DNA from: Acidimicrobiia bacterium
GTDB taxonomy: Bacteria; Actinomycetota; Acidimicrobiia; Acidimicrobiales; JANYDT01
Assembly: GCA_025359845.1 (NCBI GenBank)
Contig: JANYDT010000143.1
Location: 1-39,003, forward strand
Length of the DNA: 39,003 nucleotides
Direction: 5' to 3'
Each line of letters starts with the position of its first letter. The first letter of the stretch is position 1. Below, piece by piece: positions 1 to 39,003 of the stretch. The notes beneath the pieces were generated by a model, which saw only the letters and a program-made list of their open reading frames with translations, did no database searches and was not told the origin of the DNA. The position numbers were made by a program, and so were the translations under genes.

Positions 1-85
1 CGAGGATCTCTTCCATCGGCCAGTGGAAATGATACGCGACGTACGCAACCTCTTCAAAGAGGCGATCTGATGCGCACGTCGTCAT
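1..85 (-). CDS. DUF6760 family protein of a contractile injection system (partial, N-terminus)
   Basis: This short partial gene runs off the left edge of the window. Its ATG (85-83) overlaps the TGA of the upstream tail-assembly gene (84-82) as ATGA, so the two are translationally coupled. The 28 readable residues contain LFEEVAYVAYHFHWPMEEIL, which I recognise as the opening of the small DUF6760 proteins found in extracellular contractile injection system operons. The function of that family is unknown to me beyond its association with these operons; a role in assembly is an inference from position. Confidence 0.7.
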   Translation of the reverse strand, partial: MTTCASDRLFEEVAYVAYHFHWPMEEIL

Positions 86-501
86 AATTCCCCCGGGCGA
101 CCACCGGCCACATCGACCGTGAACTCGTGACTGCAGGCGGGACAGTTGAGCAGGGCCCGCGTATGACCCTCTTGGTTCACTCGCCGATAGAGGTCTTGCA
201 GGAAAGCTAGATCGGCCGCGAAAAGATTCTCGATTATTCCCGTATGCACGTTGTCCAAGGTCCCTAACCGCGTGACCACTCGCGCCAACAATATGATGGT
301 CAAGTAGGCCTCATTCTCGACGACCCGCGGATCACGAAGCGGCAAGATCTCGTCTCGTGCCGTGGCCAGGCGCATCAGGCCGTGGCGGTGCTCAGTGCCT
401 GACCCGTCGATGTAACCCAGGGGCAGTTCGAAAGCGAACTCGGTGGTCAACGGGCCGGCTCGTGATCCCGTTCGCGTCGAGAAGTCAACGGCCGACGCCA
501 T
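82..501 (-). CDS. Phage tail assembly / baseplate-type protein of a contractile injection system
   Basis: A 139-residue protein starting at ATG 501. The frame stays open upstream to 606, but that part runs inside the tube gene and is not used. It contains a LPLGYIDGSGTEHR segment, a MRLATARDEILPLRDPR segment and a helical stretch about an early FAADLAFLQDLYRR, which I associate with the small phage tail assembly or T4-baseplate-like proteins next to tube genes in injection systems. The C-terminus has a CPAC pair (C-x-x-C) that may bind a metal. It lies 5 bp after the tube gene and overlaps the DUF6760 gene by 4 bp, so it is part of the same operon. The family assignment is from memory of such operons, not from a search. 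Confidence 0.65.
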   Translation of the reverse strand: MASAVDFSTRTGSRAGPLTTEFAFELPLGYIDGSGTEHRHGLMRLATARDEILPLRDPRVVENEAYLTIILLARVVTRLGTLDNVHTGIIENLFAADLAFLQDLYRRVNQEGHTRALLNCPACSHEFTVDVAGGRPGEL

Positions 502-506
502 GGTCG

Positions 507-947
507 TCAACCCACCTTGAGCGCTTCGTGGGTGATTGTAACGCTCTCGATCATGACCTCGTCGCTCTTGGCGTTCCCGCCCGACACCTCGACCTTCGAC
601 GGCCACCCGTTCTCGAAGTTGAAGCGCTGCTTCTCTCCATGGCTGTAGTCGCGAATGACAATCGAACCATTCTTGCGGGCGCCGTCGATGTCACCGTTCT
701 GCACCTTCTTGATCCACTCCCAAAAGTCTTTGTCGCTCACTTTGCCCCGCTTGAGCACGATATCGGCGTACTTGACATGGCCGGGCAACTTCTTCATGAT
801 CGGTAGTCCGCCGAGCTTATTCTCTTTGTGCTCGATAACCGATATTTCGATCGAGATTCCCGACGCTTCCTGGAACTGAGCAATGGTCATACCGTCGACC
901 TCGACGGAAAACGCATAGGTGACAATGGGATCGGTACCGATGGGCAT
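507..947 (-). CDS. Tail tube protein (gp19 family) of a contractile injection system
   Basis: A 146-residue protein of the T4 gp19-like tube family, which stacks as hexameric rings to form the inner tube that is driven through the target envelope when the sheath contracts. Typical features are the N-terminal DPIVTYAFSVEVDGM strand, the QEASGIS segment, IVLKRGKVSDKDFWEWI and a C-terminal strand ending near ITHEALKVG. Length is normal for the family. The start at 947 has a good Shine-Dalgarno sequence (AGGAG, 6 nt upstream). It lies downstream of the sheath gene and upstream of the assembly gene, the usual sheath-tube-assembly order in injection systems related to Afp, PVC and MAC particles. 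Confidence 0.88.
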   Translation of the reverse strand: MPIGTDPIVTYAFSVEVDGMTIAQFQEASGISIEISVIEHKENKLGGLPIMKKLPGHVKYADIVLKRGKVSDKDFWEWIKKVQNGDIDGARKNGSIVIRDYSHGEKQRFNFENGWPSKVEVSGGNAKSDEVMIESVTITHEALKVG

Positions 948-1036
948 GTTGGCTCCTAAAGATCCTTATTCGTAGCGACTTGATTGCGATATTTATGCAG
1001 AGGAATCGGCAAGTGGTAGGTGTTGCAAGACTGGCA

Positions 1037-2587
1037 TTACTCGGCGAGCGCCGAGGTGCCGCTCGGCAGCTGCGCGAGGCGGAAGATCACGAACTCCGCC
1101 GGCTTCACCGGGGCAATACCGATCTCGCAAATGACTTGACCGGCCTCGATCGTTTCTTGCGGGTTCGTTTCGTCGTCACACTTCACGTAAAATGCTTGTT
1201 CGGGAGTCGCCCCGAAAAGGGCGCCATCGAGCCACACTCGATACAGGAAGGCGCTGATCGTGCGGCGAATGCGACCCCACAAGTCCATATCGTTTGGTTC
1301 GAATACCGCCCAATTCGTTCCTCCTAGAATCGATTGTTCGACGTAGTTAAACAATCGCCGGACGTTCACGTAACGCCACGCAGGATCGCTCGAGAGCGTA
1401 CGCGCGCCCCAAACGCGGATGCCCCGGCCCGGGAAGGCGCGAATGCAGTTCACCGCCACGGGGTTGAGCAGATCGTGCTCCAACTTCGTGATCTGCGTCT
1501 CCAGCGCGATGGCCCCGCGGACGACCTCGTTGGCCGGGGCCTTGTGCACACCGCGCTCACCATCGCTTCGACACCAGATACCAGCCATGTGGCCCGATGG
1601 CGGCACGAATGCGTTCTGTCCACTCGGAGGGTCAAACACCTTTATCCAGGGCCAGTAGAGAGCGGCATATTTTGAGTCGTAGCCAGCCTTGTCTTGACGC
1701 CATTCACGAATCTGTTGGGCGTTAAGACCGGGAGGAGGATCAAGAATGGCGAGCCGATCACCCATCAACTCGCAGTGAGCGATCATGCCCAACTGCACCG
1801 ACTTCACCGCTTCGAGATCGATGGTGCCCTGCTTGTAGGCCGCCATCAGATCGGGGACGCACACCATCGTTACCGTGTCGATCGCCTCCAATCCGCCAAA
1901 TCCGGTGCGATCGGCCGAGTTACCTACGTAGTCGTCGGGTCGGAGCCGAGGCGCCGGCCCTGCTCCCGAACCGCCGCTCAAAGTCACACTGCCGGCGGCG
2001 GGGCGTCGCTCCACCGCGGCGGCCAATTTCGTTTCTTCGAGTCGGATGAGCTTCGAGACCGCATTCACTACTGTTGCCGCGTTTTGCTTGGTCTTCTTGG
2101 TGGTCAGGTTGTCGAACGTCTCTTCGACATTCCCGTTTCGCTTCACCGTAAGTTTGAACGCGTCGTCGCTCGCCTCGCTCGCGTCGCTAACTTCCACGCT
2201 TATCTGGTTTCCAGCCGGTCCGCCCTCGACAGCCCCCAATTCATAGCCCGCGAGGCTCTTGTCGGCAGCCGAGGCCAGCTCGCCACGCGCCGCAGGGAGC
2301 GACTTGGCCACTCCGTCCGAGCCGTCGCCACCCACACGAACGATATACGCTGCTCCGCCACCGTTCATGAAGTAGCCATACACAGAATGGGCCAGATATG
2401 ATCCGGCCATGAAATCCCCGAAGGCCGCCGTGAACTGGGTCCAGTTGGTGACCAAAGTGGGCGCGTTCATCGGGCCTTGCGTCGCCATTCCGACGAACGC
2501 GGCAACGGCCGTTCCCACCCCTTCGATGGGACGCGAACCGGCCTGCATCTCTTCCACATAGACGCCTGGCGACAGGTATTGCGGCAT
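1037..2587 (-). CDS. Tail sheath protein of a contractile injection system
   Basis: A 516-residue sheath protein forming the contractile outer cylinder around the tube. The N-terminus MPQYLSPGVYVEEMQ is diagnostic of phage-tail-sheath proteins, and the C-terminal third (GIRVWGARTLSSDPAW, then YVNVRRLFNYVEQSI) is the conserved sheath C-terminal domain that interlocks with neighbours. The C-terminal strand ends in FRLAQLPSGTSALAE, typical of Afp-like sheaths. The middle (about residues 95-230) is the variable surface domain. ATG 2587 is preceded by a G-rich Shine-Dalgarno sequence (AGGGGG, 6 nt). It is the first gene of the minus-strand operon in the window and is transcribed away from the Hsp70-FGE gene. 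Confidence 0.92.
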   Translation of the reverse strand: MPQYLSPGVYVEEMQAGSRPIEGVGTAVAAFVGMATQGPMNAPTLVTNWTQFTAAFGDFMAGSYLAHSVYGYFMNGGGAAYIVRVGGDGSDGVAKSLPAARGELASAADKSLAGYELGAVEGGPAGNQISVEVSDASEASDDAFKLTVKRNGNVEETFDNLTTKKTKQNAATVVNAVSKLIRLEETKLAAAVERRPAAGSVTLSGGSGAGPAPRLRPDDYVGNSADRTGFGGLEAIDTVTMVCVPDLMAAYKQGTIDLEAVKSVQLGMIAHCELMGDRLAILDPPPGLNAQQIREWRQDKAGYDSKYAALYWPWIKVFDPPSGQNAFVPPSGHMAGIWCRSDGERGVHKAPANEVVRGAIALETQITKLEHDLLNPVAVNCIRAFPGRGIRVWGARTLSSDPAWRYVNVRRLFNYVEQSILGGTNWAVFEPNDMDLWGRIRRTISAFLYRVWLDGALFGATPEQAFYVKCDDETNPQETIEAGQVICEIGIAPVKPAEFVIFRLAQLPSGTSALAE

Positions 2588-2901
2588 AACGGCCCCCTAA
2601 TGGGTCAAGACGTTGATAGATATGCGGCGGCGTCTGCTCAGGTTGCATTCGCCTACCAACCAAGCCTCGTCGTTTCCAGCCCGCCGTTCAACGCTCGCCC
2701 GGCCCAGCCCGGGGGAAGCGGGACCTGCCCGATGGGGCAAACCGACCGGCCACGACCGCGTCCCATCGTTCAACGCCCGCTCGGCCGAGTGCGGGGGAAG
2801 CGGGACCGGCCCTAGGTCGGCGCCGCTCGACCGCGCGCACTTGTTCGTGCGACACTTGCGTATCAGCGAGATGAACCGTGTCGAGAAGGGATGTTGGGCC
2901 C
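2588..2901. promoter_or_regulatory. Divergent intergenic region between sheath operon and Hsp70-FGE operon
   Basis: About 314 bp with no convincing gene. It must hold promoters for both the minus-strand injection-system operon and the plus-strand Hsp70-FGE operon. It contains an imperfect direct repeat (listed separately). I could not identify convincing -10/-35 elements. The right end shrinks to about 290 bp if the alternative GTG at 2878 is used for the Hsp70-FGE gene. Confidence 0.45.
2685..2812. repeat. Imperfect direct repeat, two copies of about 46 bp with 82-bp period
   Basis: Two copies at about 2685-2730 and 2767-2812 both start with CGTTCAACGC and share GGGGGAAGCGGGACC, with a few substitutions between. 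The copies are separated by about 36 bp of other GC-rich sequence. They lie in the divergent intergenic region, so they could be regulator-binding sites or relics of a duplication. There are only two copies and they are imperfect, so this is not a CRISPR. Confidence 0.6.
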
Positions 2902-5900
2902 GTGGCTGACTACGACCTGGGTATTGACGTCGGTACGAACGCCACCCGCATGGCCGTGAAACGGGCCGGCGCGGCCGCCCCCGAAATCTGGCGCTTTCCC
3001 TCCGGCGCGCGGTACGAGCCGACCGTCGTCTACGCCGGCCGCGCCGGCCGATTGGTGGGCGAAGCCGCGCTCAGCGCGGTCGGTGACGATGTCGCCGACG
3101 CCACAGCCACCGAGTTCGCTTGCTCCATCGGGCTCGGCGAGAGCGTCCTCTTGGGGCGTCAGGCCTGGCAACCCGAACGTCTCGTCGCTGTGGTCGTAGC
3201 CGATGTGATCGGACGGGTCACCGAACAGGAAGGGGCGGCGCCACGGACCATCGTGTTGGCGTGCCCGCCTTACTGGATCGGCTCTCGCCTAGCCAAATTG
3301 AAGGCCGCGCTGGTCGAGATCGGCCTGGCTCAGGTCCGCCTGACCGGCAGCGTGCAGGCGGCCGCGTTGGCCCACGTGGCTTTGGGTTCGGTCGCGAACG
3401 GTCAAACGCTCGGGGTGTTCATCATGGGCGCGTCGGTCTTCACCGCCGGCGTATTGGGAGTCACCGATGAAGGCAAGGTTCGGATCCGGTCGCTTGTCGG
3501 CGACGATCAACGCGGCGGAAACCAGATCGACGAAGCACTCGCTTCTTACGTCCGGGCCACCGCGCCGAGTCGAGTGTTGACCGACCCCGTTTCGCTCCGT
3601 GAGGCCAGCCGTGTAGCCAAGGAACAGCTCTCGGATGCCCTTGTTGCGCAAGTGGCAGTCAGCCTTGACGGCGACGGGGACACCGCGTCGCATCTCGTTG
3701 TCATCAGCCGCTCGCAGTTCGACTCCGTGGCGGCCGACGTGATCGACAGTTGCATCGCAGCGCTAAAGGAGTTGGTCAACGCCGCTCGGGCCAACGGCGA
3801 CGAGGTGACCGAAGTCTTGGTCGCCGGCGGCTCGGTGAAAATACCGCGGATCACCGAGGAACTAACTCAACTCGGGCTACACGCCGTGGCGGGGGTTGAC
3901 CCGACCTACGCGATCGCGATCGGCGCGGCTCTCACGGCCGAAGACGTCGCTCGGGCCTCCGGCGCACTTGTCACGACGTCGCCTCGACCGGCGGGTGTCG
4001 CGACGGCCGCAGTTGTCGCCGCACCCATCGTCGTTCCCGCACCCATCGTCGTTCCCGAACCCATCGTCGTTCCCGAACCCATCGTCGTTCCCGAACCCAT
4101 CGTCGTTCCCGAAGCCGAACTCGAACCGGCCGCGATACCCGAACCCATCGTCGTTCCCAAAGTCGTCGCGGCACCCGAACCCGTCATACCCGAACCCGTC
4201 ATACCCGAACCCGTCCGACCCGAGCCGATCGGTGCTGGTGTGCCGGTTGTCGTGGCGCCGCCGCCCACGATCACGCCTGAAGCCCGCACGCCGGTCCGCC
4301 GGCCGCCACTGCCTCCTCCACCGGATCGCCAAGAGTCCGGTCCGACGCCGAGGGAGATGGAGGACGTACCCACTCGGCGGGGGCGAAGAGGGCTGATCGC
4401 GGGGGCGATAGCGGTGGTTGTTGTCGCAATCGGAGGATTCGCCGTGGTCAACTCGCGCCGAGACGGCTCGTCCACCGCACCGAGAACAACAGTCACCGCA
4501 CCGAGAACGACAGTCACCGCGACCGAACCAACGGTTACGACCGAACCAACGAATACCACCGACGGCACGGCCACGACAGCACCGCCAGTGACCGCCGGGG
4601 CGGCGACCACCGCCGCAGCCAAGGCCCGCATCGCGACCGGAAATGGCGGGCGGGCGGCCGGCGCTGGCATGGTCGAGATCCCGGCCGCGACCTATCCCAT
4701 TGGGTCGCCAAAGCCCGACCTGCTAGCCGAATCGAAACGCCGTGACGCCGCGGTCACAGCCTTTTTTATTGACCAGCACGAGGTCACCAACGCTGAATAC
4801 AAAGACTTCGTCGATGCCACCGGCGCCGCCGCCCCGTTGGCCGGTTGGAACGCCAGCGGCCCCGCCGAGGCGAAGCTCGACCACCCGGTGCGCGGCATCA
4901 CCTACGAATGGGCCGACGCTTACTGCACGTCATTGGGCAAACGACTTCCGACTGAAACCGAGTGGGAAGTGGCCGCCGCCGGAAAGGACGGCCAGAAGTT
5001 CGCCTGGGGCAACGATATTGGCGCAGTAGAGTTGCCGGCGAAGGACACCTACGCAGTGATGTCGGTGGCGGCCAACAAGAGTGCTTTCGGCGTGTTCGAC
5101 CTCACGGGAAGCGTATGGGAATGGGTCAGCAATCCCTATGACCCCAATAAGGTCCCGACCGGCCAACATCTGTTACGCGGCGGCCAGAACGGGTACGTTC
5201 GAAACAATTGGAGTCGACTTCCGGTTGATGAAGCGGCATCGAACGCCGTGCTGGCGGCCGGTATGCGCTGTGCCGCAACTACCGTCTCTTCTGATATCAA
5301 AGCCGGAAAGTTCGGCGCCTATCGCAAACCACCAGTTCCGGTACCGCCGCAACTGAGAACTCCCGCGGGCTACAAGTTCTACGACGATTTCAGCGGGTCG
5401 CGACTCGATTGGATCGAGGTGACGATGCCGAACGTGCGCTTCGGCTATCACCCCAACAAGTTCTTCCATCTCGAGACGAAGACTGCGAACCAGACGGTGG
5501 TGGCGTCGTGTCCGTGCAGTACCCCGACGGGCAACGTCGCCATCTCGGCCACCGCCGAAGTCGAGCCAACACTCACCATGCCTGACGGATCGTTTGCCTG
5601 GGGCATCGTCGTTCGGGCCGCCGAAGCGAGCGCCCCGAGTTATGTGCCATCCGACTTCGTCGCCCTCGTGGTGAATCAACGACAGCAAACGTGGAGCGCG
5701 TATGTGCACCATCCCGACGGGAGCAAAACGGTCATCGGGGGTGCGCAGTTCAATGGGCTGGAGTCCGACAGCGTGTCGGTCGAAATGCACGATCTCGGCA
5801 GCAAGATCGAATTCTATATCAACGGTACCTACCGGGGCGAGTCTCTCCCGACGGCAAAGCTACCAACCGGAAACCACGCCGGATTCATTCTTTCCAGCGA

Positions 5901-5958
5901 CGCGAGTTCGACCAAAGTCCATATCCACTTTTCCAATTTTGGCATTCGAAATCTCTGA
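2902..5958 (+). CDS. Hsp70-like ATPase domain fused to membrane segment, FGE-sulfatase-like domain and beta-sandwich
   Basis: A roughly 1018-residue multidomain protein. Residues about 1-350 are an Hsp70/actin-fold domain: DLGIDVGTNATRM is the phosphate-1 loop and LVAGGSVKIPRI matches the adenosine motif, but the usual phosphate-2 loop is degenerate (MGASVFTAG). A Pro-rich linker follows with repeated EPIVVP units, then one membrane helix (LIAGAIAVVVVAIGGFAVV), a Thr/Pro-rich stretch, an FGE-sulfatase-like domain starting at MVEIPAATYPIGS, and a C-terminal LamG/DUF1080-like beta-sandwich. The predicted topology puts the Hsp70 part in the cytoplasm and the FGE part outside. The segment corresponding to the FGE copper site has no Cys, so enzyme activity is unlikely. 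I prefer GTG 2902, with AAGGG upstream; GTG 2878 is the alternative. Confidence 0.85.
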   Translation: MADYDLGIDVGTNATRMAVKRAGAAAPEIWRFPSGARYEPTVVYAGRAGRLVGEAALSAVGDDVADATATEFACSIGLGESVLLGRQAWQPERLVAVVVADVIGRVTEQEGAAPRTIVLACPPYWIGSRLAKLKAALVEIGLAQVRLTGSVQAAALAHVALGSVANGQTLGVFIMGASVFTAGVLGVTDEGKVRIRSLVGDDQRGGNQIDEALASYVRATAPSRVLTDPVSLREASRVAKEQLSDALVAQVAVSLDGDGDTASHLVVISRSQFDSVAADVIDSCIAALKELVNAARANGDEVTEVLVAGGSVKIPRITEELTQLGLHAVAGVDPTYAIAIGAALTAEDVARASGALVTTSPRPAGVATAAVVAAPIVVPAPIVVPEPIVVPEPIVVPEPIVVPEAELEPAAIPEPIVVPKVVAAPEPVIPEPVIPEPVRPEPIGAGVPVVVAPPPTITPEARTPVRRPPLPPPPDRQESGPTPREMEDVPTRRGRRGLIAGAIAVVVVAIGGFAVVNSRRDGSSTAPRTTVTAPRTTVTATEPTVTTEPTNTTDGTATTAPPVTAGAATTAAAKARIATGNGGRAAGAGMVEIPAATYPIGSPKPDLLAESKRRDAAVTAFFIDQHEVTNAEYKDFVDATGAAAPLAGWNASGPAEAKLDHPVRGITYEWADAYCTSLGKRLPTETEWEVAAAGKDGQKFAWGNDIGAVELPAKDTYAVMSVAANKSAFGVFDLTGSVWEWVSNPYDPNKVPTGQHLLRGGQNGYVRNNWSRLPVDEAASNAVLAAGMRCAATTVSSDIKAGKFGAYRKPPVPVPPQLRTPAGYKFYDDFSGSRLDWIEVTMPNVRFGYHPNKFFHLETKTANQTVVASCPCSTPTGNVAISATAEVEPTLTMPDGSFAWGIVVRAAEASAPSYVPSDFVALVVNQRQQTWSAYVHHPDGSKTVIGGAQFNGLESDSVSVEMHDLGSKIEFYINGTYRGESLPTAKLPTGNHAGFILSSDASSTKVHIHFSNFGIRNL
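4015..4230 (+). repeat. Tandem 18-bp coding repeats (EPIVVP units)
   Basis: Within the linker of the Hsp70-FGE gene, an 18-bp unit reading CCCATCGTCGTTCCCGAA is repeated about five times nearly without change between 4024 and 4110, with another copy near 4141 and degenerate EPVIP copies to about 4220. The repeats encode a stiff Pro/Val-rich spacer between the ATPase domain and the membrane helix. Such arrays change length easily by slippage, so copy number may vary between strains. Confidence 0.85.
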
Positions 5959-5971
5959 GAACGGTGCACCC

Positions 5972-7564
5972 ATGAAACGTGTTTTTGGAGTCCTGCGAGT
6001 AGGGCGAGTAAGCCCGGCATTGGGGGCCCTGACCATTGTCGCGACCGCCCTCTTTCCGACGCTGCGAGCGGGCGCGCAAGGCCCAACGACGTTAGCGGCG
6101 CAAGCCACTACGGCACCGAAATCGAAACTCACTACGACGCCGGCGACAACCGTCACGACAACTCCAGTGACAACCGTGCCCGCCACCTCTCTGGCCTCCG
6201 GCACCCCTCTATCCTCGGCCGCGTCAGCCGAGGCCATGGTGCGGGTGCCCGCCGGCACATATCAGATCGGCTCCAATTCGGCCACGAGCGAAGCCGTGAA
6301 GGCCCGATCGATCAGCGTAGGGGCCTTCTTCATCGACGCCTTCGAGACTACCAACGCGCAGTACAGCCGGTTCGTCGACAAGGCCGGCGCACCGATTCCG
6401 GCGGGCTGGGTACGAGGGCGAATCCCCGACGGAAAAGACGATCACCCGGTCATCGGCGTCCAGTGGGAGTGGGCGCAGGCGTATTGCGCTGCCCTGTCGA
6501 AGCGGCTCCCAGGCGATGCCGAGTGGGAGGCCGCAGCCCGTGGTCCCGACGGGCGCCCGTACCCCTGGGGGTCTGACGCGACGGCGGTCGACCTTGATAC
6601 GCCGGGCAGCCGGGCGGTCGGGAGCGAAAAGATCAACGTGAGTGTCTTCGGGGTGCACGACACCGTCGGGAGCGCGTGGGAGTGGGTCGACCAACCGTAC
6701 GATCCGGTGGGACCGACGCAGCGGGTCCGGCGGGGAGGAGAATACGGACGGGTCCGCGGTGGCGCCGCTATGCGACAAGTCATCGATCCAGCCAACGTGT
6801 CGGTCGTGGCCGAAACCGGTTTTCGGTGCGCCGCCGACCGCGTCGATCCGAAGGTCAAGGCCGGCCAGTTCGATACCGGTCACGGCGCGCCCACACCCGA
6901 AGCGGCGGTGACCACGGGACCGGTGACCGTGCCGGTGACCATCACGCCGGGTGTTCTTTTGTCCGACAATTTCGAGAACCCCAAGTCCGGTTGGACGACT
7001 CGAAAGGAGGCCGATTTCTTCGTCGGATATCACGCCCCAAGTTGGTATCACGTCGACGCGTCGAAGGCCGGAGTGCAGGCGATGTCGTTGCTCGGAGTGC
7101 AATATTCCAACGTCGCCATCGAAGCGAAAACCTACGTCGACAAGGTGGGCACGCCGACGGGCCGATTCCGCTACGGCGTTGTGTTCCGCGCCACGGGTGC
7201 CGTACGCAAGCCGCCTGCCGGCGTCCTGGGGCCGGATCAGCCCGAAGACTTCTACGCCTTCGTGATCGACCCTCGAGGGCACCGCTGGTACCTGCTGCAT
7301 CGCGACACCCTGCCCTTCCGGGCCGTCACCTCAGGCCGTCTGCGGGTCGCGGTTACGGCCTTCGACTCGGCCAAGCCCGACACGCTGCGCGTCATCGCCA
7401 ACGGCCGACACATCAGCCTCTTCGTGAACGGGCTACAAGTCGGCCGCTATGACACGCGCAACTTCCATCCCACCGGCGACATCGGCTTCTACGTGGAAAC
7501 GCTCACCGAGACCCGCGCCCACGTCCACTTCGACGCGATCGAGGTCCGCCGCGTCGGGCCATAG
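5972..7564 (+). CDS. Secreted FGE-sulfatase-like protein with C-terminal beta-sandwich
   Basis: A 530-residue protein starting at ATG 5972, 13 bp after the Hsp70-FGE gene and probably in the same operon. It begins with a signal peptide or N-terminal anchor (MKRVFGVLRVG then a hydrophobic stretch to about residue 30), followed by a Thr-rich spacer, an FGE-sulfatase-like domain starting at AMVRVPAGTYQIGS, and a C-terminal beta-sandwich starting near LLSDNFENPKSGW. The last two parts match the second half of the upstream protein, so the genes share an ancestral duplication. As in its neighbour, the RRGGEYGRVRGG segment lacks the copper-binding cysteines of true FGE, so I expect a binding role rather than formylglycine formation. 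Confidence 0.82.
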   Translation: MKRVFGVLRVGRVSPALGALTIVATALFPTLRAGAQGPTTLAAQATTAPKSKLTTTPATTVTTTPVTTVPATSLASGTPLSSAASAEAMVRVPAGTYQIGSNSATSEAVKARSISVGAFFIDAFETTNAQYSRFVDKAGAPIPAGWVRGRIPDGKDDHPVIGVQWEWAQAYCAALSKRLPGDAEWEAAARGPDGRPYPWGSDATAVDLDTPGSRAVGSEKINVSVFGVHDTVGSAWEWVDQPYDPVGPTQRVRRGGEYGRVRGGAAMRQVIDPANVSVVAETGFRCAADRVDPKVKAGQFDTGHGAPTPEAAVTTGPVTVPVTITPGVLLSDNFENPKSGWTTRKEADFFVGYHAPSWYHVDASKAGVQAMSLLGVQYSNVAIEAKTYVDKVGTPTGRFRYGVVFRATGAVRKPPAGVLGPDQPEDFYAFVIDPRGHRWYLLHRDTLPFRAVTSGRLRVAVTAFDSAKPDTLRVIANGRHISLFVNGLQVGRYDTRNFHPTGDIGFYVETLTETRAHVHFDAIEVRRVGP

Positions 7565-7703
7565 GCGGCCGAAGTGATCCCGACGCGGTGTCCTGTGGAC
7601 CGGTAATTGGCTCGAAAGAAATAGTGGTTTCCCCGATGCGCTGATGGCCCGGCGTCCTTCATGATGGCTGGAGTTTCGACCCGCCAACGAAGGAGAACAC
7701 ACT

Positions 7704-9311
7704 ATGCCGCCGCCGCAAAGCGCCCACGCCCAACCTCAACGGGGCTTCGACAGCACACCAGGATCGTCGACGCGCGACGGTCGATTCGGGCGCATGTTTC
7801 GCACGCTCCCCCCGCTGGACTTGCCCGAAGCCACAGGAGAACAACTCCTGGCTGACCTGGCCGCGGCGATGGCCACCGGGCCAGAAGATCCATTGGTTCG
7901 TGAAACCCAAATTGTGACCGAGGGCGGCAAGGATGCCGGTGACGACGAAGAGAACCTCGCCATCCCCGCCGGCTACACCTATCTCGGTCAGTTCATCGAT
8001 CACGACATCACATTCGACCCGGGATCGTCGCTTACCAAGCTGAACGATCCTGACGCGCTGCACAATTTTCGCACGCCGGCGCTGGATCTGGACTCAGTGT
8101 ATGGTTCCGGACCCGACGACGAACCGTTCCGGTACGAGGGCGACAAGTTCATCCTCGGAACCCAATTGACCGGCAGCCCGGACGCTCGCGCGAAGGACCT
8201 GCCCAGGGCCGCGAATCATCGCGCCATCATCGGCGATCATCGCAACGACGAGAACGTCATTGTGGCACAACTTCATTCAGTCATGATGCGGTTCCACAAT
8301 GCCATCGTCGATGATCTGCCCGATACGAGGGACCGATTCAAAATCGCGCAACAGCGAGTGCAGTGGCACTACCAATGGGTCGTGATTTGGGACTTCTTGA
8401 GTCGAATTTGCGGAAAAGCTGTGGTGCAGGACATCTTGCCTATGGAGCCATATGTCGGGGCGGTTCATGGGATAGGACATACCGCCCTTGCGGTCAATGT
8501 GCGCCGCCCTCGACTCCTCTTCTACCTACCCCAAGAACGGGCATTCATGCCAGTCGAGTTCTCCGGCGCGGCATATCGCTTCGGGCATTCCATGGTTCGG
8601 CCCTTCTACCGGCTCAACGAACACTCCGGCCCGTTAGCCACGTTCAGCGCCGATCCGAAGACCAGCCTCTCGGGCTTCCAGCCCATCGCCGGCGATCCGC
8701 GGAAGACGTGGGGCTTCGACTGGCGGCTGTTCTTTCCAGCCGCCGCCGCCGATCAGGCGCTCGTGTTCGCCAAGGGTGGACCGCCGGTGATGCGACTGCA
8801 GCCCAGTTACAAGATCGACACCCAGATCGTTGATCCGCTCGTCCACCTTCCGCCGGCTCAGTTCAGCCCCGGATTTCACTCGTTGGCGCTACGCAACTTG
8901 GTCAGAGGCTGGCGCCTCGGGCTGCCGAGCGGACAAGCCGTGGCTAGAGCCATGGGAGTAGAGCCACTCAACGAGGCCGACCTCGTCATCGGGCCCAGGC
9001 ACACGCCCATCGCGCAAATAGCGGGTGGTATATTTGCTAACGATACGCCTCTATGGCTCTACGTATTGGCCGAGGCTCAAAAGAACATGGAGACCAGCGG
9101 CAAGGGCGTCGTTCGCCCCAACACGGGGAGCGCCACCCTCGGTCCAGTCGGGGCCCGAATCGTCGCTGAAACGACTATCGGCTTGATCACCGAGGATCGC
9201 TTCTCATTCCTTCGAAACGAACCGAATTGGACGCCCCACTACGGTCGCGACACGTTCGCGGGTCGGGTCTTCGAAATGGGGGACCTGATAGCGAAGGCGA
9301 TGGAGGCGTAA
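7704..9311 (+). CDS. Animal-type haem peroxidase (An_peroxidase family)
   Basis: A 535-residue protein of the animal haem peroxidase superfamily, whose members oxidise small substrates or halides with hydrogen peroxide. The distal site is seen in GQFIDHDITFD (His100 and Asp101). The GDHRNDENVIVAQLHSVMMR segment carries the conserved catalytic Arg and the long helix, and RFGHSMVRPFY (His295) is the proximal haem-ligand helix. The ATG at 7704 has a strong Shine-Dalgarno AAGGAG at 7690-7695. No signal peptide is apparent. It is 7 bp from the LuxR-type regulator, so the two are probably cotranscribed. Substrate cannot be read from the sequence. Confidence 0.9.
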   Translation: MPPPQSAHAQPQRGFDSTPGSSTRDGRFGRMFRTLPPLDLPEATGEQLLADLAAAMATGPEDPLVRETQIVTEGGKDAGDDEENLAIPAGYTYLGQFIDHDITFDPGSSLTKLNDPDALHNFRTPALDLDSVYGSGPDDEPFRYEGDKFILGTQLTGSPDARAKDLPRAANHRAIIGDHRNDENVIVAQLHSVMMRFHNAIVDDLPDTRDRFKIAQQRVQWHYQWVVIWDFLSRICGKAVVQDILPMEPYVGAVHGIGHTALAVNVRRPRLLFYLPQERAFMPVEFSGAAYRFGHSMVRPFYRLNEHSGPLATFSADPKTSLSGFQPIAGDPRKTWGFDWRLFFPAAAADQALVFAKGGPPVMRLQPSYKIDTQIVDPLVHLPPAQFSPGFHSLALRNLVRGWRLGLPSGQAVARAMGVEPLNEADLVIGPRHTPIAQIAGGIFANDTPLWLYVLAEAQKNMETSGKGVVRPNTGSATLGPVGARIVAETTIGLITEDRFSFLRNEPNWTPHYGRDTFAGRVFEMGDLIAKAMEA

Positions 9312-9318
9312 ACCGCGG

Positions 9319-12039
9319 ATGGCCGAATCAAATGGCGGGGCCCGGGACGGGCTAATTGGCCGCGATGCGGAGTTCGGCGTTCTGGCCCGGTTTCTCGACG
9401 AGTTGGCTGACGGTCGGCCGAACCCCGTAGTGCTGCGGGGTCCGGCCGGCGTCGGCAAGTCCCATCTCCTCACCGCAAGCGTAATGGAGGCAGCGCAACA
9501 GCGGGGCTTTCGAGTCGTTCAATCGGCCGGTCACGCGGCCGAGGGGCCGCTCCCCTACATCGGCCTGGCCGACCTGTTCGACGGAATCGAGTTGGCGGCC
9601 CACGATATGGCGGCCGTTCAGCGGACGGTCCTCGAAGTCGTGCTGCGCCGTCAAGCGTCGCCTCGGCGCGCCGGCGACCCACTCACCGTGGGTACCGCCG
9701 TTCGGTCGATCCTGGCGAGCCTTGCCAAGGATCGACCGACCTTGATCGTCATCGACGATCTGCAATGGTTCGACAGTCCGAGTTGGGACGCCGTGATGTT
9801 CGCCTTTCGCCGCCTACGGCAATCGCGGCTGAGAGTCAGTCTCGGCGCGACATGGCGGGTCGGCGAGGGTGACACCGAACGGCTCGAGTCATTCTTCGCC
9901 GAGTTCGCCGGCATCGACCTGTCCGTCGGACCGCTCTCCGACGCCTCCATCTCGGCCATCGTGGCTGGGCACGCGCCCTCGTTGAGTACGGGGGAACGTG
10001 CTCTGGTCGTGGACCGGGCCGGTGGGTACCCGTTGTTTGCCCTCGAGTTGGCTCGGCACCCCACCGCCGATGCACTGCCGGCCTCGGTAGATGCGTCATT
10101 CGGGCGGCGGCTGCGACTCCTGTCCGACGACGCGCTCGAAGCCATTGGCTTGTGCGCCCTCTCGACCGAACCCAGAATCGAGGTATTGATGGCATGCCTC
10201 GGGCGCGAGCGGGCCAACGGCGCTATTGACGAACTCGCAGCGAGCGATCTCGCCCGTCCTTCACAAGGACAGATGCAGTACCGCCATCCGTTGGTCGCCG
10301 CCGCAGTATCGACCCGATTGTCAACGGCAACGGCGCACCGCCTGCGCACGATGCTCGCCGGCGCCGCCCTTTCGGCTTCCGAGCGGGCTCGCCACCTTCG
10401 CTCCCTGCACGCGCCGCCCCACGCCGAGACGGCAGACGTGTTGGTCGCAGCGAGTAGCGAACACTTGCTTCGTGGGGTGCTCCACGAAGCGGCTCGGCTG
10501 GCGGGATCGGCGGCCGAATACACGCCACTGGGGGACAAGTACCGCGATGACCGGATCGCCGCGGCGGTCCGTTTGTTCGTCGACGCGTCACTGGCGCACG
10601 AGGCCCAAGCCTTGATCGATCGCATCGGCCCATTGACCAAGCCTCGGAGCGCGGCATGGGCCGATTGGGCCCGGGCCATGGCCTCCATGACGCAAGGACG
10701 ATTGCCCGACGCGGAGGATCAGCTGCGCCGGGTTGCGGCCGGTTCCGACTACCCCGAGATTGTTGTCCGCGCCTGCCTCGACCACAGTTATCTCCTTTCG
10801 CAGATCGGCCGGTTCACCGACTCGGCCACGGTGGCCGCCGCCGCGGTCGCCGCGTCGAGCACGCTTCCCGACGCGTTTCGGTCTGAGGTCTTGGCCACCG
10901 AAGTCGCGGCGAGAGCAACGGCTGGCCTCGCTTGGGATCGCCCCCAACTCGCCGAGGCCCTGCGCCTCGAGGACTTCGACCGGCGCACGTTGCCACACCT
11001 CCGGGCCACCGGCGTAGCCGCCATCACGGCAATCTTCGACGACGATCACTCAGCGGCCGAGGCCCATCTCATGAGACTGATCGAGATGGGCGCAGCGGGA
11101 GATTCTACCGGTGAGCATGGGTGGACATCGATGTTTCTCGCCTACGTCCGCTATCGGCTCGGGACCATGAACGACGAGAGCACCGCACCGCACCTCGATT
11201 CGATCACTTGGCTCGGGGGCCTGTACGACCAAGCCCGTCGCGTCGTCACGGCCGCCGAGCCTTTCGGACCGCTCCTCCAATTCATCGGTGGCGTCGTCGC
11301 GTCCACGCCGGGTTCGGCCACCGTGGCGGTCACGCTGGCCGGCGGCCGGTTCATGGCCGAGGGCCGCCACGACGAGTTCCTCACCGTGGCCGTCCCGTTG
11401 CTGACCATGCTGGAAGGGACCGACGTTCGCGAGCCGATCATCATGATATGGGCGGCCGACGTGGCCGATGCTTACGTCGCTACGGGCAACCTTGACGAGG
11501 CGCGCCGAACTATCGAATTCTTGCGCGCCATGAACGATCAGATTCCTCGGCGATCAGTCGCCGCAGCCCTCGCGAGGGCGCAGGCCTCGCTCGACGAGGC
11601 GAGCGGCGACTTAGAGGCGGCCTGGCAACAGGCCACCCTCTCGGTCGAGGGGTTCGCCGCGCTCGAATGGCCAAGCGAACACGGACGCGCCTTGCTCGTT
11701 CGAGCCCACGTGGCCCGCCGCCGCCATCAGCACCGCGCCGCGCTCGACGATGCTCATGCTGCGACCATCGCGTTCGGACGCGCGGGTGCCGCGGCGTGGA
11801 TGGTGGTCGCGCAACGAGAGGTGATCCGCATGACCCGGGCGCGGCGCGGCGCGACCGATGAGCGCACCGAAACGCAAACGCGGGTCGCGGAATTGCTCCG
11901 GGTCGGCAAATCCAACAATGAGATCGCCGCGAGCCTGCATATTAGTGTAAAGACCGTGGAGTCGCATCTAACGCAGATCTACCGACTCGCAGGCGTCCGC
12001 GGGCGGGCCGAATTCCTCACGCAAGAACGAGAGAACTGA
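9319..12039 (+). CDS. LuxR-family transcriptional regulator with N-terminal AAA ATPase (LAL type)
   Basis: A 906-residue large ATP-binding LuxR regulator. The N-terminal P-loop domain has Walker A GPAGVGKS (residues 41-48) and Walker B LIVIDDLQWFD (about 142-152). A long alpha-helical middle part resembles the TPR-like sensor region of this class. The C-terminus (about 852-900) is a GerE/LuxR helix-turn-helix with NNEIAASLHISVKTVESHL. Such proteins are ATP-dependent activators responding to small molecules or partner proteins. Starting 7 bp after the peroxidase stop, it probably regulates that operon or neighbouring loci; the target is an inference from position. Confidence 0.9.
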   Translation: MAESNGGARDGLIGRDAEFGVLARFLDELADGRPNPVVLRGPAGVGKSHLLTASVMEAAQQRGFRVVQSAGHAAEGPLPYIGLADLFDGIELAAHDMAAVQRTVLEVVLRRQASPRRAGDPLTVGTAVRSILASLAKDRPTLIVIDDLQWFDSPSWDAVMFAFRRLRQSRLRVSLGATWRVGEGDTERLESFFAEFAGIDLSVGPLSDASISAIVAGHAPSLSTGERALVVDRAGGYPLFALELARHPTADALPASVDASFGRRLRLLSDDALEAIGLCALSTEPRIEVLMACLGRERANGAIDELAASDLARPSQGQMQYRHPLVAAAVSTRLSTATAHRLRTMLAGAALSASERARHLRSLHAPPHAETADVLVAASSEHLLRGVLHEAARLAGSAAEYTPLGDKYRDDRIAAAVRLFVDASLAHEAQALIDRIGPLTKPRSAAWADWARAMASMTQGRLPDAEDQLRRVAAGSDYPEIVVRACLDHSYLLSQIGRFTDSATVAAAAVAASSTLPDAFRSEVLATEVAARATAGLAWDRPQLAEALRLEDFDRRTLPHLRATGVAAITAIFDDDHSAAEAHLMRLIEMGAAGDSTGEHGWTSMFLAYVRYRLGTMNDESTAPHLDSITWLGGLYDQARRVVTAAEPFGPLLQFIGGVVASTPGSATVAVTLAGGRFMAEGRHDEFLTVAVPLLTMLEGTDVREPIIMIWAADVADAYVATGNLDEARRTIEFLRAMNDQIPRRSVAAALARAQASLDEASGDLEAAWQQATLSVEGFAALEWPSEHGRALLVRAHVARRRHQHRAALDDAHAATIAFGRAGAAAWMVVAQREVIRMTRARRGATDERTETQTRVAELLRVGKSNNEIAASLHISVKTVESHLTQIYRLAGVRGRAEFLTQEREN

Positions 12040-12046
12040 CTCGACG

Positions 12047-12517
12047 TCATCCTCCGCAAGGTCGCGGGCCGAGCGAGGGCCAGAAGACGCCAGTCGCGCA
12101 TCGCGCCGCAGGGCGACGCCATGACCCTCTCGTGGGAGACCGCACAAGCTCCATCACCGCGATCGCCCTCCCCTCGCCACGGACCAGGCTGAACCGGATC
12201 CGGAAGGTGCGCTTGGCGGCCGTGTTGGAGCTGGTCGGGAAGTCGCAGTTGCCGAGCCCGAGCACGGCGCCCGAGTCGAGCGTGACGAATTTCGATCCGA
12301 CCTGCGCTTCGAGAACGCAGTCGCCGAGGAAGACAGAGAGAATGCAGTTCAAAACGCTGGCCGTGATGGCGACGGTCTTCTGGATCTCGGCCGATGCGGG
12401 AGCGCTGACAAGAAACGTAGGTCGACACGGCGAGGCCGCAGCGCCGGCTGAAGGGAAAGACATCGCCGCTGGCAGCGCGGCCAGAGCGATCGCGGCGGCG
12501 AGGATCGAACGCGTCAT
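12047..12517 (-). CDS. Hypothetical secreted protein
   Basis: A 156-residue frame starting at ATG 12517 with a clear signal peptide (MTRSILAAAIALAALPAAMS, cleavage probably near residues 27-29). The mature part has four spaced Cys within about residues 30-90 and a beta-rich composition (AEIQKTVAITASVLNCIL, then KFVTLDSGAVLGLGNCDF), so a disulphide-bonded extracellular domain is plausible. The last 30 or so residues are Arg/Pro-rich and look less protein-like, so the true end may be disturbed by a frameshift. It converges on the LuxR gene with a 7-bp gap. I recognise no family. Confidence 0.5.
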   Translation of the reverse strand: MTRSILAAAIALAALPAAMSFPSAGAAASPCRPTFLVSAPASAEIQKTVAITASVLNCILSVFLGDCVLEAQVGSKFVTLDSGAVLGLGNCDFPTSSNTAAKRTFRIRFSLVRGEGRAIAVMELVRSPTRGSWRRPAARCATGVFWPSLGPRPCGG

Positions 12518-12564
12518 CGGTCGAACACTACGGCGTGGGTTCGCCCGACGATGAAGGTGCGTGC

Positions 12565-12816
12565 TCATTGATCGGCCGAAGTGGTGGTCAGGGCGGCCGG
12601 CAGGGCCGGAGTGGCCTGAGCAGCCTGTGGATGCGAGCGGAGGTGGTCGGCGAGCGCCTTGCGCTTGATGGCGCTCCAGACGCTTTTGCCGATGACGGAG
12701 GCCACGGCCGGCACTGCCGGAATCCACGCCGGCGCCCGCCAGGCATGGATGGCGAACGGGTTGGACTGGGCGGCGAGAGAGGAGAGGTGGACGAGGGTCG
12801 AAAGCGAGGCAAACAT
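12565..12816 (-). CDS. Small hypothetical protein
   Basis: An 83-residue frame starting at ATG 12816, with a good Shine-Dalgarno sequence (GGAG, 6 nt before the start). It has an amphipathic N-terminal half rich in Ala, Trp and Pro, one moderately hydrophobic stretch (WIPAVPAVASVIGKSVW) and a low-complexity Ala/Thr tail. It lies 47 bp upstream of the secreted-protein gene on the same strand. I recognise no domain, and the low-complexity tail makes the gene call tentative. Confidence 0.45.
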   Translation of the reverse strand: MFASLSTLVHLSSLAAQSNPFAIHAWRAPAWIPAVPAVASVIGKSVWSAIKRKALADHLRSHPQAAQATPALPAALTTTSADQ

Positions 12817-13121
12817 GGTGTTCTCCGTTTCGCAGGGCCGGCGATCTGCTCGGCTGAACCAGCATGAACGAAGCGACGCAGCCCGGGTAGAACGCGATCA
12901 ACCCTTCGCTTTTGGGGTATTTCGACCCCTTCCCAAAGGGTCAACGGCGCGGGCGCGTGGTGATGTTGCGGCCCGGGGTGTCGATGGGACCGCGGGGCGT
13001 TAGGATCGCACTTCCGTGATTTGTTGCCGGACTGTCGAGGTTGGCGGTTCCACCTTTCGAGAGATGAGTTCTGAAGGGTAACGATGTTGAGACGGTCGTA
13101 GCTACGGGCAACGACGCCCTT
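12817..13121. promoter_or_regulatory. Divergent intergenic region with short inverted repeat
   Basis: About 305 bp without a convincing gene, lying between the minus-strand small gene and the plus-strand phosphotransferase. At 12924-12942 there is an imperfect inverted repeat (GACCCCTT, 3-nt loop, AAAGGGTC; 7 of 8 positions pair) that could be an operator or a weak hairpin. Non-coding content is otherwise unremarkable. A five-codon frame at 13064 ends at once, and may be the original start region of the phosphotransferase. Confidence 0.35.
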
Positions 13122-14373
13122 GTGGTGTCATGGCTTGAGTCGTTGCTCGATGGCCGCGTGGTCTCATGGGAACGTCAACCTCGTTGGCGCCCGATGTGGT
13201 TCGTCGATGTCGAGCGCGGTGGCCGAATGGAACGAGTCGTGGTGCGCGGCGAGCGGTCCGACACCCCACTGGTGTTCCCGCTCGAACATGAGATGTTGTT
13301 CCAACGTCTGCTCGACGAGCACGGGATTCCGGTACCGCACGTCCACGGGTGGTGCGACGAACCCCGCGCTTATGCCATGGCGGCAGTACCGGGAACACCG
13401 AACTTCGACGGTACGCCGGCGGACCAGCGGGCGACGATCGTCGATGAGTACGTGCAAACGATGGCGCGCATGCACGGCTTGCCGATCGACAAGTTCGTCG
13501 ATGCCGGCGTCATCCGTGGCTCGTCACCGGCCGACGCCGCGCACGTCGGAATCCGTCGTTTTGAACACGTGTATCGGTCGACGAAGGTTCGCCCCGATCC
13601 GTTGATGGAGTTCGTGCTGGGTTGGCTTCGCCGCCATCCGCTACCGGTATCGAATCGTGAGGCACCGATCGTTTGGGACTCCGGCCAGTTCCATCACCAG
13701 GACGGGCATTTCGTGTCGATGATTGATGTCGACACTCGGTCACCTCGGTGATCCGATGATGGATCTGGCGGCGTGGCGCATGCGTGATTCGGTGATCCCG
13801 TACGGTGACTTCAACAAGATCTACGATCGGTACGCCGACCTGACCGGCAAGCCGGTCGACATGGCGGCGATCCAGTATCACCACCTGTTCTTCACTCTCA
13901 CGAACCAGCTCTCGTTCCACGGGCCGCTCGCTCGGCCGCTTGCTGACACCGATTACATGACGTATGCGCACTGGGTCAGCGAGACCAACCTGCACACTGT
14001 CGAAACGATGGCCGAGTACCTCGGACTCAAACTCGATCACGTGCCGATTCCAGATCCGGTGTCGTCGCCGGTGTCGGGGCCGCGTGAGCATCTCTCACGC
14101 TCGCTTCGATCGATCAAGGTCGACGATGCTTACGTCACGTACCAGGTACGGATCGCGTTCCGCCTGGCTCGTCATCTCGAGCGCTTCGATCAGATCGGCG
14201 CCGAGGTCATGGAACAAGACCGTGCCGACCTCGCCGCGCTCACGGGCAAAGCCCCGATCGGATGGGACGAGTGCGAAGCGGAACTCGAGCGTTATATCTC
14301 CGCCGACGACGGCGCCCACGATGCCGAACTGGTCCTTTTGTTCAACCGTCGCTGGCAGCGCTACAAGGCGTGA
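13122..14373 (+). pseudogene. Aminoglycoside/choline-type phosphotransferase, interrupted by a 1-nt frameshift
   Basis: Two overlapping frames (13122-13751 and 13723-14373) join into one kinase-fold protein of the APH family. The first frame has MERVVVRGERSD, FPLEHEMLFQRLL and HVHGWCDEPRAYAM, typical of the N-lobe and hinge, and ends in WDSGQFHHQDGHFVSMIDVD, where the Mg-binding Asp belongs. The second frame resumes with LGHLGDPMMDLAAWR, the expected continuation. Removing one base near 13733-13738 restores a continuous frame, so this is either a recent pseudogene or a sequencing indel. The start is uncertain: GTG 13122 is used here, but homologous sequence seems to extend a little upstream. 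Confidence 0.75.
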
Positions 14374-14499
14374 TGGGGCCCGTCGGCTCGGCCATGGCCG
14401 TCCACCACACGATGCAACCACTCGGGCGATCACTCCTCTGAATCCCAGAGCTGAGCGCCTCGAAACGGCCGGCGTCTCGGCTACGGCACCGCCCCCGGA

Positions 14500-14650
14500 T
14501 GACGTGGGCGATCTGGAAGACGTTGCCGAACGGATCGCGCACCATCGCCCGGCGATCACCGTACGGCGTGGCCGATCCCCCGGCGCCGTGGGCCATGGTG
14601 ACGACCGTGTCGGTGAAGCGAACAAGCGTCCGGCGCAGGGATTGGGTCAC
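14500..14650 (-). pseudogene. Fragment of a VOC (glyoxalase/bleomycin-resistance) family protein
   Basis: On the minus strand about 50 residues read TVVTMAHGAGGSATPYGDRR followed by AMVRDPFGNVFQIAHVI. The GDR...VRDPFGN..QIA pattern is the typical C-terminal strand pair of PhnB-like VOC proteins. No N-terminal half is present and the frame then drifts into unrelated sequence, so this is a remnant. It lies right after the hypD stop, which may mark a former insertion or deletion boundary. Confidence 0.5.
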
Positions 14651-14662
14651 CGGCTCACCCGG

Positions 14663-15790
14663 TCATCTCGAGCGCACCGGGATGGCGCCCCTTCTTTGCG
14701 ACAGCCGTCCGTAGTTGTAGAAAGCGGCGCACGCGCCTTCGGATGAGACCATGCACGTGCCGATGGGCGTCTGCGGCGTGCATGCCGTCCCGAAGACCTT
14801 GCACTCCCACGGACGGATCGCACCCTTGAGTACTTCGCCGCACTGGCACGCTTTCGGATCGGCGATACGAATACCGGGCACCTCGAATCGGCGCTCGGCG
14901 TCGAACTCGGCGTGGGCGGGGTTGAGCCGTAAACCCGAGTGGGGAATGAACCCGAGACCGCGCCACTCGAAGTGCGGTCGCAGTTCGAACACCTCCTCTA
15001 TGGCCGCCAGCGCGCGCCGGTTGCCGTTGGTCGCCACGGCCCGGCTGTATTGATTCTCCACGGTGCACCGGCCGTTACGCAGTTGCGCGAGCAGCATGGC
15101 AATGCCGTGGAGAATGTCGAGCGGCTCGAAGCCGCTGACGACGATTGGCTTGCGATAGCGATCGCTGAGGAGACCGAACGGGGCCAGCCCCACCACGGTG
15201 GAGACGTGTCCGGGGCCGATGAAGCCGTCGAGCTTGAGTCCTGGGCTATCGAGGATGGCTTGGAGCGGCGGCACGATCGTGACGTGGTTGGAGAACACCG
15301 AGAAGTTTTCCACATGGCGCGCTTTCGCGTTGCGAACCGTGACGGCCGTCGAGGGCGCCGTCGTCTCGAAGCCTACGGCCAGAAAAACGACTTGCTGCTC
15401 AGGAGTGCGAACGGCAAGCTCGAGGGCGTCGAGGGGTGAGTACACCATTCGCACGTCGGCGCCCCGGGCCTTGGCTTCGAGGAGCGTCGACTTACTGCCC
15501 GGCACCCGCATCATGTCGCCGAACGTTGTCAGGATCACCCCGTGGGTTTCCGCTACCGCGATCGCGTCGTCGATACGCCCCATAGGGATGACGCACACCG
15601 GACAGCCAGGACCGTGCACGAGTTCGATGCCGGGCGGGAGGATCTGCTCGATGCCGTGGCGATAAATGGCGTGCGTGTGCCCGCCGCAGACCTCCATGAA
15701 CTTGAACTCGTCGTCACCGGCCAGGCTTTCGATCTCGGCCAGAAGGAGCTTGCCCAGAACCGGATCACGGTACTCGTCGACGAATTTCAT
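14663..15790 (-). CDS. hypD: Hydrogenase maturation factor HypD
   Basis: A 375-residue HypD, the iron-sulphur scaffold that with HypC carries the Fe(CN)2CO group before its transfer to the large subunit. The motifs are complete: FMEVCGGHTHAIYRHGI, HGPGCPVCVIP, GFETTAPSTA, GFIGPGHVSTVVG, and the C-terminal cluster-binding Cys set in CQCGEVLKGAI, WECKVFGTACTPQTPIGTC. ATG 15790 gives the normal family length; an open frame continues upstream but inside the SIS gene. Start and SIS stop overlap as ATGA (15790-15787), so translation is coupled. It is the last gene of the minus-strand maturation block. Confidence 0.95.
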   Translation of the reverse strand: MKFVDEYRDPVLGKLLLAEIESLAGDDEFKFMEVCGGHTHAIYRHGIEQILPPGIELVHGPGCPVCVIPMGRIDDAIAVAETHGVILTTFGDMMRVPGSKSTLLEAKARGADVRMVYSPLDALELAVRTPEQQVVFLAVGFETTAPSTAVTVRNAKARHVENFSVFSNHVTIVPPLQAILDSPGLKLDGFIGPGHVSTVVGLAPFGLLSDRYRKPIVVSGFEPLDILHGIAMLLAQLRNGRCTVENQYSRAVATNGNRRALAAIEEVFELRPHFEWRGLGFIPHSGLRLNPAHAEFDAERRFEVPGIRIADPKACQCGEVLKGAIRPWECKVFGTACTPQTPIGTCMVSSEGACAAFYNYGRLSQRRGAIPVRSR

Positions 15791-16983
15791 GGTTGGCCTT
15801 TTCTTACTTCCGCGATTCGGACCACGAGCGCATTGCAGAGCGCGCCTTGGGCCTCCTGGATACGGTGAACGCTCGACGATTCGACGCGCAGGCACACGTC
15901 GACGTCGTCGTGTTCGGCGAGGGCTCCGCCGCCGTAGCCGGCGAACGCAATCGTGGCCGCGCCCGCTCGCTTCGCGGCGGCCACAGCCTCGAGGATGTTC
16001 GCCGATGTGCCGCTCGTGCTGAACACGATCACCACATCCGCCGGCGTCGCGAACGTCTCGACTTGGCGGGCAAACATTCGGGCCGCGCCCACGTCGTTGG
16101 CGATCGCCGAAAGCACCGCAGGGTCGACGAGTGACCTTGCCGGGGCGACATCCTGCACAAGGCGCACGAGCCGGTCGGCGTCACAGGCGCTACCCCCGTT
16201 GCCCATCACCAGGAGCCGGCCTCCGTGTGCGGCCCTCGCTCCCACCAACGACGCCGCATCCTCAAGGGCAGTGGTGTTGACGGCCAGCGACTCCTCGTCG
16301 AGGGCGACGGCTTCGGCCCACGTCGCTCGCGCCGCGGCCGCCAGCTCATCCAGCATGCCGCCATTTTGCGAAGGTGCTCCCGACTGCGACCCGGTCTTGA
16401 GGGAGGGGTAAAGGAACGAGCTTGTGACTTCTTGACGTTCCCCGGGCGGGGCAGGACACCAACCGGGAGTCCGCACGCAGATGAAGGTCAACTCCCACAG
16501 CAGATGGTACGCACGGGTAAGAAATCGTTCGGAGGTGGCGTCGGCGCCGATGCTCACGAACCGGGTGGGCGAGGCGTCGAGCCCATAGTCGGTGGACGAG
16601 CCGAGGGGCCGATCTTCGGTTCTCCAGCCGAGGTGCACATGCGTCACCCCCCATGCCCGACTACTGGCGCCCAACTCGGCTGACCGCGTCGACTCCGCAT
16701 CACCGATGGAGATGATCACGTCACCCGTTCGGGCACTCGAGCGCACGGTTGCCACAAGGGCGTGGGGGCTGACGGTGGGCAGGGCTACGGCGGGGACGGC
16801 ACGAGCGCCCACGGACGCCGGGTGCACGAACTCCACGGCCAAGTGCCGGGCGTGGTCTTCGAGCCCCGGCGCAATGCACCAGAGCGTGGCGCCGTCGTTA
16901 ATCCGAGCGGCGAGTACCGAAGCCGCGACGGCCAACGAAGCCGCCATCGACTCGTGAGGCTTCTCGAGCAAACGGATACTCAT
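15787..16983 (-). CDS. SIS-domain (phosphoheptose-isomerase-like) protein in hyp operon
   Basis: A 398-residue protein. The C-terminal half is a GmhA-like SIS domain: LLVMGNGGSACDADRL, DPAVLSAIANDVGA and IVFSTSGTSANILEAV are the phosphosugar-binding loops. The N-terminal half (about residues 1-190) looks like a second, more diverged SIS-like domain (GDVIISIGDAES). It sits between hypC and hypD with a 7-bp gap upstream and an ATGA overlap downstream, so it is cotranscribed with them. The role in hydrogenase maturation is not established to my knowledge; a sugar-phosphate isomerase or regulatory activity is possible. Start at ATG 16983 is favoured because earlier codons fall inside hypC. Confidence 0.8.
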   Translation of the reverse strand: MSIRLLEKPHESMAASLAVAASVLAARINDGATLWCIAPGLEDHARHLAVEFVHPASVGARAVPAVALPTVSPHALVATVRSSARTGDVIISIGDAESTRSAELGASSRAWGVTHVHLGWRTEDRPLGSSTDYGLDASPTRFVSIGADATSERFLTRAYHLLWELTFICVRTPGWCPAPPGERQEVTSSFLYPSLKTGSQSGAPSQNGGMLDELAAAARATWAEAVALDEESLAVNTTALEDAASLVGARAAHGGRLLVMGNGGSACDADRLVRLVQDVAPARSLVDPAVLSAIANDVGAARMFARQVETFATPADVVIVFSTSGTSANILEAVAAAKRAGAATIAFAGYGGGALAEHDDVDVCLRVESSSVHRIQEAQGALCNALVVRIAEVRKGQP

Positions 16984-16990
16984 GGCAGGG

Positions 16991-17269
16991 CTACCCCGGC
17001 TGGGTTGTGGAGAACTCTGCAAAGTCCTCGTTGTCGCCGCCGAGCAGGGTGAGCAGCTCGAGGGTGCGGCGGGCATCTTCTTCGTCGATGACGCTCATGG
17101 CGAAGCCGACATGGAGCAGCACCCATTCACCGACCGACAGGCCGATCCCGTCGTCATCGACGATGAGTGACACGTCGACGCGGCGGCGGACCCCGCTCAC
17201 CTCGACGACGGCTTGGCGGGTGCTTGCTTCGAGGAGTTCGATGACCTGGGCTGGCACGCCTACGCACAT
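16991..17269 (-). CDS. hypC: Hydrogenase maturation chaperone HypC
   Basis: A 92-residue HypC/HupF family chaperone that binds HypD and the large-subunit precursor during Fe(CN)2CO assembly. The invariant N-terminal MCVGVPAQV carries Cys2, which coordinates the iron once the Met is removed. The OB-like barrel follows (VVEVSGVRRRVDVSLI, then SVGEWVLLHVGFAMSVID). The length is normal. Its start overlaps the stop of the CooC-like gene by 10 bp and its stop is 7 bp from the SIS gene. It is upstream of hypD, so HypC and HypD are made from one transcript. Confidence 0.95.
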   Translation of the reverse strand: MCVGVPAQVIELLEASTRQAVVEVSGVRRRVDVSLIVDDDGIGLSVGEWVLLHVGFAMSVIDEEDARRTLELLTLLGGDNEDFAEFSTTQPG

Positions 17270-18075
17270 GGGTTTGAGCCCCTTTCCATTGTGGTGAAAG
17301 CGGAACGCGTTTCGTTGGGCGTCAGTTCGATCAGCGTCCGGACGGACGCATCGATCGCGTCAACGACGGCGCTGCCGGGGGCATGGTCGATGAGCGAGAG
17401 GCCGAGGCGGTCGGCCGCGGTTACGTCGTCGGACCACGGGACCTGGCCCCATAGCGGCAGCCCGAGCCCATCCACAAACTCTGAAACGGCCTCAGTATCG
17501 CCGGTGGACCTGAGCTTGTTGGCGATCACGCCGAGCTTCACGTTGGGCAACTCTCGAGCGAGGCGGGCCTGGAGTCGCACGGCCTCGAGCGACCGGTAGT
17601 AGGGCTCGGCCACGAGCACCAGCACATCGGCGTGGCGAGCGGTGCCGCGGCTGAGGTGTTCGGGAGAGGCTTCGAGATCCATGAACGTCCAATCGTTGGT
17701 ACGGGCCCCGAGTTCGGCCAGCAACGCCGAACCGGCGGCGTGGGCCGAGCAGAGGCAGCCTTCCTGGGCGTGGTCGGGCATGCCCATCCGGACGAGACGA
17801 ACACCGTCCGGTCCTGACACCGCATGCGCATCGAGCACATCGTCGAGCGGGCAATTCAACGCGGCGCCGTCGAAACGCCGCGAGACGATCGTGGTGGCGA
17901 GGATCGGCACCCGCGCCACCAGGACCAGATCGAATCCCAACGCCGGCGCCAGATTCGGGTTGGTGTCGGCATCGATGGCCACCACCCGGCGACCGGTTCG
18001 CGCCACCAGCCGAGCCGCGGTCGCGGCAATCGTTGTCTTGCCCGCGCCGCCCTTGCCCGCTATCGCAATCCTCAT
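17260..18075 (-). CDS. CooC-like nickel-handling P-loop ATPase
   Basis: A 271-residue MinD/CooC-type ATPase starting at ATG 18075. The deviant Walker A is GKGGAGKTT, switch I lies at DADTNPNLA, and Walker B-like DLEASPEHLSRG follows. The CxC motif typical of CooC is present as EGCLCSAH; in CooC1 these cysteines bind nickel or zinc at the dimer interface. The C-terminal part shows the usual AEPYYRSLEAV and VIANKLRS motifs. In a hydrogenase island it could deliver nickel or gate maturation; this is inferred. It overlaps padR by ATGA and hypC by 10 bp. It is one of four related ATPases in the window. Confidence 0.88.
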   Translation of the reverse strand: MRIAIAGKGGAGKTTIAATAARLVARTGRRVVAIDADTNPNLAPALGFDLVLVARVPILATTIVSRRFDGAALNCPLDDVLDAHAVSGPDGVRLVRMGMPDHAQEGCLCSAHAAGSALLAELGARTNDWTFMDLEASPEHLSRGTARHADVLVLVAEPYYRSLEAVRLQARLARELPNVKLGVIANKLRSTGDTEAVSEFVDGLGLPLWGQVPWSDDVTAADRLGLSLIDHAPGSAVVDAIDASVRTLIELTPNETRSAFTTMERGSNPCA

Positions 18076-18470
18076 GAGCTGACTCCGTTCACTCCAACGG
18101 CCTGCTCGCTCGGGGTCAGATACACGGCCAATAGATCGTCGAGGTGCCCTCGCGCCGTCGCCACGGCGCGAAGGTAGGACTCGGCCGACTGGAGGCCGGC
18201 ATCGGTCAATTCGTACACCCTCCGAGGGGGTCCTGACCCCGATGCTTCCCATTCCGAGGCGACGACTCTGTCGTGTTCCATCGCCCGCAGTGTGCGGTAG
18301 ATACCGGAGAGATCGACGGAGGACAGCCCGACGCGATGGACGTACTCCAGTAGTTCGTAACCGTGCCAGGCCCCGTCGAGAAGGGCGATGTGCAAGGCCG
18401 GTCGGAGGAACGAGCGGGGCAGCGATCCGTCGAATCCTGCGTCACCAACGGGACCGCTCTCAGCGGGCAT
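18072..18470 (-). CDS. PadR-family transcriptional regulator
   Basis: A 132-residue winged-helix protein. Residues about 20-60 (ALHIALLDGAWHGYELLEYV, then SGIYRTLRAME) are the PadR DNA-binding motif, and a wing follows in RRVYELTDAG, with a C-terminal helix about RAVATARGHLDDLL. I choose ATG 18470 because residues upstream of it are low-complexity Arg/Pro sequence. The stop overlaps the CooC-like ATPase as ATGA and the start overlaps the Cys/His-rich gene by 11 bp, so it is inside the maturation operon and likely regulates the locus. A palindrome at 19814-19826 upstream of the hydrogenase is a candidate site. Confidence 0.8.
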   Translation of the reverse strand: MPAESGPVGDAGFDGSLPRSFLRPALHIALLDGAWHGYELLEYVHRVGLSSVDLSGIYRTLRAMEHDRVVASEWEASGSGPPRRVYELTDAGLQSAESYLRAVATARGHLDDLLAVYLTPSEQAVGVNGVSS

Positions 18471-18915
18471 CGGGCGCGCTTCCCTTGGGGTAAGGGGCCG
18501 GATCAGTTTCGTGCTCGTGCTCGTGGCGATGACGGCTGGCGCTACAGGCCTCGGCCTCCTCCGCCGATTGGTGGCACCAGCAGTCCGCGTCGCATTCGCC
18601 ATGGGTCGGGCGCATCAACTCGGCGAACGACGAGGCGAACTCGGCCGCTCCTTCGGCCCGTCCCTTGTCGGACAGGGCAAAGAAGGGGCCATCGGCGACC
18701 AGGTAGGCCTCGCTGACGAGGCGTTCCAGATACGTCACGCCGATCGCCGCGTCGACCCCCAGGAATCGTTCGAGCAGCCCGGCGTCGACGATGTCGCCAA
18801 ACCCTTCGCCGCGCAGCCAGTACATGACCTGCAGGATTTCGCTGCGCCAGTAGAGCGCGGCCAGCGTCGGCGACTTCGGGGCCATGACGGCTTCGCGGGG
18901 TGAGTCAGAACTCAT
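18460..18915 (-). CDS. Winged-helix-like protein with Cys/His-rich C-terminus
   Basis: A 151-residue protein of unknown family. Residues about 12-90 look like a winged-helix domain (LYWRSEILQVMYWLRGEGFG, then TYLERLVSEAYLV, FALSDKGR). The C-terminal 45 residues hold GECDADCWCHQ and a His/Glu run (HRHEHEHE), an arrangement that suits binding of nickel, zinc or a similar metal. ATG 18915 overlaps the upstream stop as ATGA, so I use it in preference to ATG 18885. Placed between padR and the membrane microproteins in a hydrogenase operon, it may be a metal sensor or metal store; this is inference. Confidence 0.65.
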   Translation of the reverse strand: MSSDSPREAVMAPKSPTLAALYWRSEILQVMYWLRGEGFGDIVDAGLLERFLGVDAAIGVTYLERLVSEAYLVADGPFFALSDKGRAEGAAEFASSFAELMRPTHGECDADCWCHQSAEEAEACSASRHRHEHEHETDPAPYPKGSAPDAR

Positions 18916-19172
18916 CCGCGGCCCAACGCTTCGGCCTTCCCGGCGATACCGTCGAGGGCGTCGGCGATTACGCGCAGCTGGCCGTTGACTTTCACAACGG
19001 ACGGCCCGATCGACGCGCATTGAGTCTCGATCGCTCGCACCCCGAACGTGACCTTGGCGAGGTTGGCCGAAGTGGCCCGCAGCGACCGGGCGACCCGCCA
19101 TAAGTAGAACGCCAGCGCGCTGATGAGCAGGACGATCTCGACTGCGGTCAACACAATCAGCAGCGCCCGCAT
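18912..19172 (-). CDS. One-pass membrane microprotein (VTFGVRAI family)
   Basis: An 86-residue protein with one N-terminal membrane helix (about residues 3-25) and a soluble helical remainder containing LAKVTFGVRAIE. It is a paralogue of the protein at 29744-30010, which carries the matching LGKVTFGVRAIA segment. Start and upstream stop share a base (TGATG) and the stop overlaps the next gene as ATGA. The function is unknown to me. The consistent placement beside hydrogenase genes suggests a membrane anchor or electron-transfer partner. Confidence 0.7.
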   Translation of the reverse strand: MRALLIVLTAVEIVLLISALAFYLWRVARSLRATSANLAKVTFGVRAIETQCASIGPSVVKVNGQLRVIADALDGIAGKAEALGRG

Positions 19173-19459
19173 CAGCCCTGCCCTCCCGGTGCGGTGCCAG
19201 CCGAAGCCAACACGGCGTCAAGAAAGGCGTCGTGGCGCAGCGCCTCTTCGGTGAGCCGATCGAGGCGCTCCGGGGTCTGACTCAGCATCCAAGTGGTCGC
19301 CGTGTTGCGGGCTACTTCCTTGCCCATCTCCCAGATGGCGGCCGAGCCCGCCTCGATGGCGCGCACCTTACGGTAGAACGTCTCCAGCAGTATGACGGCC
19401 ACAACCGCGACGACGAGCCCCAGCCCAAGGGTGAGCCACCAGGCCGCGTTGTTACTCAT
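19172..19459 (-). CDS. One-pass membrane microprotein
   Basis: A 95-residue protein with one membrane helix (about residues 8-27, LTLGLGLVVAVVAVILLETF) and a charged soluble tail (MGKEVARNTATTWMLSQT, then PERLDRLTEEALRHD). It starts 1 bp after the stop of the preceding gene and is followed by the paralogue described for 18912-19172. The topology is probably N-out with a cytoplasmic helical tail. The tail resembles, loosely, that of the protein at 30025-30273. Family unknown to me. Confidence 0.65.
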   Translation of the reverse strand: MSNNAAWWLTLGLGLVVAVVAVILLETFYRKVRAIEAGSAAIWEMGKEVARNTATTWMLSQTPERLDRLTEEALRHDAFLDAVLASAGTAPGGQG

Positions 19460-19460
19460 G

Positions 19461-19709
19461 TCAGGCTCCCTTGGCCGCGAGATGGAGCCGAGCGGCGGTG
19501 GCTGCGGCGGTGATGCGGCGGGCCGTCTTGTTGGTGGTGTCCACCGACCACAACGCCGCCGTATTGTCGCGACTGGCTTCGAGCGCGGCGAGGACGTTTC
19601 CGGCCTTCACTCCCGCTCTGTGGGCGCCGCGAATCATGAGCAGCAGCAAGGCGACCACGAGGGCTACGACGACCCCTCCGATCACCCATCCGACGATCCA
19701 TCCACCCAT
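19461..19709 (-). CDS. One-pass membrane microprotein
   Basis: An 82-residue protein with an N-terminal membrane helix (MGGWIVGWVIGGVVVALVVA) and a short basic soluble part. It is the first gene of the minus-strand maturation block and lies 142 bp from the divergent hydrogenase small-subunit gene. ATG 19709 is preceded by an AGGAG-like sequence (rc of CTCCTT). Membership of the same operon as hypC and hypD follows from the chain of overlaps downstream. Function unknown. Confidence 0.65.
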   Translation of the reverse strand: MGGWIVGWVIGGVVVALVVALLLLMIRGAHRAGVKAGNVLAALEASRDNTAALWSVDTTNKTARRITAAATAARLHLAAKGA

Positions 19710-19813
19710 CGAAATGCTCCTTCTAACGGTTCTTATCGGTCAGGCCGAGCGGCGCTCGGATCGTATCGTGCGCGCTGCGTCCCGGGGTTGTCGTGGCGCT
19801 TGTCACTCACTAT

Positions 19814-19826
19814 GTGTAGTCTACAC
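19814..19826. promoter_or_regulatory. Candidate operator palindrome in the divergent hydrogenase promoter region
   Basis: A perfect 13-nt palindrome GTGTAGTCTACAC, extending to a near-palindrome of 19 nt (19811-19829, TATGTGTAGTCTACACGTA) with one wobble pair. It lies 26 bp before the ATG of the small subunit, in the 142-bp region between two divergent operons. The outer TATGT...ACGTA pattern resembles PadR-type sites, and a PadR protein is encoded nearby. The link is an inference. Confidence 0.45.
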
Positions 19827-19851
19827 GTACCGTCTAGTGAAAGGCACGTCG

Positions 19852-21075
19852 ATGGCCCAGTACACCCTCGCCGATCCGGGCTACGTCGCCGAGATCGCAC
19901 CCAAGCGCCTGAGTACCGATCCCCACGATCCGTTCGCGCCGATCGGCATTCGCAGTCGCCTGCGGGAGCCCCGTAGCGACATTCTGAACCTGGGCCCGCT
20001 CGAGAAGGTCTTTTTGCTGTGGATCGTCGGTGCCTCCTGTGACGGCTGCTCTGTGGCGGTGACCGGGGCCACCCATCCCCGCCTCGAAGACCTTATGAAC
20101 GGGATCATTCCCGGCCTTCCGCGCGTCGAACTCGTGCACTGCGTGGTGTCGGTCGAATCGGGCCCGGAGTGGATCGAGAACCTTCGTATGGCCGCCGACG
20201 GTGAACTCGATGCCCCGTATCTGGTGTGTTGGGAGGGCTCGATCATGGACGAAACACTGTCGGGCAACGGGTACTTCATGGGGTTGGGCGAAGACCTCGC
20301 CACCGGGCGTCAGATCACCAGCCTCGAATGGCTCGACCGCCTTGCCCCCGGGGCCGCGGCCGTGATCGCAGTGGGTACGTGCGCTACATGGGGCGGGATT
20401 CCGGCGGCGGCCGGCAATCCGACCGGAGCGATGGGCGTGATGGACCATCTGGGTAAGGACTACCGATCGACGCTCGGTCTGCCGGTCATCAACGTCCCCG
20501 GATGCTCGCCGGTCGGCGACAACGTGCTCGAGACCGCGGCGGCGGCGTTGCTATTTCTCAACGGCATGGCCCCCCTCCCCGAGTTCGACGAACTCGGGCG
20601 GCCGGCCTGGCTGTTCACGGAGACCGTGCACCGCCACTGCCCGCGCGCCGGGTACTACGAAGAGGGTGTGTTCGCCGAGAAGTACGGCGACAAGGAGTGC
20701 CTTGTCGAGCTGGGTTGCTGGGGGCCCGTGGTGCAATGCAACATCTCTGAGCGCGGGGCCATCGACGGCCGGGGAGGGTGCATGAACATGGGGGGTATTT
20801 GCATCGGGTGCACCATGCCCGGCTTCCCCGACAAGTTCGCGCCGTTCTATGCCCCGGCTCCTGGCGCGTTCGTTTCGTCCACAACCTCGAAAAGCGTGGG
20901 CAGTTTCATTCGCCGATTCCGCGCTCTGTCGATGCGTGACAAGCAGGTATCGGCCCGCTGGGAGCACGACCGAGACCTCAGCAGCGGCTGGGCCCGGTAC
21001 CGCTCCCAGCCCCGCGGCGCCGAGAAACTCGCGCACCGCTTTTACGAACGCATCCAAGAATCCAACAAGTCCTAA
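19852..21075 (+). CDS. [NiFe]-hydrogenase small subunit (group 1-type, no Tat signal)
   Basis: A 407-residue small subunit carrying the iron-sulphur relay. The proximal cluster ligands are visible as CDGC (C63, C66), GTC (C177) and PGC (C218). Medial and distal ligands lie in TVHRHCPRAGYYE, LVELGCWGPVVQC and GGCMNMGGICIGCTMPGFP. The general sequence is close to the group 1h lineage, but group 1h enzymes usually have Asp at the second proximal position (CDGD); here it is Cys, so another subgroup such as 1f or 1l is possible. No Tat signal precedes residue 60. ATG 19852 has GAAAGG about 8 nt upstream. It pairs with the large subunit 11 bp downstream. Confidence 0.95.
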   Translation: MAQYTLADPGYVAEIAPKRLSTDPHDPFAPIGIRSRLREPRSDILNLGPLEKVFLLWIVGASCDGCSVAVTGATHPRLEDLMNGIIPGLPRVELVHCVVSVESGPEWIENLRMAADGELDAPYLVCWEGSIMDETLSGNGYFMGLGEDLATGRQITSLEWLDRLAPGAAAVIAVGTCATWGGIPAAAGNPTGAMGVMDHLGKDYRSTLGLPVINVPGCSPVGDNVLETAAAALLFLNGMAPLPEFDELGRPAWLFTETVHRHCPRAGYYEEGVFAEKYGDKECLVELGCWGPVVQCNISERGAIDGRGGCMNMGGICIGCTMPGFPDKFAPFYAPAPGAFVSSTTSKSVGSFIRRFRALSMRDKQVSARWEHDRDLSSGWARYRSQPRGAEKLAHRFYERIQESNKS

Positions 21076-21086
21076 GAGGCGTCGAT

Positions 21087-22991
21087 ATGTGTTTCAAAAA
21101 CCTGCCCATCGAGTTTGACAACGGTGGAAACGCTCGACTGAAGGAGGGTTGGAAAGACCCCTATGCCTTCAGTCCCACGCCTTCGCGAAGCTACCTCGAG
21201 AAGTTGGCCGCGGGCGCCGCCGGGGCCGCTGGTCACGACCACGCCAAGGGTCCGCCCAGCCTGCGCGATTGGAGCATCGACCCCGTCACCCGCGTGGCCG
21301 GCGCACTCGCCATCCACACCGTGCTCGACCTCGAGAAGCGCACCGCGGTCGAAGCGCACTCGCTGGCGATGCTTTTTCGGGGCTACGAAATCATCCTCAA
21401 GGGACGTGACCCGCGTGATGCGATCGACATCTCCTCACGGGCCTGTGGCGTGTGTGGCGGCGTGCACTCCACGGTCTCATCGCTGGCCATCGAGCAGGCC
21501 TTCGGCATCATCCCGCCGCCGCTCGGCATCACCGTGCGCAATCTCGGCGAGGTGGCGGAGATGTTCTATGACCATCCGCTGCATCTGGGGCTACTGGCCG
21601 GTCCTGACTACTCCACGGCCATTGTGTCGGTCACGAACCCTGAGCTGATTCCCATCGCCGAGCGGACGCCGGCGAAGCATTCGAGGGTCCACGGCTTCTC
21701 GACCATCAAAGACATCATGGACGGGTTCAATCCGCTCGAGGGCAAGATCTATCTCGAAGCGATAGAGCAGACCCGCACCGCCCGCATCATGTGCACCCTC
21801 ATGTACGGCAAATACCCGCATCCCTCGACCCTGGTTCCGGGCGGCGTGTCGACGACCGTCTCGACCACAACGTTCAATGAATACTACTCGAACCTCGGTA
21901 AGATCTTCGATTACGCGAAACGCCTTTGCGGCATTTGGGATGACATTCTCGACTTCTTTCTCGAGGTGAATCCCGCATACGCGCTCGTGGGTGACCGGCC
22001 GGCAAACCTCATCCAGACCGGCATTTGGGACGACCCGACGGCCTACGACGCGACGTTCAAGAATTGCGACGCGTGGGGCAACCGCCGCTACTCCTCGCCC
22101 GGGGTCATCCTCGACGGCAAGCTCGTCACCACCGACCTGACCCGGATCAACATGGGTATCGAAGAATTTGTCACCCACTCGTTCTACGAGGACTGGGCCG
22201 AGAATGGCATGAAGCGGGGACGGTTTCCGACCGATCCGCTCGGCAACCCGCTATCGCCCTACCACATGTGGAACAAAGAGACGATCCCGCGCGCCGAGGG
22301 CAAGAACTTCAAGGAAAAGTACAGTTGGGACACCGCCCCGCGGTGGGACCGCATCGCCATGGAGAGCGGTGTCGTCGGGCGCATGTGGACCACGGCTCTG
22401 GCCGGTCACCTTCCCGACAATCCATTCATCTCCAGCACCGGTGATGGTCTGCGTATCGTCATGCCCCGCTACGAAATGCCCGAAATGGAGTTGTTCTGGA
22501 AGATCCCCGAGCGGCTCAACGCGTTCGAACGAAATCGCGGACGCGCCTACGGAGTGGCCTTCACGGCCGCCATCGGCATGATTTGTCTGCAGCAAGCCTT
22601 CGAATACTGGCGCAAGGGCGAAACGGCCGTGTCGACGACGTACTCCATCCCTAAAGACGAGCGTATGGCCGTCGGGTTTTGGGAGGCCGGTCGCGGCTAT
22701 CTCACCCATCATTTGCACATGGACAAAGGTCGTATCGTCAACTACCAGATAAATACACCGTCGACCTGGAACGCGTCGCCGCGCGATCCGTTCGACAATC
22801 CTGGACCCTACGAAGAAGCGATCGTCGGCACCCCCATACTGGAGAGCAACAGCGGTGACGACATCAAGGGAATCGACATCCTTCGCGCTATCCGTAGCTT
22901 TGACCCGTGCATGCCATGTACGACGCACATCGACACCGGTCATGGCATCATCACCCGCGAGGTCAACTCCTGCGGATGCACGCTGGAGTGA
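21087..22991 (+). CDS. [NiFe]-hydrogenase large subunit
   Basis: A 634-residue catalytic subunit. The L1 motif SRACGVCGGVHS (C120, C123) and the L2 motif DPCMPCTTH (C608, C611, H614) provide the four cysteines that bind the Ni-Fe site. After His614 there is a 20-residue extension ending in SCGCTLE, which is the sort of peptide removed by an M52 endopeptidase; a canonical one is encoded at 24797-25300. The extension contains two Cys, which is unusual for a discarded peptide. ATG 21087 is preceded by AGAGG. The length and the match to group 1h-like enzymes support an uptake hydrogenase possibly scavenging trace hydrogen. Confidence 0.95.
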   Translation: MCFKNLPIEFDNGGNARLKEGWKDPYAFSPTPSRSYLEKLAAGAAGAAGHDHAKGPPSLRDWSIDPVTRVAGALAIHTVLDLEKRTAVEAHSLAMLFRGYEIILKGRDPRDAIDISSRACGVCGGVHSTVSSLAIEQAFGIIPPPLGITVRNLGEVAEMFYDHPLHLGLLAGPDYSTAIVSVTNPELIPIAERTPAKHSRVHGFSTIKDIMDGFNPLEGKIYLEAIEQTRTARIMCTLMYGKYPHPSTLVPGGVSTTVSTTTFNEYYSNLGKIFDYAKRLCGIWDDILDFFLEVNPAYALVGDRPANLIQTGIWDDPTAYDATFKNCDAWGNRRYSSPGVILDGKLVTTDLTRINMGIEEFVTHSFYEDWAENGMKRGRFPTDPLGNPLSPYHMWNKETIPRAEGKNFKEKYSWDTAPRWDRIAMESGVVGRMWTTALAGHLPDNPFISSTGDGLRIVMPRYEMPEMELFWKIPERLNAFERNRGRAYGVAFTAAIGMICLQQAFEYWRKGETAVSTTYSIPKDERMAVGFWEAGRGYLTHHLHMDKGRIVNYQINTPSTWNASPRDPFDNPGPYEEAIVGTPILESNSGDDIKGIDILRAIRSFDPCMPCTTHIDTGHGIITREVNSCGCTLE

Positions 22992-23578
22992 TCCTTGTCG
23001 GTGGCATCGGCCTGCCGTGGCTTCGTGATCTGGACTACGGCACGCAGTGGATCGAACGGGTACGAAACGAGGAGTGGCCCGAAGGTGTACTGCTGGAGGA
23101 CCTTTCTTATGCGGCTCACCGGGTGTTGCACCGTTTGCAGGAACTCGATCTGACTCGGGTCGTGCTGGTGGGCGCGATGCCCCGCGACATCGATCCGCCC
23201 GGCACGATTCGGCGCTATCGCCTCGACCTTTCGCAGCCGCCCGTTGCCGAGGTGCACGATCGACTCAGCGAAGCGGTCATGGGTATCATCGACCTCGACC
23301 ACACGTTGGTCGTTTGTCGGCACTGGGGCGGGTTTCCGGCCGATACCGTCATCGTCGAAGTCGAGCCGGAGGATCGCGAATTCGGGCTCGGGTTCTCCGA
23401 CACGGTGGAGGGTACTGTGGCGATGGTGGCCACGATCGTCCGCCGGGAAGTGCAGCGACCAGCCGATGTCGATAGTGACGCACCGATGACCTCGCCGCCC
23501 AATGGCGCGATGCCACCGCCGAGCCCTTCGCCCAACGCGCTCCTGTTCCCGGCTCGTCCGACCGGCCCCGTCTCATGA
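22976..23578 (+). CDS. Degenerate M52-type hydrogenase maturation protease homologue
   Basis: About 200 residues, overlapping the end of the large-subunit gene. The N-terminus VILVGGIGLPWLRDLDYGTQ aligns with the GxGN...D(D/E)GxG opening of HyaD/HybD-type proteases, but the invariant Asn and the metal-binding acid-Gly-x-Gly are changed. Other parts keep the fold pattern (RVVLVGAMPRDIDPPGTIRR, then a helix about EVHDRLSEAVMGI). The C-terminal 45 residues are Pro-rich. It may be a non-catalytic chaperone for the large subunit or a regulator of the true protease. The start is either ATG 22976 or GTG 22988, the latter overlapping the stop as GTGA. Confidence 0.65.
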   Translation: MHAGVILVGGIGLPWLRDLDYGTQWIERVRNEEWPEGVLLEDLSYAAHRVLHRLQELDLTRVVLVGAMPRDIDPPGTIRRYRLDLSQPPVAEVHDRLSEAVMGIIDLDHTLVVCRHWGGFPADTVIVEVEPEDREFGLGFSDTVEGTVAMVATIVRREVQRPADVDSDAPMTSPPNGAMPPPSPSPNALLFPARPTGPVS

Positions 23579-24171
23579 CCATCTTGCCGATTTCCGGACC
23601 GGGGGAGCGGCTCCCCTTTGACGAAATCCTTCCTCGGATCGCGGCGTTGGCCGAATTGCTCAGTGCGCACCCTGATACGTCGGTCGTCGCCACCGCCGGC
23701 GAGCTGTTGGACTGGATCGACGTCTTCCATTCGCAGGGCCTCGGGACGCTGGTCGAGATGGTGCGGGAATGGCGAGGAGAGATCTTTCTCGACCATGTCG
23801 CGGCCCATCCGGTGGCCGGCCTGCTGTTGGCCGCGTACGGGCTCGGCCCTCAGATCGACGAGTCAGCGGCCGAGCGGGCCGTGCAGGCTGCGCTCACCGA
23901 GGTGCGGCCGTACCTGAACAGTCACGGCGGCGATATGGAGGTCGTTTCCATTGTCGACGGGGTCGTGCGGCTCCGTCTGCACGGCATGTGCGATGGCTGC
24001 TCAGCCGCATCGGCGACTCTCACGGGGCGCGTCGAAGGGGCCCTTCGGACGCACTGGCTGGATTTTCGGCGCCTCGACACCGAGGCTGCGACGGGCGCTC
24101 CGCACCCACCCCCCGACACCGCCCAGACAACGTTTGGGTTGCAGATCGGCCGTCGCGGTGGTCAACCATGA
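23575..24171 (+). CDS. NifU C-terminal-domain protein with N-terminal extension
   Basis: A 198-residue protein starting at an ATGA overlap with the preceding gene. Residues about 100-160 are a NifU C-terminal (Nfu) domain: VRPYLNSHGGDMEVVSI followed by the cluster-binding LHGMCDGCSAAS (C-x-x-C). Such domains carry a transient [4Fe-4S] cluster between subunits. The N-terminal 95 residues (helix-rich, with TAGELLDWIDVFHSQGLG) match no family I know. The gene is in the hydrogenase operon, so it likely supplies clusters to the small subunit. A Pro-rich tail ends the protein. Confidence 0.85.
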   Translation: MTILPISGPGERLPFDEILPRIAALAELLSAHPDTSVVATAGELLDWIDVFHSQGLGTLVEMVREWRGEIFLDHVAAHPVAGLLLAAYGLGPQIDESAAERAVQAALTEVRPYLNSHGGDMEVVSIVDGVVRLRLHGMCDGCSAASATLTGRVEGALRTHWLDFRRLDTEAATGAPHPPPDTAQTTFGLQIGRRGGQP

Positions 24172-24800
24172 CTGAGGCAACCGCGGTTGGGCCTGCCAAC
24201 ATCGGGCCCGGCTCTTCGGAGGTCGAAGATTTGTGCTTTCGACCGGAGATCGAAGATTTGTGCTTTCGACCGGAGATCGAAGATTTGTGCTTTCGACCGG
24301 AGGTCGAAGATTTAGCATTTCGAGCCAGGGCGCTGGCCCAGGCCCACGCGCTCACCCCCGCGGCAACGACGTACCGGCGCTGGCGGATCGACCGCGACGC
24401 GGCTGCCCATCCGGCGCCGGAGTTGGCATCGTGGGCGGCCACGGCGTTCCTCACCGGGTACTGCGTGCGTTGTGTCGAGCAGTCGTTCGCGGGTATCGAC
24501 AGTAATCCGGGTCGTCGCGAAGCCGCACCTGAGGATTGGCTCATTGCATGGGAGCGCGACGCCGGTGCGGTCGCCGACACTCTTCTGTCTAGGGCGGGCG
24601 CCACGCTGATGGATCGCGACCTGATCGCCGCGACGCTCGACAATGTGATCGGGCGCGAGATCGAGAAGCGTAACGAGCACGTGCGGGAGCATCTGTCACC
24701 CGATGATTGGGCGCAGTTCGAGACGTTCATCGCGTGGTGGGTCATGCATGGGTACGCCATCGGCGCCGTCGAGTCGGCCCGGCGCGCCGTCGTCGCGTGA
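24168..24800 (+). CDS. Hydrogenase-operon protein with tandem 9-residue Cys repeats
   Basis: A 210-residue protein starting at an ATGA overlap. Residues 18-53 consist of four tandem 9-residue units, three reading E(V/I)EDLCFRP and the last EVEDLAFRA. The three Cys are therefore spaced exactly nine residues apart, which could form a metal-binding ladder or simply reflect slippage. The rest (about 54-210) is helical with two more Cys in GYCVRCVEQSF and a Trp-rich C-terminal segment (WAQFETFIAWWVMHGYAIG). The open frame upstream of 24168 is a shadow of the NifU gene. I recognise no family. Coupling to neighbours by ATGA and GTGA supports a hydrogenase-related role. Confidence 0.65.
   Translation: MTEATAVGPANIGPGSSEVEDLCFRPEIEDLCFRPEIEDLCFRPEVEDLAFRARALAQAHALTPAATTYRRWRIDRDAAAHPAPELASWAATAFLTGYCVRCVEQSFAGIDSNPGRREAAPEDWLIAWERDAGAVADTLLSRAGATLMDRDLIAATLDNVIGREIEKRNEHVREHLSPDDWAQFETFIAWWVMHGYAIGAVESARRAVVA
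24219..24326 (+). repeat. Tandem 27-bp repeats, four copies
   Basis: Four head-to-tail copies of a 27-bp unit (GAGATCGAAGATTTGTGCTT then TCGACCG), the first three nearly identical and the last diverged. The unit length is a multiple of three, so the reading frame is kept. It encodes the Cys repeats of the protein at 24168-24800. Such an array may vary in copy number between strains. Confidence 0.9.
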
Positions 24801-25300
24801 GGATCCTGGTGGCCGGAGTCGGCAACGTTCTGCAAGGCGACGACGGGTTTGGCGTCGAAGTGGTCAGAGCGCTCATGACCCGTCCGCAGCCCGATGGTGT
24901 CGACATCACCGAGACCGGCATCGGCGGGATCGCGCTCGTGCAGGATCTCATGCTGGGCTATGACGCGTGCATTGTCGTCGACGCCGTCGATCGAAATCGG
25001 CCGCCGGGCACGGTGATGGTGATCGAGCCCGACATCATCGATGTGCATGCGCTCAGACCCGAGCAGCGTCATGATCTGCTGGCCGACATGCACCTCGCCA
25101 CGCCATCGCGGGCCCTCATGGTCGCTCGTGCCCTCGGCGTGCTCCCGGCCCGGAGCTGGATCGTGGGCTGTCAACCGGAAGAGATCGAGACGCTCCATAT
25201 CGGACTCAGCGCCACGGTGCAAGCCGCCGTTCCCGTGGCCGTTGCCGAGGTCGAGCGTTGCGTGGCCGAGCTTCGTTCGGGCTCAGCGTCGGTGGTTTGA
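24797..25300 (+). CDS. Hydrogenase maturation protease (M52 / HyaD-HybD family)
   Basis: A 167-residue endopeptidase that would remove the C-terminal extension of the large subunit once nickel is in place. The start is GTG 24797, overlapping the preceding stop as GTGA. Family motifs are ILVAGVGNVLQGDDGFGVEV (conserved Asn and the acid-Gly-x-Gly site), ETGIGGIALVQDLMLGYD, VVDAVDRNRPPGTV and the His-containing ADMHLATPSRALM. These supply the acidic and His nickel-sensing ligands, with Asp in place of the common Glu in the first motif. The length is normal. A degenerate relative is found at 22976-23578, so this is probably the active copy. Confidence 0.9.
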   Translation: MRILVAGVGNVLQGDDGFGVEVVRALMTRPQPDGVDITETGIGGIALVQDLMLGYDACIVVDAVDRNRPPGTVMVIEPDIIDVHALRPEQRHDLLADMHLATPSRALMVARALGVLPARSWIVGCQPEEIETLHIGLSATVQAAVPVAVAEVERCVAELRSGSASVV

Positions 25301-25376
25301 GCAGCATTGTGACGAGGACGACTAGGACGAGGACGGGTTCGTCACCGGAGACCGGGCCGGAGACGGAGACGGGGTC

Positions 25377-26729
25377 GTGACCGGAGAGATCAGTCCTTCG
25401 GCCGCGCTCGAAGCGCGGTTGCGATCGATCTCGCCGGCCGAATCTCCGGATCAATGGGCGCTGGCGGCGTATCGTCTGGCCGTAGCGCTGGGCGAGGACT
25501 CATCACCGGATCGCGAACTGTCGCTGCATCAGGCCGCGCAACTGCTGGAGCGCGCCGCTCGGCTTCTCGATGCGCAGCGGGCACCGATCGAACACGCCCG
25601 GATCCTCAACGCGGCGGGCGCCACCTGGCGAGCGCTCGGAAACACCTCACAGGCGGTTGAAGCCTTCGCCGCGGCCGCCGCGCTCTTATCGGGGCGCGCC
25701 CGTGACGGCGAGATCGGTTCGGTTCTGTCAAACCTCGGCCTGGCGCAGTTGGAGCGTGGTGATGGGGTGGCCGCCCTCAAGACGTTCGACGACGCACTCG
25801 GTGTGCTTCGTCGTGCCCTCACGGCCAGTTCGGGCCCGCAGGAGAAACGGGCCTTCGCCAGCGCAGCCCTGAACCGGGCTCAGGCCCTTCTCGCCCTTCC
25901 TGACGCTGCCCTTCCCGACTGCGTCCTTCGCGACGGCCACGCGATGGGCTGGGGGCCCGACGTGTCGACGGCCGCGATCTCGACTGTCGAGGAGGGGCTG
26001 GCGGTATCATCGATCGCCGACGCGCCACTCCAGGTCGGCATGCTCCGCCACACGCTCGGTCTCATTCGCATGCGTGCTGATCAACCCGACGCCGCGAGAG
26101 ATGACTTCACGGGCGCGCTCGCCGTATTTACTCGATCGTCGTTCCCGTTCCAACACGCGATCGCCAATTTCAATCGGGGCCGGGCATCCGAGCAAGCCGG
26201 TGATCTTCGCGGCGCGCTGGTCGACTACGAGACCGCGGCCCAGCTCTTCGACCCGCGTCTGCACCGCGACCAATGGCACGAGGCCGCCACCCGTCTCGCG
26301 AATGTCGAGCGGCAACTGATGCAGACGTTTCCCGACGCGACCCGTTCCGACCACATCGTTGGCCTGCTCGCCGACGCCAATTCCGCGGCGCGACTGGCGA
26401 TGCTGCGCGAACGCATCGGACAGTTGTGGACCCGGGCGCCCGACGTTGCGCGGGCCGAACTCCGGCAACTGGCGCAAGCCGCCATTCGTCTCAGCCTCGA
26501 CGCTCGCGATGAGGTGTTGCGGACGACCATAGAGGTTTTCATGGAGTTGCCCGATGAGGTTCTGCGCAGCGGCCTGCAGGCGCAACTGGACGCGCACGCG
26601 GCGCTGCCCGAAACCGAACGACTCGCCGCCGACCGCCGGTTCGATACGGCCATCCAAGAACTCGTCATGGGTCCCCAGCGGGTTCGCATGCGTGACATCC
26701 TGTACGAGACGGGATGGGAGCGGCCGTGA
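25377..26729 (+). CDS. TPR-repeat protein of the hydrogenase operon
   Basis: A 450-residue helical protein with tetratricopeptide-like repeats: RILNAAGATWRALGNTSQAV, SNLGLAQLERGDGVAALKTF, LRHTLGLIRMRADQPDAARD and NRGRASEQAGDLRGALVDYE each fit the TPR pattern. The C-terminal part (about 350-450) is a different helical region. The likely role is as a scaffold for protein-protein contacts during assembly. The start is GTG 25377 with a GGAGACGGGG purine-rich stretch upstream; this gap of 76 bp contains short GA-rich repeats. A TPR protein is a known companion of high-affinity hydrogenase loci in actinobacteria as far as I recall, but its exact role is unknown. Confidence 0.75.
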   Translation: MTGEISPSAALEARLRSISPAESPDQWALAAYRLAVALGEDSSPDRELSLHQAAQLLERAARLLDAQRAPIEHARILNAAGATWRALGNTSQAVEAFAAAAALLSGRARDGEIGSVLSNLGLAQLERGDGVAALKTFDDALGVLRRALTASSGPQEKRAFASAALNRAQALLALPDAALPDCVLRDGHAMGWGPDVSTAAISTVEEGLAVSSIADAPLQVGMLRHTLGLIRMRADQPDAARDDFTGALAVFTRSSFPFQHAIANFNRGRASEQAGDLRGALVDYETAAQLFDPRLHRDQWHEAATRLANVERQLMQTFPDATRSDHIVGLLADANSAARLAMLRERIGQLWTRAPDVARAELRQLAQAAIRLSLDARDEVLRTTIEVFMELPDEVLRSGLQAQLDAHAALPETERLAADRRFDTAIQELVMGPQRVRMRDILYETGWERP

Positions 26730-26769
26730 GGGAGCACCGAAACCCGCAGCCGATCGAATTGGGGTTGGC

Positions 26770-27213
26770 ATGAGCGAGGGTGCGGTCGAGACCGCTCGGG
26801 CGTTCATTCACGCCGTCGTCTGGGGCGAACATCATCGGGTGTGGGAGCTGTTCGCGCCGGCGGGGCGCGAGCGCGTATTGCAAGCGGCTGAACGTCGCGG
26901 CATGGACGCGGTGGCCGCCGGACGGGCGCGTGAGGGCACGTGGGGCGTGGAAGAGGCTGACGTGTTTCTCACTTCGTTGGTGCGGGGCCTCCGCGTCGAT
27001 CTGTCGGGGGTCGACATCGAGCTTATCGACGTCGTTGACGAACCCGAGGTTCAACCCGACGGCGCAGTGAGACTGCGCCTCGAGAGCAAGACGCTGCTGC
27101 CCGCAGTGCTCACCGGCGGCGCGAACTGGGCGGCGGGGGCGGTCATCGTCGGGCGAGAGGCCGACGGATGGCGGGTTCGCTCCCTCGAGCCCCGTCCACC
27201 GGCCGGATCGTGA
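26770..27213 (+). CDS. NTF2-like (SnoaL-type) small protein
   Basis: A 147-residue alpha+beta protein. The N-terminus (VETARAFIHAVVWGEHHRVW) fits the cone-shaped NTF2-like fold, in which a helix pair is followed by a curved sheet (here VQPDGAVRLRLESKTLL and AAGAVIVGREADGWRV). It is 40 bp after the TPR gene and overlaps the biotin-ligase-like gene by GTGA. No catalytic residues can be assigned. A binding or structural role in the hydrogenase operon is possible. The fold assignment rests on pattern only. Confidence 0.6.
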   Translation: MSEGAVETARAFIHAVVWGEHHRVWELFAPAGRERVLQAAERRGMDAVAAGRAREGTWGVEEADVFLTSLVRGLRVDLSGVDIELIDVVDEPEVQPDGAVRLRLESKTLLPAVLTGGANWAAGAVIVGREADGWRVRSLEPRPPAGS

Positions 27214-27911
27214 CCCTGGTTCGGCGGTCGCCCGTCGGTATCTCCGTGGAGCAGCTGGCCTCGGCCTGGGCCCGTCAGGAGGATGCGCCCGAGGGGTCGA
27301 CGGTCGTCGTGGCCCACGAGATCTCGGGTCGGATGCGCCTCGGCATACCGTGGCAGGTACCGCCCGCGAATGCGCTCTCGTGCGCAACCGTCCTACGGCC
27401 ACGAGTACGGCCCGATGCCGAGGCGGTTTTATGGGTCGCCGCGCTCGTAGCCGCGACAAGCGCCACCGGAGCCCGTCCGGGGTGGCCCGATTTGTTGTTC
27501 GCCGACGACAGTCGTCAAATCGGTGCCGTCAATCTCGACGTGCATCTGGGCCCAGGCACGATCGTGTCCGCTGTGGTGTCGCTGCGTGTCGATCTGGTAG
27601 CCCTCGGCCTCGCGGCGGGGGACGGCGCCGATTCGGTGCCGGGGCGCGACGCAATCGTGGAGGCGTTCACGACCCATGCGGTCCGCTGTAGCGCGCTCGC
27701 CGAAGATCAGCGTGCGGAGCTACTGAACGAGTACGCGGAAATTTCTTGCCTGGTCGGTCGGCCTGTCCGAGCGAAGCTGCTCCCGAGGGGCGAGACGCGC
27801 GCAACGGTGGTGGCCGTGGACCCGATGGGACTGCTGGTGTTGGAGTCACCCACCGGCATGCTCGAGCGCCTCAGCCCGGTGACCGTCCTGCGCCTCGACC
27901 CAATACCGTAG
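27210..27911 (+). CDS. Biotin-protein-ligase-like protein, probably not a biotin ligase
   Basis: A 233-residue protein that follows the layout of BirA-type ligases. The position of the GRGRxGR biotin loop is occupied by ISGRMRLGIPWQ, and the KWPNDLL motif is replaced by GWPDLLFADDSRQIGAVNLD, with the usual IGINV-like strand altered to SAVVSLRVDL. The C-terminus has the SH3-like domain (SCLVGRPVRAKLLPRGETRA, then VVAVDPMGLLVLESPTG). Loss of the invariant Lys and the glycine/arginine loop suggests that it does not make biotinyl-AMP. It is coupled by GTGA to the NTF2-like gene and is the last gene of the hydrogenase operon. Its role is unknown. Confidence 0.6.
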   Translation: MTLVRRSPVGISVEQLASAWARQEDAPEGSTVVVAHEISGRMRLGIPWQVPPANALSCATVLRPRVRPDAEAVLWVAALVAATSATGARPGWPDLLFADDSRQIGAVNLDVHLGPGTIVSAVVSLRVDLVALGLAAGDGADSVPGRDAIVEAFTTHAVRCSALAEDQRAELLNEYAEISCLVGRPVRAKLLPRGETRATVVAVDPMGLLVLESPTGMLERLSPVTVLRLDPIP

Positions 27912-27920
27912 ACCGACATC

Positions 27921-27972
27921 GTTCATGTAGCAGTTGGGCACGCCCCGGGCGCGCCCCAACTGCTACATGAAC
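27921..27972. terminator. Convergent terminator hairpin with 18-bp perfect stem
   Basis: A perfect inverted repeat: 27921-27938 (GTTCATGTAGCAGTTGGG) pairs with 27955-27972, enclosing a 16-nt GC-rich loop. It lies between two convergent genes (biotin-ligase-like on plus, Sec-CooC on minus), 9 bp from each. There is no long T-run, so it is a bidirectional terminator or an RNA-stabilising hairpin rather than a textbook intrinsic terminator. Confidence 0.75.
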
Positions 27973-27980
27973 CACGTCAG

Positions 27981-28712
27981 TCAGCTAGATACCAACCGCG
28001 ACGCGAGTCCTATCAGCGCGATGACGGCCGGGCTGTCGGGGGCGCTGTCGAGGGGCGACACACCGCGACGGTCGGCATCCATGATGGCTGGGTCGTGAGG
28101 GACGGCGACGATCTCACAGCCCGGTAGGCCGGCGGCGACGCGGTCCACGTCGGCCGCGCCGGTCACGCGATTGGCGACCACGATGAGGCGCCCCTGCTCT
28201 CGGGCTGTCGCCAACTCGACAGCGCGTTGTGCGACGTCGATGGAGCGGGGCGTGGGCTCGACGACGACCACGACAACGTCGATGCTCTGCGCATCGAGCC
28301 GGGTGAGGGTGCCGATCCCGGCTTCGAGGTCGGCGATGACGAGTACGTCACCGAAGTTGGCGGAGCCGAGCAACTGCTCGGCGGAAAGGCCACATCAGGG
28401 TCAGCCCGGTTCGGGGTTCTGGATCCGGCTCACCACCGCCAATCGCACTCCGTCGGGCCCGTCGGTACCGAAACGCTCGATCAGTTCGTCCCAGCTGGGC
28501 GCATGGCCAATGCCCTCTTCGTCGAGGGTCTGGCGCATGGTGGCGAGGCGTTCGGTCTCGTCGTCGCCGACGCCGAGCGAGATGCCGAGGTTGGGGTTCG
28601 TGTCGCAATCCAATGCCACGACCGAATGGCCTTGACGGGCCAGCGTCCGAGCGAGCACTCCCGAGGTCGTGGTCTTGCCCGACCCTCCTTTGCCGACGAC
28701 GGCGATTTTCAT
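27981..28712 (-). CDS. CooC-like ATPase with two in-frame UGA codons, candidate selenoprotein (Sec104, Sec106)
   Basis: Read through its two TGA codons, this is a 243-residue CooC/MinD-type ATPase starting at ATG 28712 (ATGA overlap with the preceding gene). Walker A is GKGGSGKTT, the Asp loop is CDTNPNLG, and DLEAGIGTLTRL follows in the expected place. The TGA codons (28403-28401, 28397-28395) give EPG-U-P-U-CGLSAEQLLG. In both paralogues of this window the same site, 12 residues after GVRL or GVTV, is CxC (CLC, CTC). There is no other stop, no frameshift and no loss of motifs. I read this as selenocysteine in the metal-binding CxC, but two independent nonsense mutations cannot be excluded. 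A stem-loop starts 12 nt downstream. Confidence 0.7.
28365..28382 (-). promoter_or_regulatory. Candidate bacterial SECIS stem-loop
   Basis: In the mRNA sense, GCCGAGC (28382-28376), AGUU (28375-28372) and GCUCGGC (28371-28365) form a perfect 7-bp stem with a four-base loop. The loop lies 19 nt after the second UGA and 25 nt after the first, and its second base is G. As I recall, bacterial SECIS models require a loop about 16-37 nt from the UGA with a G among the first two loop bases, so both UGA codons would fall within range of a single element. The stem is coding sequence (AEQLLG), as in fdhF. A three-pair extension (GGC/GCC) is possible below an internal loop. Confidence 0.55.
28395..28403 (-). 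other. Candidate UGA-Pro-UGA selenocysteine site
   Basis: Nine bases read TGA CCC TGA on the minus strand and are followed by TGT (Cys). The codons are in frame with the ATG at 28712 and with the rest of the ATPase to the stop at 27981. They replace exactly the two cysteines of a CxC metal site. If read as Sec, the motif is Sec-Pro-Sec-Cys. Confidence 0.65.
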
Positions 28713-29509
28713 GCCACTGCCTCCTTGATCGGATTTTGCGATTTGAGGGAACCATCGAACCGGGCTACGCAGTATTCGACGAGAGCGGCCACGGCGGCGA
28801 CAAAAGGACCATCCGGTGCACCGTCGAGCGGCGCCATACCGAGCCGGTCGGCCGACGCGACGCCCTCGTCGAAGGGCATCGCCCCCACGACGCGAAGCCC
28901 GGAGCGCTGGGCCACGGTGACGGTGTCGGCCGGTTCTGAAATCCGGTTGGCCACGGCCACAACGTGATGGTACGCCCACTTCGAGTCGCGCAGCGAGGAC
29001 AGGCGCCGCGCCGTCGCGAACGACTTGGCGGTGGGCTCGACCACGATTGCGATCACGTCCGCGTACTTGCTCCAGCCGGTCATCGGCTGACGGGTCCCGC
29101 CCGGTAGATCGCCGATGAGATCGAACCGATCGTGGGGAAGTTCGTCGAGGATCTGGCTCCACGCATGCTGGCCTCGGATTATGTCGCCCCAGTCGCCGCG
29201 CGTCTTGCCGAACGAGAGGAGCCGGACACCGTCAGCGCCAAGGGCGCCGTACGCCTGGAGAGCCGCCGTGGCGTCGAGCCCGGGCCGCAGTCGATAGCGA
29301 GGGCCCTCGGTCCCTTCGGCCTTCTCCACCACAGCGTCGTCGGGTATCGGCCGTTCGATGACGGGCAGGCCAAGCGCGAACGAGAGGCCGGGCATGGGAT
29401 CGGAGTCGACGGCCACGACGTCGCGACCGGTTCGGGCCAGCAGGCGGGCGAAGGTGCCGACGATGGTCGATTTGCCCGCACCCCCTTTGCCGACGAAGGC
29501 AATCCTCAT
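28709..29509 (-). CDS. CooC/MinD-like ATPase lacking the CxC motif
   Basis: A 266-residue P-loop ATPase starting at ATG 29509. It has GKGGAGKST, a DSDPMPGLS switch, a Walker B-like DLIGDLPGGTRQPMTGW, and VEPTAKSFATARRL followed by VAVANRIS, all typical of the group. At the position of CxC in its paralogues it has TRGDWGDII with no Cys. It therefore lacks the metal site and may be a partner or regulatory subunit of the adjacent Sec-CooC, with which it overlaps as ATGA. The next upstream gene is a DUF1059 protein 10 bp away. Cotranscription in a compact operon supports heteromeric or sequential action, which is an inference. Confidence 0.82.
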   Translation of the reverse strand: MRIAFVGKGGAGKSTIVGTFARLLARTGRDVVAVDSDPMPGLSFALGLPVIERPIPDDAVVEKAEGTEGPRYRLRPGLDATAALQAYGALGADGVRLLSFGKTRGDWGDIIRGQHAWSQILDELPHDRFDLIGDLPGGTRQPMTGWSKYADVIAIVVEPTAKSFATARRLSSLRDSKWAYHHVVAVANRISEPADTVTVAQRSGLRVVGAMPFDEGVASADRLGMAPLDGAPDGPFVAAVAALVEYCVARFDGSLKSQNPIKEAVA

Positions 29510-29519
29510 CGGGTCCTTC

Positions 29520-29693
29520 TCAGGAACTCTTGACGGTCGTCAACGCATAGTCGATGAGCGTGCCGTTCAGGGCCACGCCATGCACCTTCAACGCATGGTC
29601 GGCGACGATGGCGAGCAACTCGTCTTTCGTGGCGGCGCTCACCTTGCAGTCGCAGTCGAGTAGTCCTACATCGTGGCAAGCGAAGGACAACAT
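29520..29693 (-). CDS. Small DUF1059-family protein
   Basis: A 57-residue protein starting at ATG 29693. It follows the pattern of DUF1059 proteins: an N-terminal MLSFACHDVGLLDCDCKVSA and a second part with KDELLAIVADHALKVHGV. The family is typically a single small domain with conserved Cys and His, probably zinc-binding. Here there are three Cys near the N-terminus (C6, C14, C16). It is the first gene of the short operon ahead of the two CooC-like ATPases, 10 bp from the next gene. No function is established to my knowledge. Confidence 0.75.
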   Translation of the reverse strand: MLSFACHDVGLLDCDCKVSAATKDELLAIVADHALKVHGVALNGTLIDYALTTVKSS

Positions 29694-29743
29694 ATTTGTC
29701 TCCAGAGGTATGGAAGCGGATGGGCGGCGCCGCTCACCTAGGC

Positions 29744-30010
29744 CTAGGCGGCTACGGCTTGGGTGGCGGGTGTGGCGGAGGCGACCAGCGCTTCAAGGGC
29801 TCCAGCCACAGCGCCGAGGTTGGCGTTGATCTCGCCGACGACGACGCCGACGGGTTCGGTGCGATGGGCGATGGCCCGCACCCCGAACGTCACCTTGCCG
29901 AGCGTGTCGTTGACATCGTTGAGGATCAGGATCACTCGCAGGAGATAAGCGGCGAGGGCAAGGACAAGTACGGCGACGATGAGAAGCGTGACAATGGCGG
30001 CAACGGGCAT
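29744..30010 (-). CDS. One-pass membrane microprotein (VTFGVRAI family, second copy)
   Basis: An 88-residue protein starting at ATG 30010, with a single membrane helix (about residues 4-25) and a soluble part holding LGKVTFGVRAIA. This shared motif makes it a paralogue of the protein at 18912-19172. The C-terminal stretch is Ala-rich. It is 14 bp after the microprotein at 30025-30273 and 50 bp before DUF1059, so all three may be one transcript. Function unknown. Confidence 0.68.
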   Translation of the reverse strand: MPVAAIVTLLIVAVLVLALAAYLLRVILILNDVNDTLGKVTFGVRAIAHRTEPVGVVVGEINANLGAVAGALEALVASATPATQAVAA

Positions 30011-30024
30011 TTCTGGACCTCGGG

Positions 30025-30273
30025 CTAGACGATCGGCTGAAGGGCGGTGACGTAGCGCACAGCGTTGGCCGTGACCTCGCTGACCAGTGCTCGGGTGTCG
30101 AGCAACGCTGGGACGGGCTCGAGGTTCTGGGTCAATCCGACGCCGTGCTCGAGAATGTCTTCGGCGTAGCGCTGGATCTCGATGCCAGGTCGTATCACCC
30201 GATTGGCCAGTTGGATGACGATCGGTACAACCACGAAGAGAGCCACGGCATTGGCAATCCACCACAAGATCAT
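30025..30273 (-). CDS. One-pass membrane microprotein
   Basis: An 82-residue protein starting at ATG 30273, preceded by GAGGA about 6 nt upstream, which decides against the longer frame. It has an N-terminal membrane helix (WIANAVALFVVVPIVIQLA) and a soluble tail (AEDILEHGVGLTQNLEPVPA then LLDTRALVSEV). It resembles the companion microprotein at 19172-19459 in size and layout. Part of the second microprotein set in the island. Confidence 0.65.
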   Translation of the reverse strand: MILWWIANAVALFVVVPIVIQLANRVIRPGIEIQRYAEDILEHGVGLTQNLEPVPALLDTRALVSEVTANAVRYVTALQPIV

Positions 30274-30377
30274 TGGAGTTCCTCTCGCATGTCGACAGAC
30301 TCGATGTGACAAGCGTAACCTATCTGTATGTCAATCGCATGTAGTGACGGTGGACGAACCGCAACGGTGGTGGCCGG

Positions 30378-31139
30378 GTGAAGCCGGGACTCAAAATCGG
30401 AGTCGTCGGAAAAGGAGGTGTCGGCAAGACCACCATCTCATCGCTGCTGGCCCGTAGCTTCGTCGGACGGGGTCTGCGGGTCGTGGCCGTCGACACCGAT
30501 TCCAACCCCAACCTCGCCATGTCTCTCGGCCTTGACCTCGCCGCCACCGAGGCCATACCGGTGCTGCCCCGGTCGCTGGTCGTCGGACGCCGGGGTGACT
30601 GTGGCGTCGACGAACTATTTGACACCTACGGGGTCGCCACGCCCTGCGGGGTAACGGTGCTGTCGGCATTGCGCGTCAACGAGGCGGGCGCGGGGTGCAC
30701 GTGCGGGGGTCACGCAACCGTCCGCAGTCTCCTCGGTGAAGCGCTCGAAGAACGCGCCGACGTGACAATTGTCGATATGGAGGCCGGCATCGAGCACCTC
30801 AGCCGCTCCGGGGGCACGCTGGCCCACGCCGACATCCTCGTGATCGTTATGGACCCGAGCCGCAAGTCGATCGTCACCGCGGCCCGTACGGTAGCGCTGG
30901 CCAACGAACTGGGCATCGCCCGCTGTGTGGCTATCGGTAACAAGGCGCAAGCTGACGATGAACAATTCTTCGCCGTGCAGTGCGACGAACTTGGCGTCGC
31001 GCTGGTGGGAGTCATTCCGGCCAGCGCCGCGGTTGCAGAGGCTGACCGAGACGGTCGCCAACTCGCCGGTGACGGGCCCGAAATCTGGGGCCATATCGAG
31101 CGGCTCGCCGATCTGATCGTCGAGCGGGTACCCGCCTGA
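30378..31139 (+). CDS. CooC-like ATPase with CxC motif
   Basis: A 253-residue P-loop ATPase starting at GTG 30378. It has Walker A GKGGVGKTT, the DTDSNPNLA switch, a Walker B-like DMEAGIEHLSRSG, and MDPSRKSIVTA then IGNKAQADDE. Its CxC motif is GAGCTCGGHATVRSLLG (C107, C109), aligned with the two UGA codons of the protein at 27981-28712. It is transcribed divergently from the microprotein/Sec-CooC operon with 104 bp between starts. It likely acts in nickel handling, but a partner enzyme cannot be named from this window. Confidence 0.88.
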   Translation: MKPGLKIGVVGKGGVGKTTISSLLARSFVGRGLRVVAVDTDSNPNLAMSLGLDLAATEAIPVLPRSLVVGRRGDCGVDELFDTYGVATPCGVTVLSALRVNEAGAGCTCGGHATVRSLLGEALEERADVTIVDMEAGIEHLSRSGGTLAHADILVIVMDPSRKSIVTAARTVALANELGIARCVAIGNKAQADDEQFFAVQCDELGVALVGVIPASAAVAEADRDGRQLAGDGPEIWGHIERLADLIVERVPA

Positions 31140-31163
31140 GTTTGCCTTCGGGCCATCGGCGAC

Positions 31164-31179
31164 TCGCCCAAGCGGGCGA
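31164..31179 (+). terminator. Possible short terminator hairpin after the CooC-like gene
   Basis: TCGCCC (31164-31169), a 4-nt loop AAGC and GGGCGA (31174-31179) form a 6-bp stem, 25 bp after the CooC-like stop. There is no following T-run, so termination is possible but not shown. Confidence 0.3.
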
Positions 31180-31192
31180 TCGACAAGGAGCG

Positions 31193-31273
31193 ATGATGGT
31201 CGGCCGGCGGTATCCGGTCGTTCCCACGATCCTGGCTAAGTGTCGTTTGCATATAGCGCGGAGGGCCCGCTGA
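31193..31273 (+). CDS. Possible short leader peptide ahead of the peptide-transporter operon
   Basis: A 26-codon frame with AAGGAG (31185-31190) two bases before its ATG 31193. The peptide MMVGRRYPVVPTILAKCRLH is basic and has no recognisable feature. It ends 53 bp before the TTG start of the substrate-binding protein. It could be a translated leader or chance; the only support is the Shine-Dalgarno sequence. Confidence 0.2.
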   Translation: MMVGRRYPVVPTILAKCRLHIARRAR

Positions 31274-31326
31274 CTATTGTGTTGCGAACGGGTCAATCGC
31301 TGACCACTCAACCGAAGGAGCACGCT

Positions 31327-33189
31327 TTGACGAAGTCCCGACCGACCGGCGCGAGACGCATTCATACGAGTGCCCGAGGTCGAGCACCTCGTCGGTTTCG
31401 CCGTAGTTTCGTAACCGCGGCCGCGATAGCGGCCTTCGTTGGCACTGCCTTGGCCGGCCCCTTGGCCGATCCAGCCAAGGCCGAGAATGCTACCGCCGAT
31501 AGTCTCACTATTGCCATTCCGGGCTACGAGAACAACCTCACACCGTTCACCGTGAGCTTCTTGGCCCTTCCAAACACGCACGACATGTTGACGCTCGTGT
31601 ACGACACCCTTTTCTGGTCTCAGAATGACAAATCACCAGAGCCGTGGCTGGCCGAATCGGCCACACCGTCACCAGATCGCAAACAGTGGATGGTCAAACT
31701 ACGTGCCGGAATCAAATGGCACGACGGAGTTCCATTCAATGCTGATGACGTGAAGTTTGCGTTTGACTACTACCGCGATAATCCCGGAGCCTCGGGGCGC
31801 TATGCCCATCATGCAGCCGACACTCCACCGTACGATCACGGCGAAGTGGTAGATCCGCTCACCGTTCGATTGTTCTTCAAGGCGGTCGCTCCGACCTTTC
31901 CAATTCTACCGGGCGCCGACCTGCCGATTATTCCGAAGCACATTTGGGAAAACATCAAAGAACCGACGAAATACACAGGACTTCCTATAGGCACCGGTCC
32001 GTACAAGATGACCGAAGCCCTGACCGACCAGGGCTATAAGCTCGAAGCCAACCCCGACTACTTCAAAGGCCGAGTGTTGGTGAAGAAACTCAACCTTGTC
32101 GTGGTGCGAGAACCAACTGTCGCCTTCGCCGCGTTGCGCGCCGGAGATGTTGACCATGTGGCTCGCAACGTCCCCAACGAGTTGGTCGACACCCTGACGG
32201 CGACCAAAGGGGTGAAGCTGCTCAAGGGCACGCGCAACGAGTCCGTCCAGATGCTGTTCAACGCCCGAAAGCCACCGTTCGACGATGCCAACGTGCGAAA
32301 GGCGATCAGTCTGGCCATCGATAATCAACCCATCGTCGCCAATGTCTTGTTGGGGCTTGGCCGTCCTGGAAACGACAATTTCATTCACCCGGACTCGCCG
32401 TGGGCGCTGGCCGGAACGAGCCACGAGCATGACTTGAACAAGAGCCGTCAACTTCTCGATGATGCTGGATTCGCGCTTAAGGGCAACACCCGCTTCAACT
32501 CCAAGGGTCTCAAAGTCGAGTTCGATCTTTTGGTCAATTCGTTCGAACCCCAGCAGCTGAGGGCCGCCCAGTTCATCGCTTCGCAGCTGCAGGCGGTGGG
32601 CGTGAAAGCGAGCGTCGAGCCGATCGATCCGGCTACATTGCGACAACGTCGAGCGGTCGTGGCCGGGAAGATTCCCGACTACGACGCCTATATGTCGATT
32701 CTCGAGAGCCATGCCCATGTCGACCCCGATGGTCTCTACTACTTCTTCCATTCTCCGGGAGATCGAGGTTTTGGCGCTTCGGTGACGGGCTACTCGAACC
32801 GCAAATTTGACGCTATCGCGGAGAAGGCTTCCATCGAGACCGACCTACCGACACGAGAGCAGGAGTTGTTCGAGCTTCAACGAATAATCATCGCCGATGC
32901 GCCACTGGTCACGTTGTATTACCCCGATGGCCTGTTCGCTACGCGCGACACCTACGATGGATGGTTCGCCGATCCAGGCCACGGCATTTTCACGAAGCGC
33001 AGCTTCATCGAAGGGGAGAACAAGTCCAAAGTGAATGTGGCCCCGTCAACCACGGCGAAGCCAGCTACGCCCACAACCGCTGCTCCCGTGACGACGGCCG
33101 TTCCGGTGACGACGGCCGCGGCGGCTGCTTCCAAGAGAAAGGCGAACGCAAAGACAAAGGTGAAGGCGAAGACAAAAGCCATTCACTAA
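31327..33189 (+). CDS. Peptide ABC transporter substrate-binding protein (SBP family 5)
   Basis: A 620-residue extracellular solute-binding protein of the DppA/OppA family. I choose TTG 31327 because GAAGGAG (31314-31320) lies 6 nt upstream. An N-terminal basic region and signal helix (about residues 27-48) precede the mature part. Family motifs are the lobe segments WMVKLRAGIKWHDGVPFNAD, LPIIPKHIWENI, FNARKPPFDDANVRKAISLA and YDAYMSILESHAHVDPDGLY. The C-terminus carries a Thr/Pro/Val spacer and a Lys-rich tail, which is unusual for SBPs and may bind the cell wall or membrane. No lipobox is apparent. Ligand cannot be told. It is the first gene of the transporter operon. Confidence 0.88.
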   Translation: MTKSRPTGARRIHTSARGRAPRRFRRSFVTAAAIAAFVGTALAGPLADPAKAENATADSLTIAIPGYENNLTPFTVSFLALPNTHDMLTLVYDTLFWSQNDKSPEPWLAESATPSPDRKQWMVKLRAGIKWHDGVPFNADDVKFAFDYYRDNPGASGRYAHHAADTPPYDHGEVVDPLTVRLFFKAVAPTFPILPGADLPIIPKHIWENIKEPTKYTGLPIGTGPYKMTEALTDQGYKLEANPDYFKGRVLVKKLNLVVVREPTVAFAALRAGDVDHVARNVPNELVDTLTATKGVKLLKGTRNESVQMLFNARKPPFDDANVRKAISLAIDNQPIVANVLLGLGRPGNDNFIHPDSPWALAGTSHEHDLNKSRQLLDDAGFALKGNTRFNSKGLKVEFDLLVNSFEPQQLRAAQFIASQLQAVGVKASVEPIDPATLRQRRAVVAGKIPDYDAYMSILESHAHVDPDGLYYFFHSPGDRGFGASVTGYSNRKFDAIAEKASIETDLPTREQELFELQRIIIADAPLVTLYYPDGLFATRDTYDGWFADPGHGIFTKRSFIEGENKSKVNVAPSTTAKPATPTTAAPVTTAVPVTTAAAAASKRKANAKTKVKAKTKAIH

Positions 33190-33197
33190 GTCCGTTG

Positions 33198-34181
33198 ATG
33201 TCGCTCCGATATGTGGCCCGCTGCACGGCTCGGAGCTTTTCGGTGCTGTTCGTGGCTATTGTGGTCAACTTCACGCTCCCCCGGTTGGCGCCGGGGAGCG
33301 CCGCGGACTACCTGTTACCTCCGGAATCGGCGGTGGCCCGCAGCGCCGGGGAGCGCCTAAAGGTGTTGCGCCAATTCGGTCTTCAGCGATCGCTCCCCGA
33401 GCAATTCGTGCGCTATGTCGTCCGTCTCGCTCATGGCGATCTGTTGGTTTCGGTTCGCTATGGCCGCCCTGTGCGAACCTTGTTGGCCGAGCGCCTGCCG
33501 TGGACCCTTCTGCTCGTGGGTTCGTCGCTCATCGTCGCGTTGCTCATGGGGTCGGCGATCGGCTTCGCGGCAGCGTGGCGAAGGGGATCGCCACGAGACA
33601 TCGGTTCGATGGTCGTTGTCATCCTCTTCGATTCGATGCCCGTGTTCTTCGTCGGCATGATGTTGCTCTTTTTCTTCTCGGTGAAGCTACGTTGGCTACC
33701 TCTGTTCGGTGCCGTCAATTTCGTTCACCGTGCAAGCGGATTCGCGGCGGTGCGCGAGGTGCTCCGACGCCTTATTCTTCCGGCGGGCACCTTGGTGTTG
33801 GCCCAAATCGGTTCGGTCTACCTTGCCGCCCGCTCGGCGATGGTCGGTGAACTTCGAGAGGACTACGTAACGTTCGCCGTGGCCAAAGGACTTCCACCCC
33901 GTGCCGTTCGTGCTCACGCTCGGCGCAACAGTTTGCTACCGGTCGTCACCATCGGGCTCGTGAGCCTCGGGACACTGGTCGGCGGGGCCACCGTGGTGGA
34001 GACCGTCTTCTCGTACCCCGGCGTCGGCCGGTTGGTGTACGACAGCGTGCTGGCCCGTGACTATCCGGTGATCCAGGGGGCGTTCTTCGTGCTCGCCGTC
34101 ACCGTGATTCTGTGCAATCTCGTGGCCGACTTGATCACGCCGTTCGTCGATCGCCGCGCCATGCGGAGATCAGAATCATGA
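33198..34181 (+). CDS. Peptide ABC transporter permease (DppB-type)
   Basis: A 327-residue inner-membrane permease with about six membrane helices. The first helix lies at RSFSVLFVAIVVNFTLPRLA. The conserved coupling-helix (EAA) region is in YVTFAVAKGLPPRAVRAHA, followed by the invariant NSLLPVVTIG segment and ETVFSYPGVGRLVYDSVLARD, all typical of DppB/OppB. The start at ATG 33198 is 8 bp after the SBP stop, and the stop overlaps the next gene as ATGA. It pairs with the permease half of the fusion protein at 34178. Confidence 0.9.
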   Translation: MSLRYVARCTARSFSVLFVAIVVNFTLPRLAPGSAADYLLPPESAVARSAGERLKVLRQFGLQRSLPEQFVRYVVRLAHGDLLVSVRYGRPVRTLLAERLPWTLLLVGSSLIVALLMGSAIGFAAAWRRGSPRDIGSMVVVILFDSMPVFFVGMMLLFFFSVKLRWLPLFGAVNFVHRASGFAAVREVLRRLILPAGTLVLAQIGSVYLAARSAMVGELREDYVTFAVAKGLPPRAVRAHARRNSLLPVVTIGLVSLGTLVGGATVVETVFSYPGVGRLVYDSVLARDYPVIQGAFFVLAVTVILCNLVADLITPFVDRRAMRRSES

Positions 34182-36103
34182 CCGAGCCGATCTTGCTCGA
34201 CCTGGCGCCGGGCTCTTTGTCGGCTCCGAAACCGACCTCCGAGACGCCTCGACGCGACCGCCTTGCCGGACCGGCAAAAGTCGGGCTTGGTCTTGTCGGG
34301 TTGGTCGTGATCATGGCCGCGGCGGCACCTATCGTGGCCCGGAGCGACCCGAGTAAGACGGGTATTCCTTTCGGCCATCCGAGCAGATCTCACCTCCTTG
34401 GTACTGACGACGTCGGACACGATTTGTGGGCGCAGCTGTTGTACGGAGCCCGCGTGTCGGTCTTGGTGGGTTTTGTGACCGCGTGCATTTCGCTGGCCAT
34501 CGCGCTCTTCGTTTCGCTCGTTGCGGTGTACCGACGGGGATGGTTCGAGACGATCGCCTTTCGGGTGGTCGACCTCACGCTGGTGCTGCCCTTTCTGATC
34601 CTGGTGATCGTGGTGGCGGTGTTCGTCGGCCGTTCCACCTTCGCAACCATTCTCGTGTTGAGCTGCGTCTTGTGGGCCCGCCCGGCGCGCGTCCTGAGGG
34701 CCACCGCGATGAGACTGCGCGAAGCGCCGCACGTCATGGTGGCGATGGCCAGTGGCGCTCCCGGGGGATGGGTCATTCGCCGCCATCTTCTGGCTCGGAT
34801 TGCGCCGCAGGCCGTCGCCCAGTTCGTCCGACTGGTGAACTTCGCCGTGTTGTCCGAGGCCTCACTGGCCTTCCTCGGGCTCGGTGATCCTGGCCGGATC
34901 AGCTGGGGTACCACCCTCTATTTTGCCAACGCCCGCAGCGCGTTTCTGACTGGCGCTTGGATGTGGTGGATTCTGCCGCCGGCGGTTGGCCTGACGTTGT
35001 TGTCATCGGGTCTGGCGTTGATCGGCTTCGGCGTCGAAGAACGTGCTGACCCCCGCCTGCGGTCCTCGCCCATCGGTGGGCAAAGTCTTCGCCGTGTACG
35101 AAGCCAGCACGGTGAGGTGATCGCTCGCCGAAGTGCTGACGTCGGGCGGCGACCTCTTGGCGCGGTGGAATTGAGCGGGCTGGTCGTCGAGTACGGACTC
35201 GACGAACCGAGGCTGCGCGCCGTCGACAACGTCGCGCTGACGGTCGAGGCGAGTTGGGTCGTCGGGCTCATCGGCGAGTCGGGATGCGGGAAGTCGAGCT
35301 TGGCTTCGGCGCTGATGGGGCTCATCGCCCGCCCGGGCCGAGTTCTTGAAGGGCGCCTGGTAGTTGACGAAGCGGAGTACGACTTGTCGCAGCGAGAGTC
35401 GGTTGCGACCCTTCGGGGCCGGACGCTGGGCTTGATACCACAGAGTTCTATGAACGCCTTGAACCCTTCGCAGCGGGTTTTCGATCAAGTCGTCGAGGCG
35501 GCCGCGATAGTTGGTTCAGCCGCGAGCGTTCGCGCCCGCGCTCACGATGCGCTGGCCGCGCTTCGAATCACGACCGCCGAACGCCATCGATTTCCCCATG
35601 AGCTCTCGGGCGGCCAGCGTCAGCGAGTCGTGATCGCCATGGCGATGGTCAACTACCCGCGCTTGGTGATCGCCGACGAAGCCACATCGGGCCTCGATCC
35701 GTTGACGCAAATAGAGGTTCTGCGCGAGCTGACGCAACGCTGTGCCGCACAGTCGTCGGGTTTGCTCTTGATCTCGCATGACCTGCCGCTCGTCGCCAAA
35801 GTGGCCGACCGAATCGCGGTGATGTACGCCGGGCGGATTGTTGAAGAAGGGCCCACGACAACAATCTTGAACGAGCCCATTCACCCGTACACGATCGCCT
35901 TGCTCGGCGCCTACCCGCGACTCAACGGCGGCGCCACCGCGCAGTCCATCGCCGGCGATGTTCCCGACCTTCGCCGACTGCCGCCGGGCTGTGCGTTTCA
36001 GCCGCGGTGCGCGTACGCCGAAGCCCGGTGCGCAAACCACGTTCCCGAGCTCGTGGTAACCGGCCCTCATGCGGTGGCCTGCATGGTGCGAGGGCAGCCG
36101 TGA
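34178..36103 (+). CDS. Fused peptide ABC transporter permease and ATPase (DppC-DppD)
   Basis: A 641-residue natural fusion. Residues about 1-290 are a DppC-type permease (LLGTDDVGHDLWAQLLYGAR; EAA region at ARPARVLRATAMRLREAPH; FLGLGDPGRISWG). Residues about 325-641 are a DppD-type ATPase with Walker A GESGCGKSS, Q-loop GLIPQSSMNALNP, signature LSGGQRQR and Walker B LVIADEATSGLDP, ending with the CAFQPRCAYAEARC segment that marks oligopeptide-transporter ATPases. No stop or frameshift separates the parts, so this is a real fusion unless an assembly error removed the gap. Starts at ATG 34178 (ATGA overlap), ends overlapping the next gene as GTGA. Confidence 0.9.
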   Translation: MTEPILLDLAPGSLSAPKPTSETPRRDRLAGPAKVGLGLVGLVVIMAAAAPIVARSDPSKTGIPFGHPSRSHLLGTDDVGHDLWAQLLYGARVSVLVGFVTACISLAIALFVSLVAVYRRGWFETIAFRVVDLTLVLPFLILVIVVAVFVGRSTFATILVLSCVLWARPARVLRATAMRLREAPHVMVAMASGAPGGWVIRRHLLARIAPQAVAQFVRLVNFAVLSEASLAFLGLGDPGRISWGTTLYFANARSAFLTGAWMWWILPPAVGLTLLSSGLALIGFGVEERADPRLRSSPIGGQSLRRVRSQHGEVIARRSADVGRRPLGAVELSGLVVEYGLDEPRLRAVDNVALTVEASWVVGLIGESGCGKSSLASALMGLIARPGRVLEGRLVVDEAEYDLSQRESVATLRGRTLGLIPQSSMNALNPSQRVFDQVVEAAAIVGSAASVRARAHDALAALRITTAERHRFPHELSGGQRQRVVIAMAMVNYPRLVIADEATSGLDPLTQIEVLRELTQRCAAQSSGLLLISHDLPLVAKVADRIAVMYAGRIVEEGPTTTILNEPIHPYTIALLGAYPRLNGGATAQSIAGDVPDLRRLPPGCAFQPRCAYAEARCANHVPELVVTGPHAVACMVRGQP

Positions 36104-36879
36104 ATGCACCCGTCGCACCCACGCCGGTACTGCATTTCGAGTCGGTGTCGCGAACATTCCAGCAAGGTGGCAAGCAAACCGTTCATGCCCTTGTCGAGGT
36201 GTCGTTCGGAGTGCATCCACAAGAGATTGTGGCGGTCATCGGACCCAGCGGGGCGGGCAAGACCACACTGGCCAACATTGCCCTGGGACTCGATCGGCCG
36301 ACGGGCGGGACGCTGCGATGGGGGGGCGATGACGTGCGAGGGTTGCGGCGCGGTGCGCTGAGGCAGGCGAAGCGGGCCAACCGCCTCGTGACTCAGGACC
36401 CGTTCGGGGCGTTGCATCCGGGCATGACGGTGTTCGAGGTAGTGAGCGAGCCATTGCGGGGGTCGGCGCTCGACCGGGCGGCATGGGCCCCGACCGTGAA
36501 CTCGGCGCTCGAGAGTGTCGGTCTCGACCCGTCCGCGTACGGGCGCCGTTACCCTCACCAACTCTCCGGAGGACAACGACAGCGAGTGGCTGTCGCCCGC
36601 GCCACGGTGGGTGCACCGAGATTGATCGTGGCCGATGAGCCCACGTCGATGCTCGACGTATCGGTGCGCGCCAGTATCAATTCGCTTCTCCGCAACATCC
36701 GCGACGAGCGCGCCGTCGGCATCCTCCTCATCACTCACGATCTCGGAATAGCCCGATACATCGCTGACCGCGTCGTGGTTCTCGACCGAGGCCGCGTCGT
36801 CGAGAGCGGCCCCGCGGATCAGGTGTTCTCCCAGCCGGAGGCGCCAATGACCCGGGCGCTCATCAATGCGGTTTTGTAG
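36100..36879 (+). CDS. Peptide ABC transporter ATP-binding protein (DppF-type)
   Basis: A 259-residue ABC ATPase starting at GTG 36100. Walker A is GPSGAGKTT, the Q-loop is NRLVTQDPFGALHPGM, the signature is LSGGQRQR, Walker B is LIVADEPTSMLD and the switch His is in LLITHDLGIARY. It is the second ATPase of the peptide transporter and would form the heterodimeric motor with the ATPase half of the fusion protein. All core motifs are intact. It is the last gene of the operon. Confidence 0.9.
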   Translation: MNAPVAPTPVLHFESVSRTFQQGGKQTVHALVEVSFGVHPQEIVAVIGPSGAGKTTLANIALGLDRPTGGTLRWGGDDVRGLRRGALRQAKRANRLVTQDPFGALHPGMTVFEVVSEPLRGSALDRAAWAPTVNSALESVGLDPSAYGRRYPHQLSGGQRQRVAVARATVGAPRLIVADEPTSMLDVSVRASINSLLRNIRDERAVGILLITHDLGIARYIADRVVVLDRGRVVESGPADQVFSQPEAPMTRALINAVL

Positions 36880-36922
36880 CCGAGGCTACGATCCAATTCC
36901 ACCAAATTGAAAGCGAGCCCAG

Positions 36923-37192
36923 ATGACTAATCAATCCACCGAATTGTCGCCCGACCGTTCCAACCTCATCTTCTTTGCTTCGGCCGATCCGATGGTGAAC
37001 CCCTCCGCCATCATCAGCGCGTGTCACTTCACCGCTACCGCCCGAAAGGCTGGTCTCGTGGCCGAACTGCGTCTCGCCGGGGATGCGGTCCGGGTCCTCG
37101 ACGAGAGCCGCCGGCCGACCGGCGAGCCGGGTGACCGATTGCGAGAAGCGCTCGAAAGGGTGCGGAGTTCACAAGCGCGCGTCTCACTCTGA
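36923..37192 (+). CDS. DsrE-like small protein
   Basis: An 89-residue protein starting at ATG 36923. It has the N-terminal strand-loop-helix of DsrE/DsrF-like proteins (LIFFASADPMVNPSAIISAC, then FTATARKAGLVAELRLAGDAV). The conserved Cys of sulphur carriers could be the Cys of SACHF, but this is not certain. A charged low-complexity tail follows. It is 43 bp after the transporter operon with no strong Shine-Dalgarno. The function is unknown; family assignment is by pattern. Confidence 0.6.
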   Translation: MTNQSTELSPDRSNLIFFASADPMVNPSAIISACHFTATARKAGLVAELRLAGDAVRVLDESRRPTGEPGDRLREALERVRSSQARVSL

Positions 37193-37201
37193 CCGGGCTC
37201 G

Positions 37202-37321
37202 ATGGAGTCCCGTGAGGTCTCAATCGAACATGCGCTGACCCTGAACGGCGAGCTACGTCAGCTCACGGACATTCTCACCGAAGTGGCCGAAGGACGAAGC
37301 CGATTCATCTTTTGTGGCTGA
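37202..37321 (+). CDS. Possible small ORF (39 residues)
   Basis: A 39-codon frame from ATG 37202 with the sequence MESREVSIEHALTLNGELRQ followed by LTDILTEVAEGRS. It sits in the 156-bp gap between the DsrE-like and BlaI genes. It has sensible amphipathic composition but no Shine-Dalgarno sequence, and no family I know. It could be a remnant. Confidence 0.2.
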   Translation: MESREVSIEHALTLNGELRQLTDILTEVAEGRSRFIFCG

Positions 37322-37348
37322 CCTGGGAGGATATTTCGTGAGGAGTGC

Positions 37349-37705
37349 GTGTTGAAGATCCAGAGTCTCGGTCCGTTGGAGGCCGAGGTGCTGAACGTAT
37401 TGTGGGATGACGGTGACTGGTTGACGCCCGGTGACGTCCACGAACGACTGACGATCGGGCGCGACCTTGCGTACACGACGGTGATGACCGTGCTCGTTCA
37501 TCTGAGTGAGAAGGGTTTCGCGGAACGCAAGCGGGTTGGCCGGGCCTTCGGTTACCACGCGTTGACGACACGCGAGGAGCACGCAGCGCGGGTGATGACG
37601 GCGACGCTGACCGCGGCGAAAGACAAGCCGAAGGTATTGACGAGTTTTGTGGCCCAACTCGACGCCCGGCAACGCCGGCACCTTCGCCGCATGCTGGAGA
37701 AGTGA
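37349..37705 (+). CDS. BlaI/MecI-family transcriptional repressor
   Basis: A 118-residue winged-helix repressor. The N-terminal part (LGPLEAEVLNVLWDDGDWLT, PGDVHERL, then AYTTVMTVLVHLSEKGFAER) is the BlaI/MecI/CopY DNA-binding domain, and the C-terminal helices form the dimerisation region. The start is GTG 37349 (or TTG 37352), with AGGAG at 37341-37345. Such repressors are usually paired with an M56 sensor peptidase, and the next frame is indeed an M56-like N-terminus, although truncated. In actinobacteria the pair can control copper or beta-lactam responses; the target here is unknown. Confidence 0.88.
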   Translation: MLKIQSLGPLEAEVLNVLWDDGDWLTPGDVHERLTIGRDLAYTTVMTVLVHLSEKGFAERKRVGRAFGYHALTTREEHAARVMTATLTAAKDKPKVLTSFVAQLDARQRRHLRRMLEK

Positions 37706-37985
37706 TGATTGTCGCGTTGGCGTCGTTGGCCGCGGTTTTGCTGAGCGCGCCGACGGTCGCCGTTCGTTTCACTCGAAGAGTCCACCCCCGGGATTGGACT
37801 CGATGGTCATTAGTAGCGTCGCTGGTCGTCGGTGCCGTCGCAGCGGAAGCGGCGCTGGTGCACGCGTTGGTGGCCGCGTGTGCGCGGATGACCGGCTCGC
37901 TCATGCCCGGCGGTCCTGTCGTGGGTTGGTCGGTGCTGTCGGTGGCGACGCTCGGCCCGGTGGCCGTTGCCTTCGAAGTCCTACA
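37705..37985 (+). pseudogene. M56/BlaR1-like protein, truncated to the N-terminal membrane part
   Basis: About 94 residues from ATG 37705 (GTG 37702 is possible; both overlap the BlaI stop) look like the N-terminus of an M56 membrane peptidase: MIVALASLAAVLLSAPTVAV, two or three membrane helices, and MPGGPVVGWSVLSVATLGPV. From about 37980 the frame passes into CcdA-like DNA, so the HExxH catalytic part is missing. This is either a true deletion or a chimeric join. Confidence 0.55.
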
Positions 37986-38545
37986 ATGTTGTTCGTTGCC
38001 GGGTTCACGATCGTCTTCATCATCCTCGGTGCCTCGTTCGCGGTTGTCGGCAGCCTTGTACTGCGCAATGTCGACACCCTCACCCGCGTCTCGGGCTTCG
38101 GGATCATCGCCATGGGCCTCACCAACATGGGTCTCCGACGACTGCCGTTTCCTGGCTCGGGAACGCCGCTTCGACCTCGCCCAAGTGCCGGCTGGGCCGC
38201 GCTCAGCGATTCTCGTAGGCATGGCGTTCTCGTTCGGATGGGCGCCGTGCATCGGCCCGGTCCTGGCCACCATCCTCACCGCCGCCGCCGCGACCCAAAC
38301 CGTTGCTTGGGGCGCCATCCTTCTCGCCCTCTACTCCGTAGGCCTCGGCCTCCCATTCATCGCGCTGGCCCTCGGAATGCACCGCGCCAAAGCGTCGCTG
38401 GGCTGGTTGCGCGACATGCGCGCACGATCGAACGCGCTGGCGGCTTGGCCATGGTGGTCGTCGGCGGGTCGTGTGTGACCGGCCGCTGGTGGGCGTTGTT
38501 CCTACCATTGCAACGGTACTTCGCCCGACTGGGCTGGCCTCCGAT
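37986..38545 (+). pseudogene. CcdA-type cytochrome c biogenesis membrane protein, N-terminally truncated with two frameshifts
   Basis: From 37986 one frame reads MLFVAGFTIVFIILGASFA and LTRVSGFGIIAMGLTNMG; near 38147 an extra T in a T-run shifts to the frame of FLARERRFDLAQ, GMAFSFGWAPCIGPVLATIL and YSVGLGLPFIALALG; near 38418 one missing base returns to the first frame with RTIERAGGLAMVVVGG and LQRYFARLGWPPI. Together these are the C-terminal two-thirds of a CcdA-family thiol-redox membrane protein. The usual N-terminal segment with the first Cys is missing. Two indels within 280 bp suggest decay or poor sequence quality. Confidence 0.7.
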
Positions 38546-38747
38546 CCAAAGGAGCGAAGCCTTTGATCGGGGCTCGGGCGGCGAGGAGGCGCCGCAATCG
38601 GCGCTCGGACGGGCGCCCGTAAGCGAGGTCCCCGTCGATGAGGATGGCGGGCGCGAAGATGGCCCCGTGGTCTAGGGCGAGTTGTTGGCCCTCGCTCGAT
38701 CCGAACGCGATCTCGTGGATGGCAAATGCCGGCTGCGAACAGGAATG
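38502..38747 (-). pseudogene. C-terminal fragment of a thioredoxin-like protein
   Basis: On the minus strand one frame reads FAIHEIAFGSSEGQQLALDH, then GAIFAPAILIDGDLAYGRPS and ERRLRRLLAARAPI. The pattern (short strand, LIDG turn, then a basic helix) fits the C-terminal half of small thioredoxin or glutaredoxin-like proteins encoded beside CcdA genes. There is no CxxC N-terminal half; the frame opens just after a stop at 38748-38750. It overlaps the tail of the plus-strand CcdA fragment. Confidence 0.5.
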
Positions 38748-38754
38748 TCATAGC
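38669..38754 (+). repeat. Inverted repeat, left arm (86 bp)
   Basis: The 86 bases 38669-38754 are the exact reverse complement of 38918-39003. The spacer is 163 bp. The arm begins with GGTCTAGGGCGAGTTGTTGG. Because the right arm ends exactly at the window edge, the repeat may continue beyond it. Confidence 0.95.
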
Positions 38755-38918
38755 GATCCGTAGGCGATTGTTGGGAACGACGAGCCGAAGTAGGCCGGGA
38801 GCATGACGGAGACGCAGCACGGCGCGAGCAGCGAGATCATGGCGGCCATCAGCGCGGCGACGACGGACCCGCCGAAGAATATGGTCCACCCCAACCCGAC
38901 CCCCAAAGACTTTAGTTG
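38751..38918 (-). pseudogene. N-terminal fragment of a second CcdA-like membrane protein
   Basis: Between the two repeat arms the minus strand reads WTIFFGGSVVAALMAAMISL followed by LAPCCVSVMLPAYFGSS, the first helix and Cys-containing motif of a CcdA-type protein with a PCC motif. One base is missing near 38772; in the shifted frame the sequence goes on as PNNRLRIAMTFLFAAGI into the left arm. After that it joins the thioredoxin-like fragment. It is therefore a piece, not a complete gene. Confidence 0.5.
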
Positions 38919-39003
38919 CTATGACATTCCTGTTCGCAGCCGGCATTTGCCATCCACGAGATCGCGTTCGGATCGAGCGAGGGCCAACAACTCGCCCTAG
39001 ACC
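38918..39003 (-). repeat. Inverted repeat, right arm (86 bp, ends at window edge)
   Basis: Exact reverse complement of 38669-38754. The perfect identity of 86 bases over both arms points to a recent event or to a fold-back assembly artefact at a contig end. Confidence 0.95.

What the first reader, a model, noticed from the sequence alone, without database searches (positions are those of the whole stretch)
27981..28712. Candidate selenoprotein: CooC-like ATPase with Sec-Pro-Sec-Cys in place of the metal-binding CxC
The frame from ATG 28712 is open to 27981 except for two TGA codons at 28401-28403 and 28395-28397. Both fall on the two cysteine positions of the CxC motif, which is CLC in the paralogue at 17260-18075 and CTC in that at 30378-31139; the spacing of 12 residues after GVRL/GVTV is the same in all three. 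No frameshift or other stop is present, and Walker A, the switch and Walker B-like motifs are intact. Random decay would have to hit both cysteines and nothing else. In CooC1 the CxC cysteines bind metal, so selenolates there would be a new type of nickel-site chemistry. I know of no described CooC selenoprotein, but did not search.
Basis: partly seen in the sequence, partly recalled or inferred. Interest (0 to 1): 0.93.

Follow-up and report, generated by a model that had tools for sequence, protein, structure and literature searches.

The report
Nickel chaperone built with selenocysteine
A bacterial ATPase gene beside hydrogenase genes has two UGA "stop" codons exactly where its relatives have their two metal-site cysteines; the cell very likely reads both as the selenium amino acid selenocysteine, and the protein is predicted to carry nickel to the hydrogenase.

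Summary
The frame 28712-27981 (-) is a CooC-type ATPase with UGA at codons 104 and 106, the columns of CooC1's two metal-binding cysteines. The genome has selA, selB, selC and selD. Of 41 orthologues, 22 are UGA/UGA, 10 Cys/UGA, 5 Cys/Cys and 4 Cys/UAG. The UAG genes come from four Geodermatophilaceae genomes whose tRNA-Sec anticodon is CUA instead of UCA: codon and anticodon change together. All 36 UGA/UAG genes keep a SECIS-like hairpin (loop AGUU, forced by a rare Leu codon) 19 and 25 nt after the two codons; 1 of 4 Cys genes keeps it. The 120 listed best database relatives are all Cys/Cys. Sec codons also occur at this site in other CooC subfamilies. A 2026 table of 119 prokaryotic selenoprotein families lists none of this type. 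Function is inferred: most loci lie with [NiFe]-hydrogenase or Hyp genes; of 23 carrier genomes none has Ni-CO dehydrogenase, all have a hydrogenase match, 18 lack both HypA and HypB. The likely role is ATP-driven nickel insertion in their place. Selenium and nickel content remain unmeasured.

The parts
27981..28712 (-). CDS of the CooC-type ATPase, predicted selenoprotein (243 residues, UGA at codons 104 and 106)
   Evidence: Pfam CbiA/AAA_31/ParA; CooC1 3kje E 2.9e-14
28401..28403 (-). UGA codon 104, predicted Sec, aligned with CooC1 Cys112
   Evidence: UGA in 22 and Cys in 19 of 41 orthologues
28395..28397 (-). UGA codon 106, predicted Sec, aligned with CooC1 Cys114
   Evidence: UGA in 32, UAG in 4, Cys in 5 of 41 orthologues
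28365..28382 (-). SECIS-like hairpin GCCGAGC-AGUU-GCUCGGC; apical loop 19 nt after UGA106 and 25 nt after UGA104
   Evidence: fits the bacterial SECIS model of PMC13188914 section 5
28709..29509 (-). CooC-like ATPase without CxC; its stop overlaps the start of the Sec gene; a relative of it lies directly upstream in 39 of 41 loci
30378..31139 (+). CooC-like paralogue with CTC (four of its relatives in other genomes have UTC)
17260..18075 (-). CooC-like paralogue with CLC (one relative, L114, has ULC)
19471..21075 (+). [NiFe] hydrogenase small subunit (true start probably inside this ORF)
21087..22991 (+). [NiFe] hydrogenase large subunit, C-terminal motif DPCMPC (all Cys); best solved match 5aa5 HofG
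22907..23578 (+). hydrogenase maturation protease
   Evidence: TIGR00072, just over its cut-off
23575..24171 (+). NifU-domain protein
   Evidence: PF01106
24707..25300 (+). HycI-type hydrogenase maturation protease
   Evidence: PF01750
14663..15895 (-). HypD
16991..17269 (-). HypC
   Evidence: PF01455
31240..33189 (+). family 5 solute-binding protein, nickel/peptide type
34112..36103 (+). nickel/peptide-type ABC permease fused to ATPase
36007..36879 (+). nickel/peptide-type ABC ATPase

Best explanation
The gene at 28712-27981 (-) encodes a CooC-type P-loop ATPase with UGA in place of both cysteines of the CxC motif, and it is very likely translated as a double selenoprotein (Sec104-Pro-Sec106-Cys107) that is predicted to bind nickel through its selenolates and insert it, driven by ATP, into the neighbouring [NiFe] hydrogenase. 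Shown by sequence: the two UGA codons; the selA/B/C/D genes; the Cys/UGA/UAG series at these two columns; UAG paired with CUA tRNA-Sec; the conserved hairpin; the hydrogenase, Hyp and nickel-type transport genes around it; the lack of HypA and HypB in 18 of 23 carriers. Inferred: SelB recognises the hairpin and one hairpin serves both UGAs; the protein dimerises like CooC1, so that a homodimer would offer four selenium ligands at its interface; the metal is nickel; the client is the hydrogenase; the upstream CxC-less ATPase is a partner subunit.
For: Sec: tRNA-Sec in the own genome (68 bits; TCA anticodon), selA and selB side by side on contig C4, selD with its own in-frame TGA. Of 41 orthologues 22 are UxU, 10 CxU, 4 C-x-UAG, 5 CxC. 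The UAG genes L107, L108, L110, L112 come from genomes whose tRNA-Sec (L135, L134, L133, L132) has anticodon CUA; the six tRNA-Sec checked from UGA genomes (L001, L127-L131) have UCA. The 120 listed best of at least 1361 database homologues are 120 of 120 Cys/Cys. Hairpin: loop AGUU and Leu codon TTG in 36 of 36 UGA/UAG genes (TTG is 7.6% of Leu codons elsewhere in the 40 genes), full 7-bp stem in 32 of 36 and 6 of 7 pairs in the other 4; chance of stem plus loop under synonymous resampling 0.25-0.7%; 1 of 4 Cys genes has both. On the alignment the covariation score and the share of paired cells exceed all 500 shuffles and all slid versions. Codons after the UGAs show third-position excess like those before, in 9 of 9 pairs in register. 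Function: CxC aligns with Cys112/Cys114 of CooC1, which bind Zn at the dimer interface, at the site for which Ni competes (PMC6006190, passages). 29 of 41 loci carry a hydrogenase, Hyp or protease gene (counted; labels). 23 of 23 genomes have a hydrogenase match (22 over cut-off), 0 of 23 a Ni-CODH, 18 of 23 lack both HypB and HypA over cut-off.
Against: No protein, selenium or metal data. Three of 21 tested genomes with a Sec-type gene gave no tRNA-Sec over the cut-off (G030; G106 and G108): two are metagenome assemblies by title, G030 an unnamed draft of 310 contigs; and one Cys-type genome (G046) has one. In one search two of the five measures are not above shuffles (pairs changed on both sides: 113 of 500; further pair types: 500 of 500), and five of seven pairs never vary. 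One Cys gene (L090) keeps the full hairpin. Twelve of 41 loci show no hydrogenase or Hyp gene within the stretch held, eight of them from same-order genomes (L050-L056, L058). The own genome does have HypA/HypB, about 9 kb from another hydrogenase on contig C102. PMC6006190 (passages) states that R. rubrum CooC is not involved in maturing its CO-induced hydrogenase and that nickel binding is unclear for some CooC proteins. The NifU gene fits iron-sulfur delivery too. The motif loop is the least certain part of the model (mean pLDDT 64 for residues 101-110), and Foldseek ranks FleN and MinD above CooC1 (rank 8). Orthologues are related, so counts are not independent events.
Confidence: 0.78

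Rival explanations
1. A selenoprotein, but an iron-sulfur carrier or reductase rather than a nickel chaperone: the Sec/Cys pairs of two subunits would bridge an Fe-S cluster, as in Mrp/NBP35 or NifH-type proteins (recalled), serving the hydrogenase small subunit.
Against: By sequence the best solved relative is CooC1 (E 2.9e-14; next 4.1e-8) and the Sec columns coincide with CooC1's Zn/Ni cysteines; nickel-type transporter genes nearby; HypA and HypB absent in 18 of 23 carriers.
Confidence: 0.17
2. A selenoprotein in which Sec serves redox chemistry: a selenenylsulfide or diselenide switch that controls metal release or protects the site from oxygen.
For: Most uncharacterised selenoproteins are thought to be redox proteins (PMC13188914); three close chalcogens U104, U106, C107. 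A paralogue clade keeps a single Sec with the second Cys lost (G-U-T-G/W in 6 of 6), which a two-ligand metal site would not explain.
Against: The position equals a structurally known metal site; not exclusive of metal binding.
Confidence: 0.12
3. The UGAs are real stops: a pseudogene, a sequencing error, or two separately made halves.
For: UGA also ends this gene and its upstream neighbour. Standard ORFs lie on either side (27981-28373 and 28401-29162).
Against: 70 of 70 non-terminal stops in 162 CooC stretches lie at CxC; UAG replaces UGA in the four genomes with CUA tRNA-Sec; coding-type substitution on both sides; SECIS-like hairpin.
Confidence: 0.02
4. The UGAs are decoded as cysteine or another standard residue by a suppressor.
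For: All 120 listed database relatives have Cys there.
Against: Does not explain UAG with CUA tRNA-Sec, nor the hairpin.
Confidence: 0.01

Closest known systems
CooC1 of Carboxydothermus hydrogenoformans (PDB 3kje), nickel-inserting ATPase of Ni-CODH
   Same: MinD/SIMIBI fold, deviant Walker A GKGGxGKTT, CxC at the same alignment columns (Cys112/Cys114)
   Different: Sec-Pro-Sec-Cys in place of Cys-Tyr-Cys; 24-25% identity in the structural alignments; hydrogenase, not CODH, context; no CODH match in 23 genomes
HypB/HypA nickel insertion pair of [NiFe] hydrogenases
   Same: predicted task; HypB and CooC share P-loop architecture with a metal site coupled to nucleotide and oligomer state (PMC9164220, passages)
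   Different: HypB is a G3E GTPase; no HypB model matches this protein; HypA/HypB are missing from 18 of 23 carriers
UAG-coded selenoproteins of Geodermatophilaceae (FDH, UGSC protein, AhpC; PMC5330540 section 17)
   Same: same CUA tRNA-Sec system
   Different: this ATPase is not among those named in that section
CobW-related selenoprotein (NF041053) and SO_0444 Cu/Zn transporter (UxC) in the 2026 table
   Same: Sec in metal-handling proteins
   Different: other families; no CooC/MinD-type ATPase in the table
[NiFeSe] hydrogenases
   Same: selenolate near nickel in hydrogen metabolism
   Different: there Sec is in the catalytic subunit; here that subunit's motif is all Cys and Sec is in an accessory ATPase

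Membership tests
bacterial selenoprotein | in-frame recoded stop at a conserved position with Cys in homologues | tested here: met
   41 orthologues: 36 with UGA/UAG, 5 Cys/Cys; 120 of 120 listed database homologues Cys/Cys (a protein database cannot list UGA read-throughs, but could have shown other residues)
bacterial selenoprotein | SECIS hairpin with apical loop 16-37 nt downstream and G in the first two loop positions | tested here: met
   AGUU loop, 19 and 25 nt, 36 of 36; rule from PMC13188914 section 5
bacterial selenoprotein | selA, selB, selC, selD in the genome | tested here: met
   own genome; tRNA-Sec in 18 of 21 Sec-type genomes tested
bacterial selenoprotein | selenium in the protein | not testable with these tools
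   needs 75Se labelling or mass spectrometry
CooC-type ATPase (sequence family) | deviant Walker A, MinD/SIMIBI fold, CxC at CooC1's columns | tested here: met
   C104/C106 invariant in 46 aligned rows, of which 14 had TGA read as C by choice and 32 have natural Cys
CooC-type ATPase (sequence family) | binds Ni/Zn at CxC and dimerises | not testable with these tools
   biochemistry needed
CooC (Ni-CODH maturation factor) | co-occurs with Ni-CODH | tested here: not met
   0 of 23 genomes have a TIGR01702 match
HypB | G3E GTPase family match (TIGR00073) | tested here: not met
   not among the 22 NCBIfam matches of the protein
NifH/Mrp-type Fe-S ATPase | family models over their cut-offs | tested here: inconclusive
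   NCBIfam NifH, BchL and MrpORP far below cut-off, but the broad Pfam models Fer4_NifH and ParA/NUBPL are over theirs

The most novel reading that the evidence does not exclude
A nickel metallochaperone that grips its metal with selenium: two Sec-Pro-Sec-Cys subunits close over nickel in a tetraselenolate Ni(Se)4 site and deliver it, powered by ATP, to [NiFe] hydrogenases, replacing the HypA/HypB pair in whole lineages of Actinomycetota. It belongs to a wider CooC superfamily in which Cys and Sec have exchanged at the same metal site in several branches, and both Sec codons are read from one shared SECIS hairpin.
Probability: 0.35. Interest if true: 0.93.

Novelty: new variant of a known kind. 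Interest (0 to 1): 0.87.

Why it matters
It would be a new selenoprotein family with Sec at both ligand positions of a metal-delivery site, where most Sec is thought to do redox work. It points to nickel insertion into hydrogenases without HypA/HypB, in a hydrogenase type that I recall as the one linked to uptake of atmospheric hydrogen. The natural UGA-to-UAG swap together with the tRNA-Sec anticodon is a ready-made genetic argument, and named Geodermatophilaceae strains carry the gene, so the claim can be tested directly. Standard gene finders would break such genes, so the family is probably under-counted.

Tried and rejected
Pseudogene, sequencing error and split gene: rejected by the orthologue series, the UAG/CUA pairing and the hairpin. 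CO-dehydrogenase maturation: rejected, no CODH match in 23 genomes. A selenium-containing hydrogenase catalytic subunit: the C-terminal motif is DPCMPC. Rfam (gathering) and tRNA scans of the window found nothing. Presence of tRNA-Sec across relatives is a weak test: 59 of 99 have it, 9 of 10 with a Sec-type gene. Hydrogenase and gene co-occur: all 11 carriers among 99 relatives have PF00374 over cut-off, which 34 of 99 have (2e-6 if independent, but genomes are related). A narrower set of 21 picked by eye gives 3e-9; not relied on. Column 106 is misregistered for other subfamilies in the 160-row tree alignment, so their motifs are taken, and the 10 Sec/non-Sec changes on that tree are approximate. 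In one search one of ten pairs (L052/L056) was out of register and is dropped.

Literature, all in the held open-access library: selenoprotein + CooC (30 papers, 20 listed, titles and abstract starts seen, none on such a protein); broad selenoprotein search (17 listed); selenoproteome + CODH + ATPase (2 listed, not opened); CooC + hydrogenase + Actinobacteria (20 of 26 listed); selenoprotein + maturation terms (1 paper, passages seen, nothing on selenium). Read: PMC13188914 abstract, section 5, section 7 parts 1-2 of 3 (whole Table 1) and passages; PMC5330540 section 17 and passages; passages only of PMC6006190, PMC9164220, PMC13056359, PMC12976888. Subscription papers are mostly not held. The first report of UAG-coded Sec (Mukai and co-workers, 2016) is recalled and was not read; PMC5330540 cites such a report.

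Full report
Observation. The frame 28712-27981 (-) is open apart from TGA at codons 104 and 106 and ends in TGA. It reads ...NPEPG-U-P-U-C-GLS.... GC by codon position is alike before (0.68/0.50/0.81) and after (0.76/0.49/0.83) the motif. The gene starts inside the stop of an upstream CooC-like ATPase gene (28709-29509) that has no CxC.

Sec machinery. The own genome (4.69 Mb, 254 contigs, 93% complete) has a tRNA-Sec with UCA anticodon, selA and selB in tandem on contig C4, and selD with one in-frame TGA, in GAG-U-ACKLGG. SelD as a selenoprotein is known (PMC13188914).

Orthologues. A protein search of 99 same-order genomes, own included, gave 11 close orthologues, the ten others 63-69% identical to the query: 7 with two TGA, 3 with one, 1 with none. 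One scan of GTDB species genomes, which uses short peptide words and is not exhaustive, gave 30 more, in Acidimicrobiia and, by record title, Nocardioidaceae, Geodermatophilaceae, Pseudonocardiaceae, Sporichthyaceae and other Actinomycetota. Together 41: 22 UxU, 10 CxU, 4 Cx(UAG), 5 CxC. None has Sec at 104 with Cys at 106. Of at least 1361 protein-database relatives (7998 candidates scored), the best 120 listed were examined: 120 of 120 are Cys/Cys, followed by Cys107. Such a database cannot show UGA read-throughs, but it could have shown other residues and does not.

Codon and anticodon change together. In Geodermatophilus chilensis (L107), Blastococcus saxobsidens (L108), Modestobacter sp. 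(L110) and Blastococcus mobilis (L112) codon 106 is TAG, with no other internal stop. The tRNA-Sec genes of these four genomes (65-67 bits to the Rfam model) have anticodon CUA; ARAGORN labels them tRNA-Pyl. The six tRNA-Sec genes checked from UGA-type genomes have UCA. That Geodermatophilaceae read UAG as Sec is published for FDH, a UGSC protein and AhpC (PMC5330540, section 17). This ATPase is not named there.

SECIS. Every one of the 36 Sec-type orthologues has the hairpin [GCC/GCU/CCU/CCC]GAGC-AGUU-GCUC[GGC/AGC/GGG/GGA], its loop 19 nt after codon 106 and 25 nt after codon 104, inside the 16-37 nt range of the bacterial model (PMC13188914, section 5). The loop demands the Leu codon TTG, 7.6% of Leu codons elsewhere in these genes and 36 of 36 here. 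Full 7-bp stem plus loop: 32 of 36 Sec genes (the other 4 lack the outermost pair) against 0.25-0.7% under synonymous resampling; 1 of 4 Cys genes (the fifth Cys locus, L109, is cut at its start and was left out). On 34 distinct sequences 98.3% of cells pair; two of seven pairs change on both sides (G-C/C-G; C-G/U-A with U-G), five never vary. The share paired, the cells changed on both sides and the covariation score exceed all 500 shuffles and all slides; the number of pairs changed on both sides is reached by 113 of 500 shuffles and the number of pair types by all. Relatedness weakens the shuffle test.

A wider Sec-using superfamily. Other CooC subfamilies have a single UGA at the same motif: UTC in 4 relatives of window paralogue 30378-31139, U-T-G/W in 6 of 6 members of a neighbouring clade, PGUGGLS in one divergent copy (L066), ULC in a Thermoleophilaceae copy (L114) related to paralogue 17260-18075. 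In 162 CooC-type stretches 70 of 70 non-terminal stops are at the motif. The tree of 160 rows puts these in separate branches; it cannot tell gain from loss.

Neighbourhood and function. The window holds a [NiFe] hydrogenase (large subunit E 2.5e-148 to 5aa5 HofG; I recall this as the actinobacterial type), two maturation proteases, NifU, HypC, HypD and nickel/peptide-type ABC genes. In 29 of 41 loci at least one hydrogenase, Hyp or protease gene lies in the stretch (each cluster named from one representative, HypE from its AIRS domains); 12 show none, some being short contigs and eight being same-order genomes. The CxC-less partner is directly upstream in 39 of 41 (misses L109, cut at its start, and L050). 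Of 23 genomes examined (the 11 carriers among relatives and 12 of the 30 GTDB carriers), 23 have a hydrogenase match (22 over cut-off), 0 a Ni-CODH match, 5 HypB over cut-off and the same 5 HypA. In 3 of those 5 (G000, G046, G101) HypA/HypB lie within about 10 kb of a hydrogenase on a contig that, as far as my searches show, carries no CooC gene (G101 was not itself searched for all CooC genes). The 18 without either include three named Geodermatophilaceae strains (G099, G100, G102). The economical reading is that CooC-type ATPases took over nickel insertion; this is inference, and the NifU gene leaves an Fe-S role open.

Novelty. Table 1 of PMC13188914 (119 families or subfamilies by its text; read) has no CooC, MinD or ParA-type ATPase, and the listings showed no report of one. 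CooC is known and Sec is known; Sec at both ligand columns of a CooC-type metal site, and the hydrogenase link without HypA/HypB, are new as far as these searches reach. Most subscription journals were not searched.

Noticed in passing
27921-27972: An inverted repeat with 18-base arms (GTTCATGTAGCAGTTGGG) lies between the ends of the convergent selenoprotein and 27168-27911 genes; it looks like a shared terminator (seen).
   Followed up: no
30028-30312: A small ORF (95 aa, minus strand) belongs to a protein cluster found in 12 of the 41 loci near CooC genes and has no Pfam match.
   Followed up: partly
27168-27911: A biotin-ligase-C-terminal-like protein (PF02237 just under its cut-off) has relatives in 9 of the 41 loci, this one included.
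   Followed up: partly
28709-29509: The upstream CooC-like protein keeps Walker A but has no CxC, and a relative stays beside the Sec gene in 39 of 41 loci; a heterodimer is possible.
   Followed up: partly
L066 (G029:C10:72701-73417): A divergent copy has a single UGA in PGUGGLS, with the second Cys position and Cys107 gone, yet keeps the CAG TTG CTC loop codons.
   Followed up: partly
1037-12039: A phage-type tail sheath gene, an HSP70/FGE-sulfatase fusion, an animal-haem-peroxidase-like protein and a LuxR-type ATPase regulator lie at the other end of the window.
   Followed up: no
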